From Rhizophagus irregularis (Eukaryota > Glomeromycota > Glomeromycetes > Glomerales > Glomeraceae), in the NCBI RefSeq assembly GCF_026210795.1, contig NC_089441.1, positions 2,976,001 through 3,040,000 on the forward strand: a DNA stretch of 64,000 bases, given 5' to 3'. Every line of letters starts with the position of its first letter. Within the stretch, counting starts at the first letter, position 1. The notes under the pieces are model-generated. The model searched no databases. It was not told the DNA's origin and worked only from the letters and a program-made list of their open reading frames with translations. Made by a program: the position numbers and the translations under genes. Below, one piece after another: positions 1 to 64,000 of the stretch.

Positions 1-905
1 AAAATAAAGCTTTTGCTTGTTCTGCTAAAATTAACAATCACTTTCAGAAAAAGGAAAAATTAAATAGTAATTGGATTAATAAAATTGATTGTGAACTTAT
101 ATGAGCATTCATCTGCTGCGGTATTCCATTTTGGATCATAAAAATCCCTTGATAATTAACTTATTGAAAAGTTTAAGTGCAAATTATGATCTACCATCTT
201 GTATATATTTAATGGAAACTCTTTTGGAAATTGAAGTTGCTAAAGTAAATGCTAGAATTGATCAAATTATTGAAAGAAATGAAAATTTTACTATAGATAA
301 GTATTTTATAACGAATATTATATATATATTAATTAAATAAGGGGAGTTACACATATCACGTAATATTCATTTTATTATAAACCTTACCCCCCCCCCCTGT
401 TAGATTTTATAACCAATCAAATTATAATATTTATAAATCATATGATTTAAATAAGTGTAACGTAAAATTTTAACTACCCCCCTCCCCCCCTATAATAATT
501 ACATAATATGTGTAAGCTCCCTAATTATCTTATTTATTTAAACAATTATTTTTTAGCAATCGATGAGTAGACTGACCTTAAATAACAATCTATTTGGAGT
601 TTTATATTAATAACACCATCACACGAAGAATATTTATATTCTTTGCAAAATTTCAGTTCAAAACATTATACAACTAAATTTTTAACAAATAAAATTGATA
701 AAATGATCCAAAAATTGGACCAAAAAAAATTGAGCAATTGTTTCAGATAATGCTACCAATATTTTAGCAGTTAGAAAAGCAATTTTTTTGAAATATCCCA
801 ATATTATGAATTTAAGGTGTATTGCGCATTGCCGCATTGTTTTAATTTTATTTCTTAAGATATTATTAAAATTCTTTTTGCCGAAAAATTACTTTGTTGC
901 TGCAA
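1..905 (+). pseudogene. hAT transposase remnant (RNase H-like core region)
   Basis: Broken piece of a hAT-family transposase, entering from beyond the left edge of the window. Readable segments in shifting frames include NPLIINLLKSLSANYDLPS (from about 135), EEYLYSLQNFSSKHYTTKF (about 625-690) and, in another frame, SDNATNILAVRKAIFLKYPN (about 745-805), the order seen in hAT transposases of the DUF659 type. An AG acceptor near 556 after a T-rich run suggests that 341-556 was an intron, and a MITE sits in it (341-521). Stops and frame changes rule out a working protein. The homology runs out about where a CACAGGTC terminal repeat begins at 917, so a second insertion probably ended this copy. 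Family assignment rests on recalled hAT sequence patterns. Confidence 0.6.
341..521 (+). mobile_element. Harbinger/Tourist-type MITE, copy 1 (181 bp)
   Basis: Short non-autonomous DNA element. Its ends are inverted repeats, GGGGAGTTACACATATCACG on the left and GGGAGCTTACACATATTATG as reverse complement on the right. It is flanked by the 3-bp duplication TAA (338-340 and 522-524). TAA/TTA TSDs with GGG-starting ends are typical of the PIF/Harbinger superfamily. Internally it has C-homopolymer runs and no ORF. A near-identical inverted copy lies at 58239-58423. Confidence 0.85.
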
Positions 906-916
906 TATAGTTCACA

Positions 917-1163
917 GGTCAAAAAACGATCTATCTCACACATATCAGGTACCTATATATCGGTGACTAATTAGGTACATATCGGGCATTTTTACATATT
1001 AACAACATATCGGGTACCCGATTTGTCACATAATGCGCAAATTTCGAATATGGTTAAAAAAATGTAAATTACCAAGTGTCCAATATCCAAACTATTAGTC
1101 ACCGATCCGTTATCTAATATATATCGGTCACCGATATTTGTACGATCTTTAAAAAATTTGTGT
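917..1163. mobile_element. CACTA-like terminal sequence or short MITE
   Basis: Begins CACAGGTCAAAAAACGATC and continues with repeated ATATCGGGTACC and CACCGATAT words. These match the subterminal sequence of the CACTA-like elements at 49553-49833 and 51548-57637. A weak inverted partner of the start (GATCTTTAAAAAATTTGTGTG) ends near 1163, suggesting a deletion derivative of about 250 bp. No clean TSD was found, so the right boundary is uncertain. Confidence 0.5.
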
Positions 1164-2871
1164 GTTTATTTAATATTATCGTAGTGCGACCAGATAATAC
1201 CTAAACTTCAAACCTGTTATCAAAAGCATATACAAATTATTCAAATTACCGCGATTTTCTGAAATCCACTTATTGTAATTAAATTTCTCATGGCAAAAAA
1301 ATAAATACGTTCCCCTTTTTTTCTTTGTAAACTATTACACTGAATTTGCAAAATGGCGTATAAGGTGTATTGTACTATTACCATATTAGGAATCTTTCCA
1401 TATAGCCAGGATACCTGAAAAAAATAAATTTTAAGGAGATATTTTTTTTACCCAAATCGTAATAAAATTGTAATACAAACTAATTCCATATAAATGACGG
1501 ATTTTATTTCTCCAACATCTTTAGTTCAATCATTACTAATAAGAGTGATTATTGGTATCTTTGATTCTAGCGATCACTTCTGATGGAAGTTTGATAACCG
1601 AAGGCGATCGATTCAGTCATATTGAATTTGGATCCTATCTTTCAATTTAATTAATCTTTAAAGAAATACGTAAGCCAAAATGCCTGCGCTGATCCCTGTC
1701 CTTTTGGAGTTTATAGGGTGACGATAAAGATCGGCTATTGCCCAAGTATACTCTTTATTGATTAATTTCTTTGAGAGACGTTTTCGTCGATGTGCTTTGT
1801 ACGATAACAATGTTGCCTCTATAATTCTGGGCTGGATTAGAGGAAAAAGTCCTGATTGCACCTCACCCATTTTGTCGTCAGGCATAGTCTGAAACTTCCG
1901 TTTGTAAACTTTTATTTCTATACCAACTGCGTGGGTTTAGGGTATATTTTATTCCCTATCCCTTAGACCTACTTGTTAGGTTAGGTAGGTTGCATTGCAC
2001 TCTGTAGCCTACCTTTTTAATGAGTTTTATGGCCACGTTTGCTCATTTAAAAATGAATTAAACAGGTTGCCATATCATTAAACACATCGCAGCCATTTGG
2101 TGATGAAGCTATAATTGTCTAATAAGGGTTCGCCCTGTCTGGCAATTTATGGTGGATTCAAATGGATCAAATTACAAACAATAATAATTTAGTCAAATGA
2201 GAATTCCAGGAAGGAACGAGGATGCTTTGTCTAATTGAAAATATTTTTTTTATTTTATTTTATTTTTTATATTTTTATTTTTATTTTATTTTATTTGTTT
2301 ATTTTTTATTTTTCTATTTGAGATTATTCATCGTATCCTATGTTCATTCATAAATGGTATTTTCGAATATACTTATCCTTATTATCATAGCGAGTTTTCT
2401 TAAAGCGTACCTGTGGCATCTCATCTGACTTAGGAAGTGTCGCTGAATCTAAAGCAAGGTACCCGGTTAATCCTCAACTTTGGGTTATGAGTTATGATTT
2501 AAGCATATAGTAATTTAATTTGACTTACATACCAAAAACAAAAATTTGTGTATATTTTCATTTTAATTTTTTTGAAAAAATAATATTATCGTATTTAGCT
2601 CATTAATCTAATTTATCGTATGTTAATATAGAAAATTTTATTAATCAGTTTTTGATATCTTATTAAATACCTTATCCGTAATTAAATTGTTACTGTAATA
2701 AAGTAATCAGTACCGTAACTTGTTTATTAATAAAAAATAAACTGTAATCTATAGCTTTATCAAACCATGATATTTTTAATTTAATCAATCAATTTTTAAA
2801 AAAATTAAATGAAAATGTTTGAATTCTGATTTTTATTAAAGTCTGATTAGTATTTTTTACGATAAACCTAT
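1164..2871. other. AT-rich stretch without a recognised gene
   Basis: No recognisable gene. A minus-strand open frame at 1658-1885 (75 codons, many Arg/Lys) has no family I know. Positions 2236-2320 are a T-rich TTTTATTTTA low-complexity run. Around 1961-2010 there is a short AGGTTAGGTAGGTT repeat. The remainder looks like decayed intergenic DNA. Confidence 0.4.
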
Positions 2872-4093
2872 TTAGGCAAAAGTGTAATAATTGTAAAATT
2901 TATTTTTTTGATTTTTTATTTTTTGATTTAGATTTATTTTTCTTTTTTTCCTTTTGTTATTATTTTTGTTATTTACGACGTTATTATCAACATCATCATC
3001 GGCACCATTGTTGTCTTGAATAATGCTTTCATCAGTATCATAATCATAAACCGGGATATTTTTGGTTAAACGGTTGAATTTTTCAAGTGCTTCTCTATTT
3101 AAACACCAGCTTGGTGTGCCGGCAGGTGGCACACTAGCTGTTTCTGTTTTGTCTAGAACTCTTTTACATTTTAAGTTTGGTGGTTTTTTCCTTAATAACT
3201 CTACCGTTAGATCAATACGATCATGTAATAAACGTTGAAGCTTAAATAAAGAAATTAAACTATAAATTAGTGTTTATACTTTGATAAAAAATAATAAAAT
3301 ATACATACAGCAGGAGATCTCCACCATCTTTCATAAATATATATCGAATTTTTTTTTGTGACTACTTCTTCTTTATCATTTTCATCATCTTCATCATCTT
3401 CGTCGGTTTCCTCCCATTCTTCGGAATGGTAGCCTGAATCTTTTAAAATTTGAACTAGATCTTTTTCAGGATATCGGCAAATGTACTTATCTTTGTTTTG
3501 TATTAGGTAATTGGCCACGTTTGTTCTTCTTTTTTTTTCTAACAATGTTAATTATAAAGCACAATATAATTAATTTAAAAAAAAAACTAAATTTAATAGC
3601 TTCTGTTAATTAAATAATTTACATTCTGCATCCTTGAATTCTTCATTGCTCTTCTTTTGTTACGTTTTATTTGGACTTCCCCTTGCTTTCTAATATTACT
3701 AACGCGATGGTGAGATCGCCAATGTCCATATAACATCTTTAATAAATCACTATTTCGAGACTTTATATTTTTTATTTACAAGTTTGTAAAGCTGGTGGAA
3801 GCAACTTGGTGACTATGTTATCTTTTTGCTCAGCCCATGTGAGCTCATAGTTAATACTGTATACGTCTTTTAGCTCAGAGTCGCTCCAAATAAACACTTC
3901 TTTCTGTAAAATAATAGATAAATGTAAATAGGATAAAAGCAGAAATAATATATAAAATAATCAAATACTTGCTTTTATCGTGTTATAAGAACTTTTAGAA
4001 AAGGAAGAAGAAGAGGAGGAGGAGGAGGAGGAGGAAGAGGAGAATGATGATGATGATGTTCATCACTAGATGATACATTATCACTATTCATTA
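2872..4093 (-). pseudogene. Spliced multicopy-type gene with acidic centre, divergent from the Tnp2 gene
   Basis: A five-exon gene can be read on the minus strand. Exon 1 (4093-3973) encodes a Ser-rich start. An intron with GC-AG borders (3972-3904, GCAAGT to ACAG) leads to exon 2 (from 3903), with EVFIWSDSELKDVYSINYEL and TKLLPPALQTC. Exon 3 (about 3738-3623) has HWRSHHRVSNIRKQGEVQ. Exon 4 (3538-3309) has NYLIQNKDKY, an acidic DEDDEDDE run and ERWWRSPA. Exon 5 (3240-2872) starts LQRLLHDRIDLTVELL and ends in a basic Lys/Asn tail. Phases match at exons 1/2, 3/4 and 4/5, but stops and a frameshift lie between exons 2 and 3. I recall similar proteins as an abundant unnamed family in Rhizophagus; no biochemical role is known to me. 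It faces away from the Tnp2-like gene across 310 bp, so the two may belong to one element. Confidence 0.6.
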
Positions 4094-4403
4094 TTACGAA
4101 GTATAAAATCTTTTTGTTATTTTGTAAAATAAAAAAATCCCGTATAAAGTAGAGATTTCAGAATGCGAGAAAAGTTGATTGTGTACAAATTTATAATGAT
4201 TTCGGAGATTTCAGGATGCAGATCAAGGCTCAGAGGTAGCAACGCGTTTGCGCAATTCTCACCAGGTAAAAGTAACGCGCTCATAAAATTCTTGTGCAAT
4301 TCTTTTGTATGATAAGGATTATTAAAAGCTCGTTTCGAACGTCTTGATTACTAACTATTAAAAGTGATAGAATAAAAAATATATTTTATACATTTTAATA
4401 AAA
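4094..4403. promoter_or_regulatory. Divergent intergenic region between the minus-strand gene and the Tnp2-like gene
   Basis: About 310 bp separate the two divergent starts, so any promoter must be shared or back-to-back. TATAAAG and ATATTTTATA words occur but are uninformative in such AT-rich DNA. The role is inferred from gene orientation only. Confidence 0.3.
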
Positions 4404-4924
4404 ATGAGTAATAAAAAATGTAACTCTGTATCTGAATTAATAAAGAGTAATAAAAAACGTAAAGTTGAAACCTCTGAAACCTTTGTGGCTGATTTAATAA
4501 AGCCCAAAAAAAAGTATTTGTATATTTGCAATTGTGCTCGTTGCAAAGGTGCAGAAGTTGATTCTCGCACTCAAGAGAAACATACGTATGATGATAGTTT
4601 GTGGGAATCGAGATCAAAAAATTCTAGAAAAAATCAGGAAAATACCATCATGATAAGAAAGAAAAAAACATCATCTGTTAATAATACATATATAAATACA
4701 GAAATAAAATTGAACATATCAAAAAAGCGAGAAAGAAATAATTACTCTGGTACATCTAGTCTGGATCAGGACTTTTCCCATCCTGGTCCCTCTTTCCAAT
4801 ATATTGAAGAAAATATAACATTATTTTCATCAAAACCTTCATGTTTTCGTATTCCAGATTTACAATCAATCGAAAATAAAAAAGACGAAATCAATTATTT
4901 TGCGAGAATTATAATGTAGATAAT

Positions 4925-5150
4925 ATAAATGAGGGGGAAGAGAATGATGATGTAAATAATATGGATAGGAGGAAGAGAATGATGATGTGGATGAGGAGAG
5001 GAGAATGATGATGTAAATAATATGGATGGGGAAGAGAATGATGATGTGAATGAAGGAGAGGAGAATGATGATGTAGATAATATGGATGAGGAAGAGAATG
5101 ATGATGTGGATGAAGGAGAGGAGAATGATGATGTAGAAGATTTTTTCGCA
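4925..5150 (+). repeat. Acidic minisatellite in the transposase gene
   Basis: Imperfect tandem units built from GAGGAAGAGAATGATGATGT, encoding runs such as EENDDVDEGEENDDV. Unit-length changes put the first units in a different frame from the later ones, so repeat slippage is one cause of the broken frame. Antisense open frames here are shadows of the repeat. Confidence 0.8.
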
Positions 5151-7231
5151 TCTCCTAAGATTGACAATGACAATGAAGAAGCATTTATAGTGGAAAGCTT
5201 AAGTGATTCTATTAATACTGAGATTATAATATGGCTATTTAAATTTCAACAAAGATTTCGATTGCCTGATATTGCACTTGAATCCTTAATAAAATTTTTT
5301 CATATAATTCTTATGCGCTTTGATAAGTTGCAATTTGAAAATTTTCCTACCTCATTATATATGGCAAAAATATGGTTAAACATTTTTCAACCGAAAATGC
5401 AATTAGCTGCATGTACCGATTGCCATAAATTGCATAATGTTAAAGATATTATTGCATATAAGGAAGAAGGAAAAGTTGCTATAATGAATTGCCCGTATAA
5501 AGAGTATCCAAATAATCCAATATCAAGTCGTAATCACCAATGCAATAATCCACTTTCCATTCTCAAAAAAATAAAAATGCAACAATTGCGGTACCTCGCA
5601 TGCTTTATCCTAAAGCCAAACATTCGTCAGCAATTCGAGCATTTTATATCAACGACCAGATTTTGAGAACATGTTAAAATTATCAGGACTCAAAGAAACG
5701 AAAATAATATCTATTCAGATATTTACGATGGTAAGGTATGGAAAAATTTTCCATTTGATGGTAGTACCTTTTTTACAACAGAGACTGCCACAACCCATCT
5801 AGGTCTTCTCCTTAATCTTGATTGGTTCCAACCATTCTTTTACACGCAGCATAGTACTGGCGCTATTTATGCGTCTATTTGCAATCTTCCAAGGTCGAAA
5901 GAAGGTAAGCCCGAAAATATTATATATTTGGGTTTCTTACGGGACAAAAGAGCCAGGGGTTGGAACGCATTAATCGTTATCTAGCTCCTATTGTAGATGA
6001 GTTATTAGAACTTTGGAAGGGGTGGAAAGTACCAAAAACTCACCAATTTTCCAATGGTTTAGAAATAAAAGTTGCGTTAATTGTTGGATCGTCTGATACT
6101 CCAGCTACACGAAAGTTATTTAGTCATGGATCTGCAGTAATGAAATGCTATAGGTGTGATAAACGTACCACTTATAGCGAGAAATTTAGAAAAACTCATT
6201 ACGGAGGAATGCAAGACTATAATGAATGGGTAACAAAGCCTGCAGATCTTTTATTACATAGGCAATATGCTCATGAATGGTTGCAATGTAACTCAAAGTC
6301 CTCCAAAGAAGCGCATTTTAAAGTACATGGTATAAGATGGACTGAAGTGCTTCGCCTACCATACATGGATCCTATACGATTTGCTGTAGTGGATCCTATG
6401 CATTGTCTTTTCCTCGGCGTTGCAAAATGGATAATCAAATCCATTTTTGTAAACCAAAAAAAATTAACTATGGAACAACTTCGTGTAGCAAAAACAGAAT
6501 GGATAATATTGATTTACCTTCTGACATTGGTAGAATTCCTCCAAAGATTGCAATCGGAAATGATGGGTTTTCTAACTTAATGCTGATCAATGGAAGACCT
6601 TTATTATGATTTATTCTACATCTATATTATGGGATATGCTAGATGATAATGATAGAAAGATCTTAGGGCATTTTGTTCGAGGCTTGTAATCTTTTAAGTA
6701 GCAAGATTTATTACAGATGATGATTTGAAGGAGGCGCAAGAGAGGATAAAAGATATGGCCTACCTTATAGAATATACATATGGACCAGAATTTATAACAA
6801 GCAATATACATCTCGCACTTCATATCCCTGATTGCTGTCGTGATTATGGTCCTATATATAGTTTTTGGCTTTTCCCGTTTGAAAGACTTAATGGATATAT
6901 AGGTAAATTTACTTCAGTGTCTTTCAATTAACTTTAGTACCTTTATTAAAAAAATTCCTGTTATTTAGGATCATATCCTAATAGTAACCGACAAATAGAA
7001 CCCGAATTAATGAAAATTGTTCTTAAAAACACTTTGGTGGATTATCACTTATCATGTAAATGGACATCTGGCCTTCTAGATGAATCTCTCCATCTTTTTG
7101 TACCAAAAAAAGCTGTAGGAAGTTTAGCAATCACAGCAGAAAGGGAGGAACTGCAGCATTTTCTATTCATGAGACATAATACGTCTATGATTTCCAAAAT
7201 ATATGGCACTGAACCATTACCTGGCCAAATG

Positions 7232-7245
7232 CTTAACCCATCATA
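7232..7245 (+). repeat. LINE target-site duplication, left copy
   Basis: CTTAACCCATCATA, identical to 15432-15445. It marks the left edge of the LINE insertion and is part of the Tnp2 coding sequence (codons for L-N-P-S). Confidence 0.92.
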
Positions 7246-7371
7246 GGATAAGGACTGATAAGGACTGATAGATCTCTTACCACCGATCTATTGACCAAAA
7301 ATTTTCGGAAAGAAAATTTTATATCTTCGTACTAACAACTCTTATATTTTACCCAACTCATACCTTCTAAC
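7246..7371 (+). promoter_or_regulatory. LINE 5' UTR with short tandem repeat
   Basis: The element starts GGATAAGGACTGATAAGGAC, a 10-bp unit repeated about two and a half times. The rest leads to the ORF1 ATG at 7372. LINEs of this type carry an internal promoter here; that role is inferred. Confidence 0.4.
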
Positions 7372-9504
7372 ATGTCTAGAAACCTTGCTAGAAGAGGTGG
7401 CGGCAGCTATAATCCTAACAGTAATAAGGCTGCTCGTCAAGAAAAGAAAAATAATAAAAAACAGCTCTCTGATAACTCTGGTTCTGATAGTGATAACACT
7501 TCTCAAAAACGTTCCCGTATACTTACAAAAGACTCCATGGATGAAGACTATGAAGATTTCGTTGCCGACGCGCCGGCTGACGGTGGTTTAGTTGGTTCGA
7601 ACTTCGACCGCTATTCCTCAACAAAATAATTCCCGCAGCACCGCCCAAGAAAATACTCAAGCTTCTACCCCGAATAATTCTGCTGCGCCTACTGCGCCTG
7701 GCCAAGACGCGTCCTCTGGAGCTAACGCGTCTATTCATGCACCTCGAAACAAAGAAAATAACTCATCCCCTAACGCGTCCCTAATATGGACGTGAATGAT
7801 GGTACATCGCCCGATCAGGCTGTTGATCCCTCCCCTACCATTACCATTAATCGTCAATATTTCCTGGCTGCGGCTGCGCCCAACTCCGCTCCCCAAACTC
7901 TAGAGAAACTTAAAACTAATAAGGCAATCATTGATGCCGTTAACAATTTGTTTTTAGAAACATATGAATCATATACCGGTCGGGCTCGTATGACTGGTTC
8001 AGGAGACGCTAAACGTCTCATCATTCACTTCCATACTGCGGAGGCTCGAGACTTGTGTATTGGTTCCACACACTCTGATTTTCCGGACCTACAATTCCAC
8101 CTGTACGATCCCAAACAGCTCCGGTCCGATGAAGACCTCTGTGCAATTCAAGTCACGGATATACCGTTCTTCATTACTAAACCCCAACTACAATCCTATT
8201 TCAAGAAATTTGGCAATCTGCTATCCCTTCATCTCTATTCAAGGAAAGGTGCCAAAATGCAACAAGCCCGCATCGTTTATGATCATGCCGATGCCATCGC
8301 CCGTTTTACCACCCAGTGGGCAGTTTATTGTTTTTCCACCTGTTTGCGCGTTACTCCCTGTCACTATTCAGTGGATCAAAAAGCTGCTCGTCGTGAATTT
8401 GTTGCTGTCCTTTCTGGACTCCCTGCTAACACTAAAGATATCCATCTCGCTCCGTTAGTTAAAGAACATGGAGCTAAAGCTATTAACATTCCTCTTTCTC
8501 TAAACTCCTATAAACCTAAACCATGGGCTTATGTTACTTTCAATTCACAAGCGACAATGGATGCCGCTATGGAACAAACAATTGGATTCCAAGGTCGTAC
8601 TCTTCGGTGGGGTACTTCCAATGATTCGAAAGCCCTCTGCCACAGATGTGGTAAGCTCGGTTGTGCTCCTACCTCCTGCCCGCTCAATCAACGCCGCGGA
8701 CGCTCACGTACACGCGACCCTGTTGCCGCCCTTAAAGAACGTTTCAACATTGGCCAAAAACCTGCTCAACAAAGAGCTCTGCGTAATAATTCTCGGTCTC
8801 GCTCTCGCTCTAAATCCCGAGATCGTTCTGCCTCTACTCAACATCCGAATTCAAACTCTAACCGCTCTAATAATAATAATAATAGCTCTAACAATACTAA
8901 ACCCTCCTCCTCTGGTCCAGTTAACTCCTCCTCAACTGCTCATGGACGCACGCCTTCCAATAATCGAAAAGGCAAAGATAGATCTGTTTCTTTTTCGTCC
9001 AATGCTCGTGCTCCACTCCCGGATCCGAATTCTCCTAATGCTCTTGAGGCTGCCCTTAAGATTCTTAATGTTTTAAAGAATCTTCAACAAGATGTTGCTC
9101 GTGTGGAATCCCGCATTTCAAATCTTGAACTTAACAATCAACGGCTATCTGCTATTGAAGCCCATTTAGGCATCAATCCTCCCTCCGCTCCTGTTGTCAA
9201 TTCTGAACCTGATCGGATGGAAGAAGACCCTCCTGAAACTACTGGTACCTTAATCCCACATCCTAATGCTCCCTTATCTTCTGGTGCAAAGAATTCCTCT
9301 TCCCCCAAATCTACACTCAATAATATTCCGCACTCAACTCTTACATCCACTTCTACCCCTTCCCTGCAAGACGAATTGAACTCGGTTATTCAAGATCAAA
9401 AAGCGATTAAAGATACTTTGCAATCGCTCACTGGTTCCATTCAAGGTTTTATCGCTTCTCTTGGTGGTTCTCCCTCCGATCGAGCTTCAGCTCCTTCGCA
9501 ATAA
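7372..9504 (+). pseudogene. LINE ORF1 protein (RRM-like, zinc knuckle, Ser/Arg-rich)
   Basis: Likely nucleic-acid chaperone that packages the LINE RNA. The ATG at 7372 (MSRNLARRGGGSYNPNS) opens a basic then acidic N-terminus. The main frame runs from 7786 to 9504 (572 codons). It holds two RRM-like blocks (IQVTDIPFFITKPQLQSYFK near 8143-8205 and FVAVLSGLPANTKDI near 8398-8445), then CHRCGKLGCAPTSC at 8640-8681. That knuckle has spacing C-x2-C-x4-C-x4-C, with Cys where the usual His stands. An SR-rich segment (SRSRSKSRDRSAS), Asn/Ser runs and a short coiled-coil-like region (KILNVLKNLQQDVARVESRI) follow. Between about 7592 and 7790 the open frame is +1 relative to both sides, so two compensating indels are present. 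The stop lies 47 bp before the ORF2 ATG. Confidence 0.8.
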
Positions 9505-9551
9505 CTGATTTCTCAACTCTCCTCCCCGTTTATAATTATCATTGTGTTTTA

Positions 9552-12500
9552 ATGACTGACAATTTTGATTATGATACGTTTGTTCGAAACCCCCCCAACT
9601 CTGTAGATATTTATAATTTTTCAGCACATGAATCTTTATTTACTACCTTAAATGTTTCTCCTATCCCTAATTCTTTTAATATTTCATCCTTTAATGTTAA
9701 TGGTCTTCGCCATAATAGTCAAGTTAAAATTGAACAAATTTCAAACTTTTTTAACCTCAAACATATTTCCTTTGGTGGTATCGTAGATACCCATTTATCC
9801 CCCAAGCAAATTCATTTTTTATCTAAACGCCTTCCTAATTATACTGTCTTTTCCTCTGACATAGATAAAACTAAACAAGTCAAATCTACTGGTGGCGTTT
9901 CCCTTTTTATTGAAAAATCTCTTGCTTCTCATGTACAAGATTTTGTTTCACATTCCTCACGTATTTTATCTGTTGACCTTTATTTTAAAGGCAACATTAA
10001 ATTGCGTATTTTTGTTATATATATCCCTCCTATTTCCGATTCTAAATTACGATCTGAAACTATTGATCTCCTTTTACAATTATTAGTGCAAACTAAACAA
10101 CAAAATTTTTATCATGCCATTTGTGGCGATTTCAATATGCACTTAGATACTTATTACCCTATTTATTTTAACCGCCCTTCTGTTGCTTCTCAACGGTCTT
10201 ATCGTTTGTTGCATCACCTTTTATCTCATGGTTATGAAGAAACCCTTCCTGTTAATGCTTCTGATTCCCTAGGCACCTTCCACCGTGATGACCAGATTAC
10301 TCGTATAGACTATGTTTGGTCCTGCCCGATGCTAAAAAGCTTTGCTCTCACTTCCTACATATTCGACGCCCATGATACCTGCTCTTCTGATCACAATCCT
10401 GTCATCACGTATTTTGATGATTCACTCTTGGCTGCGTCTATCAAGGTTGCTTGTGCTAAACAACTTCAACGTCGAACTCGCCGCATTTTCAAATTTGATT
10501 CAGTCACTACTCAACAATGGGAATTTTTTTCCACTCACACTGACTCATTTTGCGACGTTCTTCCTTCTACTTTTTCAACATGGCACATCAATCAACAATG
10601 TGAATACTTACATTCTCGTATCGTGAAAGCTGCTAATGCTTCTCTTCCATCTGTCACGGTTGGTAATCAACACACATCTACGGTGCCTAAAGATTTGGAA
10701 GCTTTAACTCAACATTATCGTTTCCTCAGCCGTCTTTTGCATTCGATACGCTTATTGCGCAAATATCCTTCTACATATTTTAATAGATATGAACATGTTT
10801 GGTCCATTCATTTCATTCGACTTCAAAAAATTCTTCATCTTTATAAGAAGGTTATTCCTTCCCCTCCTATTTTACCTACATCTTTAACCACATGTAGGCA
10901 AGACGGTTTTAATTCTTTATTAGAATCCTTAAAGATTATTTCCAGTGCCCTTTATGGCCTCCTTCTTCTCAAAGAAAAAGATTTTCAAGACTCTTCCATT
11001 CGTGCCAAATTGGATGATAGGGACAACAATTTTGAATCTGATATTTCCTCATTCATTAATTCAGCTCTCTCAAGGACTCGACGTCGTATCACATTGGATC
11101 GTGTCTTTATCGACCACCCTACACAACCTAAACTTCTAACGGACCTGCATGATATTGATGACGCTGTTATCAACCACTTCCAGAATTCCGTACCTATTAA
11201 ATCATCTCCTCCTGATAACATTTCAGCTCTTCCTGAAAAATGGTCTTCTGCTTATCGCCCTATGGATGATGTGAACTCTTCTATTTATGATTCTTTGTTG
11301 GATCCTCCTACTCTTGAAGAATGGTTGTCTACGGTCTCTTCTATGCCTAACGACAAAGCTCCTGGTCCTTCTATGATTACATGAGATGCTTAAGCATCTG
11401 GGTTCAAACGCTTCTGCTCTGGTTTTAATCTTGGTCCAATCATGTTTCCACACTGCAGACATTCCTGATTTATGGCGTCAAGCTATGGTTTTCCCTATCC
11501 CTAAACCTCACGAATGGAAATGTCAACTCAAGAATACACGACCTATTACTTTACTTGAAGTAATTAGGAAATCTTTGGTCAAACTCTTTTATAATCGTCT
11601 CGCTTCCATTTTGGCTTCAAATGAAGTTCTCAAAGGAGGAAACTTCGCCGGTCTCCCTGGTGGTTCTTGTCGCGACCCTATTGTCGTCCTGGAATCTATT
11701 ATCCATGACGCTCATGTCAACAAATCGCCACTTTGGATCCTTTCACAAGATATTTCGAAGGCTTTCGACTCGGTTGATCTCAAGATGTTGCGTTTTGCTT
11801 TAGAACGCATTAAACTTCCTGCTTCTGCTACCAAGTTTATTTTATCCCTTTTTATGAAACGCTCTAATCGCGTTTTTACTGCTCATGGAACTACACCTTC
11901 TTACCGCGTTCGTATTGGTATAGATCAAGGCGAAGTTATCTCTCCTTTACTCTGGGTTATATATATAGACCCTTTATTGACTGTTCTTAAGAATGAAATG
12001 ATGGATCCATATATACTTCATGCTCCTTCTTTATCTAATCCCTTGGCTGAGACATGTCCAGATGGATTACGCATCAACAACTTGGTCTTTATGGACGATT
12101 CCACTTTAATTTCGTCATCTAAATCTGGAATGGAATCGATGCTTTCTATTACGGAAGAATTTTATCAGATCAATAATACTTCCGCTAATCACAACAAATA
12201 TGTTTTAATTACTAATTCGTTGCCTCCCACTTCAGCTCCTTCGCCTTCTCCAGTCGTGTTTGACTTGCAATTATCTGGACTGAACAAAGTTCCTTCCATT
12301 TCTATTGTGCCTATTTCCATGAATAGTTCCTTCCGCTTCCTGGACGTCTGGTTCAATGTCGCTGGATCTCGTGACTTTGTCAGAAAGCAAGTTGCTCGAG
12401 AATGTAACTCTTTCGCTGCTACCGTTCGTCCTGCCAAATTATCTGCTAAACAAGTAGTTTATTTACACAACACTGTCCTTATTCCGAAATTGGAATATCG

Positions 12501-15167
12501 CATGCAAGTCACACACCTCTCTGAATCTGAATGTGCCTCGGCAACCAGCAGTATCCGTTCCTTGGTTAAACATAAGGCCAACTTTTCACGTGTTCTCCCT
12601 GATTCTATTCTGTTTTTGTCTCAAGGCTTGGGATTAATTAATTTATTTTTTCACCAATCACAAACGCACTTAACTAATTTGTTTTTATTAGCTAATTCTT
12701 CTTCTTTTTTTATGAAAAATTTATTTTTATATAGATTACGTTTAATTCAATTTTCTTTTTTGATTCCCATTTCTCCATTGTTAGTTAATAATTGGACTTT
12801 ATGGTCTAAACTTTTCGCTTTTAAACAGGATTATATCGCTTGCACTATTGCTCTCCTGACCACCACTCCTTTCAAGTTGTCACGTTCTCGACTTTCAACC
12901 TCGTCTGACCTCACTGTACCTGATGGTCACACGCCTTTATTTGAAGTGATGACTCCAAAAATTTTTATATCTTACTTCCGACGTTTAAGAAGTTTGCAAC
13001 TTTATTACCTATCTCAATTCATCACGCCTCAAGGAACCCATATGATCACTTGGAATGTTTATTTATCCAATCTATCAAGTAGGAAAGGCCATCGAGTCCT
13101 CCCGCATAAATGGTTCAACGACATCCACCAATGTGTCACTGTTCCAAATTCCAATTCTCTGCTCTTGGATCAATTCTCTTCCGAAGCTATTCCTTCAAAC
13201 ATTGATTTGGCTCCAGCTTTTGGTTCCTCTAGAAAATCCATGAAATGGATCGTGACTTTAAACGAAGATGGCTCTCCTCTTTTTGGAAAACAACTTAGCA
13301 AACAACAATATTCCTGCAAGATTGTCCATTGGACCTCTGATTGTGTGACTCGACCTAATGATGTTATCACGCTTACCTCACTGCAACAGCCGAAACATGC
13401 ATCCGGTTACCCATACTAAAAGCAACCCAACAGATGTTACTCCTCTATGTATCATCCCAAAACTTTCTCCTCTTAGATCTTTACTTCTCCCAACAACGCA
13501 GGAGCGTATTAGACATGACACCACCACTATTACTTCTCCTTTTACTTGGGCGGACCTTGACGAGATTGTTAGATCCTATTATGGTCGTTTGGACATTCTA
13601 CCTAATTTTTCACAAGAAGATGTGGTTACTCTCCCTTCTCTTTCTCCTTTTCCCTCCTTGGGTTCGGCTGCCTCTCTTGCTTTTGCTGCCTCACCGTTAG
13701 CGACTCCTCCTGATAATCATTATTGTTTTTATACTGATGGTTCTTTAATCAACCTTGGCACTCCTGATGTTTCTATGGGTTGGTCTTGGGTACAAGTCCT
13801 AGATGGCGCTGGTTTTTTCCAATCTATCGCTGCTCACGCTCATGGAATTTTTCACAATTGGCTTCTTCTACAAGAGCTGAAATTGCCGCTATACATGCTG
13901 CTCTTACAGTCACTCCTCCGTCTTCAACGGTCACTATTCATACTGGCTCCCAATCTGCCATAGATGGTCTTCGTCTATGTGCTACCTTTTCTTATTCCAA
14001 TAGTAGGCTTTATTACAAGCACACCAATTTTGAACTCTGGGCTATTATTCAACGTCTCATTTCCTCCAAATCTTTATCCGTCACGGCTGTTAAAGCGAAA
14101 GGTCACTCTGGTAATTTCTATAACGACTACGCGGACTCTCTGGCCAACTCTGCGCATACTTCTTCTTCAGCAATTCTTCTTTCTGATCTGGATCAAGTAT
14201 CTCCTCACGATTTCTTATTAAAATATGATGATATTTTATGCGAATCCAACCCACGACGCCTATTTAAGCAATATTCGCAAATGCTGTGGATGCATAGATT
14301 AACGCGTTTATCGCGTTTTAACTTTACCATTGCTTTATCCTCCATCTCAGATTTCGTGATTGATTGGGATCTTACCTGGTTCTCGCTAAATTCTGAACCT
14401 CAGCATGATGCTTCATTTACTCGTGCTCATGCTTCCTTTCATCGCACCTTCAAATTCAAACTCTTTTTGGAAGATTTGCCTACCTTGGAACATCTTAAAA
14501 GAATTCGCCCGGACTTGTATATCGACATCTTATTGTGTCGTTCGTGCTTCGACTCCAAGGAAGATTTCATGCACTTGTTTATGTGCAAATGTAGACGAAT
14601 CGCTATGGAACGGATTCTCCTCTCCTACCAACATCACTTTATCAACAAACTTCAAGAAGCTGGTGATCTCGTTAAGAAAGATCCCTCTTTAATTATTAAC
14701 AAATTTAAATCTCTTCCTTGTTGGTCCTTTTCTTCTTCAAATTGGACTTCATATAGCCTTGTCCGTGGCTGCCTTCCGAAATCCTTTGTCAAATTTTTGA
14801 AGAACTTTCTATTCCACGTAACTCTGCGATGAAGGTTATCTCTGCTATCCACAATCACTTTATCCAAAAGATTAGAAAACGAATTTGGCTACCGCGCTCC
14901 TATGATAAATCTAAATGGGAAGACGCGATGAATATTACTCATAAACTTAAACTTTCTCGGCCTTCAAATTTGCCAAAGTCTACGTACTTACCTTTCTCAA
15001 CTTTACCTCCTCCGACCCTTTCCGACGCTGCACGTGACTCCGACGTTGATTATTTAAAGAACTCGATGAAATATGGTTTGCCTTGGTTTAATCACTATTC
15101 GGGTTTTATGGGTCGTCTAACGGTGCAACTTACTAACAGCTTTAGCAGGGTGGTGTGTCGATTTTAA
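9552..15167 (+). pseudogene. LINE ORF2 polyprotein: endonuclease, reverse transcriptase, RNase H
   Basis: Replication polyprotein of the LINE. The endonuclease part (9552 to about 10430) shows SFNVNGLR, GDFN (10125-10136), RIDYVW and SSDHNPV; the usual metal-binding Glu in the ETHL motif is Asp here (GAT at 9786-9788). Reverse transcriptase has NDKAPGPS (about 11350), NTRPITLLEV, DISKAFDSVD (from 11749) and the catalytic FMDD (12088-12099). RNase H has FYTDGS (about 13728), RAEIAAIHAAL and GHSGNFYNDYAD, but the TDSQ Asp is Gly (GGC at 13945-13947). A C-terminal knuckle CRSC...HLFMC lies near 14535-14590. Breaks: a frameshift after 11384 inside the ITYEML-like motif, one near 13405-13430, and 1-nt losses in T runs at 13848-13852 and 14794-14798. 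Frame continuity apart from these is excellent, so the copy is young or some breaks are sequencing errors. Confidence 0.9.
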
Positions 15168-15431
15168 CAATGGGCGCATTGTTCGTTGGTTTGTTTGCAT
15201 AGTTGCCTCTTCTTAGGTTGAAATATATTTAGGCGGGGGATCAGGATAGTTTTAGTGTTATGCGATTTTTCTTTTTGAATTATTTTATAGCTTTATTACT
15301 GTTTTGGAGACTATATAGTTTTGTTTTTAGTTAATTTTATTTTTCTTTTTTGTACTTTGAAAATTTTATTTTATTTTTGTAAGTTCGTTGAATAAATTTA
15401 ATAAAGATAAAGGCTACTATACCATATTTGC
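15168..15431 (+). terminator. LINE 3' UTR with polyadenylation-type signals
   Basis: Follows the ORF2 stop. T-rich tracts precede AATAAATTTAATAAAG (from about 15390), then the element ends GGCTACTATACCATATTTGC without a long poly-A tail. The same 3' end is recognisable in reverse complement near 24600, which supports this boundary. Confidence 0.65.
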
Positions 15432-15445
15432 CTTAACCCATCATA
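15432..15445 (+). repeat. LINE target-site duplication, right copy
   Basis: Second copy of CTTAACCCATCATA. Joining 7245 directly to 15446 restores the Tnp2 frame (L-N-P-S-Y-I-N-V-V-M-P-L-E). Confidence 0.92.
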
Positions 15446-15978
15446 TATCAATGTCGTTATGCCTTTGGAGTTGCGAGGATTTCTATGTGAATGGTATGCA
15501 ATATTATATGAAAGGGAAAAAGAAGATGTGTTAGGATTTATGGATTTGCATATGAATCAGCATGCAAGACTACAAATTGGCGCCGAAATATTTGGATCTA
15601 TGATTTCTGGTCGCCATGAAAAAAATGCGAATATATTTGCAAAATGGAAAGCAGCTAATGATGATTCAGTTGACACTTATCCGGGTGAAGTCCAATATTA
15701 TTTCGAGCATGCCCTTAGATTTCCAGAAGGAACGAAAACTCACCTCCTAGCATATGTCAAGTGGTATAAACCTGCACCTTCTTCTAGTATTCGGTTTAAA
15801 CATAGTTTTATGGAGCCAGAAATATCAAATACCGAATTATGGAAAGCCTCAAGAAGGTTGTGATTCCCTGTTAGCGGTTCATAGGATATTATGTCGAGCT
15901 ACAAAATTTAGAAATATTATGGTAGGAAAACAAAAATATTTGTCGATTATACCTTTGAATAGAAGATTTAACTTGTAG
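15446..15978 (+). pseudogene. Tnp2-like transposase, C-terminal part after the LINE
   Basis: Continues the transposase split at 7245. It reads YINVVMPLELRGFLCEWYA, FMDLHMNQHARLQIGAEIFG, SGRHEKNANIFAKW and VQYYFEHALRF. A frameshift near 15850 moves the reading to CDSLLAVHRILCRATKFRN and YLSIIPLNRRFNL, ending at a TAG/TAA cluster at 15976-15978. This ending is typical of the fungal Tnp2/Plavaka group. The C-terminal domain lacks the DDE core and probably serves in element-specific folding or binding. No matching terminal inverted repeats for the parent element were identified with confidence. Confidence 0.8.
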
Positions 15979-16643
15979 TATACCACACCAAATAAAGAAA
16001 ATGATGACACATTTGATTTCCATTTCAAGCTTAGTGATAATCATGTATAATATAAGCAAGAAGATAGTATGTCTCGTGACTTTCATCAAATGAAAAATTA
16101 TTAATCGCGTATTACATAAGCATAATTTTTGCTCAACGAATTCGTTTAACGCGCTCAACATTAATTCAACATTTGAAAATTAACATTAAATCAATCCGAG
16201 ATGTAAAATTAATAAAATTAATTAATTTTTTTTCGCATTAGTAAGTCGTAATAAATAAATGTTAATTTTTACGTAAGAATAATACCGGGCCTAATTTACA
16301 AAATTTTTAATCACTTTTAATGGCTAATTTTTTTTTTGTACGATAGAAAACAATGGAAGATTGACATTTTAATCACTTTTAATGGACAAGAGACGGAGTT
16401 TTACGAAATCTATGTTTTGTGAATTTTATGATATAATATCATGAATCAACGAAATCATTTTGAAATGGTGTTACATTAAAAATTGTACTAATAATTAAAA
16501 AATGAAATGATGTAATATCATGATAATTGAATGGCATAATTAGAATTGTTACAAGAACTTTCTCGCATTTTTTTGATAATCAATACTAATTAATAATCAA
16601 TACATATTTTTTTTTATAATCAATACATTTTTTTTTATCAAAT
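15979..16643. other. AT-rich spacer downstream of the Tnp2 gene
   Basis: No gene seen. It contains a short direct duplication (TTTTAATCACTTTTAATGG near 16309-16323 and 16368-16386) and several ATAATATCATGA words near 16430-16530. It may hold the right end of the Tnp2-like element, but no inverted repeat partner was found. Confidence 0.35.
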
Positions 16644-17552
16644 ATGTTTCCAAATATTCTAAACAATTTTTTAACAAAATTTCAAACAATGTCCTCATCT
16701 TCAACTGATTCAACCACCGTCAATGGTACCAATACCATCAATGTCAATACTACCTCCATTTTCGACACTATAACTTATTCTTCCGGCCGGGTGGAGTGGT
16801 CGGATGACCAAATCGCTGCTTTGATTGAGCAGCGGAGGTCAAAAGAAACTTCGAGTACCATTATCAAATTGCAGGAAGAAGTAGAAAAAATTTCTGGAAT
16901 TCCGTTGCGAATAAAGTAAATGAGAGGTGTGGGAGCAATTATTCGGGCAAACAGTGCCAAACAAAATTCAATGGATTAGTGACCGGTTATCACGTGAGTT
17001 AAATATTAATAAAAATTTGTTGTAATAGTAATTTTAATACTTATTAATACTTATTTAACACTTAATACTTTAGGATCAATTATTAGTGATTGCAAACGAT
17101 CCGAGAGGGGCAAGAAGCCGTGCTGGTGCCATTTTTTTTGAAGTCATGAATACACGGTTTTGGGAGAAACCAGGTAAGAACTTTTAAATCTAACAACATT
17201 ACATAATCAACAAAATGATTATATTAAAGAGGTAAATTGTTTTATTTAATATGATTTAATATGTTTCTAGATGATCAGTTTGTACAGGCTTCAATTGGTG
17301 TTAATATAACTCAACGCAGACGAAACAGAAGGAATGGTATGTAAAGTATAAAAGTTTAATCAAATTATAAATTTTTATTGATTTTCTTAATTATTTTATA
17401 GCACGTGGGAGCCGGAATACTCAAAATACGAATACTCTAAATACAGAAGATCGAAATGGTAAGTACAAAATTTATTAATTTTTTTTTCTTTTTTAGTCGT
17501 AAATACAAAATTTATTAATTTCTTTCCTTTTTTAGTCGATAATGATGAATGA
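16644..17552 (+). pseudogene. Five-exon Myb/SANT-like DNA-binding protein
   Basis: Small protein with an N-terminal Myb/SANT- or trihelix-like domain. Exon 1 (16644-16993) encodes a Ser/Thr-rich start, RVEWSDDQIAALIEQRR and, after a frame change near 16840, FEYHYQIAGRSRKNFWNSV, NERCGSNYSGKQCQTKFNGL. Introns with GT-AG borders lie at 16994-17073, 17174-17270, 17337-17401 and 17459-17535. Exons 2-5 encode QLLVIANDPRGARSRAGAIF, FWEKP, QRRRNRRNARGSRNTQNT and VDNDE before TGA at 17550-17552. All splice phases agree. The indel in exon 1 makes it a pseudogene unless it is a sequencing error. Such proteins accompany Harbinger transposases in many genomes, but no Harbinger transposase is near, so a host gene is equally possible. 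Confidence 0.7.
17459..17535 (+). repeat. Tandem duplication containing two 3' splice sites
   Basis: Intron 4 of the Myb/SANT-like gene consists of two copies of about 39 bp, each ending CTTTTTTAGTCG-like. The upstream acceptor would add 13 codons in the same phase with no stop, so two isoforms are possible. Confidence 0.7.
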
Positions 17553-18052
17553 GTTTTTTATTTTCATTCACGGAATAATAATTCACATTCCGATATCCTT
17601 CAAAGCTATAATAAATACATAAAATAATAGCATGTTTGTAATTATTATATTAAATAAAAAAGTCTTCAAATAATGCTAAACTTAATGATTTGATGCAAGA
17701 ATCAAATAATACTTAATAATTGATACATGACTATCATCAAAATTTTCAGCGCCGCTAAAAATTAAAGCCTTTTCTATAAGATCCTTAAATGATATCCAAT
17801 GCTCTTAAAAATTGTTTTCGTTATGCTAATTAATTTATTGGTCCCTTTCAATTACTGATCATCTGGCAGACTGCCATACACCAATTTTTTTTCACACATG
17901 GTTTATCCATAGTGCATAAATAATAGTGCACATTTTCGTGCACAAAAAATTTTATTCCGTGCACAAAAAAATTTGATATGCATCGTATATATATTCGTAT
18001 TAGATAAATGATATGATAATCTAATTTTTCTTTTTTTTTAAGCGTAATAAGA
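17553..18052. other. Left flank of the second hAT gene with GTGCAC motifs
   Basis: No gene. Between 17925 and 17975 the word GTGCACA (with AAAAA or TTTT beside it) recurs three times, matching a cluster at 20540-20645 on the other side of the hAT gene. These are plausible subterminal transposase-binding repeats. I could not fix exact TIRs or a TSD. Confidence 0.45.
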
Positions 18053-20393
18053 ATGGAAGATATCACAAAATATCTAAATAATTATACTCCTCAAGAGAAA
18101 AAAACTGACAAACCAACAAAAAAAAAGAAGTCGAAATGATAAAAATACAGAGGTTATTCAAATTAGTGATGTTGAAGATAATGAAATTAATAGTGAAGGA
18201 GAATTAAATGAGATTATTTAAGGCAAAAAATAAAAATAAAAAAAAATAAATATTCACGTTTAGAAAAAGATAACCTTAAATGGAATCCATCTTGGCCTTT
18301 CAAATATCCATGGTTATATTGTGAAAAAAGAAATGGAAAAGAAGTTATGTTTTGTAAAATATGCAAAAATGCAAATAGTTCTAGTGTGTGGACAACTACT
18401 GGTTTGGAGTGGTTAAAGGAAGATTGTATTGAAAGGCATATAAAAGCAATTAATGCAAAAAATTCAGATCAGTTGACAATTAAAGAAGGCTTTATGCAAC
18501 AAATGAACCATAATCAAGCATTAATTATTTGTTGTATGCGTAATGTATATTATTTAACACAACGTAATATAGCACTTAATAATTATGGATCTCTTTGTGA
18601 TTTAATTACATATCAAATTAATTATCAATATCAAACTGGGGATGAAAATTTTATCCAAAATCTTCGTCCACCTCTTCTTCAAAATCATTCTGAAATTACA
18701 ACTTCATCATCTTCAACTAATAATTATGCACTTTATAAAAATGCAGTTCCAGAAAGAGAATTACTTTTTTCTATATTTACTATTGTTGAAGAAAGCGTTG
18801 TTGCTGAGGTTAAAGAATCACCATGTTAGAGTTTACTTATTGATGAAAGCAATACAAATGTTATATCTGAAAAAACTATTGCATTAGTTTCGAAACATTT
18901 AGTAAATGGTGGACCTATTTTCGTTTTCTTGGATTGACACAAATAACAGATGCATCGGCTGATGGAATTATGAATGTAATAAACCTTTTTATAACTCAAA
19001 AAGAACTGGATATAACGAAATTAAGACATTTTGGTAGTGACGGAGCTGCAACCATGACAGGTAATTATTAAATAATAATTAATTAATCTAAAAATATATA
19101 ATTTAATAATATATATATATATATATATTTTATCATTTTACTTAGGCATTCGTAATGGTGTTGCAACTCAACTAAAAAAACTTAATAATTTTATTACATC
19201 AACACATTGTGTTGCACATCGCTTACACTTAGCTTCAGAAGAAGCTGCAAATGAAACACCATATTTCGCACATTATAAAACTATAATTAAAGGAATTTAT
19301 TCTTATTTTTCTAATTCATATAAGCGAATGTATGAATTAAAAAAAATCAAAGAAGATATGGAAGTTTCTGATTTAACAATTCTTAATGTATGTGATACAC
19401 GATGGCTATCATGGTCTAATGTAATTAACAATTTTCACCAAATAATTGAACCCATTCAAAAAGCATTACAACGTGATGTTAATTCATCTAATACGGCTAA
19501 ATTCTTATTTAACGCAATGTGGATACCGAATTTCTTATTATTACGAAATTTTTTGCTGATATTTTTTTTTATTTTAAAAAAAATTATATTGGTTTTTCAA
19601 TTTGATTATATTTCTTTATGATCACAACTCGAAATGGCATATGAATCTATAACCGCAAATTTTATTGGATCTGCAGATGTCTTACCGAAGTATGGTACCC
19701 ATTTGCGAAAGTTAATAGATGAGTTAAAATTACACCCTGAAGATTTGCCAGGCTAGTTTATTTTTAACTTATTTATTAAATTAATTACTAATAAATTTTT
19801 GCTCAATTATGTTTGTTAATTAGATTTTATTAAACATTATGCTGAAAAAGTTATTACAAATTTGTGAAAAAGATTTCCTAATGAAAATTTATATTATTCT
19901 TTACGAATTTTTGATCCTCATGAAGTGCCGCTTGATAAAAATGCATAAAAATGCTTTACAAAACTGTGAAGAAGAGCTTTCGGATCTTATACATTTTTAT
20001 GGAAAGAAAAAAGAATTAATAATGATGAGCATTCATTAATTGATGACGAAGAAGTTAAGAAAGAATGGGATTTGGCTAAAAATCTAATTGCGTCATATAG
20101 ATTTGCCAAAGGATGTAAATTTACTGAATGTTGGTATAAGATCTTTAATACTACTCATTTCTGAAACCAATTCCCTAATCTTATTATTCTTATTGATTTG
20201 TCATTAATTATACCTTTTTCTAACACTGTGGTGGAGCGTGTATTTTCTAGGCAAAATTTAATCAAAACAAACTGACATTCGAAACAGAGTGCATATTGAT
20301 ACTCTTAATATGCATTTACATGTTTCTTTAAATGGCCCTCAAAATTTTGAAAATTTCAATTATTTAGCAGCTTACAATCATTGGGCTTCTTAA
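18053..20393 (+). pseudogene. hAT transposase with BED-like N-terminus, degenerate
   Basis: Cut-and-paste transposase of the hAT superfamily, in broken frames. The ATG at 18053 begins MEDITKYLNNYTPQEKK. Then WNPSWPFKYPWLYCEKRNGK and CKICKNANSSSVW give a BED-type zinc finger. The longest frame, 18347-18829, ends at an in-frame TAG, after which LLIDESNTNV continues. FRFLGLTQITDASADG, LRHFGSDGAATMTG (first catalytic region), an intron near 19064-19145, and THCVAHRLHLASEEA, VCDTRWLSWSNV follow. The C-terminal dimerisation region reads IIPFSNTVVERVFSRQNLIK and RNRVHIDTLNMHLHVSL, ending NHWAS at 20391-20393. At least six frameshifts or stops are present. The order is that of ZNF862/KIAA1586-like hAT proteins (recalled). 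Inactive as written. Confidence 0.8.
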
Positions 20394-20539
20394 AGATCGG
20401 GCAATTTAATAATTATAGTGATTTATTTTTCATTTTTTTGGAACATTTTAGTGTAATTAATTATATTTTATAAATAAAATCTATAATATAATTAGGAATT
20501 TAGGATTTAAAAGTTAGGACGTTTTATATTATAAATTAA

Positions 20540-20660
20540 TATAGTGCACATTTTTGTGCACAAAAATTTTTAAAAATTGAGTTCGTGACGTGCGCAAAAA
20601 AAAAAATTATTCTTATGTGCACGTGAGCACATTTTTTTTCCAGATTTTATACACTGGTTG
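20540..20660. repeat. GTGCAC subterminal cluster, right side of hAT
   Basis: ATAGTGCACATTTTTGTGCAC near 20541 repeats the left-hand motif at 17925, followed by GTGCGCA and GTGCACGTGAGCAC. The symmetric placement around the transposase supports these as hAT subterminal repeats. Confidence 0.5.
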
Positions 20661-21159
20661 GAAGGTTGGAAACATATTTTTTGTAAAATAATTTTTATCT
20701 TTTGTATAGGTCACTAAAATCACATGACATTTATGCATGTATATTAATAACCAATTAAAATCGCTTTGATTACATACATGTGATATCTAAAATTAATGCG
20801 TGATTTTTTTTGTTTATTTTCAAAAATACACTTTTCTCTTCTTACTTATCTTTTATTAACGCTTTACGGTTCGTCTCTTCTTTTCTCTTTTATCCAAGTA
20901 TACTTTACTTATCTTTTACAATATTAACAATACTTTGGCACTTTAGTTTATATATTTAATATAGTAAGACGTACTCATCTACCATATACAAAAGAAAAGA
21001 ATAAAAAAAAGGAAAAAATGTACCCCTACCCACATACAAAAAAGAGAAAAGTCTCTTTTAAATAAATAGTGGAACTGTTAAGCAAGGTATGAAAATAGGA
21101 TATACGCGTATTTTTCATATTTTTCTTTACAATAGTGGTTTGAGCCTTTCTTTGTGGTA
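20661..21159. other. AT-rich stretch, nothing recognised
   Basis: No coding or repeat signal beyond T/C-rich tracts at 20820-20900 (TCTTCTTACTTATC words). Confidence 0.4.
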
Positions 21160-21302
21160 AAGTGTGAATATATTTTTCAACTGCCATGTATCTATTGCTT
21201 GTTAAATATATTTGCTTTCTTTGTTAGACTGTGGTATTACAATATGAAGTGTGAATATATTTTTCAACTGCCATGTATCTATTGCTTGTTAAATATATTT
21301 GC
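21160..21302 (+). repeat. 56-bp perfect direct repeat
   Basis: The block starting AAGTGTGAATATATTTTTCA occurs at 21160-21215 and 21247-21302 with no mismatch, 31 bp apart. A 64-codon frame across it is an artefact of the duplication. The perfect identity implies a recent event or gene conversion. Confidence 0.85.
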
Positions 21303-22340
21303 AATTTCTTTTGTAATATTTGCTTTAGCCTGGAGGAAAATGTTATGAAATAGGGCTGGATATTTTATGACATTTTCTGCCTTCCAATTACTTTGTCCGG
21401 GGGTAACCTGACAATTTGTCGTTGTCCGTCAGTTGTAGCAACCAGCATTTTTTTACGATTTTAAGAAACAAAACTTTTTCAAAAATTTAATAAAGAAAGA
21501 ACTAACTTAAAAATATTATTTTATTATTCTTTACAAAACGCTGGCGCTGGAGTTATTTTTTCTCTTACTTATCAAATCCCAACATGTCCAAAGACTAATC
21601 ATGTAGTACGCTGTGGTCTGGAACCACCCGAGATTTTTGACTACCTAGGGATGAAGTTTCAGAGGTACTTGTGACCCGATAAAAGCAAATTTCTCCCTTC
21701 GACTTGCAGGCTCATTAATCGGGAGACGAGGTGGTTCCTAAGTACCTTCCACATCAAGGGCGGACATTTTTTGATACTGTGCGTCAAGATGGTAATCCTA
21801 TATCTGCGAATTCAAGAAAAAAAACTCTAAATCAAAAGAATTTGAAAGCAACACATATCAAGGTAATCTAAGCATTCTTTTTAAAAAAATTTAATCAAAA
21901 ATTAATTTGGTTTATATATAGTAAACTCAAGAAAAGAAGATCTAATCATATATCTTCAGAAGAATATGAGAGTAACGCACATCAAGGTAATTTAAATATT
22001 TATTTTTTTTATTTATTAAAGAAAAATAATTAACAAGATCTATTTTCTCTTTAAACAGCAAACTTCAAAAAAGAGGTGAAATAAATACAAAGGTATATTT
22101 TTTACTAATTTTTATTTATATTATACACTTCTTTTCTTTTTTTCTAACCTACTAACGTTTGTTTTTACTAATATATTTTACTACTAAACATACTAATAAC
22201 ATTTTCTATTACTAACCATTTTTTACTAACATTTTTTTAATACTATTCTTTTTCTTTTACGAATACATTATTCATACTAATATCTTTATTACTAAAATAC
22301 TATTTCTTTCTTTTAAATATTAAACAGATAAAAATAAGCG
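21303..22340 (+). other. Exon-like duplicated blocks and ACTAAC-rich sequence
   Basis: Two exon-like blocks end in the same donor context: one ending CACATATCAAG|GTAATCTAAG near 21861 and one ending CGCACATCAAG|GTAATTTAAA near 21987. Each is preceded or followed by AG acceptors. In one frame both read NSRKxxL...THIK. From 22140 to 22320 the DNA is rich in ACTAACATT/ACTAATATT. In reverse complement this resembles 52440-52680 inside the 6.1-kb CACTA-like element, so this block may be the interior of a related copy ending at 22886. Confidence 0.4.
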
Positions 22341-22549
22341 CTATTTGTAGATAACAGATATCTAATTATTTATATAGCTATATAGAATAATATATTTTTT
22401 TGTAATCTTTTTTATTATTAATTAAAAAACAATAAAACTTTTAGTTTAATTGAAAATAATAAAATTTGTGTAATAAAATTTTACTTTAGCCCGAATTAAA
22501 ATTAAAAATTAATCTGAAATTATAATTTTGCCCAGATTAAATTATAATA

Positions 22550-22886
22550 TTATATGAAAAAATTATCTATCGTATTGTCAGATAAATGTACGATATGTAT
22601 CCTATATTTACCCGATATCTATATAACATGTGTCCGATATTATACTGACCAATATCTATATGATATTTATACAACATGTATAAGATATGTGCCCGATATT
22701 ATACTACCCGATATATGTGTAATATGTGCACGATATCTATAATATATATCACCGAACTTCTGCATAAACATTACAGATATCAGGTACCCAATATGTGTGT
22801 AATTGTTGCATATCGTATACATATCATATACATATCCTACATATATCTGGTACCCGATATGCAACCGATAGCCTCGATTTTGACCT
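22550..22886 (+). mobile_element. CACTA-like element, right terminal region
   Basis: Array of CGATAT, CCCGATAT and GGTACCCGATAT words ending in ATTTTGACCTGTG at 22874-22886. Read inversely this end is CACAGGTCAAAATCG, one base from the CACTGGTCAAAAT ends of the element at 51548-57637. The sequence beyond is a different minus-strand gene, so 22886 is a real junction. The left end is unknown; the CACAGGTC at 917 lies in a different gene and the 3-bp flanks do not match. Confidence 0.6.
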
Positions 22887-24165
22887 GTGTAGAGTATTTT
22901 TTGGAGTGAATTAGGAATGTTAATTTCTGAAGGAAGAGGATTTCCAAGCCTAGTTTGCAATCTGGATATTATTGATTCTCGCAAATCTTTAATTGACAGA
23001 ACTATTGGCATATAAAGAGTAGAACCATGACACCTATCATCTACAGCAGGTGTATTCTACATAAATTAAACATTAATAGAAATATGCCATTAGTGTGTGT
23101 GTAATAAAGTTGTAATTTAATCTAAATTACCTCATTAAAGTATGAATCAACTTCTTCCCAAAAAATATCAAATGATGTTCCTTTGAATCCATTATTAATT
23201 CTTAAGTTTACTGTGATATTAGGATCCAATTCTTTTGTGATATTATTTGGTGCAAAACTGGAGTAACTTTAGCAACTAATGAATACTAATAATAAAATGT
23301 TTACATTAAAAAATGATAAAAATGATGGACATATTGATTGAGTTGTTGGCTAAACTTACATTTGACGTGTAAAATAATGAGGTATAAGGTCTTGTTTAGA
23401 TAATAATGTTTGTATTTTGTGTTTCTGTATAATCATTAACTTCAATTGGTATTTTCCATATAAAAGTTGTAGTTCCAAGATAATTACCAGCATGATACTG
23501 ATAAAAACCTATTAGGAATATCAATTCTAAATTCTTTATAAACCGATGCCTTTTCATTCCTGATTCTGAAAGATATCTTTCAATATTAATATATTTATTT
23601 AAGTCATCATAGATAGAATCTGATTGGTTACAAGCTTCAATAATTTTAACCATAATATTTTCTACCCCATTCCATGCTGGTTCTAATGATTTATGTAATT
23701 TATTCATTGAATTATTGACTTGTTTAAGATATACCATATATTTTTTAACCATTTCTATTAGCTTATACAAATCTTCTATTAATAAAGCCTAAAGAGTATC
23801 TTGTGTCCAAGATTATGCAAAGCTAAGTTCAAAAGACTTTATTAGCTTATCCAATTTTTCATGTAAAACTTCTTCATGTTTATGATGTGCAAATTTCTTA
23901 AGATATGGATCAATATACCACAAAAGTTTGCTAGTCTTTCTAAATGTAATCCACCAGTCCAACCAACTTTTTATTTTCATTTCATGTAACTTGGGGTTGC
24001 TTTTGATTTGGTAATTTTAGTTGTAATGCATTTTGCATTATAAGGTCTAACGCATTTCTTCGAATGATAGACTAATAAACAAATTTTAAACCTTAATTCC
24101 GTAAATTTAAATCCTTGAATCATTTCTATTATAAGATCCACCCTGTTGGATGCATTGCAACGCAC
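22887..24165 (-). pseudogene. Unrecognised spliced gene remnant, truncated by the CACTA-like end
   Basis: On the minus strand, coding-like segments separated by intron-like gaps can be followed. These are KFTELRFKICLLVYHSKKCV (24120-23990), WYIDPYLKKFAHHKHEEVLH (about 23930-23860), the 124-codon frame 23770-23396 (KLHKSLEPAWNGVENIM, QSDSIYDDLNKYINIERYL, FLIGFYQYHAGNYLG), FKGTSFDIFWEEVDSYFNE (about 23195-23135) and, after a GT-AG intron, NTPAVDDRCHGSTLYMPIVL with SIKDLRESIISRLQTRLG. It stops at 22886. The segment order suggests one multi-exon gene of a repeated family; I cannot name it or assign a function. In-frame stops between segments make it likely non-functional. Confidence 0.4.
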
Positions 24166-24596
24166 CTGTGTAAAATTATTATTTCTTATTATGTATTTTT
24201 TTAGCTAAGGCTACTTCAAGCCAATTCTTTATTTAACATAATATAAGGAGTTCCAATCTAGGGGAGAGGGAGAATAAAAAATAATGCATAAAATACAATA
24301 CATAGTCAGAATTACCATTACAATAATTTTGGATAAAATTTTGACCAAAAGAGTGAGCAAAAATTTTGGATAATAATTCCGGCCAAGATTTAAAGATTTG
24401 TCTAATTCTAGCCTAAATTACATGTATTTTTTTTACATAAAAAATCCAGAAGGGGTTATGTTAAATGAAAAATTGAATTAGTGCGATCTAATTAGAATTC
24501 AATCACATGGTGGGTAAGGGTCAGATCTCTAATTAAGCATAATTACATGATTTTTGGAAGACTCTGAACATCACATATAGTTGACTTTCCAGAAAA
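24166..24596. other. AT-rich spacer
   Basis: No coding signal; several TTTTGGATAA and CCAAAATT words. Nothing recognised. Confidence 0.35.
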
Positions 24597-25067
24597 CATG
24601 ACATAGTGCCTTTATCTTTATTAATTTTATTAGAAACATTTACAATTAAACAAAATATAATAAAAGAAATAAACTAACTAAAAATAAAGCTATATAATCT
24701 TTTAAAGAGTAATTAAAGTTAAAATAGAAAAAACTAAAATAAAGAAGATTATCAGTATACTAATACTCCTTAAATCATCCTTCGTGTCATATTTCAAATA
24801 CAGTAGATGTAACTATGCTAATCAGATAACAAAAAGTGCATCCATTATAAAAATTGAAACCTGAAAAGTGATTAAACCAATTTAATTCTTGAATGATTGA
24901 ATTCTTAATTTAATTTTTATTAGCATCATGTGACAGCTTGATTTGGGTCAGAGATGGTAAAGTAGAGACAGGTAAATACAAAGACTTAGGCAAATTAGAA
25001 GGCTTTGGGTGGATTTTAAGAGTAGTAGAAATATTAACAGAACATTCTCAGTGATTTTTTTTATAGT

Positions 25068-25335
25068 TACAGGCATCCTAAACACTTCTACGCAGCTTGT
25101 GGATAAAGTTATTATGAGAAAACCATTCTTAACAAAAAAATCTAAGTGTTGTGTAATATTTTGAAAAAAAATAAGACTAAAGTCAGAAACAAACTCTACA
25201 ACTTGTTCGTTTTGTATTCAGCTCTTATCCATGTTCATTTTTTGTATTGTTATAATAAAATTTAATAAAGGGGATTATTTTTAAAAAAATTATTATGCAG
25301 AAATTTTTCATAAAAGATGTTTTCAGGAAAGAGTT
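25068..25335 (-). mobile_element. ORF1-only retroposon, copy F (5' fragment)
   Basis: The minus strand starts AACTCTTTCCTGAAAAC, the shared 5' end of this family, followed by the 5' leader (TAATCCCCTTTATTAAATTT) and an ATG reading MNMDKS, VVEFVSDFSLIFFQNITQHL and FFVKNGFL. This aligns with the N-terminus of copies B and D. It is cut off after about 55 codons. Confidence 0.7.
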
Positions 25336-25398
25336 TTTAGTTTTTTCTTATATTGTACTTAAATTCTAATTTAAGTATATTTTAAGTATAATTTAAAT

Positions 25399-25597
25399 CA
25401 GTGTTGGCACTTGGCCGTTTGGCCAGGGTTGGCCAAACTGGCCAAAAAAATCTTTGGCCGCAGCCAAATGCTTAATAAAGTATTAGTATTTTGTTATTTG
25501 GCCAATATTTGGCCAGGGTTGGCCATTGGCCATTTTGCCATTTTGGCTGGCCAAATCGGCCAAAAAAATTCTTGGCCGCGGCCAAATGCCAACACTG
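25399..25597. mobile_element. hAT-type MITE with GGCCAAA repeats (199 bp)
   Basis: TIRs CAGTGTTGGCACTTGGCCG (left) and CAGTGTTGGCATTTGGCCG (right, reverse complement). Flanking 8-mers are ATTTAAAT (25391-25398) and ATTTAAGT (25598-25605), one mismatch. Internally GGCCAA/TTGGCC recurs many times, so the whole element can fold on itself. Caution: the flank is itself rich in TTTAAGTAT repeats, which weakens the TSD evidence. The start CAGTG and 8-bp TSD fit hAT. Confidence 0.75.
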
Positions 25598-26215
25598 ATT
25601 TAAGTATTTGGGCAAAAATCAAGTACATTAAAAGTATATTTTAAGAGTATTTTAAGTATAAAAATTTTTCATAGGGTGAGATCTACAGAATCAAAGGCTT
25701 TAATATATCTTGAAAAAGAATCCATAAAGGATTATTGTTAATTACTGAATCATAAATAAATAAATAATAACTCCAATATAATGATAGGATCACAACAAGA
25801 ACCACCAGGTAAACCAGCAAAATTACTACTTTGTAACACATGATGTTGAGTTAAAAGTGAAGCAAAACGATTATACAAAAGTTTTGCAATAGTCTTTCAG
25901 ATTACTTCAAGTAAAGTAATAGGTCTAGTATTTTTGAGTTGCCATTTTAGGAAAGACCATAGCATACCACCATAAATCAGAAATATTGGCAGAATTAAAG
26001 TAAGAATATATCAGAGTTAATAATAAAGAGAAAGCGTGTGTACTTGCTATTTTTCCATAAAAGGTAGGTCCAATAAAGAATCATAGATTGAACAGGTAAA
26101 GAAGAAGGTTTACTGACATAATTTTGAAAATGGTTAACAGCTTTAGACATAATGTCTTTCAGATCAGTGACCAAACATGGTCAAGTAAAGTGATCAATAA
26201 ATACACGATCTAAAA

Positions 26216-27025
26216 TACTATAGACATCACATATATAACTCACATTTGAATTCAATCAAAATTAGATTAAACTCATAATTTAAGATAGAGCAAATTAATT
26301 GAAAATTAATTAATAGTTATAATTATAAGTTTTAACAAATTGTGTTGATTTAATTCGTAATTCGCCTCAGAACCAGTGAAAAGTACTAATATATATTGGG
26401 AAACTATTATAGAAATTAATTATTTCTTAAATAATTTTTTCGTGCAAATTTATCAAAATTTTTTTAAATAAAAATGTTTGAAATGTTTAAAAAATATAAT
26501 AAAATTTTAATATAGTCTTTGTAACTGTTGTATCTTTGGGCAAATTCAACATCTATGCATTATTAAGGGTTAGGGCTGGAATCTGACGTTGCTAAAGAAA
26601 AAATTTTGTAATTAATGGTGCTATGACAAAAATATTGTTATATTAAATTTTTGTAATTTTAAGCCATCATTTACATTACTTTTGGATTAAAAATCTTCAA
26701 ATAATTTTAGCTCAAATTTAGTTATAATTTGTTATATTTGTAAATGTGTGATTTCTCACCATCTAGTGATCCTATAAGGATGAATTATAGCTCTTTGGAA
26801 TCCTCTCATCATTAATAATTGAATGGTAATAATTTCATATCTCTATCATCGATATATAACTGGTTAATAATATGTTAATATTAAATAATTGCACATAATT
26901 GTTGTGTTATATATTGATTATAGATATAATTCCATTCAGTTTCAATTCTAGCGCAGTAAGGAAGATGCAACAATGACCTGTCTAGGTTGGGGGAACCAGG
27001 TCAGGTTGGGAGCCATTAAGCCCAA
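26216..27025. other. AT-rich spacer before the MULE remnant
   Basis: No gene found. Around 26757-26790 the words CATCTAGTGATCCTATAAGG resemble sequence at 39905-39940 and 40240-40270, possibly fragments of one dispersed LTR-like repeat. Confidence 0.35.
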
Positions 27026-27983
27026 ATGTTATTGACAGCAAGGCATGACGTTTGCCATCTATCCCCCACACATTTTTGGGCTAAACAGATGTGCCAATCT
27101 GTGTGTTATTTTATGCGTCAAGTATCAATTGCAGAAGCTCCAACATTGGATGATAATTCATTTGAGCCAATCTTTGATGGAGAAGACTCTGCTGAAACTT
27201 TTGCCAAAATAGATAAAGATAGGGAACTGGACTTGCAATTGCTAATGGCAACGGTTAATATTGATGATATTATTGAGATATGAAAGATTTCTAGATATAA
27301 TTATCCAAAGACCTACCAATTTGTTATTCTTCTTAGTACCGGTGAGTATTTATGTACTTGTTTTATGCTCATCACTCATGGTATTGTGTGTCAGCATTTT
27401 TTTAAAGTATTTGTTGAATCATCCAAAGCACGTTTTCATCTAATATTGATACCTTGCCGTTGGTATAAAGATGAATATATTAGTTCAAGTAAGGGTTATT
27501 TTAATGAAAAGGTTATAGGCAACAGAAATTTTAATCATAGTAGCACCTTTAAATTTACCAGAAAGTATACTATAAATGATCTTTCAGAAGAATACTCCAA
27601 ACAAATAATGCGAAAACAACTGAAATATGGCATTTTAATGGGTGAAGCAAAAAAAGCCATTCAGTTTGCAATTTGTGATGATGATGAAGAATTAATCAAA
27701 CCTATAAAAGAGTATAATGAAAGGAAAAACATTCAGGCGGAATCACAAATCGATTAGCAGAAAATGACAATCAAGTTATTTGTAGGCCAAATGGAGTACT
27801 AATTGAATCTAATCAAGTTTTAGATCCATTAAAACATCAACCAAAGGGAAAACCACCTGGAAAACATTTTAAATCATCCACTAAATTGAAAAGTAAAGGT
27901 AAAAGTGAAGCAACTGATGGGGCCACAAGTGTGGTTTATGTGGAGGAAATGGACATTATCATAGCACTTGTCCTTCAAAGTAG
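27026..27983 (+). pseudogene. MULE-type transposase C-terminus with SWIM and CCHC zinc fingers
   Basis: C-terminal third of a Mutator-like transposase. Convincing similarity begins near 27120 (VSIAEAPTLDDNSFEPIF) and continues LQLLMATVNIDDIIEI. A TGA at 27281-27283 replaces an expected Trp codon, after which the same frame goes on to 27757: YQFVILLSTGEYLCTCFMLI and HGIVCQHFFKVF. This gives the SWIM finger CxC...CxH, and RWYKDEY follows. After a frameshift the tail reads KCGLCGGNGHYHSTCPSK (about 27928-27983), a CX2CX4HX4C knuckle, then TAG. The DDE core is absent, so this is a truncated, inactive copy. SWIM plus CCHC tails are characteristic of MULE/FAR1-like proteins. Confidence 0.75.
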
Positions 27984-28045
27984 TCATTTTATATACAACA
28001 ATCAAATAGCACGTATGACACAAATAACAAAATAAAAAATTAAAA

Positions 28046-28080
28046 GGCACAGTGCAGGAATTGAACCTGCGTCTTTAGGA
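28046..28080 (-). other. tRNA 3'-half-like fragment
   Basis: Minus-strand sequence with a T-arm (GCAGGTTCAATTCCTGC: 5-bp stem and GGTTCAA-type loop) followed by CTGTGCC, which could be the 3' side of an acceptor stem. No matching GGCACAG with D-arm lies upstream, so it is not a complete tRNA gene. It may be a tRNA fragment or a SINE piece. Confidence 0.5.
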
Positions 28081-28103
28081 TAAAATAAAAATTATTTGCT
28101 TTT

Positions 28104-28122
28104 ACAATTAATGTTTTTATTT
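28104..28122 (+). repeat. TSD of retroposon copy A, left
   Basis: ACAATTAATGTTTTTATTT, identical to 29271-29289 (19 bp). It lies directly next to the A/T-rich tail of copy A. Confidence 0.9.
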
Positions 28123-29270
28123 TATTTATTTATTTATTTTATTTTATGTGAAGTTGGCGAGGTATACAAAAAGATATGAACAATCTATCGAGAGTTACTG
28201 ATCTACTTAGAACCCACCATCGAAGACCAGAGGAGCTGGCACCCGATCCTAACTTCTTAAAAAAAAAGACCTGTACCACTACCCCGTCTGATAAAGGTCC
28301 AGGCAAACACACTGGGAATAATAAAAAAAAAAGTGGAGAGGACAAGTCTCCTTTCCAAGAAATTGTGGCACTACACATAAACCTATTCTATCCTAAAAAA
28401 TAATAATACAATTCTGAAATTCGTAAAACCGCTAATAAAAGCATAGGCTAAACTAGTCTCTGTAATAAAGTTAAAATTTCTGCTAAAACCGCCTTGTTAT
28501 CTTTATTACCACCCTTAATCTTCGAGGTATTCTTTGCCTTCTTCTGATTCTTCAGGTTTTTCTCCTCCTGGTTATTATTTTTTGGGACTATCTTCGAGGA
28601 TGTAGGTTTATCCTTCTTCTTAGGCTGTTTACTTTCCAAATTCTTATCAGACTTACCTGATTTTTTCAGATTCGGTGTATTTTTAGCCTTCGGTTTATTT
28701 TGTGCTTTCTTCAAGGTGGGATGGAGTGTCGACACCATTTCAACTCCTTACCATCGGGTACAAAAAACTGTGGCGTATCTAAGGCCCTTAGTGTGGTCTC
28801 CCAATTCTCGAAATAGGCCACAAGTTTCCTCCTTCCTTTACTTGTTTGAATTACTTTAAATGAGCTAGCACCGCACTTCATTAAAAATTCACATGGTTTA
28901 CGGTCCATCCACAAGGTAGCCATCGTCATATCCTCCGGAATGTCATGAATAACGGCTTGGAACTTTTCACATTGTTTTCTTTCTCGTAAAGTCCAACTTG
29001 CAGGGAACCATCTAACGGGTATACCTCCCAGATCTGTCTTCCAATATTTATTAAACTGGGGAAGGACAAATGAGGATAGTGCTATCTTGACTCTAAGAGT
29101 CTGATACTTGTGTTGACGTTTAACGGAACACTTGATAGTATTACCCCAAAATTTTAACTCTGCTATTATTTTCTGCAGGTTCCAGGTATACGGGATATCG
29201 TAAACTATAATATCTCGGATTCGCTCAAGCTCCTCTCCAACAGCTTCATATCCTGTCAGTATCTGTGTAG
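28123..29270 (-). mobile_element. ORF1-only retroposon, copy A (5'-truncated)
   Basis: Minus-strand element bounded by the 19-bp TSD. Its 5' end (29270) falls inside the ORF, at TQILTGYEAVGEELERIRD, typical of incomplete reverse transcription. The frame 29270-28711 holds an RRM-like DIIVYDIPYTWNLQKIIAEL, then GGIPVRWFPASWTLRERKQ, KFQAVIHDIPEDMTMATLW and FKVIQTSKGRRKLVAYFENW. A 1-2 nt change near 28715 shifts to the basic C-terminus (KKAQNKPKAKNTPN to NKAVLAEILTLLQRLV, stop at 28448). The 3' UTR is about 300 bp and ends in a (TAAAA/TAAA)n tail. No reverse transcriptase is encoded. Confidence 0.85.
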
Positions 29271-29289
29271 ACAATTAATGTTTTTATTT
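29271..29289 (+). repeat. TSD of retroposon copy A, right
   Basis: Second copy of ACAATTAATGTTTTTATTT, adjacent to the truncated 5' end of copy A. Confidence 0.9.
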
Positions 29290-29383
29290 AATTTTATTTG
29301 TATATTATAATAATTATATATATCACATGACAGGGTGAGGAATAATTGGTCTCACCTGGGGTGAGGAATAAATTCACCCTTTT

Positions 29384-31125
29384 GAAAATAAAACTCTTTC
29401 CCAAATACATTTTTTACAAAAATTTTTGCGTAATAATTTTTTTTAAAAAATAATCCCCTTTATTAAATTTTATTATATAAATATAAAAATGTCTATGGAT
29501 AAGAGCCGAACAAACGAAGAAGCTTTAGACTTCATTTCCAAATTTAACGAACAATATTTTCACACCGTTACATATCACTTAAGTTCTTTTGTACAGGACG
29601 GTTTCCTCAAGGACTTATTTGAAAAGAACCTCTCAGTATCTAAGGACAAAGTCCAGATACTGATAGAGAGCATTGGCGACTCAGCCAACCCTGCGAACTT
29701 CGCTTCACAAGTACCAGCTACGAATATGCAACCCAGTCTGCTTTCGCTAATATTTTCTATAGTGCTCTATGCTGATGATGACGATGACGATAATTCTCAG
29801 AATACTGATGATTACCTAATGGATGCGTCACCTTTTCTTGAGCAAGATGTAGATGATCTAATACGCCAAGGATTTCAACGCCCACCAGATCTGGTACCTA
29901 TCAAGCTTCCATCAATGCCTGATATAGTAATGCCCCCTGTTGATCAAACTGTAATACCGAAAACTTCCAGAAAAAAGATAAATAAAAGGCGCGTGTTACA
30001 GATGATAAACAAGTCGCGAACCAATCAACAAAGGCAAAACCTGATGTGAAAACATCAGCCAAAAATTCCCATAAGGGAAAGAAATCATCCGAACTGGAAG
30101 CTACACAGATACTGACAGGATACGAAACTGTCGAAAAGGAGCAAGAGCGAATCTGAGACATAATAGTTTACAATATCCCGTATACCTGGGACCTGCAGAA
30201 AATTTTAGCAGAGTTAAAACTTTGGGGAACGCTATTAAATGTTCCGTTAAATGGCAACATAAGTATCAGACTCTTTGAGTCAAGACAGCACTTTCCTCTT
30301 TTGCCCTTCCCCAGTTTAATAAATATTGGACGACAGACCTGGGAGGTATACCCGTTAGATGGTTCCTGTGAGTTGGACTTTACGAGAAAGAAAACAACGT
30401 GAAAAGTTCCAAGCCGTCATTCATGACATTCCAGAGGATATGACAATGGCTACCTTGTGGATGGACCGTAAACCATGTGCTAGCTCATTTAAAATAATTC
30501 AAACAAGTAAAGGAAGGAAAAAACTTGTGGCCTATTTCGAGAATTGGGAGACCACACTAAGGGCCTTAGATACGCCACAGTTTTTCATACCTAATGGTAA
30601 GGAGTTGAAATGGTGTTGACACTCCATCCCTACCTTGAAGAAAGCACAAAACAAACCGAAGGCTAAAAATACACCGAATACGAAGATATCAGGTAAGTCT
30701 GATAAAATTTTGGAAAGTAAACAGCCTAAGAAGAAGGATAAACCTACATCCTCGAATAAAGTCCCAAAAAATAATAACCAGGAGGAGAAACACCTGTTAG
30801 CAGAGATTTTAACTTTATTACAGAAACTAGTTTAACCTACGCTTTAATTAGCGGTTTTACAAATTTCAGAATTGTATTATTTTTTAGGATAGAATAGATT
30901 TATGTGTTCGCACCACAATTTCTTGGAAAAAGGACTTGTCCTCTCCACTTTTTTTCCCCCCTATTTTTTACCCAGTGTGTCCGCCTGGATTATTATCGGT
31001 AGTGGTAGTAGTGCAGGTCTTTTATTTTCAAGAAGTTCGGGTTGGGTTCCAGCTCCTCTGGAATTCGATGGTAGGAATCGTTTAGGTCGTGCTCTGCCGG
31101 CTTCACATAAAATAAAATAAAATAA
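29384..31125 (+). mobile_element. ORF1-only retroposon, copy B (full length)
   Basis: Complete copy of about 1.74 kb flanked by AATAAATTCACCCTTTT (29367-29383 and 31126-31142). The 5' leader begins near AACTCTTTCCC; ATG at 29489 opens MSMDKSRTNEEALDFISKFN, LSSFVQDGFLKDLFEKN, NPANFASQVPATNMQPSLLS and an acidic stretch to 30049. After frameshifts the RRM-like block and KFQAVIHDIPEDMTMATLW (30359-30619) and the basic tail ending AEILTLLQKLV (30832) follow. The 3' UTR ends CTTCACATAAAATAAAAT-type (AAAAT)n repeats. The product resembles a LINE ORF1 RNA-binding protein. No RT or endonuclease lies between the ORF and the tail, so it must be mobilised in trans. Copy D shows that B lacks a SFRSWETFATKYYMTFGDMG-containing block. 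Confidence 0.85.
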
Positions 31126-31142
31126 AATAAATTCACCCTTTT

Positions 31143-31560
31143 AGAACAACTCTTTCCTGAATACACATTTTTATGAAAATTTTTGCAAAAATTTTTTTTT
31201 AAAATTTGTTATTTTATTATAAAATTTTTATTAAAATGTCCAGAAAGACCGAAGTTTCACCTTTTATCAAAGGAGTTTACTCCCTAATAGCTGACACTAT
31301 GTTTGAAATATTTTTTGACAGTGCCTAAACGGCTTTAGCAACTTTTATAGAAAACAGGTTTCTACAGACAATGTTTTCTAAGTCTAGTGACAGTACTTTA
31401 GACAAAGCTACCCTCCTAACGACTACTTTCAGTGAAGGTTCTGACCCAAAATATTTTGCAGAACAGTCCAAGGCCACAAATATACAACCTATAACTCTTT
31501 CATTAATAATGTCTATAGCCTCTTATGCTGTGGCTGCAGGTGGAATGCCTATAAAATGGT
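31143..31560 (+). mobile_element. ORF1-only retroposon, diverged 5' fragment (copy E)
   Basis: Starts AACAACTCTTTCCTGAATAC, the family 5' end, immediately after the right TSD of copy B. ATG near 31235 reads MSRKTEVSPF, then LATFIENRFLQTMFSKS (31371 on), FSEGSDPKYFAEQSKATNIQ and ITLSLIMSIASYA, aligning with copies B and D but clearly diverged. An in-frame TAA sits near 31325. Similarity ends about 31560. Confidence 0.65.
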
Positions 31561-32199
31561 GGTTAATTTTGTTAAAAATTTGCAACACTTTTATTTGCAA
31601 TTTTTTTTTGTACTATAATGGTTTAAAAACATTTAATTAAAGTTTATTAATTATTAAATTAATACTCTATTTAATTTTAACAGGACTAGTAATTATGGTA
31701 CATATACACAAAAAAATATATGACAATAACAAAGCAAACAAAAATCTGCTTTCTCTCCTTGAAAATACTCACTGTCATCAGGTTGGGTGTGTCATCGCTA
31801 TGCTTCTCCATCTTGGCCACAGGCCTCACAGTACCTACTTGGCCCCTACAGGGCTCAGCCATATTCTATATACAAACGAACAAAGCTATAAGAATAAAGA
31901 ATGAAACTCATGTAAAAAGTTAAAGAATGAATGATGATGAAACCTATAAAGCCAAAAAGTAAAATTTGGTACAGAAAAGTAAAACATATTAAGTCAAAGA
32001 GTAAAATAAGCAAGAACCTAAAGATTAAAGAATAAAAAAAATACTCACCACAAATAAAAGCAAGTTAAAAACAAAACGTGTCATATAATGTTGAAGAGAA
32101 AGGAGTTAAAGAACGGCATAAAGAAAAGAAAATATAATTAGAATTAAATTTTCAAGAACAAATTTCAAGAGCCTGAAGAATTGGTATATTAGTTAAGAC
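31561..32199. other. AT-rich spacer
   Basis: No convincing gene. Two overlapping frames at 31695-31923 (HCHQVGCVIAMLLHLGHRPH in one) have slightly higher GC, but I recognise no family. Confidence 0.35.
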
Positions 32200-33470
32200 A
32201 ATACAATTTTTTTATTGGAAAGTTACAGATTATTTTAATAATTGGGAAGCTTATTATTCAAACAAAGCATCAGATTCAACCAGTAATACAAGCAATATGT
32301 CAGGTAAAGAAAATCAAAAGAGGACAAATAGTAATGTCAAAAGTTTGAGAGACTGAGTTTAATGGCAAAACTAACAAAATGAAGAAGAAGAAAAAGAGAA
32401 AACAGAAAGTATAGCATCACAAGAAATCATACTTAAAAAGCTATATTCAGGTACTAGGTCATTATCAAATTTCAAGCCATTTGTAAGTATAAGACCATTT
32501 CAGAATTTTTTTAGTTTTCCTAGTATTAGAATATCAACTTTGAAAACCCCTTGATATGACCTTCTTGATTTGTCTAATAATAACATATAAGATGAGGCTT
32601 ACCTGAAAAACAACAAACTCTTCTTACCAAAAATGAACAAAATAAGATTATAATGCAATTTTTTCAGTAAGTATAAAAATCCTATGCAAAGGGTATAAAA
32701 CCAAGAGAATCCAAATTAGTTGATTTTCCAGTTTTTAAAAACTTTAGCTGAGCTTACTTATAAAGCTGATAGAGTCAGTACAATTACTTTAGTAGAATCA
32801 TATTTAAAAGGGATAGCACTATCTAATAACTTGGTATAATTGCCAAACCATTATATTATGGAATTTATTTAAAAACCATTTTTGTAATCTTTTTAGGATT
32901 AGCCAGTAAAAACATCAATTGCAAAACAGAAAACAGAAGTAAGGGGAAATAATTGAAGAATATATTGCAATAATCTCCATACAATAATTTATAGAATAAG
33001 CAAACTGATACATTGCTAGGTTAGTTCAAGCAGGAATCATTTACTAGCACAACAAATTCGGATCTTAAACTTTTTCTATTTACCTATCAGTGGGGTCTAT
33101 AATTTTGTAAGATGATGATTGAACAAAAAATTAGTGAAGGAATCATCATAGAGTCTAAATCAACCAAATAATAACAATAATAATAATAGCCAATCTAGAA
33201 ATAATTCAGAATGCTTTGTCTGCAAAGATATGTTCTCTGGGAACTGCAGATCACTACCATCAAATAATAATAGTAATAGTAAAACCTATTTTTATTTTAT
33301 TTCAGAGAGAAGTAACCAATGACAAATGAACAATAGGAAACGCCAGTACATTGAAAAGAATCTACACTACTGTTAGTACTAAGGAAAGAGTGGAGCACCC
33401 CTAGATGAAACTCCACCATGTAGGTTTGCCCATACGCACTGGGTGAAAAAAAAGGGAATCAAATTATAAA
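32200..33470 (+). pseudogene. Ty3/gypsy Gag region remnant with zinc-finger end
   Basis: Broken Gag-like coding sequence. Readable pieces are DYFNNWEAYYSNKASDSTSN near 32226, ECFVCKDMFSGNCRSLPSNN near 33209 and, after an AG acceptor, WQMNNRKRQYIEKNLHYC with GAPLDETPPCRFAHTHWVKK (33300-33455). The Cys/His spacing suggests a zinc finger used in genome packaging. Frames change constantly and stops interrupt. Assignment to gypsy Gag is inferred from the Nudix-protease and pol fragments downstream on the same strand. Confidence 0.4.
33287..33467 (+). repeat. Long direct repeat flanking retroposon C, left copy
   Basis: Sequence from ATTTTATTTCAGAGAGAAGT through GCACTGGGTGAAAAAAAAGG. It recurs at 34951-35166 immediately beyond the 5' end of copy C, with about 48 bp more in the right copy. 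Confidence 0.75.
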
Positions 33471-33479
33471 TAATCTAAA

Positions 33480-34950
33480 CTATTTCGTCACTATGACTAT
33501 GTCAGTTTCCATAATAAAGACAATACCACCTCCACCATTCTTCGGGGATTTCTTTACCTTCTTCTGAATGGTTGGGTTCTTCAACTCATTATTATTTTTA
33601 GAAGCTTTTGTCAAAGATTATTGTTTATCTTTCTTCTTAGACTGATTACTTACCAAAGTATAACCTGTTTTACCAGATTTCTTTTCGTCCAAGGTATTTT
33701 TAGTCTTCAGTTTCTTATGTGCTTTCTTCAAGTTAGGAATGAAGTGTCAACTCCTTACCTGATGGTGAGGTAACTGGCAGTTTATCTAAGACCCTGAGTG
33801 TGGTTTTCCAATTCTCAAAATATGCTACTAGTTTTCTCCTTCCTTTGCTTGTTTGAAGAAATTCACATGGTTTACGGACTTGCCACAAGGTAGCCATCAT
33901 CATTTCTTCTGAAATGTCATAAACCATGGCTTGAAACTTTTCACATTGTTTTCTTTCTTGTAAAGTCCAACTTGCGGGGAACCATCTCACAGGTATACCT
34001 CCTAGGTCTGTTGTCCAAAATTTATTAAACTGGGGAAGGGCAACTGAGGATAGTGCTATCTTGACTCTAAGAGTCTAATACTTGTGCTGGTGTTTAACCG
34101 AACACTTGATAGTATTGCCCCAAAGTTTTAACTCTGCTAAAATTTTCTGCAGGTCTCAGGTATATGGGATATTGTAAGCTATTATGTCTCGAATTCACTC
34201 CTGCTCATCTCCGATAGCTTTGTATCCTGTCAGTATTTGAGTGGCCTCGGGTTCAGATAATTTCTTATTTTTTTTGGGATTTTTGGCTAATGTTTTTGCA
34301 CTAGAATTTGCCATTATTAATTGGTGTTTGACTTGTTTATCTGCTATAACATATGCCTTTTGTTTATCTTTTTTCCAGAAAGTTTCGGGTGTCACAGTTT
34401 GATCAACAGGGGTCATTTCCACACCTAAATTTATATTATCTTCATCTTCATCAGGCTCATCTTCAGATGACTCATCTAATCCATCATCTGTAACACTTTC
34501 ATCGTATGTGACATTACCCATATCACCAAACGTCATGTAGTACTTGGTCACAAAAGTTTACCAAAACCTGGACGACACATAGAGTGCTATAGAAAATATT
34601 AGCGAAAGGGTGGTAGGTTGTATATTTGTAGCTTAAGCTTGTGAGGTGAAGTTTGCAAGGTTGGCAGCATCACCAAACTTCTCTATCAATAGCTGGACTT
34701 TATCTACAGACTTTGACGTATTTTTTTCAAATAAGTTCTTGAGGAATAAAAGAACTTAGGTGGCATGTTAAGTTCTCATGGAATAAAACATTATATTCAG
34801 CAACAAACTCTAGAGTTTATTCTATCTGCATTTTACTTTTATCCATATTCATTTTGTTTATTTGTAATAAAAAATTTAATAAAGGGGATAATTTTTTAAA
34901 AAAAATTATTACACAGAAATTTTCGTAAAAATGTTTTTCAAGAAAGAGTT
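33480..34950 (-). mobile_element. ORF1-only retroposon, copy C
   Basis: Minus-strand copy starting AACTCTTTCTTGAAAAAC at 34950. Its ATG lies near 34855, and a broken N-terminal region covers 34850-34560. The frame 34551-34195 holds TKYYMTFGDMGNVTYDESVT, an acidic DESSEDEPDEDED run, TPVDQTVTPETFWKKDKQKA and LSEPEATQILTGYKAIGDEQ. The RRM-like block is degraded, and the frame 33990-33733 keeps RWFPASWTLQERKQCEKFQA and FLQTSKGRRKLVAYFENW. The 3' region (AATCTAAACTATTTCG) resembles that of copy D rather than A and B, so two 3' UTR subtypes exist. Confidence 0.8.
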
Positions 34951-35166
34951 ATTTATTTTATGAAAGAAGTAACCAATGACAAATGAACAATAGAAGACAC
35001 CAATACATTGAAAAGAATCTACATTATTGCTGGTACTGTGGTTTTAATTCCGTACAAATTATTGCACAAAACCTTACCCTCCGTTAAAGAGTGGAGCACC
35101 CTAGATAAAACTTTGCCATGTAGGTTTGCCCATACGCACTGGGTAAATAAAAAAAAGGGAATCAAT
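34951..35166 (+). repeat. Long direct repeat flanking retroposon C, right copy
   Basis: Second copy of the Gag zinc-finger block (RQYIEKNLHYCWYCG near 35000-35045). It contains about 48 bp absent from the left copy and continues into KGINWDKPL-like sequence up to the hAT-type element at 35196. Confidence 0.75.
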
Positions 35167-35586
35167 TGGGATAAACCTCTCTAAAGCATCGGGCTTAGTG
35201 TTCCAATCCGATTAGCCGCTATCCAGATTTTTTGACGGATATCCGGATATTGGCAATTATACGAATAACGGATAAGTTAACAGATCGGATCACACGGATG
35301 ATGGATAATAACAGATCAGATTTCTCAGATGATGGATAATAACTAACGGATTCATCTGACAGATATCTGACAAAATTTAATTTATAATGATTCGGATCCC
35401 GTCAAATCACGTGTCGTTACACAAATTTCCGAAAAAGGAAATTTTGATTTCTGCGAAAATGGAACTCTTGTTGTACAAGGATCCAAAAAAGGAAATTCCG
35501 GTGCCGATCAGTTAATGCCGGCTGGAATTATATCATATACAAATTTTAATGGTATTAACGGATAATCCGGATAATCCTTAAGAATA

Positions 35587-38156
35587 CAGTCGTCCCCCTC
35601 TATAGTCACCCCCTATATAAGAACACCCCCTATTTAGTCATATCATTGTCAAGTCCCGTTTTTTTAAATATTAAAATGCCCCTTTTGTACACAAATCGAT
35701 TATACTACTATCACACTAATAGTTATCCCCGATATAATAATTAACATACGAAAATTTCCCCTTATATAGTCATATCACGTGATTAACAATGTATTCGGAA
35801 AATATATCGCGCGTTTTGTGCATAAAATGAATTTTCCTTTTAAGTTGATAATCACCACATGTTTCGAACTTTTTCTTTACAATTTTTATTTGAAAATGTT
35901 TTATTTTTCGATTTCAAACTTTTTTCATTACATAAATTCATCCTTTTACAAAAACTATCTTTTTCACTTTTTTTTATATCTAATATAATGCCACCTATAC
36001 GTTTACAAAAAGCAAGGAGAATTCGTTCTGCCATTAGTAATGAAATAAAAAAAGAAATATGTGAATATATAATGGCAAATAGTAATGTGAAACAGGAAGA
36101 AGTTGCACTTTACTTTAATACAAAATATAATGAATTAAACATTGATAGATCAACTGTATCAAAAATATGGCAAAATCGTGAAAAGTGGATGGCAGTTCTT
36201 TCAACTTCACAGACTGCATGTACATTTCGTCATCGCTCAGTTCAGTATCCAGAACTTGATAAGGCGCTTGCAAATTTGGACAGCACAAGCAGCGACCGCT
36301 GGACTTCCTTTAACTGATATGATTTTACAACAAAAAGGAATAGAACTTGCACAAATGTTAAATATTGGAGAAAATCAAATAAAATTTACTAATGGTTGGG
36401 TGTACAGATTCAAAAAACGGAATGGACTTCAAAGAGTTAAGTTTTCAGGTGAGGCTAATAGTGCCCCTATAGAAACTCTTCCAGAAGAACGTGTACGTCT
36501 TCGTGCACTTTTAGCTAAGTATGACAAGGAAGATATTTATAATGCAGATGAAACTGGGCTTTTTTTCCGAATGGAGCCAAACCAAACATTGAGTACTGGT
36601 GCAGTTGCGGGGCGTAAAATGGTAATTTTTATTGTAATAATTTTTCGTTAAAATAACTCTTTAAATGTTTTTTATTTTTCTGTAATCACTTTTTGACAAA
36701 ATAATTATTTTCTGTAGGACAAAAGCCGAGTTTCTGTTTTATTTTGTGCTAATGTTACAGGATCTCATAAAATTCGTCCTTTGGTAATTGGAAAATCATT
36801 AAATCCCCGATGTTTTAAAAATCTCAACAAGTCAACTCTTCCAGTCATTTATCGAGCCAATTCAAAAGCATGGATGAGATCTGATATTTTCATTGAATGG
36901 CTTAAACACCTTGACTATTACTTTCGCACAATGGATAGAAGAGTTTTACTTCTTATTGATAATGCAGGATCCCACTTTAATCCAAAAAGATTTAAAAAAA
37001 ATGATGATATGGATGATGAAGAAATTTCAGAATCTGATGACGAACAAGAATCTAAAAAACAAAAGAAAAAAGAAAAACCTGCTGTTGATCTTACTAATAT
37101 TGAGCTTGTTTATCTTCCACCAAATACAACCGCTCATCTCCAACCTATGGATGCAGGTATTATCCATAGTTTTAAAGCTAAATATAAACAAGAATTTTGT
37201 AGACATTTAATTCGGCAGTTTGATTCTGGAGTTGATCATGTTAAGTAAGTTTAAAAAATTAACATTATTTTTCTATTAATGTTATTAATTTATTATTTTA
37301 TTTAGAAATAAGTTAAACATTAAGGAGGCAATTGATTATATTGCTGAATCATGGAATAATGTCACTCCAACAACAATTCAAAATTGTTGGATCAAAAGCA
37401 GTATATACCATCTTGTGATGATGATAATACGGATGAAGAAGATTTAGATGATGATGAACTTGAAAATCTTCTTATTAATTTGCCGGAAGAAACTGCTGAT
37501 GTATTGGAATATTTTCAGTTGCTTGATCGTGAAATTCCAACTGAAGAGCACCTTACTGAAGAGCAAATTATTGATATGGTGCGAAATGAAGAAAATCAAG
37601 TAGAAGAAAGTGAAGATGATGACGAAAATGAAGAAATTCCTCTGATATCAGTGAAAAAAGCAATTAATGGGTTGGAAACTTTTGTTAATTATTTTGAACA
37701 ACAAGAAGATTCCGAGTTTAATATTGGTGATTTGCGTATTTTTAGAAAATACTTACGAGTAATTAGAGTTAGAGAGATCAATGCAAAAAAGCAAAGTACA
37801 CTTGATGGTTTTTTTGATAGGTAAATAACATTAATATAATTTTTAATAATTGCGAGATGTAATACTTTTATTAGTTATAATAGTTATAATAGTTATAATA
37901 GCGTAAAATAATAAAATCGGATTTGATATACATATTAGAAGGCAACGTGCTTTATTTTTATCATGTTATATAATTATATTTAATTTTAAAATAAAGATTA
38001 TTATATAAAAATAACAAATAAAAAAAAAATTTATAGTCACGCTAATACAAAAATTTTATATATATGTGACTATATTGTAAAAGTCTCATATAAAGCACAC
38101 CTCTCTATAGTCACGTTGTGTGGTCCCAAGAGGTGTGACTATAGAGGGGACGACTG
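35587..38156 (+). mobile_element. pogo/Tigger-type (Tc1-mariner) transposon, 2570 bp
   Basis: TIRs CAGTCGTCCCCCTCTATAGT (left) and CAGTCGTCCCCTCTATAGTC (right, reverse complement). The TSD is TA (35585-35586, 38157-38158), as expected for Tc1/mariner. Further CTATAGTCAC words repeat inside both ends. It encodes one transposase (35988-37824). Confidence 0.92.
35988..37824 (+). pseudogene. pogo/Tigger-type DDE transposase with CENP-B-like DNA-binding domain
   Basis: Transposase of the surrounding element. ATG at 35988 starts MPPIRLQKARRIRSAISNEI; the first helix-turn-helix reads CEYIMANSNVKQEEVALYFN. A second, CENP-B type, has LPLTDMILQQKGIELAQML and FTNGWVYRFKKRNGLQRVKF. Catalytic motifs are IYNADETGLFF, LLIDNAGSH and HLQPMDAGII. 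The second and third Asp are separated by 63 residues because of an acidic/basic insert (DDMDDEEISESDDEQESKKQ). Introns lie at 36622-36717 and 37245-37305, phases consistent. A 1-nt insertion near 36270 and a frameshift near 37390-37405 interrupt the frame. The C-terminus (37410-37824) is acidic and ends KKQSTLDGFFDR. Otherwise well preserved, so recently active or mis-sequenced. Confidence 0.88.
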
Positions 38157-38284
38157 TAATCTGGATGATCCAAATGATACTTATGCGGATATTCTGGATG
38201 ACAGATTTCGGATAAACAGATGGTGGAATCAGATAAAAGGGTGACGGATATCCTCAGATTGGAACACCAATCAGGCTTATAGAG

Positions 38285-39638
38285 TAGAAATAAAATATAA
38301 AATTATTTTGCTTAAAGAAAATAATCTAAACTATATAGGCGCTATGACTACACTAGTTTCTGCAATAAAGATAAAATTTCTGCTAAAACCTCCTTGTTAT
38401 CCTTATTACCACCTACACCATTCTTTGGGGATTTCTTTGCCTTCTTCTAAATGGTTGGGTTCTTCAACTTGTTATTATTTTTAGAAGTTTTTGTCAAGGA
38501 GTGTTGTTTATCCTTCTTCTTAGACTGATTACTTACCAGAATTCTCGAAATAGGCCACCAGTTTTTTCCTTCCTTTGCTTATTTGAATTATTTTAAATGC
38601 GCTAGCACCAGTTTACGGTTTACCCACAAGGTAGCCATCATCATATCCTCTGAAACTTTTCTCATTGTTTTCTTTCTCGTAAAGTCCAAATTGCAGAAAA
38701 CTACCTCACAAACTGGGAAAGGGCAAAAGAGGATAATGCTATCTTGACTCTAAGAGTCTAATACTTGTGCAGACGTTTAACCAAATACTTGCAAAGTTTA
38801 ACTCTGCTATTATCTTCTGCAAGTCCCAGATATACAGGATATCGTAAACTATTATGTCTCAGATTTGCTTCTGCTTCTCTCCGACAGCTTCGTATCCTGT
38901 CAGTATTTAAGTGACCTCAGGTTCAGATGATTTCTTATCCTTTTTGGGATTTTTGGCTAATGTTTTTGCACCAGGATTTGCTGGTTCTTGACTTGTTTAT
39001 CTACTGTAATACGCGCCTTTTGTTTATCTTTCTTCCAGGAATTTTTAGGTATTACAGTTTGATCAGCAGAGGTTATTTCCACATCAGGCAGTATTGGAGG
39101 TGTATTAACTACTGGATTTGGTAATTGTAATCCTAAAATTAGATCATCTTCATCTTTATCAGGCTCATTTTCAGATGACCCATCTAATCCATCATCTGTA
39201 ACACCTTCGTCATATGCAACGTCACCCATATCTCCAAACGTCATGTAGTACTTGGTCGCAAAAGTTTCCCAAGACCTGAACGATATATAGAGTGCAATAG
39301 AAAATATTAGTGATAGGGTAGTAGGATGTATATTCGTAGCTTGAGCTTGTGAGGTGAAGTTCGCAGGGTTGGCAGCATCACCAAACTTCTCTATCAAAAG
39401 CTGGGCTTTATCCACAGACTTTGACGTATTTTTTTCAAATAAGTTCTTTAGGAAACCGTCCTGTATAAAAGAATCTAAGTGTTGGGTTACGTTCTTATAG
39501 AACATAAAATTATATTCAGAAACAAACTCTAAAGTTTGTTCAAACTGTTTTCTACTCTCATCTGTATTCATTTTTTATATTTATGTAATAAAATTTAATA
39601 AAGGGGATTATTTTTTAGAAAAAATTATTATGCAAATA
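38285..39638 (-). mobile_element. ORF1-only retroposon, copy D
   Basis: Minus-strand copy. ATG at 39571 gives the best-preserved N-terminus (204 codons, stop at 38957): ESRKQFEQTLEFVSEYNFMF, QHLDSFIQDGFLKNLFEKN, NPANFTSQAQATNIHPTTLS, YISFRSWETFATKYYMTFGD and an acidic linker before DVEITSADQTVIPKNSWKKD. Downstream the RRM-like and PASWT blocks are reduced to fragments (38880-38540). The 5' leader is cut at about 39638, shorter than copies B, C and F. The 3' end shares AATCTAAACTAT with copy C. No clear TSD. Confidence 0.8.
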
Positions 39639-40444
39639 GTCATTTAAACTACTAAGTACACCTCTTGAGGAAATCTAGAAAACTTTCTAATAAAATTAAT
39701 ACTAAATGAGTGAATTGGAAGGACCTATTAGAAGAAATTAGATCTATTGAAAAGCCAATTTAATTGTTAAAGAGACCTACATATTCTACATATAATAATT
39801 TTGGAATTTATTTATCAAAATGACTATAAAAAAATAAGATAGTGTATATTACCCTACAAGAAGTATTTAGACAGATCTTTTTTAAAAAATTTAAAACACA
39901 ATATCTTGCCATCCAGTGATCATAAAAAGGTAAAATATAGCTCGTTAGATTTGCTTTTTTTGTTAAATTATGTGACGTATTTCATAACCAGGAGCATCTA
40001 ATGGTAGTTGTTACCTCCTTACTAAAGGTATAGACTAATATTCATCCACATTTAAAAATTTTAACAATAACTAAAATTTTTTTTTATTTTCTTTTTTTAT
40101 AGAATAAGTTTCTAGCTAAGTCTAAAAAAAAAGCTTATCAAATTTGATTAGATCTACAGTAAGTAATTCCATTTTTAAAAAAGCAAGCAAAATTTTATTT
40201 GCCAATCTTAACACTATCTTAACCAGTTAAAGATTTTGATAGGGGATGTTTTATCATCTATTGGTCATAGAAAGATAAAATGCAGCTTGTTAGATTCATC
40301 ATAACGAGATGCATCTAATGGTAGTGTTTTTATGTTCTTATCACCCTTAAATAAAAGGTTATTTACACTTTTCATTTTAAAGACTTTTGTTATCCATTGA
40401 TTCCAGAAATATGAAACAATTACCATTTAAGACACCTGGTTATA
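39639..40444. other. Degraded spacer with short inverted and direct repeats
   Basis: No gene. A block near 39845-39890 is the reverse complement of 40445-40490 (AAGATCTGTCTGGATACTTT type). The words CATCTAATGGTAGT with GATCATAAAAAGGTAAAAT-like sequence occur twice in direct order (39905-40020, 40240-40330). They may be remnants of one LTR or gypsy interior. Confidence 0.4.
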
Positions 40445-40726
40445 ACAAAAAAGATCTGTCTGGATACTTTTTGTAGGGGAGTATATAATCTATGGCAAGT
40501 AGCAGGAGGAAAAGTAGAGAATTGTGAATCTTCTCTTTAAGCTATGCTTAGAGAAACAAAGGAAGTGACAGGAGTAGATATTAGAAAAAATGAATGTACA
40601 TTTTTATTTAATGACCCAGCTTTTAATTGTAATGTTTATTTAACTAAAGTGCCTAATTATCAATTTATAGTTAAATATAATGAATTAACAAGATTAATTC
40701 TTGTGACCTTATTCTCAAACAACTAA
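40445..40726 (+). pseudogene. Nudix-like domain segment of a gypsy-type polyprotein
   Basis: Reads YNLWQVAGGKVENCESSL, TAA stop, AMLRETKEVTGVDIRKNEC, then FNDPAFNCNVYLTKVPNYQF (to 40726). This matches the Nudix box G-x5-E-x7-R-E-x2-E-x2-G, except that the second Glu of the EE pair is Val. Nudix enzymes hydrolyse nucleoside diphosphate derivatives; a Nudix domain inside a retrotransposon polyprotein is uncommon. The stop and the Val change mean it is not functional here. Linkage to the protease 45 bp further on, same strand, suggests one ancestral polyprotein. Confidence 0.65.
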
Positions 40727-40769
40727 TTAGAAAGAAGCCAGTGGCTTATATGGAGAAGCAATTGTATAT

Positions 40770-41119
40770 AGACAACCTGTAAATATTCTAATAGACTTAG
40801 GAGCTATAGAATGCATTATTTCTAAAGATTTCTAGACAAAGTTAATAGAGAAATTGAATTGCCTATGAATATTAAGATTATTGATATAACAGGATAAAAA
40901 TCATCACTTTTAGGAATGGTTTAACAAGTTCTAGTGCAAATGAGAAATATCAAAGTTCATATCAATATGATAGTTACAAATTCAGCTGAATATAATGTTC
41001 TGCTTGGTAATGAATGGTTAAAGAAAATTAATGCAAACATTAACTATAAACAAATGTTATTACTATCTAATATAATGGAATCTAACAACAAATTCCTATT
41101 ACATACTCACAAAAATTAA
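40770..41119 (+). pseudogene. Retropepsin-like aspartic protease remnant (gypsy)
   Basis: Ty3/gypsy protease homologue that would process the polyprotein. Motifs in order: VNILIDLGAIECIISKDF (the catalytic D-S/T-G-A is D-L-G-A, a single C-to-T type change), IKIIDITG, then in one frame VLVQMRNIKVHINMIVTN and AEYNVLLGNEWLKKINANIN. Frames change twice and stops occur, so it is inactive. The neighbouring MITE (41135) separates it from the next pol fragment. Confidence 0.7.
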
Positions 41120-41134
41120 ATTCCACTAGATATA

Positions 41135-41562
41135 CAGTCAACTCTGGATATAACGAACCCTCCGTTCCAGGAGGTTTAGTTCGGTATATAGTGAATTCGT
41201 TATATAATATACCGAACTAGTTTTCTTTATAGGTAATTTAGGCCAAATTTATAATGCTGGCCAAAATTATAATTTCTTTTAACATAAATTTTCGAAAAAA
41301 TTACTAGTAATTCTGGCCAGCACTATAAAATTGGCCTGGACTACTATATAGTCACATGACCGTTCATTATAGAAAGTATAAAGTTATTATATAGCTGATA
41401 TATAGAAGCTGGTTAAGTTTGGTTTGGATGCGTTATATAGTGTTTTATTATAAAAGTTCGTTATATCCAGTGAAATTATTTATAAAAAATCAGTTCTGGA
41501 AATTATGATTCGGTATAGCGAGGTTTCGGTACAAACAGGTTCGTTATAACCAGAGTCGACTG
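41135..41562. mobile_element. pogo/Tigger-type MITE (428 bp)
   Basis: TIRs CAGTCAACTCTGGATATAAC (left) and CAGTCGACTCTGGTTATAAC (right, reverse complement), TSD TA (41133-41134, 41563-41564). TATAACGAACC and GGTATA words repeat inside both arms. No ORF. The start CAGTCG/A resembles the full pogo/Tigger element at 35587. Confidence 0.9.
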
Positions 41563-41860
41563 TACTATTATTGATCCAGCAGATGAGTTGGAATTGAAGG
41601 ATGAGTTAGAAAATATTACAGCAGTTTTATTCTATAAGGCAGAAATAACTAAAAATACCTTTTAAATTAATAATCGAAAATATCATCTAAAATATTTAGA
41701 GTATATAAAACAATAAAGCCATAATAGCAACATTTACCATATAATGCAAGAGTTAAAGATCCCAGATATATCCAATATTTTCAATATCAGTCCTTATGTT
41801 AATTATTAGATAATAACAAAGATTTATTTGCTAAGTCATCATTAGTCAAAAACTAATATA
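41563..41860 (+). pseudogene. gypsy pol fragment upstream of RT
   Basis: Continues the broken polyprotein after the MITE: DPADELELKDELENITAVLF (about 41573-41635), KYHLKYLEYIKQ, and LLDNNKDLFAKSS (about 41805-41845), the last resembling the loop that precedes gypsy reverse transcriptase. It then meets CACTA-like terminal sequence. Many stops. Confidence 0.5.
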
Positions 41861-42005
41861 TAGATACATGTAAATATATATATCATATACATATCAGGTA
41901 CCGATATATATATTTACACATAATATCAGGTACCTGATTTTCTGCATTTTTTACTACACATATCACTGATATCAGATACATATCTGATATATATCTGCTA
42001 CCAGC
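41846..42005 (+). mobile_element. CACTA-like terminal repeat array, degenerate
   Basis: CATTAGTCAAAAACTAATAT, a decayed version of the CACTGGTCAAAAT end, followed by ATATCAGGTACC and TATCTGATATATATC words. It is inserted in the gypsy remnant. The other end was not found. Confidence 0.45.
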
Positions 42006-42007
42006 AT

Positions 42008-43765
42008 AGCAAACATGTTTATTATCACATGCTGATCATTTGCCAATCATAATATATGTGACATCTCATTAACTTTGAAGCATTATTATTTCAAATCATA
42101 AATGTGTAAAAAAATCACATTAAATTATTTTATTTAATAGTTTAAAGTATTAATAGTTTAATATAAAAATTTGTGCCAAAATAAAATGTAATGCCAAAGT
42201 TAGCTTTAGGCCAAATTTTTCAATTAATTAATATATGCCAATCATCTCCTAATCAGATTTTGAAGCTTCTGGCAAAGCCACAGAAGTTCGGGCAAAACTT
42301 GAAACTTTTATGAGTTATAGATTAATGTCTTTAAAATTAATGGCTAAAGTAACACAGCATAATTTTAGGTAATACAGGAGTTATGGCCAAATTAATATTT
42401 GCAATTAATATTATTAACTATCAAACCACTCGTCATGCTAAAAAGCACCCTACATGTGTACTGTTAAGTGATACGTTTTGCTCAGAAGGTAAGGAACATT
42501 TGTAATGTCCTATTTTAGCATAAATACCCCTCTTTTTTCACAAAGCGATCACAGGATCCACTACATTACAAATAAAAATAAAAAAAATAAAAAAAACAAT
42601 TTTTAAAATTTCTGTAAAATCAAAAAAATTAAACAATTCAGATCATTTCTTTTCCCATAAATCAACTAGCTCCAGTGTTGGACAAATCCATTTATCCAAG
42701 TCGTAGGATCCCATAAACATACAATTAAAATTAAGAGAGTCTGTATGCTTACTGGATATTGCTAATTGAAAATGGATGAGGTCCCATTTGCAGAATAAAG
42801 TTTGAAAAGTGTGACGAGATAAGATGTCTACTATAAAGTGTCTAGATACACAGCTATAAAATCCAGCCTTCCCCATGTCATAACGATTTGTAATCACCAT
42901 CTGAAAGCTCTATCTGAAAAAATATATAGGTAATAAAAAAAAACAAAGAAAAAAAGTTGCAAAAAATTGAAAAAAACTATATAAAAATTAAAGAAACACA
43001 AGAATCCTGGTATAGTATTAATCTACTGGTAAGTTTGTCGTGATTCCTCTTCTTCCTTGAAGTGAAGAAACAACCAAAGATGAGGTTTAGGTGAGTACAT
43101 GATAGTTGTTTAAAGATAAATCTAAGATTTGTTCCGCAGTATCAGGTAAACATTAAGCTGAATGTAATACCATTGAAATCAACAGGGCGGACATCCCCAT
43201 ATTATCATGATATTGCTGATCATTTTGCCAATCACTTGTCCAATATTATCACATAAAAAAATACTGTTAAATTAGTTTTTTCACAAATTCTACATAATAA
43301 TGTATAAAATTTCGATTTTATTTACTTTATTTTATTTATTGTTAATAAATTAGTTCTCAAATAATTCATAAAGATTTTGTCAAATATCAGGCATATATTA
43401 ATTTTACAATAATTGTAAACATTTATTTAATGATAACTTTTGGGTTATTAAAAATTATCCAGGTTTATTTTAGCTATTGATTCTTGAATATCTAAATAAT
43501 ATACTGTAAAAGTTTTAAGTTTTGCCTGAAGATCTGTGGCTTTGCCTGAAGCTTCAAAGTCAAATTAGCAGATGATTGGCATATATATAGCATATATATA
43601 AAATCTAACTTTAAAAACACACCTTATTTTGCCACAATACTTTTATATTAAATTATTGATAAATGAAACTATTAAATAAAATAATTTAACATAAATTGTC
43701 AGAACATTTATTGCTTGGAATAAAGCTTCAAATTTAATGTAATATCACTTATATCATGATCGGTA
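42008..43765. repeat. Element with long inverted arms (42008-42330 / 43500-43765)
   Basis: The left arm (TGCTGATCATTTGCCAATCA, later TTTGAAGC, AAGCTTCTGGCAAAGCCACAG, TTCGGGCAAAACTT) is matched in reverse complement by the right arm (AAGTTTTGCCTGAAGATCTG, GGCTTTGCCTGAAGCTTC, GATGATTGGCATATAT, CATGATCGGTAAGTGATC). Arms are diverged and gapped. The interior includes an unknown minus-strand ORF (42900-42643). Superfamily unknown; ends not sharply defined. Confidence 0.5.
42425..42905 (-). pseudogene. Unknown repeated family, copy 1
   Basis: The minus-strand frame 42900-42643 (85 codons; SRHFIVDILSRHTFQTLF, FMGSYDLDKWICPTLELVDL) and its downstream DNA align with 63774-63240, where the matching words are LIVCTLDPMAW / VYLGSYGLDNG. 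They also share GATCACAGGATCCACTACAT versus CATAGGACCCACTACATTGC, and CCACTCGTCATGC versus CTACTCGTCATGC. I do not recognise the protein. Two copies on the same strand 21 kb apart indicate a dispersed element. Confidence 0.45.
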
Positions 43766-45295
43766 AGTGATCGACATTGTGTTGTACTATCAAAAGGTTT
43801 CAGAATGTTATTAGAAATGCATCTAAAAGGGTACGTGATTTGATCCAGAAATCTTCAGAAGGCTTTTTAATTGGTAGTTTTTGTTGTTACTTAATCAGGA
43901 AGAGTGGCTGTGTAAGACCCCAGATAATTATAATTGAGGTTATATCTTACTATGTTTTAAACTTTGTTTCTTTTGAAGAGAAGAATCTTTTGATACCAAT
44001 ATCTTGTAAATCTACTGATTAGAATTTGAGATAAGTATCATTACACAGCAAAATTTGGCAAAAAAATATACGCTTTTTCACTATCGGTATATAGAAATAT
44101 ACAAAAAAATAAAAATTACTATTATTAAATATTAATTTTTAAGTAACAAAATTATAGATAATAGAAGGCAATTATTATTACAAAGTTTTGTATCTATAGC
44201 TTTAAAAGTAAGTTCAGGATGACAAATGTAAATTTTTAGCATAGAAGATATGACCTTAATTATAATTGTCTGGGGTTCTGGTTGTGTGTTATTCATGATA
44301 TTTGGCAAAGGACGTTGGTGAAGGTCGCGTTCAAAGTATATCAGTAGACTAGTGAAAGTATTCCAGAGGTAAGCTCTAAACAGGTGTTTCTTGTGTTGTG
44401 GATCAGCCGTGTGCTTCTTGATAGCCTGGTCAAGTATCTTGAAAAATGAGGATCGATCCATTGGTGTATAGAGAATTGTTGTGAAGAAATTCCATGAAAT
44501 CTTCATTAATAAGGAGTTCATTGGTCACTCTTTCCATATCCAAAGTTTTGTTATTCCGCATAAAAAAGGTAGCTTAAAAATGTCCTCATTTTATTGTTAT
44601 TCCAAAGCTTACTTATTCTGGGCAATATGCCTCTCCAGACTGTTTTGAGTCCAGGAATACTACAAAGAAAAAGAAAACGTGTAAGATAAGAAAAATAATA
44701 TAGAAAAATAAAATTTCTACTACTAAATAAACTACTATGAGTTTTTACTGTTAAAACTTTGCTTGAAGTATATAAAATAAGATAAAAATGTATAGACTAT
44801 AAGTGAAAAAAAATAAAATAAAAAAATTATTTTCAAAAAAATTAATACTAATAATATTACTATTTAATTTAGTACAAAATTTTAAAATGCAATAACTTCG
44901 CCAATATGGATTTGATGGCAATAATTTTACTACCATTCGAATCCTCTCATTGAGACCAATCTAATAGTATATAATTCATTAGAATATGTTTACTGAATCT
45001 CAAGATTATAAAATTTGAATTTTCATTTTATTTTATTAATTATAAAAATTTATATGTATTGATATAATTTGATCAATTTTACCCTCAAAATTATTAAATC
45101 AAACATCATTTCAGCTTTATGTATTAACCAGATAGTATTTTTTTATGTAACAATATTGAAAAGATGATTAATAAATGATCAGCAAATGATCAGCAATAAC
45201 GTGACAATATGAGGGATATTTGCAGAAAAATGAATTTATTGAAAGTAAAATTAAAAGCAAAGACTAATAGAACCTTCTACTAGTCTATGGTCATT
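43766..45295. other. Decayed region with two unknown ORFs and a second inverted-arm pair
   Basis: The minus-strand frame 44521-44132 (FRAYLWNTFTSLLIYFERDL, RPLPNIMNNTQPEPQTIIIK) distantly resembles NRAYLGWLIGVNIGWQITVF at 63771 and may belong to the same unknown family. A plus frame at 43777-44022 contains RPQIIIIEVISYYVLNFVSF, similar to part of it. The words at 43190-43235 (GACATCCCCATATTATCATG, TTGCTGATCATTTTGCC) recur inverted at 45165-45223, giving another possible element of about 2 kb. Confidence 0.35.
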
Positions 45296-45490
45296 TCCAG
45301 TGGTGATAAGATCTCACTTACTTATAAGATAGATTACCCTCAGGTCTAAGGTAAAAATTATATTGCAGATTTTACTATAAAAGAAAATTCTATGTTACAT
45401 TGTTATGATTTTTTTCCTTTTTAGCTAATTAACCAATAGAATTTTAAAAAAAAAAGTAAGGTAAAAATTATTAATAAAGGACCAATTGGA
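45296..45490 (-). repeat. LTR-like repeat, inverted relative to 51393-57709
   Basis: Contains TCACTTACTTATAAGATAG, CCCTCAGGTCTAAGGTAAAA and GTTACATTGTTATGATTTTT. In reverse complement these match the two halves at 51393-51547 and 57638-57709, which are split by the CACTA-like insertion. As an uninterrupted copy it shows what the empty target looked like. Confidence 0.7.
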
Positions 45491-46696
45491 CTCATTAACT
45501 TTGGATCTAGTATCAGGTATTGGCAAAAGAAAAAACAGCTTTTTATCACAAAATTTTGAATTTATGAATGCTTTTTAGACTTTATAACACATTTGCAATA
45601 TTCTAATGAACTATGAATAAAATCTTACAAGTACAGAAGTATTAACAGACCCATTGCTAAATCTCGCATTAATTCAATGATACGATTTTAAATCTAAAAG
45701 GAACCCATATTTATATAGATGTCCTCACTTAAAATTGATAGAATTATATAACTTTGTAGCTATAGAGTCTATACATGGTGTTGTTCACATAGTACCCCGA
45801 TTTGATAAACAAAATGAATATTTCATAAATAAATATATTTTTTAGTCACTTGATATAGAAGTTTTAATTTATTTTAATAAAATTATATCCTTAAAAGAAT
45901 TTATACTCACATTTCCCATATCATAAATAAAATGGATTTATTTATTTAATTATTAATAACACAGGTGTGACATAAATAAATCGTGACTGAAATTTGTATT
46001 GAATTTGTGTTGCGTAATTTTTTATTTATCATAAGGGAATGATATTTAATAATTGCATATACGATGTACAAGATTTTTTTTATGATTTTTTTAAGAAATG
46101 TACACAAAATATTTAATCAGAATATAATTGTTTTATGATATATTAATGATTTTTTTAAAATTCAATAGAATGTGTTAATAATAAATTGTTTTATTTTTAA
46201 ATATGATATATTAATATTTATATTTAAAATAATTAATGATTTTCAATTATTTTTAATTAAATTAAATTGATTAAAAAAAAATTATTTTTTTTAAGAAATG
46301 TATGCAAAATATTTAAAATTCAATAGAATGTACTAATAATAAATTGTTTTATTTTTAAATATGATATATTGATATTTATATTTAAAATAATTAAACATGT
46401 ACATAATTTTCAATTATTTTTAATTGAAATGAAACTGAAATCAAACTAAGATTTTTTTTATTTTTTGATTTAATTATGATATTTATATTTAGATAATCCA
46501 TTATCCACATGAGATTTAATTAATATGTTTAATGATGAAAAGTATAATAAATTAAATTTTAATTGAAATGAGAAATAAAATCAAATCAAAAAGGTATTGT
46601 TCAAATTTTATTTAAAGTGACATTTTACAATTTTCTTTCTACCCAAATTTTTACTCATCCCAAAATCGAATTATAAAAATCAAATCAAATCTAATA
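45491..46696. other. AT-rich spacer
   Basis: No gene. TTTAAATATGATATATT-ATATTTATATTTAAAATAATTAA blocks occur twice (46200-46240, 46357-46395). Nothing else recognised. Confidence 0.35.
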
Positions 46697-46869
46697 ATGC
46701 CTCACCACACACGTTCACGTCATTCCCACTATAACGTCCATTGGAACTGAGCTATAATTAAGGATGGGTCCGCAAATGATTTTCAAATTCTGCAATATTG
46801 CGGATTTTGGAGTTGAATTGCGGTTAATAGCCCGCAATTCCGCAATTCTAATTGCTACCCATAACTGTA

Positions 46870-47209
46870 GTTTCATATATTTATAAAAACGCCGGAACTA
46901 TAGGTTCCGGCATTTTCTTTTATTTTTTTTACATAAAACGCCGGTACTATGGTCCCAACGTTTTCTTTTATTTTTTTTACATAAAACGCCAGTACTATAG
47001 TTCCGGCATTTTCTTTTGATTTTTTTTGCATAAAAACGCCGGTACTATGGTCCTGGCGTTTTCTTTTAATTTTTTTTGCATAAAAACGCCAGTACTATGG
47101 TACCGGCGTTTTCTTTTATTTTTTTTTTACATAAAAAACGCCGAAACTATAGTTCCGGCGTTTTCTTTTAACTTTTTTTACATAAAAACACCGGAACTAT
47201 AGTTCCGGC
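46870..47209 (+). repeat. H1 hairpin array, left part
   Basis: Seven units of about 50 bp. Each has a palindromic core of the type CGCCGGAACTATAGTTCCGG plus a spacer TTTTCTTTTATTTTTTTTAC-ATAAAA. Cores vary mainly at C/T and G/A within CCGG and CGCC. Confidence 0.88.
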
Positions 47210-48144
47210 TAGAGCTCCACACGGGTCAGGTCGGGTCGGGTAATTTGTCTGATCCGAACCGAAAAATTTTTATCAGGTCGGGTCAGGTCGGGTAACCTGC
47301 TCTGACCTGACCTGACCCGTCTGACCTGAAAGTATTCATGTCATTTTTCTATAAAATAATATGAAAAAACGCCGTTTTGGTGATTTTTTTCATAAAAGAA
47401 GTTGAAAAAAATGCCGTTTCGGCATTTTTCCATTAAATAATATGAAAAAACGCCACTTTGGCGATTTTTTTCATAAAAGAAGTGGAAAAAAATGCCGTTT
47501 TGGCATTTTTACATAAAATAATATGAAAAAATGTCGTTTTGGCGATTTTTTTCATAAAAGAAGTGAAAAAAAATGCCAAAACGGCATTTTTCCATAAGAT
47601 AAATGAAAAAATGCCGCTTTGGCGATGTTTTTATAAAAGAAGTGAAAAAATGCCGCTTTGGCAATTTTTTTCATAAAAAAAGTGGAAAAAAATGCCGTTT
47701 CGGCATTTTTCCATTAAATAATATGAAAAAACGCCACTTTGGCGATTTTTTTCATAAAAGAAGTGAAAAAAAATGCCGTTTTGACATTTTTCCATTAAAT
47801 AATATGAAAAAACGCTATTTTGGCGATTTTTTTCATAAAAGAAGTGAAAAAAATGCCAAAACAGCATTTTTCCATAAAATAAAATGAAAAACGCCATTTC
47901 GGCGTATTTGTTTATAAAAAATAATGCCAAAACGGCATTTTTTTCATAAGGTAACATGAAAAAACGCCGTTTCAGAGTATAAACATTTTTTTTGAGCTAA
48001 AGTATTCGGGTTGACAGGTCAATTGGGTCAGGTCAAACCTGTAACCCGACCTGATACCAGGTCACGAATTTGACAACCTGACCTGAATATTTCAGGTCAA
48101 CCCGACGGGTTACCCGAATTGACCCTTACCCGTGCGGAGCTCTA
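47210..48144. mobile_element. Hairpin-array hAT-type element H2 (935 bp), nested in an H1 hairpin
   Basis: TIRs TAGAGCTCCACACGGGTCAG and TAGAGCTCCGCACGGGTAAG (right, reverse complement). The TSD is GTTCCGGC / GTTCTGGC (47202-47209, 48145-48152), 7 of 8 matching. The TSD is the right arm of an H1 hairpin. Subterminal zones consist of GGGTCAGGTC / GACCTGACC words (47219-47335, 48010-48130). The centre (47340-47965) is an array of units such as AACGCCGTTTTGGCGATTTT and AATGCCGTTTCGGCATTTTT separated by TTTCATAAAAGAAGTG or CCATAAAATAATATG. Confidence 0.88.
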
Positions 48145-48666
48145 GTTCTGGCATTTTCTTTTAACTTTTTTTTACATAAAAATGCCGGAACTATAGTCCC
48201 GGCATTTTCTTTTAACTTTTTTTTACATAAAAATGCCAGAATTATAGTTCCGGCGTTTTCTTTTAACTTTTTTTTACATAAAAACGCCGGAATTATAGTT
48301 CCGGCATTTTCTTTTAACTTTTTTTTACATAAAAACGCCGGAACTATGGTTCCAGCGTTTTCTTTTAACTTTTTTTTACATAAAAACGCCGGTACTATAG
48401 TTTCGGCGTTTTCTTTTAACTTTTTTTACATAAAAAACGCTGGTACTATGGTTCTGGCATTTTCTTTTAATTTTTTTTTACATAAAAACGCCGGAACTAT
48501 GGGTTCCAGCATTTTCTTTTATTTTTTTTTACATAAAAACGCTGGTACTATGGTCCCGGCGTTTTCTTTTGATTTTTTTTTACATAAAAACGCCAGAACT
48601 ATGGGTTCTGGCGTTTTCTTTTATTTTTTTTACATAAAAACGCTGGAACTATGGGTTCTGGCGTTT

Positions 48667-48721
<55 letters not shown>

Positions 48722-48960
48722 TAAAAAACGCCGGTACTATAGTTCCGGCATTTTCTTTTGATTTTTTACATAAAAACGCCAGTACTATGGTTCTGGCATT
48801 TTCTCTTATTACAACTGCAAAAAAAAAAACGCCGGAACTATTATTTCCGGCATTTTTTTTTATTTTTTTATTAAAATTACCGGAACTATTGGTTCCGGCG
48901 TTTTTTTTTGCAGTTGTAATAAGAGAAAATGCCGTTTCTGGCAGTTTTTCCAATTACCAA
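48145..48960 (+). repeat. H1 hairpin array, right part, with a 50-nt T run
   Basis: About fifteen further units of the same kind as 46870-47209. A pure T tract of 50 nt occupies 48669-48718. The last two units (to about 48945) have Ts and As in altered spacing and are themselves bounded by the inverted words GAGAAAATGCC / TTCTCTTATTACAACTGC. Confidence 0.85.
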
Positions 48961-49552
48961 TCCATCTTTTTCTAAAAAATAAAATCATTTTTATTTAAAT
49001 TTTGTTAATGAAAAATGATTTTTTTTTTATGATTAATAATAAGAGGAAATATATTTTTTAGTAGTTAAATTAAAAAATTATATTTCATTAAAAAAAAAAT
49101 AAGTTTTTTTTGCGGACATTCCTCAAATCCGCAAATATTCCGCAAATCTGTAAATATTCCGCAATTGAATTGCGGTACTTTGGATATTTGTGGATTTGCA
49201 GAATATTTGCGGGATTGCGGACAATTGCGGATTTGCGGATCTGCAGATTTTAGATTTAAAAATCCGCAATGTTTCGCAATACCGTAAATCGCAATTATTC
49301 CGCAATTACATATTTGCGTCACCATCCTTAGCTATAATGGACGAGCTTGTTGACATACGCTGAGACAGAAACCGTGCCTACCACAATATTAATAGTAGAA
49401 ACCGCCATGATTTTTGTGACTTTGTTGCCAATAGGTTCATATGACTAATATCTATAATTTCTTTAAGAAAGAATTTAAATTCAAATTAACCAATCCATTT
49501 AATTGAATCAGAATAAATAGAATATTTCATACAAGGGTTTCTGGATAACAGT

Positions 49553-49833
49553 CACTGGTAAAAAAATGATTTATCCTACACATATCTTACACATATTAGG
49601 TACTCAAAATGTAGAAAATCATACACAAATAATACATATATCATACACATATCGGGTACTAATATATATATCATACATATATCAGGTACCTGATAGGTAT
49701 ACTATATATATAAGTACCCGATATGTATATGATATGTGTATTATTTGTGTATGATTTTCTACATTTTGAGTACCTGATATATGTAAGATATGTGTGTAGG
49801 ATATGTGTAGGATAGACCATTTTTTTACCAGTG
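49553..49833. mobile_element. CACTA-like foldback MITE (281 bp)
   Basis: Almost fully palindromic. TIRs CACTGGTAAAAAAATGATTT and CACTGGTAAAAAAATGGTCT; inside, CATATCGGGTACT and AGGTACTCAAAATGTAGAAA occur in both arms. The TSD is AGT, 3 bp (49550-49552, 49834-49836). Same end type and internal words as the element at 51548-57637. Confidence 0.82.
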
Positions 49834-49836
49834 AGT

Positions 49837-50287
49837 GCAACCAAAAGTGGAGGAACTTCGTCAGGGATTACCATGTAAGTAAATAAATAAAATTACATTA
49901 TTCATATAAATTAAATGTATTTATCGAATATTCAAACTAATTTTGATATTTAGAACTATGTCCTTTATCATAATGGTAACCCTAGACGGCGGCTGTAGAC
50001 GCATACTGGCTAAAGATATTATCGCAAATTTAGAACGAGATTTTAGAAGAGGCTGGGTAATTATACTATAATAAAATTTATAATTAATATTTACATTCAT
50101 TGATCAATTTGATCAATTTTAGTCATACGTGATGATCATAAGAGAAGGAGAAACTTACCTATGTATTGTAAAAGATAATTATTTTGGCCCAGTTCGTACC
50201 AAATATTGGCTGGAGACTCACGTTTTTTTTGAGCTGCGATCTGATACTGACGTCCACGCTATACAAATTTCAGAACATATTTTATAA
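49837..50287 (+). CDS. Small spliced gene of unknown function
   Basis: Three exon-like pieces with GT-AG introns (49875-49953, 50057-50122). The piece ending at 49874 could encode SATKSGGTSSGIT. 49954-50056 encodes TMSFIIMVTLDGGCRRILAK and DIIANLERDFRRGW. 50123-50287 encodes SYVMIIREGETYLCIVKDNY, FGPVRTKYWLETHVFFELRS and DTDVHAIQISEHIL before TAA at 50285-50287. Phases agree across both introns and there is no internal stop over about 105 codons, unusual in such AT-rich DNA. ATG at 49958 is a possible start if the upstream piece is not used. No domain recognised; it may be the 3' end of the Myb/SANT-like gene upstream, which two insertions have separated. Confidence 0.5.
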
Positions 50288-50425
50288 AATAGTAGCGAAT
50301 ATGTATTTTTTTATTAAGTTATAATAAAAATTAAAATTTACTTTAATTTTTAACATAAAAATTGTAAATAATAATAAAAAATTCGTATGCTCCTTGTATA
50401 CGTTTTACTGCATACGCAGCTTTAA

Positions 50426-51345
50426 CGATCAAATAGTAATATTACGCAGGTTTACAATCTCGTAAATTTTTAAAATATTTTAACTGTAATATTACGCAGG
50501 TTTACAGTCTCATAAATTTTCAAAATATTTTAACCGTAATATTACGCAGGTTTACAATCTCGTAAATTTTTAAAATATTTTAATCATAATATTACGCAGG
50601 TTTACAGTCTTGTAAAATTTTAAAATATTTTAATCGTAATATTACACATATATATGAAATCAAAATTGGTTAATTTTGACCTCTAAAATGGTCGAAATAG
50701 TCGAAATGATTTTGACTTGAGCCCCTCCAAAAGTCGAAATGGTCAAAATTACATCATAGTCATATGATTTTATAGTAAACAATAATATTAAAATTCCCAA
50801 TGATATGTATTTAATATTTATAGCATCAATATTGACGGAATTATTCACGTTTAAAATTTTATATTAAATTATAATTATAAAAATCACATGACTATGATGT
50901 AATTTCGATCATTTTAACTTTAATTTTGACTTTTGACCTTCCGTCCCAAGTCGAAATATTTCTACTTTTGGGCTTTAATTTCGACTTCATGTATAATTAC
51001 GCAGGTTTACAGTCTCGTAAATTTTTGAAATATTTCAACTGTAATATTACACAAGTTTAGTCTCATAAATTTTTGAAATATTTCAAACGTAATATTATAC
51101 AGGTTTACAGTTATGTAAATTTTCAAAATATTTTAACCGTAATATTACGCAAGTTTACAGTTTTGTAAATTTGCAGAATATTTTGACTGTAATATTGTGT
51201 AAATCTTACGATATTGAAAACTTGTGTAATATTTTAACTGTAATATTATATAAATCTTACGAAATTGTAACTTACATAATATTTTGAAATTTTTCAAAAT
51301 ATTATGCCATAAATTTTCGTAAATTTACAAAATTGTAAACTTACG
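50426..51345 (+). repeat. 52-bp tandem satellite (TAATATTACGCAGGTTTACA type)
   Basis: Units begin TAATATTACGCAGGTTTACA, continue ATCTCGTAAATTTTTAAAAT and end ATTTTAAC. Four units precede and about six follow an inserted inverted-repeat element. Divergence grows toward 51345, where the sequence dissolves into TTACGCAATTTTTCGCGC. Confidence 0.8.
50650..50995. mobile_element. Inverted-repeat element inside the 52-bp satellite
   Basis: Left ATGAAATCAAAATTGG and right ATGAAGTCGAAATTAAAG (reverse complement) form imperfect ends. GTCGAAAT and GACTTTTG words fill both flanks. The satellite resumes on the right at ATAATTACGCAGG. No exact TSD. Confidence 0.5.
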
Positions 51346-51392
51346 CAATTTTTCGCGCTATAAAATTTTCTGATGTTATAATAAAGGTCACT

Positions 51393-51547
51393 GTAGAAAA
51401 TTGATTCTTTACTAATAGTTTTTACCTTACTTTTTTCTTAAATTCTATTGGTTAATTAACTAAAAAGGAAAAAAATTATAACAATGTAACATAAAATTTC
51501 CTTTTATAGTAGGATCTGCAAAGAATTTTATATATGATTTTTACCTT
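51393..51547 (+). repeat. LTR-like repeat, 5' half
   Basis: Reverse complement of 45350-45490 (shared AC-ATTGTTATAATTTTTTTCC and GGTTAATTAACTAAAAAGG words). It ends TTTTTACCTT, where CTT is the TSD of the CACTA-like insertion. The other half resumes at 57638. Confidence 0.75.
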
Positions 51548-51849
51548 CACTGGTCAAAATTAGTGCTATTAGGTACATATCGGGTACCTGATATGTGTAT
51601 AATATATGTAATATATGTGTAGTATAAATGTAGAAAAATGGTGATACATTATGTAAATATCATATACACATCTTACACATATCGGGTAGTCAAATATTAG
51701 TGACATATCTTATAGATATCATACATTTAACATACACATATCAGGTAGTAAAATATCAGTAATATATATTATAGATATCATACATTTAACACACATATAT
51801 CAGATAGTAAAATATGTAAAATATTGGTAATATATATTTTTATTGTATA

Positions 51850-53439
51850 CGTTTGACAATTTCATATTAAAACTAGTAATAGATTTATATCTCTTTTTTT
51901 TATTTTAATTTGGGCTAAATGAAATTTAATTTTATTAAAATTTATAAATTTATTTATATAAAAGCAATAAGGCCAAAGAAATAAAATTATTCGTTTCTCA
52001 TGAAAAAAAATTGCTAAATTTGATCCGGCCACCCGGAAAAAAAATTTATTTTCAAAAAAAAATTTAGCCGATTCCTAGAAGATGATTGGTTGATTTAATA
52101 AATTTTTTGCCCAGGTTACCGGGTGGAAAAAAAAATTATTTTTTTATGATTATGATTGGTCAAAACCAAAATCACATGACCAAATAAAATAAATTTTTTT
52201 ATCTTTTCGCAACATTTACATGACCCGCCCGGTCATGAGAAACGAATAAATTTATTTACTTGGCCTAATACAAATCTTACACTATCTGCTACGTAAAATC
52301 AAATAAGGTTGAACATAATTATACTATGTAATATATTAAGTTCTACTGAAAGTAGCAATGATAATAAAATTACCTCTTTGCTTGTTTTGTTATATCTGTT
52401 TATTATTTAAAAAAAATATCAGTGAAAATATTAGTAAGTATATTAATTAATAGGAGAAAATAAAACAGAAATGTTAATAAAAATATTAGTGGTAAATATA
52501 AAAAATATTAGTAAAAATGTTAGTAGGAAGAAAGAAAAGTTAGTAAAATAGAAAATGTTAATAGGAGAATGTTAATAAAAATATGTTAGTAGTATTTAAT
52601 ATTAATAGAAAATGTTAAGTAGTAGAAAACATTAGTGAGCGAAAAGAAAAAAAGTATTAGAACGTCAATAGAAAATGTATATATAAAAAGAAAAAATAAG
52701 CATAATGAAAATATACCTTTATGTTTATTTCTAAATATAAAAATAAAAAAAAATATATTAATATTATTTCATAATAACTAAGTAAAGAGTTTGTTTTAAA
52801 TAAAAAGTTTAAGAGAAAGGGCTTTTACGAAAGAAAAAAAAAATAAACAAAGTGCGAAATATAAATACCGAAATCATGTGATCAATCGCCTGATTACAAT
52901 AACAAATTCTGATTGGGCTATAGATTTTAACCGGATTATTATAATTAATAAAAAAATGCATTTATATTATTTATACTAGAATTACATTGCAAGTTAAACT
53001 CTTTATCGCTTTAAATAATACAAAACCCTACTTAAATATACCAATTAGTCACCTATCATGCATACCAGTCAACATGGTAAATTACTGATTTTTCGTAATA
53101 TCAAATAATAAATATTTATTTAGAAATTCCTTCATCCACTCAACTTACAGTTTGTATTATTATCCAAGAATCCATGTCCTTAATAAAAATAATAATAAAA
53201 AAAAAGGTACATTATTAACATTCTTAATTTTAAAAAAAACTCCTCCTCTCTTCCTATTCTACTTACTATTAGTCCTATTACAAAGTCTAATATGACAGTA
53301 TCCAATAGCCACAAACGAGAGTCTCTAAAGATACAAAAAAAAGGAAGCATCAAACTTGCCAAAACTTTATGGAATGGCGAAACCTTTCGGCATAGTTTTA
53401 GCATAGTTTGACACTAACATTCAATAATATTTCAGCATA
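51850..53439. other. AT-rich interior of the CACTA-like element
   Basis: No recognised gene. 52020-52230 has CCCGG/CCGGGT words with long A tracts (GCCACCCGG, GGTTACCGGGTGG, GACCCGCCCGGTC). 52430-52690 repeats GTTAGTAAAAA, resembling 22140-22320 inverted. Confidence 0.4.
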
Positions 53440-54310
53440 GTTTCGCATGTTAGCAGTCCAAGAACCTACAAAAGAAAAAAGTAATGTTACTAAGGAAAAA
53501 AAAATAAACGTGAAACTCCTCTTCTCCATTTACCTTTCACTAAAGTCCGGTTCGTATAATTCATCTAGCGTTCCTACAATAAAAGAAAAAAAATGTAACG
53601 TTAGTAACGATACTAAGAGAAGTAAATTTCTCTCCCATTAATACCTTCACTCAAAAGTCCAGTTCATAATTTCATCTAGCTTTCCTACAAAAAAAAGAAA
53701 GAAATGTTAGAAACGTTTCTTATTTAACACACATAACATACTATATCCACCCAATTTACATCAAGTGTAAGTCTGCCTTCTAAGAGTTCGATGTCCTAGT
53801 TCTACAAAAAAACAAAGAAAGAAACGTTAGTACATTTCTTTAATATTCAAAAAATCAATTCCTCCTCCCCTATTCCTAATATTATCCAAGTCCAGATTCG
53901 TTTTCAAGAGTCCAGCGTCCTAGCCCTATAAAAAATAAAGAAAGAAACGTAAGTATATTTCTTTACATAATATTAAAAAAACATTTTCCCCTCTTCCCAT
54001 TCCTTACATTATCCAAGTCTGGGTTCGCTTTCAAGAATCTGACGTCCTAGTTCTACAAAAAAATTAAGAAAGAAACGTTAAAAACGTTTTTTTAATATTA
54101 ATCCTTCCTCCTTCCTTACACACATTCTAAGTCTGGATTCGTTTTCAAGAGTTCAGCATCCTAGTTCTAACAAAAAAAAAAAAAGAAGAAAGAAACGTTA
54201 AAAATGTTTCTTAATTATAGTAAAACACATAACCCCAGTCTCCTTCTTCCACATTACTTTTATTGGTTTAACGGTTCATCCTGGTCTTCAAGGTCTGGCG
54301 TTCTACAAAA
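53440..54310 (-). repeat. Array of about eight micro-exon-like units, minus strand
   Basis: Unit length is about 115-125 bp. Read on the minus strand each unit has ACGTTTCTTTC, a T/A-rich tract ending TTTTTTGTAG, a 40-45 nt block and usually a GTAAGG- or GTAAATGG-like donor. The blocks are related (AACTAGGACGTCAGATTCTT, GGCTAGGACGCTGGACTCTT, GAACGCTAGATGAATTATAC). One translates as TLDELYEPDFSE; another as LGRWTLENESGLG with a stop at its end. It looks like a tandemly amplified exon-intron module, partly decayed. Confidence 0.6.
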
Positions 54311-54649
54311 AATAAAAGTCCGACTTACAAAAAAAAAATAAAAAATAAAATATTTTTTTTTTTTAGTATTGATTTTTATTAGATTATCAACGATCAATAA
54401 ATGATTAAATTCTAACCAAAACTTCAGGTAATTTTGTGAAACCCTAGTTTTGGCAAGCAATCTTAGATCGGATGTTATACAGATGACTGGATTGACTGGA
54501 TTGATCAGATAGTCTGGTCAAATCTGGTATTTTTTTATTTTTTTTATTTTTATTTTTTTTAAAAAAAAAAATATTTTTCATTTTTTATTCTCCTTCAGTT
54601 TTTCCTTTTGGAATTCAGCTTAAACGGCTTAGGATGTTCGTTTTTCTAA

Positions 54650-55480
54650 GGGAATACCTTCCTGGAATTGGATTTCAGCTTGAAGGTAAGTTAGGAGGAG
54701 GGTATTTCGTTTCTTTTTTGTTTTTATTTATTTATTTATTTTTCTAATGTTTCTCTTTATTCTTTTTTGTAGACTTTAGCTTCTTAGATTATTTGAGATA
54801 TTTGGTAAGTGTGTGAAGGTGGGTTCTTTTAGAATTTACTTTGAAGAAATGTACTAACGTTTCTTTTTTTATTCTTTTTTGTAGATTTCGTCTTCCCAGG
54901 TTCTTTGTAAGTGTGTGGGGTGGGTTTTTTCAGAATTTACTTTGAAAAAACGTACTAATGTTTCCTTTTTTATTCTTTATTGTAGATTTCAGCTTCCTGG
55001 ATTATTTAGGATATTGGGTAAATGTGTGGGAGTTCTTTCAGAATTTACTTTGAAAAAACGTACTAACATTTCTTTTTTATTCTTTTTTGTAAATTTTGTC
55101 TTTCCGGGTTCTTTGTAAATGTGTGAGGTGGATTTTTTTGAAATTTACTTTGAAGAAACGTACTAACATTTCTTTTTTTATTCTTTTTTGTAGATTTCAT
55201 CTTTTTGGGTTTTTTGTAAGTGTATGAGAGTGGATTTTTTCATAATTTACTTTGAAGAAACGTACTAATGTTTCTTTTTTTATTCTTTACAATTGTAGAT
55301 TTCAGATTCTTGGATTATTTGAAATATTGGATAAGTGTGTGAGGGTGGGTTCTTTTGGAAGTTACTTTGAAGAAACGTACTAATGTTTCTTTTTTTATTC
55401 TTTTTTGTAGATTTCATCTTCCTGAATTATTTAGGATATTGGGCAAATATGTAGGGAGTTTCGGAATTTACTTTAAAGAA
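54650..55480 (+). repeat. Array of about seven micro-exon-like units, plus strand
   Basis: Unit spacing is about 100-112 bp. Each unit has TTCTTTTTTGTAG, then a block of either 22 nt (ATTTCGTCTTCCCAGGTTCT type) or 32 nt (ATTTCAGCTTCCTGGATTAT type), then GTAAGTGTGTG-like donor and TTTACTTTGAAGAAACGTAC. Pairs of 22+32 nt keep the reading frame; spliced blocks 1-5 are open and give a repeated FSFLDYLGYW-type peptide. It faces the minus-strand array across 54310-54650, and the two share the ACGTTTCTTTTTT-GTAG part. Confidence 0.6.
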
Positions 55481-55968
55481 ATATACTAATATTTCTTTTT
55501 TATTGGGATATGGGTAGTGTGTGGAGTGGGTTTATTTTAAACAAACATAATAATTTTATTTTTGTTCAAATTAATAAATAATTTCATATTACTATATAAT
55601 AAACTATAAACCAATGAATATCTTATGGCTTGAATTAAAATCTGAAAAAAAAAATTCGGTATAATAATAAAAAATTATCAGATTGAACAGATTCAATCCT
55701 AATTTTCAGATAGATGACTGGATATCCAGATTGATGGATTTCGGGACATACCTATACTAGTGTTGCCTGCCATAAATAGTTGTAAGTCTAAAAATCAAGT
55801 AATTATAATGGTTGTAAATCAGAATTATCATCTTTTAGTTAACCACAATAGCATAGTATTTACAACCAAATTACAACTTATGTTTATAATATTACAACCC
55901 GCTTAGGTTGTAATTCGAAATATAATAATCAATACTTACGGCACACAACCTTAACCTATACCATACTG
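55481..55968. other. AT-rich spacer with GTTGTAA and GACTGGAT words
   Basis: No gene. 55700-55745 repeats GATGACTGGATATCCAGATT-like words that also occur at 54480-54530, so 54470-55760 might be a separate inserted element bounded by them; I could not fix TIRs. Confidence 0.35.
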
Positions 55969-57404
55969 TAGTGCTCTACACAAGCCAAGCTGGCTCATGA
56001 GCTGGCTTAAGCTTTTCAAGCTGAGCCAAGCCAAGCCATGATTAATTGGCTTAATGCTCGGCACTAGCCTAAGAGCTCGAGCCAGTTATTAGGCTCAGCT
56101 CAAAAAGCTCGAGTCTGTAACAGACTTGGCTCAAAAAGCTCGAGCTGGCTCATGAGCCAAATGAGCTATTATACAAAAAACGTTGCAAAACGTTTTTATA
56201 TAATAATGCATGCATAAACAAACCGTTTTTGCAACTTTTTTTTTATTGTTTATTAAAGAACGTTGCGAAAATGTTTATTTAAGTTTTTACATGTAAAATT
56301 GAAAAAAAAATGCTGGAACTAATGATTCTGGCATTTTTACATGTAAAATTGAAAAAAAAATGCCGGAACTAATAGTTTTGGTGTTTTTACATGTAAAATT
56401 GAAAAAAAAATGCCAGAACTAATGATTCCGGCGTTTTTATATGTAAAATTGAAAAAAAATGCTGGAACTAATAGTTTTGGCATTTTTACATGTAAAATCA
56501 AAAAGAAACTGCTGGAACTGATAATTCCGGCGTTTTTACATGTAAAATCGAAAAAAAATGCCAGAACTAATGATTCTGACGTTTTTACATGTAAAATTGA
56601 AAAAAAAATGCTGAAACTAATAGTTTTGGTATTTTTACATGTAAAATCAAAAAGAAAAATGCCAGAACTAATTATTCCGGCAGTTTTACATGTACAATCG
56701 AAAAAAAAATGCCGAAACTATCCGTTTCGGCATTTTTACATGTAAAATTAAAAGAAATACGCCGAAACTATCAGTTTTAGCGTTTTTACATATAAAACCA
56801 AAAAGAAATACGCCGGAACTAATTATTCTAGCGCTTTTACATGTAAAATCGAAAAAAATGCCGAAACTATCAGTTTTGGCATTTTTACATGTAAAACTAA
56901 AAGAAAATACGCCAGAACCAATTATTCTGGTGCTTTTACATGTAAAATCAAAAAAAAATGCCGAAACTATCAGTTTCAGCGTTTTTACATATAAAACCAA
57001 AAGGAAATATGCCGGAACTAATTATTCCGGCGTTTTTACATGTAAAATTGAAAAAAAAATGCCGAAACTATCAGTTTCAGCGTTTTTACATGTAAAATCA
57101 AAAGGAAAAACGCTGAAACAAATAGTTTCAGCGTTTTATATAAATATAAAAGTAAAAAATGTTTCACAACATTTTTTTAATAATTTAAAGTAAAAACGTT
57201 GCGAAAATGTTTTTATGATAAAGCTCAAGTCAGCTCAAGCTCAGCTTGGCTCAAGCCAGGATTTTCATGGCTCAGCTTGGCTCGAACTGAGCTGAGCCAA
57301 GATTTTTTATGGCTCGGCTCATTTCAGGCTTGGCTTGGTGCAGATCTTCAAGCCGAGCCAAGCCAGACTGTAGCTCAGCTCGAGCCGGCTCATGTAGAGC
57401 ACTA
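55969..57404. mobile_element. Hairpin-array hAT-type element H3 (1436 bp)
   Basis: TIRs TAGTGCTCTACACAAGCC (left) and TAGTGCTCTACATGAGCC (right, reverse complement). The TSD is CCATACTG, perfect (55961-55968, 57405-57412). Subterminal zones are dense in GAGCC, CAAGCC and AGCTCGAGC words (55980-56165, 57215-57390). The centre is a hairpin array (56280-57145). Inserted within the 6.1-kb CACTA-like element. Confidence 0.93.
56280..57145 (+). repeat. H3 hairpin array
   Basis: About sixteen units of 56-57 bp. Core palindromes such as GCCGGAACTAATAGTTCCGG are flanked by TTTTTACATGTAAAATTGAA spacers, which are themselves palindromic (TTTTACATGTAAAA). The second half alternates two core types, GCCGAAACTATCAGTTTCGG and CGCCGGAACTAATTATTCCG, indicating higher-order dimers. 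57-bp units are 19 codons, so spurious long frames appear on both strands. Confidence 0.88.
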
Positions 57405-57469
57405 CCATACTGTATGTCATATACTGTATGTGACATACTATGCCAAAACATTTCACTTTTCATTGATAT

Positions 57470-57637
57470 ATAGATGCCCGATATATAACTGATAGCATAG
57501 ATTTTGACCAGTGTGAATCGGTGATATATTGGGTACCCGATGTGTACCTGATATATGTAACTGCCTGATATATATCTGATTTATTACCGATATATAGATG
57601 CCTGATATATACCCGATAGCATAGATTTTGACCAGCG
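57470..57637 (+). repeat. Duplicated right terminus of the CACTA-like element
   Basis: About 50 bp (GATATATAGATGCCCGATAT through GATTTTGACCAGTG) occurs at 57470-57519 and again at 57588-57637. The outer copy is the true end by TSD; the inner copy carries the better TIR (CACTGG). Confidence 0.75.
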
Positions 57638-57709
57638 CTTAGGTCTGAGGGTGACCTATCTTATAAGTAAGTGGGATCTTGCTATTATGCTATAAATATT
57701 TAGAAGTTA
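57638..57709 (+). repeat. LTR-like repeat, 3' half
   Basis: CTTAGGTCTGAGGGTGACCT onward matches the reverse complement of 45300-45345 and continues the half ending at 51547. It is followed directly by a primer-binding-site-like sequence. Confidence 0.7.
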
Positions 57710-57722
57710 TTGGTATCAGAGC
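57710..57722 (+). promoter_or_regulatory. Primer-binding site for reverse transcription
   Basis: TTGGTATCAGAGC, the classic LTR-retrotransposon site complementary to the 3' end of initiator methionine tRNA. It lies just after the LTR half, as expected for a gypsy or copia element read on the plus strand. Confidence 0.7.
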
Positions 57723-58010
57723 GTGATCTAGTGATTGGATTTAAATGATCTTACTACTATTAGAATTGCCTTATCAAGACAAATTAAATGGTAGTAAGAT
57801 CATCCAAAACAGATCACTGGATGCCAAGTTATTATTTATTAAAGTTTATATATATAAATCGGCTAAAATTAAGACTAATTCTGGTCTTAATTACGGAGTC
57901 TGAAATTAATTATAGAATACGGAGTTTTTCTAATGAATTATTTAATAATTACAGAATTACGTAATTACATATTTCTGTAATACTACTTATAAGAGATTAA
58001 GGAAAAGTTT
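57723..58010. other. Deleted leader/gag region of the gypsy element
   Basis: Only short remnants; GATCTTACTACTATTAGAAT and its inverse ATGGTAGTAAGATCATCC form a local inverted repeat (57745-57810). No Gag or protease is present, so a large internal deletion precedes the RT fragment. Confidence 0.4.
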
Positions 58011-58238
58011 GTTTTAAATGATGTTATTATATATTCAAAGACTTTTGAAAAACATATACAATATTTAAAAAAGCACTTTGTAGCAGCTGAACTTCAATTC
58101 TTAAGTCATGTGATAGGAAAAAAAGGTGGTAAACCTGATTCAGAAAAAGTTGACAAAATGGTTAATTATCCAAAATCAGAGAATTGTGAAAAATTTTAAG
58201 ATTATTTTCTTATTATTGATGATTTATTAAAGATTTTA

Positions 58239-58423
58239 GGGAGCTTACACATATTATGTAATTATTATAGGGGGGGAGGGGGTAGTTAAAATTTTACGTT
58301 ACACTTATTTAAATCATATGATTTATAAATATTATAATTTGATTGGTTATGAAATCTAACAGGGGGGGGGGGGGGGGTAAGGTTTATAATAAAATGAATA
58401 TTACGTGATATGTGTAACTCCCC
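58239..58423 (-). mobile_element. Harbinger/Tourist-type MITE, copy 2 (185 bp)
   Basis: Inverted, nearly identical copy of 341-521, with G runs instead of C runs. The TSD is TTA (58236-58238, 58424-58426). Inserted in the gypsy RT gene. Confidence 0.9.
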
Positions 58424-58574
58424 TTACTAAAGTTGCCAATCCTATGTATAAGTTATTAAAAATATATATATATTATGAGAAAAATTAACAACAGCACCTA
58501 TTATATAATATTCAGATTATTTAAAACTATTTTTTTACATACTAATGCTTTAATATTAGCTGAAAAGAATTATA

Positions 58575-59219
58575 TAGGGATGGTAAAGTCTAGGTCACTG
58601 GACTAAAGAAAAACTAGTCTAGGAGGGCCTGGTACGCAGATCTTTATTTAGGTCCAAATTTTGGAATAAAAGCGGACAGGTTCTAAAAAGTCTAGCCAAT
58701 AAGGTTATAAGAGATCCATATGTTTAAATTATATATGTATAATTTGCTGTAAATTTGATTTTAAGTAATTATAAATTATAAAAAAAGTGCATTGCAATAT
58801 TGCAATACAATTTTTATATTATTAAAATCATATAAAAAATGAGTTGTGATATTGCGATTCACATTTTTATATTAAATCATATAAAAAGGTGAATCACGAT
58901 ACCGCAACTCACTTTTTTTATATAAAATCAATATAAAAAAGTGAATCGCAATACCGCAACTTACTTTTTTTATATAAAATCAATATAAAAAAGTGAATCG
59001 CGATATCGCAACTCACTTTTTTTTATATAAAATCAATATAAAAAAGTGAATTCCAATATCGCAACTCACTTTTTTTTATATTTAGTTATTACTAAATTCA
59101 TAAAATCTATAAATAATTTAACTCGGACCTGGCCTAGCGGACCAGGTCAGCAGATCTGTTCAATAAGACTTATAGGTTTCAGGACCAGAACCGGACCAAG
59201 ACTGACCTAACCATCCCTA
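58575..59219. mobile_element. Hairpin-array hAT-type element H4 (645 bp)
   Basis: TIRs TAGGGATGGTAAAGTCTAGG and TAGGGATGGTTAGGTCAGTC (right, reverse complement). The TSD is GAATTATA, perfect (58567-58574, 59220-59227). Subterminal zones have GGTCC, TCTAG and GGACCAG words. The central array (58775-59090) has about five units with cores like GTGAATCGCGATATCGCAAC plus TCACTTTTTTTATATAAAAT. Inserted in the gypsy RNase H region. Confidence 0.92.
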
Positions 59220-59300
59220 GAATTATACAATCATAGAATTAAAATGTCTTGCAATTGTTTGAACTGTTAAATATTTTTAATATTATCTCTGTAAAAGTAA

Positions 59301-60181
59301 TTGTACTGTATGGTAAGTTTTAACAAAAATATACAGAGCAATTTAAGTTATACAAATCAATAAATCATAAATTGAACTGAAGTCATATATAAATTTACAT
59401 ACAAATGCAAATTGTCAATAATTTTATTTTAATAATAACTAATAATTGTGATACTAATAAATTACACTAAGATGATATAATATGTAATTATACATAATAT
59501 GAATTTTATTGTTATTGCGTTTCTAGTTCTTAAGATAATCTAAATCAGTAACTTTAATTGATTATAAACTATAAGATAAAAGTTAAAAATAACAAGTAAC
59601 AAAAAAGAAAAATTGATGCTGTTGTTATTTTTAAATAGAAATTTTATTATATTAATAATTCTTATTTCAAAATAGCTTTCTACTTCTTATAAAAAAACTA
59701 ATACTTCAATAAATCAGCAAAAAAAAGTTGAAGCATTACAAAAACTTGTACATATTCAACCAGAACTTAAAGGAAAAAAATATACTTTTTTCCAACATTA
59801 GATAAATACTTGAGAGTATACTTTTATATAATATGAAAGAAAAAAAAACATATGTATATAGTATTAAAAATGATCATAAGTATGAAACATTTTCCAAATA
59901 GATATAATTAAAAAAACAAGGATTATTTAATGAATATAAATCAGCTCTTACAACTAGTTTTTTAGAACCCAATTTTACTAGTATACTGATTACATCAATT
60001 TTACATAAATCTAATTATAAGCCATACTGGAAAACTTTTAATTGTACAGATATGCTTCTAAAGAAATTCTTATAAAAAAATTGATTCTCAATACAAGAAC
60101 AAAATTTAACTATCACAAATATAAGGAATTGCTTACGGAAAAAAATAAAAGAAAAAGAAGATTAATTAATTATAGCTGATT
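59301..60181. other. AT-rich DNA with scattered coding-like remnants
   Basis: No gene called. Fragments such as KLVHIQPELKGKKYTFFQH near 59743-59800 and FNEYKSALTTSFLEPNFTSI near 59928-59990 look coding but are separated by stops; family unknown, possibly further element remains. Confidence 0.3.
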
Positions 60182-60473
60182 GCAAAATTGTAGGACTACT
60201 CTATGATTTTTTAATTTGAAAATTTGATATTTTGAATTTTTCAAAAACCAGTAAAAAATCAAGTTAAAAATCTGTTTATTCAACTCCTTAAATAAAAATA
60301 GAAATATATCATATGATTCAATATAAATAAATTACTTTAAAATCTTTATTAATTATAAAGAATTAAAGTTATTACCAAAATAAGTATTTAAACTTGCTTT
60401 TTTACTAATTTTTAAAAAATTCAAAATATCAAATTTTCAAATTGAAAATCATAGAGTGGTCTTACAATTTTGG
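60182..60473. repeat. Inverted-repeat element with arms of about 80 bp
   Basis: The left arm CAAAATTGTAGGACTACTCT, AATTTGAAAATTTGATATTT is matched by the reverse-complement right arm CAAAATTGTAAGACCACTCT, AATTTGAAAATTTGATATTT. The whole is about 292 bp. No clear TSD, so superfamily is unknown. Confidence 0.6.
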
Positions 60474-61501
60474 ACAATATCTGTATATAGAAGATCTGAA
60501 AATGCAATATAAACAATAATATATTTACTATCAATTTCTACACTTAAAAATTATATAAATGAAAATAAACAGCATTTAGAATGGCAAGATAAAATTGCTT
60601 TTTAATATTAAAAAGTTTAACAACAAATAAAATTTGGGAATATGATTTTTTTTATATGATTTCTTTAAAATTTATTTTTATAAGTAAATAAATTAATTAA
60701 TAATTTAATTTAAAAAGGTCTTCTTTGGAGTCAATGTGAAGACTATTATATTAGATATTTAGATTTTAAAAATGAAATGCAGAATTATCAATCATTTACC
60801 TTGCAGTGTCAATATAAAATATCAGGAAAAAATAATTCATTATCTAATACTATATTTGAAAAGCAAAAACAAAGGAATGAACTTGCAACTCAGGTTCATC
60901 AAATTGTTTAGCATTCAATAACATATAACTTTACCTTTTTAATTGCTTACTTATTATGGTATTAATATATTAACATCACATAATTTAATTACTTTAAAGA
61001 ATATATTAACATACATACATATGGTTTAATTTGTGATGGTGTAAAAGAAAATAGAATTCATATAGAAAGTTTATTAAAGAGTCACATTTGTGAAAAAAAT
61101 GCTAGATAAATAATGATTAATAGAAAGAAAATTAGTTGAAAATATATAAAAGATATTTATGAATATACAAATCAATATGTAACAGCAAAAGTTATAAAAC
61201 TTATAAAGTAATATATATGGTTTACTTCAGGAAGTTGAAGATGCATTAGCATTTATTAATAAACTTAAAAATATATTAGAAGAAACAAGAGTAAGTTTTT
61301 ATTAAAGAATATTATTTATTTATATTTAAAGTATTATCAATTCCAATTTTTTTTTTTAAGAAATTTATTAAATATGCACAAAAACATCATTAGATTATGC
61401 ATAGTAAAATCAATTTTGCTCTATGGAAGATCTGCATATTAATACTTTAAAAGAAATTTGTAATTAGTTTATATATAGAAATAAACAAAAGACAACATAT
61501 A
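60474..61501. other. AT-rich DNA, nothing firmly recognised
   Basis: Coding-like remnants (EDYYIRYLDFKNEMQNYQSF near 60740-60795, EVEDALAFINKLKNILEET near 61227-61285) without continuous frame or known family. Confidence 0.3.
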
Positions 61502-61510
61502 TAAAAAAAA

Positions 61511-61942
61511 GGGTATTGCTAAATATCATCAGTGGTGATCGTCACCACATGTAAAATATTTTTTGAATTTTCAAAAATTTTTGACTGAGATATTATTCGA
61601 ATTATAATATAAATATTATTACTATATGTAAATTTATGGGTAAAACAAATTTGCCTTAGATTATAAAGGCTGTTGTTTAGATAGTTTTTGAGAAAAATAG
61701 GAAAGTTTAATTTTATAAGCAAAATACAATTTTTTGTTTTAAAAAAGATTTTTTTTAGTCAAATTTTCAAAATTTTAGTGTGATTAATATCTACTCAGGT
61801 TTGTTTTACACATTTATTATTTAAATTGAAATTTTTGAAAAAAAATTTACGATGTGTTTTTTAACTCTGGCCAAAATTATAATTTTCGGCCAGAATTAAA
61901 TGGTGTGGTGACAATCACCACTGGTGATATTTAGCAATACCC
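61511..61942. mobile_element. MITE with 9-bp TSD and 39-bp TIR (432 bp)
   Basis: TIRs GGGTATTGCTAAATATCATC (left) and GGGTATTGCTAAATATCACC (right), continuing AGTGGTGAT[C/T]GTCACCACA in both. Flanks are TAAAAAAAA (61502-61510, 61943-61951), 9 bp, though low-complexity. A 9-bp TSD with long TIRs suggests a Mutator-like (MULE) MITE. No ORF of significance. Confidence 0.8.
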
Positions 61943-61951
61943 TAAAAAAAA

Positions 61952-62360
61952 TATTTTAGTTCAATAATTCAATCATGACATATTTTATAAGATATGTTTA
62001 AAAGTCTTTTTGGTATAATTTGTAAACTTAAAAGAGATTATTTCACACAAATGCTAAAATCATATAGACATGTTTTAAATAAATATTAAATTACAGCATT
62101 AGTTTCATCTGAAATATCTGAAATAAAAAATATCAATTATAAAATAGCTATAAATTATATGGGCTGATTTGTCTATCTTTAATTAAAATATTGATTTTAT
62201 TACATTTTTATTATACAAAATACTATATAATTTACAGTAAATTGGAGATGAGTATTAAAAAATTTTTATTTGATGTTATTATACTATAAATTGGTAAATA
62301 TTTCTTTTAAATTAATATAATTCTTAGCATTTACCATATATGTTAAAAATTTGTATCTTA
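61952..62360. other. AT-rich spacer
   Basis: Nothing recognised. Confidence 0.35.
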
Positions 62361-62685
62361 ACTTTAAACGTAAATATTTCCAGATCCAATGATCCAATCG
62401 GTAAGCTCTTTTTTCGTTCATATAGACCAGATCAAGGGCTTTCCAAAAAGCCTAAATTTATAAAAAATGAATCAGTGGATCCCAAGATATTTGCATTTAA
62501 GCATGTTAAAAAGTTTATACCTCAACTTTAAACGTAAATATCTCCGGATCTAATGATTCAATCGACGAGCTCTTTTTTCGCCTATAAAGTCCAGAACAAG
62601 GGCTTTCCAACAAGCCTAAAATTATAGAAAACAGATCAGTGAATCTTGATATATTTGCGTTTAAAGATGGTAATACAAACTCTGA
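62361..62685 (+). repeat. 164-bp tandem duplication
   Basis: ACTTTAAACGTAAATATTTC at 62361 recurs as ACTTTAAACGTAAATATCTC at 62525. Both copies continue GATCCAATGAT/GATCTAATGAT, AGCTCTTTTTTCG, CAAGGGCTTTCCAA and GAT.CAGTG. About 85 percent identical by eye, so moderately old. Not coding as far as I can see. Confidence 0.75.
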
Positions 62686-63234
62686 CATAAAATAATTATT
62701 TTTATTGTTTGAAAATATCTATTATGATACCATCTTTTATATGATATTTTTATTATACTTTTATAAACATTTATAGCTACTAAGACTATATAAATTTTTA
62801 TTTTACTTTATATTTTATTAAAATATACTTACTTTTTAATAATATATGTTAAAAATTCCATATATATGAGAAATGGGTTTTTTATTAGTGAAATGGATTT
62901 TTTCACAGTTCTTTTACATTTAATAATTTAAATGTAAATTTTTGCTCAACTTATTATTTAGTCAAGTGATCATCAATCAGATGATTTTTTGGTATTACAA
63001 AACAATTTTGAATAACAAAAATTGTGAAGATCAATTCAATAAATCTTTTTAATGCAGAGTAAATAAATCAGCCTATATGCTAATACTGGTATTGGTATTA
63101 ATTCTTTAATAAAGTATATACAATATTTTCAATTTTTTAATTATAAATAAAATTTTTTTTTTCTGCAATGCATTTGATAGTTTATTAAACAGAAAAAAAG
63201 ACTCAGAAAATACATTTAGTATAAAAAACTTAAT
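62686..63234. other. AT-rich spacer
   Basis: Nothing recognised. Confidence 0.35.
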
Positions 63235-63775
63235 CTAAACTATCTAATATTATTAACTACCAAACTACTCGTCATGCATGAAAGCACCTCACATGTGCAC
63301 TATTGGGTGAAATTTTTGCTCAGAGAGTATGATTCATTTTGAAATGATTATTCTTAGCATAAATGCCCTCTTTCTTCACAAGGCATTCATAGGACCCACT
63401 ACATTGCGAATAGAAAAAAGAAAAAAAAACTTTAAAGTGTAAGTGAGAAAATGAGTAAAGTAAAAAAAACATCCAGATCGTTCTTTCCAAAAGTGATCCG
63501 AAGAAATTGAGAAGGAGTGGCATCCATTATCCAAGCCATAGGATCCAAGGTACACACGATTAAATCAAAACTGACCAGCTGTAATAAATACAACACATTT
63601 CCAATTCTTTAGGTCAGCTAGTGTGAGGCCCCATTTACTGGTAGAAAGTTGCTTGTCATATGTAAAGGCAGACTCTAACATCGGATGTCTATTATCATGG
63701 CATAGGTTCTTGAATACTGTTATCTGCCAACCAATATTAACTCCAATCAACCAACCCAAGTAAGCTCTATTCAAA
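63235..63775 (-). pseudogene. Unknown repeated family, copy 2
   Basis: The minus-strand frame 63774-63565 reads NRAYLGWLIGVNIGWQITVF, DNRHPMLESAFTYDKQLSTS, KWGLTLADLKNWKCVV and ends at a stop; VYLGSYGLDNG follows in another frame. Downstream DNA (CTACTCGTCATGC, CCCACTACATTGC) matches copy 1 at 42425-42905. The Trp/Leu-rich pattern could be the C-terminal part of a retroelement polyprotein, but I cannot name it. Confidence 0.45.
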
Positions 63776-64000
63776 TTAAAATTTTTTAAAAAGAAACTAA
63801 AACTAATACTAAATCTAAAAATTAAACTAAAAAATATTGATAAACAAAAGTAAAAGAAGAAAAAAATAAGAAGAAAAAATAATTACGGGATTCATAAAGC
63901 CGATTTTTGTCTCTATCCTTCTTCCTCTGAGGTGCACAGGTCGAAATGCTAAAAATCAGCAAAAAAATGGCGCAAAAAGCAGTGGCTATTTTTGGCTGTT
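63776..64000. other. Right edge of window, AT-rich
   Basis: A-rich tract then ATCCTTCTTCCTCTGAGGTGC (split as ATCCTTCTTCC and TCTGAGGTGC), similar to GATTCCTCTTCTTCCTTGAAG near 43033, consistent with more of the unknown repeated family continuing out of the window. Confidence 0.3.

Follow-up and report, generated by a model that had tools for sequence, protein, structure and literature searches.

Internal-deletion derivatives of Ds and other hAT elements keep their ends, the interior being lost or replaced after excision, with filler DNA derived from abortive gap repair; we know of no case in which such filler is a recurrent hairpin array common to unrelated families. The source of MITE interiors is a long-standing question, and in the coral CMITE families, which are piggyBac MITEs of Acropora, the origin of the interior is given as unknown (excerpts of PMC2872659). 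Among elements with repeat-bearing interiors, the oyster Cg_HINE non-autonomous Helentrons combine modular flanks with central tandem repeats, and related flanks may hold unrelated repeats (excerpts of PMC7492417). Satellite repeats also reside within the non-autonomous class II elements Xstir and miDNA4 of Xenopus (partial texts of PMC6947457 and PMC9659126), and the SVA, LAVA, PVA and FVA composites possess a central tandem-repeat (VNTR) domain with different ends (partial text of PMC4432496).

The present analysis concerns a 64,000-nucleotide stretch of the Rhizophagus irregularis genome (the window) and four elements within it, designated H1 to H4. It is proposed that these are probably non-autonomous hAT elements, the interior of each being a hairpin minisatellite that can be exchanged among frames, where frame refers to the TIR together with the private subterminal repeats.

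Four hAT-type elements in the window

An earlier note on this DNA had described four elements, each having a TIR, an 8-bp TSD, subterminal repeats of its own and, in its center, a row of tandem palindromic units. This architecture was confirmed, with a 7/8 TSD in the case of H2, and the TIR/TSD pairs were recovered by script at the same positions, as follows.

46751..46758, + strand: H1 TSD, left, GCTATAAT, 8/8 match to the right copy
46759..49330, + strand: H1, non-autonomous hAT-type element split by H2; TIR TAAGGATGG, subterminal words CCGCAAAT
47202..47209, + strand: H2 TSD, left, GTTCCGGC, situated in an H1 hairpin arm, 7/8 against the right TSD
47210..48144, + strand: H2, hAT-type element inside an H1 hairpin unit; TIR TAGAGCTCC, words GGGTCAGGTC
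48145..48152, + strand: H2 TSD, right, GTTCTGGC
49331..49338, + strand: H1 TSD, right, GCTATAAT
55961..55968, + strand: H3 TSD, left, CCATACTG, 8/8 match to the right copy
55969..57404, + strand: H3, hAT-type element; TIR TAGTGCTCTACA, words GAGCC; ends like those of the array-free 4.1-kb L069
57405..57412, + strand: H3 TSD, right, CCATACTG
58567..58574, + strand: H4 TSD, left, GAATTATA, 8/8 match to the right copy
58575..59219, + strand: H4, hAT-type element; TIR TAGGGATGG, words GGTCC; ends like those of the array-free 2.9-kb hAT element L080
59220..59227, + strand: H4 TSD, right, GAATTATA

Assignment of these elements to the hAT type, as made in the earlier note, is upheld by 8-bp TSDs in many copies, by hAT-like TIRs and by hAT-coding partners of H3 and H4. 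Among examined loci having both TIRs, with the best TIR pair taken per locus, TSDs matching at 7/8 or better flanked 11 of 13 H1, 12 of 13 H2-type, 16 of 16 H3 and 25 of 28 H4 loci; the H1 set derives from 39 listed loci, from which 26 H4-frame loci, caught via one TIR mismatch, were excluded by hand. The TIRs are short, as is typical of the hAT type (H1, TAAGGATGG; H2, TAGAGCTCC; H3, TAGTGCTCTA; H4, TAGGGATGG), and agree with the hAT TIR motif.

The array-free partners of H3 and H4 encode predicted hAT transposase domains. The ends of L069 match those of H3 at 82% and 76%, and a translation of its sister, L070, stitched together by hand, yielded PF05699 (E 1e-16); the ends of L080 match those of H4 at 79% and 71%, and L080 itself yielded PF14372 (E 7.6e-7). 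No hairpin-type tandem array was found in L069, L070 or L080, which contain 4, 1 and 0 hairpins, respectively, where the highest counts in shuffles were 3, 4 and 4. No transposase partner was recognised for the H1 and H2-type frames among the TIR pairs listed. A candidate for H1, the 4.35-kb H1-TIR pair L083 at C6, gave no Pfam match in the 10 ORFs scanned of the 13 of at least 40 amino acids from its sampled 1.2 kb.

Two other element classes were considered. A Helentron or HINE with central repeats, which has neither a TSD nor a class II TIR pair, is ruled out by the TSDs and TIRs, and a Foldback element, in which long inverted repeats constitute most of the element, was rejected on a TIR match of only about 9 to 14 bp. 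The head-to-tail organization of the arrays according to TRF also counts against Foldback, and some H4 units look inverted. With respect to MITE status (up to about 0.8 kb, non-coding and of high copy number), most H4 copies, at 617 to 821 bp, and the L085-type frame (see below) fit, and H1, H2f and H3 span about 0.7 to 2 kb; H2f here denotes a subfamily of the H2-type elements.

Central arrays and their hairpins

The arrays of the four elements are located as follows.

46883..47209, + strand: H1 array, left part; units ACGCCGGAAC to GTTCCGGCGT
48145..48683, + strand: H1 array, right part; 10.6 units of 51 bp (TRF); reverse-orientation homologue of the H3 array
47342..47923 (about), + strand: H2 array; units GCCGTTTCGGC; weakly similar to H3-type arrays
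56283..57137, + strand: H3 array; units GCCGAAAC/GCCGGAAC with linkers ACATGTAAAA; array family also present in H2f frames
58781..59081, + strand: H4 array; units AGTGAATCGCGATATCGCAACTCACT; array family also present in the H2-type frame L085

The H1 array has a period of 50 to 51, is broken by the nested H2, and continues as degenerate units to about position 48920. The H2 array has a period of about 80, with two hairpins per period by eye; that of H3 comprises 17 units with a period of 50, and that of H4 5.8 units with a period of 52. Short hairpins, defined by a 9-bp stem with at most one mismatch, number 12, 14, 8 and 2 in H1, H2, H3 and H4, respectively, compared to maxima of 2, 2, 2 and 1 among 20 dinucleotide shuffles of each. 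In the H4 unit, the palindrome of the + strand is imperfect, and the - strand forms a full 16-bp hairpin using G.U pairs. A TIR/TSD frame search of the other window arrays (49.4 to 55.96 kb) returned 11 candidates with no convincing frame among them, ten lying inside repeat blocks and one (52210 to 55098) having a weak, 11-of-14 TIR.

Array families recur in unrelated frames

The description of the four elements as unrelated in the earlier note holds for their ends. Beyond short A-T-rich stretches, nothing significant was found between the ends of H1 and those of H2f, H3 or H4, and the ends of H3 and of H2f (represented by L074 and L036) gave no alignment, the best score being 9 (E 0.6). The description is mistaken as regards the H1 and H3 arrays, and probably as regards that of H2 as well.

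In best local alignments that were 300 bp or longer, array identities were 85.9% within H3 (276 pairs) and 86.5% within H2f (55 pairs), with an H2f-H3 value of 84.0% (264 pairs; range, 78.0 to 89.7) and an H1-H3 value of 71.1% (312 pairs). Comparisons among the H1, H3 and H2f arrays scored 163 to 564 against maxima of 18 to 47 in 100 tiled shuffles, and the H2f-H3 homology starts and stops near the array edges. By these alignments, the H1, H3 and H2f arrays are judged to be homologous, with that of H1 more diverged. Conversely, the ends of H2 and H2f are 80 to 81% identical, yet their arrays differ. A further element, L085, carries an H4-type array (85% over 318 to 395 bp) in a frame which is H2-type as judged from its left end, with E 1e-18 to an H2 end versus a best value of 0.07 to an H4 end. 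H2-type frames carry three array types. Since array families recur in unrelated frames, frame and array are modular, the two assorting independently as separable modules.

The earlier note had treated the arrays as convergent and had taken that convergence to suggest that they are functional. Convergence of the four arrays is rejected on cross-frame homology for H1, H3 and H2f and for the H4/L085 type, and the functional argument drawn from it is not supported.

It is also unlikely that each frame captured genomic minisatellites separately, by chance or as filler DNA, with no exchange between frames, given that the H3/H2f cross-frame identity lies near the within-frame values and that two array families are each found in two unrelated frames. 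Such separate capture accords with the weak similarity of the window H2 array to the others and with the scores of H4 against other arrays, which were 20 to 38 versus control maxima of 16 to 34 and in 9 of the 12 comparisons lay above every one of the 100 controls; tandem-repeat cores, moreover, arise independently in oyster Helentrons (excerpts of PMC7492417). The same scores bear on whether the H4 and H3-type arrays form one lineage, and a linker resemblance between H4 and H3, noticed by eye, was given no weight.

Distribution of arrays across the genome

The genomic placement of the arrays bears on the same alternative. All 32 of the intact GCCGGAAC-unit arrays that were placed lie within frames (100 listed of 111 matches), so that, for this placed part, the link between arrays and frames put forward in the earlier note stands, and the absence of a frameless array among them argues against separate capture. 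The 18 unit clusters with no known frame nearby, representing 9 of 46 H4-unit, 7 of 28 H2-unit and 2 of 14 B-type clusters, are in its favor. An array was present in 13 of 13 short H3 TIR pairs examined, out of 14, and the number of units per array ranged from 6 to 31 among the copies counted. The L085-type frame end occurs at 99 to 100% identity in at least 40 places, and 20 of the 40 places scored are identical over 160 bp.

Arm substitutions and strand preference

The hairpins might instead be functional, with array RNA serving as a small-RNA precursor, either as a source of host silencing or as a decoy made by the element, and with the families having converged on or recruited arrays; we consider this improbable. 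Small RNAs are made at TE loci of R. irregularis (partial text of PMC8647823), which would suit this reading, as would the folding of 300 bases of the H3 array far beyond that of shuffles (z -10.9). The behavior of the hairpin arms was assessed in 421 H3, 164 H2f and 132 H1 units. In all three sets, changes in one arm are independent of those in the other at the CpG pairs b, e and f (nine odds ratios of 0.6 to 2.0; lowest p 0.11), which speaks against the functional reading. Two non-CpG pairs, g (odds ratio 93 in H3 and 82 in H2f) and d (odds ratio 100 in H3, with 6 double changes, and 16 in H1), are, in keeping with that reading, coupled and still pair when both arms change, and hairpins were, therefore, once re-made with both arms changed, although this coupling may represent a few old events.

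A preference for one RNA strand was evident in H4, where the - strand folds better, via G.U pairs, in 30 of 30 copies, and where a lean toward that strand persists across all units without three founder pairs (105 versus 60). Once distinct units are counted singly and the three founder pairs are omitted, this lean is gone (32 versus 35); RNA-strand selection on H4 units was accordingly rejected, the 30 of 30 copies reducing to those three founder pairs. Strand preference was absent in H3 (10/24) and H2f (5/12) and weak in H1 (8/13; p 0.03). Because each arm decays on its own at CpG pairs, and because the strand bias mainly reflects founder states, selection for the hairpins is not supported; apart from the two coupled non-CpG pairs, the hairpin function suggested in the earlier note thus finds no consistent backing.

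It is highly improbable that the array, as a whole or as its single hairpin units, constitutes a mobile or hyper-parasitic element inserting into hAT elements, a notion in keeping with the same arrays within unrelated frames and with class-iii (AACGTTGCGAAAACGTT-like) hairpins common to H3, H2f and L086 next to different arrays, but opposed by zero intact GCCGGAAC units outside frames among the 100 matches listed. In addition, inspection of the array edges by eye showed no ends or TSDs belonging to the array itself, and no coding was seen.

Proposed exchange of cores among frames

In the favored exchange of cores among hAT frames, each frame, likely the transposase recognition zone, would have been retained from an autonomous hAT parent, with the tandem hairpin minisatellite replacing the coding region of that parent. 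Cores would switch frames during template-switching repair of a broken or excised element, for which an array-bearing element would act as the template, or, alternatively, through ectopic exchange with another array-bearing element. The A-T-rich palindromes would be expected to stall synthesis and so favor template jumps, and nested insertion, such as that of H2 in an H1 hairpin, would bring different frames and cores together. Unit number would shift through slippage or unequal exchange. The core is presumed to spread by riding along with any frame that is mobilized and may serve simply as a spacer which provides a workable distance between the ends. Neither the transfer event itself nor a chimera showing an exact breakpoint was caught.

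A more specific version, which we advance tentatively, is that a hairpin module has been handed repeatedly among unrelated hAT frames, with the A-T-rich hairpins as template-switch hot spots while excised elements are being repaired and H2-type frames as the hub, such that a newly active frame would soon pick up a core from a common pool.

Comparison with described elements

The literature searched contained no described fungal hAT class with this layout, in agreement with the earlier note. A hairpin-array hAT element of Rhizophagus was not found in the portions of PMC11075540, PMC8647823, PMC9757828 and PMC6399891 that were available, and the words "hairpin" and "tandem" occur 0 times in the main text of PMC11075540. 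A single genome here lines up transposase-coding parents (of H3 and H4), frames, and interiors common to unrelated frames. The L085-type frame is, by its identical copies, so young that movement and array change could become observable between strains. Repeat libraries built on similarity may fuse unrelated hAT families via their common cores.

The CMITE families differ in being piggyBac rather than hAT elements and in having TIRs that share a common terminal motif, and the excerpts of PMC2872659 describe neither an interior in the form of a hairpin array nor a frame with several interiors. The SVA, LAVA, PVA and FVA composites are ape retrotransposons that rely on other machinery (partial text of PMC4432496). 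Xstir and miDNA4 are one element type each, with no sharing between frames cited in the available parts of PMC6947457 and PMC9659126. The Cg_HINE elements are Helentrons without a TSD, whose monomers average 140 to 180 bp and in which each repeat cluster is bound to one flank pair (excerpts of PMC7492417), whereas one fungal array family spans unrelated frames.

Hairpin-array elements and their copies

Four TIR elements with central hairpin arrays, H1 to H4, had been placed by the earlier note at coordinates which proved correct, the script-called TIR/TSD pairs matching at 8/8 for H1, H3, and H4 and with a TSD match of 7/8 for H2. Two further hAT-type elements, X5 and X6, had been named as array free.

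46759-49330: H1
47210-48144: H2, inserted in a hairpin unit of H1
48664-48718: poly-T run of 55 bp within the H1 array
55969-57404: H3
58575-59219: H4
25399-25597: X5
35196-38269: X6

Here, "frame" refers to the TIR together with its private subterminal repeats and "array" (or core) to the central tandem row of palindromic units. Array periods, as determined by TRF, are 50 to 52 in H1, H3, and H4 and approximately 80 in H2, and the hairpin count in each of these elements exceeds the maximum of 20 dinucleotide shuffles. X5 (199 bp) and X6 possess hAT-like TIRs with flanking repeats that match by eye at 7/8, and each harbors three hairpins (shuffled means of 0.4 and 1.5, respectively).

Whole-element searches of the genome (146.7 Mb, 32 contigs) returned many copies, the counts being lower bounds, with the best 40 of 585, 628, and 352 candidates scored. 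TIR patterns identified 132 H1 ends (100 listed), 68 H2-type ends, 83 H3 ends, and 78 H4 ends, while the corresponding backwards controls returned 0, 0, 16, and 0. The H3 ends formed 22 pairs of less than 12 kb (14 of 1.1 to 1.9 kb, four of 4.13 to 4.16 kb, and four others), and the H3 array was present in each of the 13 short pairs read (all but C2). Smaller elements were also encountered: a 244-bp MITE (TIR TAAGGTTGCTTG) occurs twice in locus L025 (2981-3224 and 3762-4005; TSDs of 8/8 and 7/8), and L043, which contains an H4 copy, also holds a 150-bp TAGAGCTCC element (2139-2288; TSD of 8/8) that has inserted close to the right-hand terminus of that copy.

Related arrays in unrelated frames

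Matches to the H3 array include some which lack H3 ends. Five such loci (L031 and L035 to L038) are bounded by the TIR TAGAGCTCC, their TSDs matching at 7/8 or 8/8, and the four that were printed also show the GGGTCAGGTC-type subterminal repeats of the H2 frame. This H2-type subfamily with an H3-like array, termed H2f, also takes in L034, on the basis of one H2-type TIR seen; five pairs picked from the H2-type TIR list (L071 to L075) all contain an H3-type array, as does L084. Array identity across frames, at 84.0% for H2f versus H3 (264 pairs), compares with 85.9% within H3 (276 pairs), 86.5% within H2f (55 pairs), and 82.8% within H1 (78 pairs), and the 180-bp ends of two H3 and two H2f copies yielded no match better than an E value of 0.6. 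H1 arrays share 71% identity with those of H3 (312 pairs) or H2f (141 pairs). Similarity scores among H1, H3, and H2f arrays were 163 to 564, versus maxima of 18 to 47 for 100 shuffled, re-tiled controls each. H2 and H2f share 80 to 81% identity across their ends and only approximately 61% across their arrays, the window H2 array being weakly similar to H3-type arrays (41 to 67, versus 19 to 23 for controls). For the H4 array, scores against the others (20 to 38; control maxima, 16 to 34) were higher than every control in 9 of 12 comparisons, indicating at most a possible relationship.

The intact unit AACGCCGGAACTA..RTTCCGGCGTT returned 111 matches (control, 0), the 100 listed representing 32 arrays. 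An exact TIR lies within 1.5 kb of 31 of these (15 H1, 13 H2-type, and 3 H3), and the remaining array, L084, was on reading found to be H2f with a TSD of 8/8.

The H4-unit pattern gave 104 matches, of which the 100 listed fall into 46 clusters. An exact H4 TIR lies within 1.5 kb of 32 of these clusters; of the other 14, one (C2) is an H4-frame copy, L047, whose TIR is one base off. Another, L085 (C6), combines an H4-type array (85% to H4 arrays over 318 to 395 bp) with a frame which, read at one end, matches H2 ends (E value of 1e-18) but not H4 ends (best E value of 0.07); three more (C13, C15, and C30) adjoin copies of this frame, and the remaining 9 of the 14 were assigned no frame. At least 40 places match the first 160 bases of the L085 frame at 99 to 100% identity (40 of 250 candidates scored; one listed place is G000:C30:222115), with all 160 bases identical in 20 of the 40, L085 among them; the frame represents a very young, probably active MITE-like family. 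Among the 40 listed frame copies, the interior was seen or sampled nearby for L085, C13, C15, C30, and L086, the last being a 401-base piece, beside another copy of the frame, in which H4-type units are followed by AACGTTGCGAAAACGTT-like hairpins. These hairpins form a third class, which borders arrays of different kinds in H3, H2f, and the L085-type family and is located at 240-400 of L086 and at approximately 56160-56280 and 57100-57220 of the window.

Exact frame TIRs were lacking nearby for 2 of 14 B-type unit clusters (C2 and C32; a third is L084) and for 7 of 28 H2-unit clusters. The shared plan of TIR and array proposed in the earlier note thus holds in the arrays that were placed, none being independent of TIRs, with 18 clusters of other unit types unplaced.

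Transposase-coding partners

Two of the four 4.1-kb H3 pairs, L069 and L070, were read, both having TSDs of 8/8. The ends of L069 share 82% and 76% identity with those of H3 over approximately 180 bp. L070 matches the hAT domain PF05699 (E value, 9.9e-17) on a translation assembled by hand, with presumed introns bridged and one or more stops skipped; its separate open stretches, scanned singly, gave no hAT match. Neither locus harbors a hairpin-type tandem array, TRF detecting short A-T-rich or subterminal repeats only, and hairpin counts versus shuffled maxima were 4 versus 3 (L069) and 1 versus 4 (L070). The 2.9-kb L080 resembles H4 at both termini, with 79% identity across 82 bp at one and 71% across 135 bp at the other, and has the 8/8 TSD TCCACAGT. 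Of the four stretches scanned in L080, one matches PF14372 above the cut-off (E value of 7.6e-7), and the element yielded neither tandem repeats by TRF nor hairpins by the same count. Because these partners combine matching ends and hAT coding with the absence of an array, H3 and H4 appear to descend from L069/L070- and L080-like parents, respectively, with the array in place of the coding interior. No transposase-coding partner was recognized for the H1 or H2-type frames.

Other features of the window

7786-13963: non-LTR (jockey/Tbingi-like) retrotransposon ORFs
50436-51350: two blocks of 50-bp tandem repeats (GTAATATTACGCAGGTTTACAATCTCGTAAATTT..) on either side of approximately 330 bp containing inverted repeats
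53650-55520: two facing arrays (unit length of approximately 100 bp) that include short palindromes resembling GAAACGTTAGTACATTTC as well as stretches of intron-like character, GTAAGT...TTTTTGTAG

The best homologues of the LINE ORF at 9552-11384 are R. irregularis proteins, with up to 99% identity over 58% of the query and 83 to 90% over 87 to 100%; the genome is taken here as R. irregularis or a near relation. The blocks at 50436-51350 could be foldback-like. A TIR/TSD frame was sought for the 53650-55520 arrays, and none was found. Periodic AAGTTTCGAAAGT-like palindromes in L083 (G000:C6:2943300-2944500), inside a 4.35-kb H1-TIR pair, appear by eye nearer to these arrays than to a transposase gene. 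At approximately 57710, TTGGTATCAGAGC resembles an initiator-tRNA primer-binding site, possibly at the edge of an LTR element.

Arm change and selection on the hairpins

At the CpG base pairs b, e, and f of the hairpin unit, the arms change independently (421 H3, 164 H2f, and 132 H1 units; nine odds ratios of 0.6 to 2.0, lowest P value of 0.11), a pattern that CpG decay in methylated repeats would be expected to produce. CpG methylation of R. irregularis transposable elements, though low on numerous hAT copies, is described in passages of PMC8647823. The non-CpG pair g is coupled in H3 and H2f (odds ratios of 93 and 82), the compensated pair distinguishing two unit types, while its odds ratio in H1 is 4.6 (P = 0.12). 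Pair d is coupled in H3 (100, with six double changes) and H1 (16, P = 0.02), and H1 also shows weak coupling of pair j (P = 0.03); such coupling can be the result of few old events. As RNA, 300 bases of the H3 array fold favorably (z of -10.9), a property that any palindrome array must have. The minus strand of H4 units pairs better in 30 of 30 copies, mainly via three founder pairs, without which the lean is 32 versus 35 for distinct units and 105 versus 60 for all units. Clear support for ongoing selection on the hairpins was not found; selection may be confined to rare master copies.

Proposed exchange of cores and relation to known systems

We propose that the frames would supply what the hAT transposase needs, leaving the interior free to vary. 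A core would enter a new frame by template switching while an element that has been excised or broken is repaired or, alternatively, by ectopic exchange between arrays, both of which A-T-rich palindromic repeats would favor. Insertion of a frame in the array of another element was observed within the window (H2 in H1). Unit number would then drift; 6 to 31 units per array were present in the copies counted, some of which are cut by locus ends.

Non-autonomous class II elements with internal tandem repeats are already known. Coral CMITEs, as described in part of PMC2872659, have interiors common to families with less conserved TIRs. In the oyster Cg_HINE elements, according to sections of PMC7492417, each repeat cluster is bound to one flank pair, whereas in R. 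irregularis two array families each occur in unrelated frames. To these systems, the R. irregularis case adds glomeromycete hAT frames, hairpin units, and a frame type in which three arrays occur.
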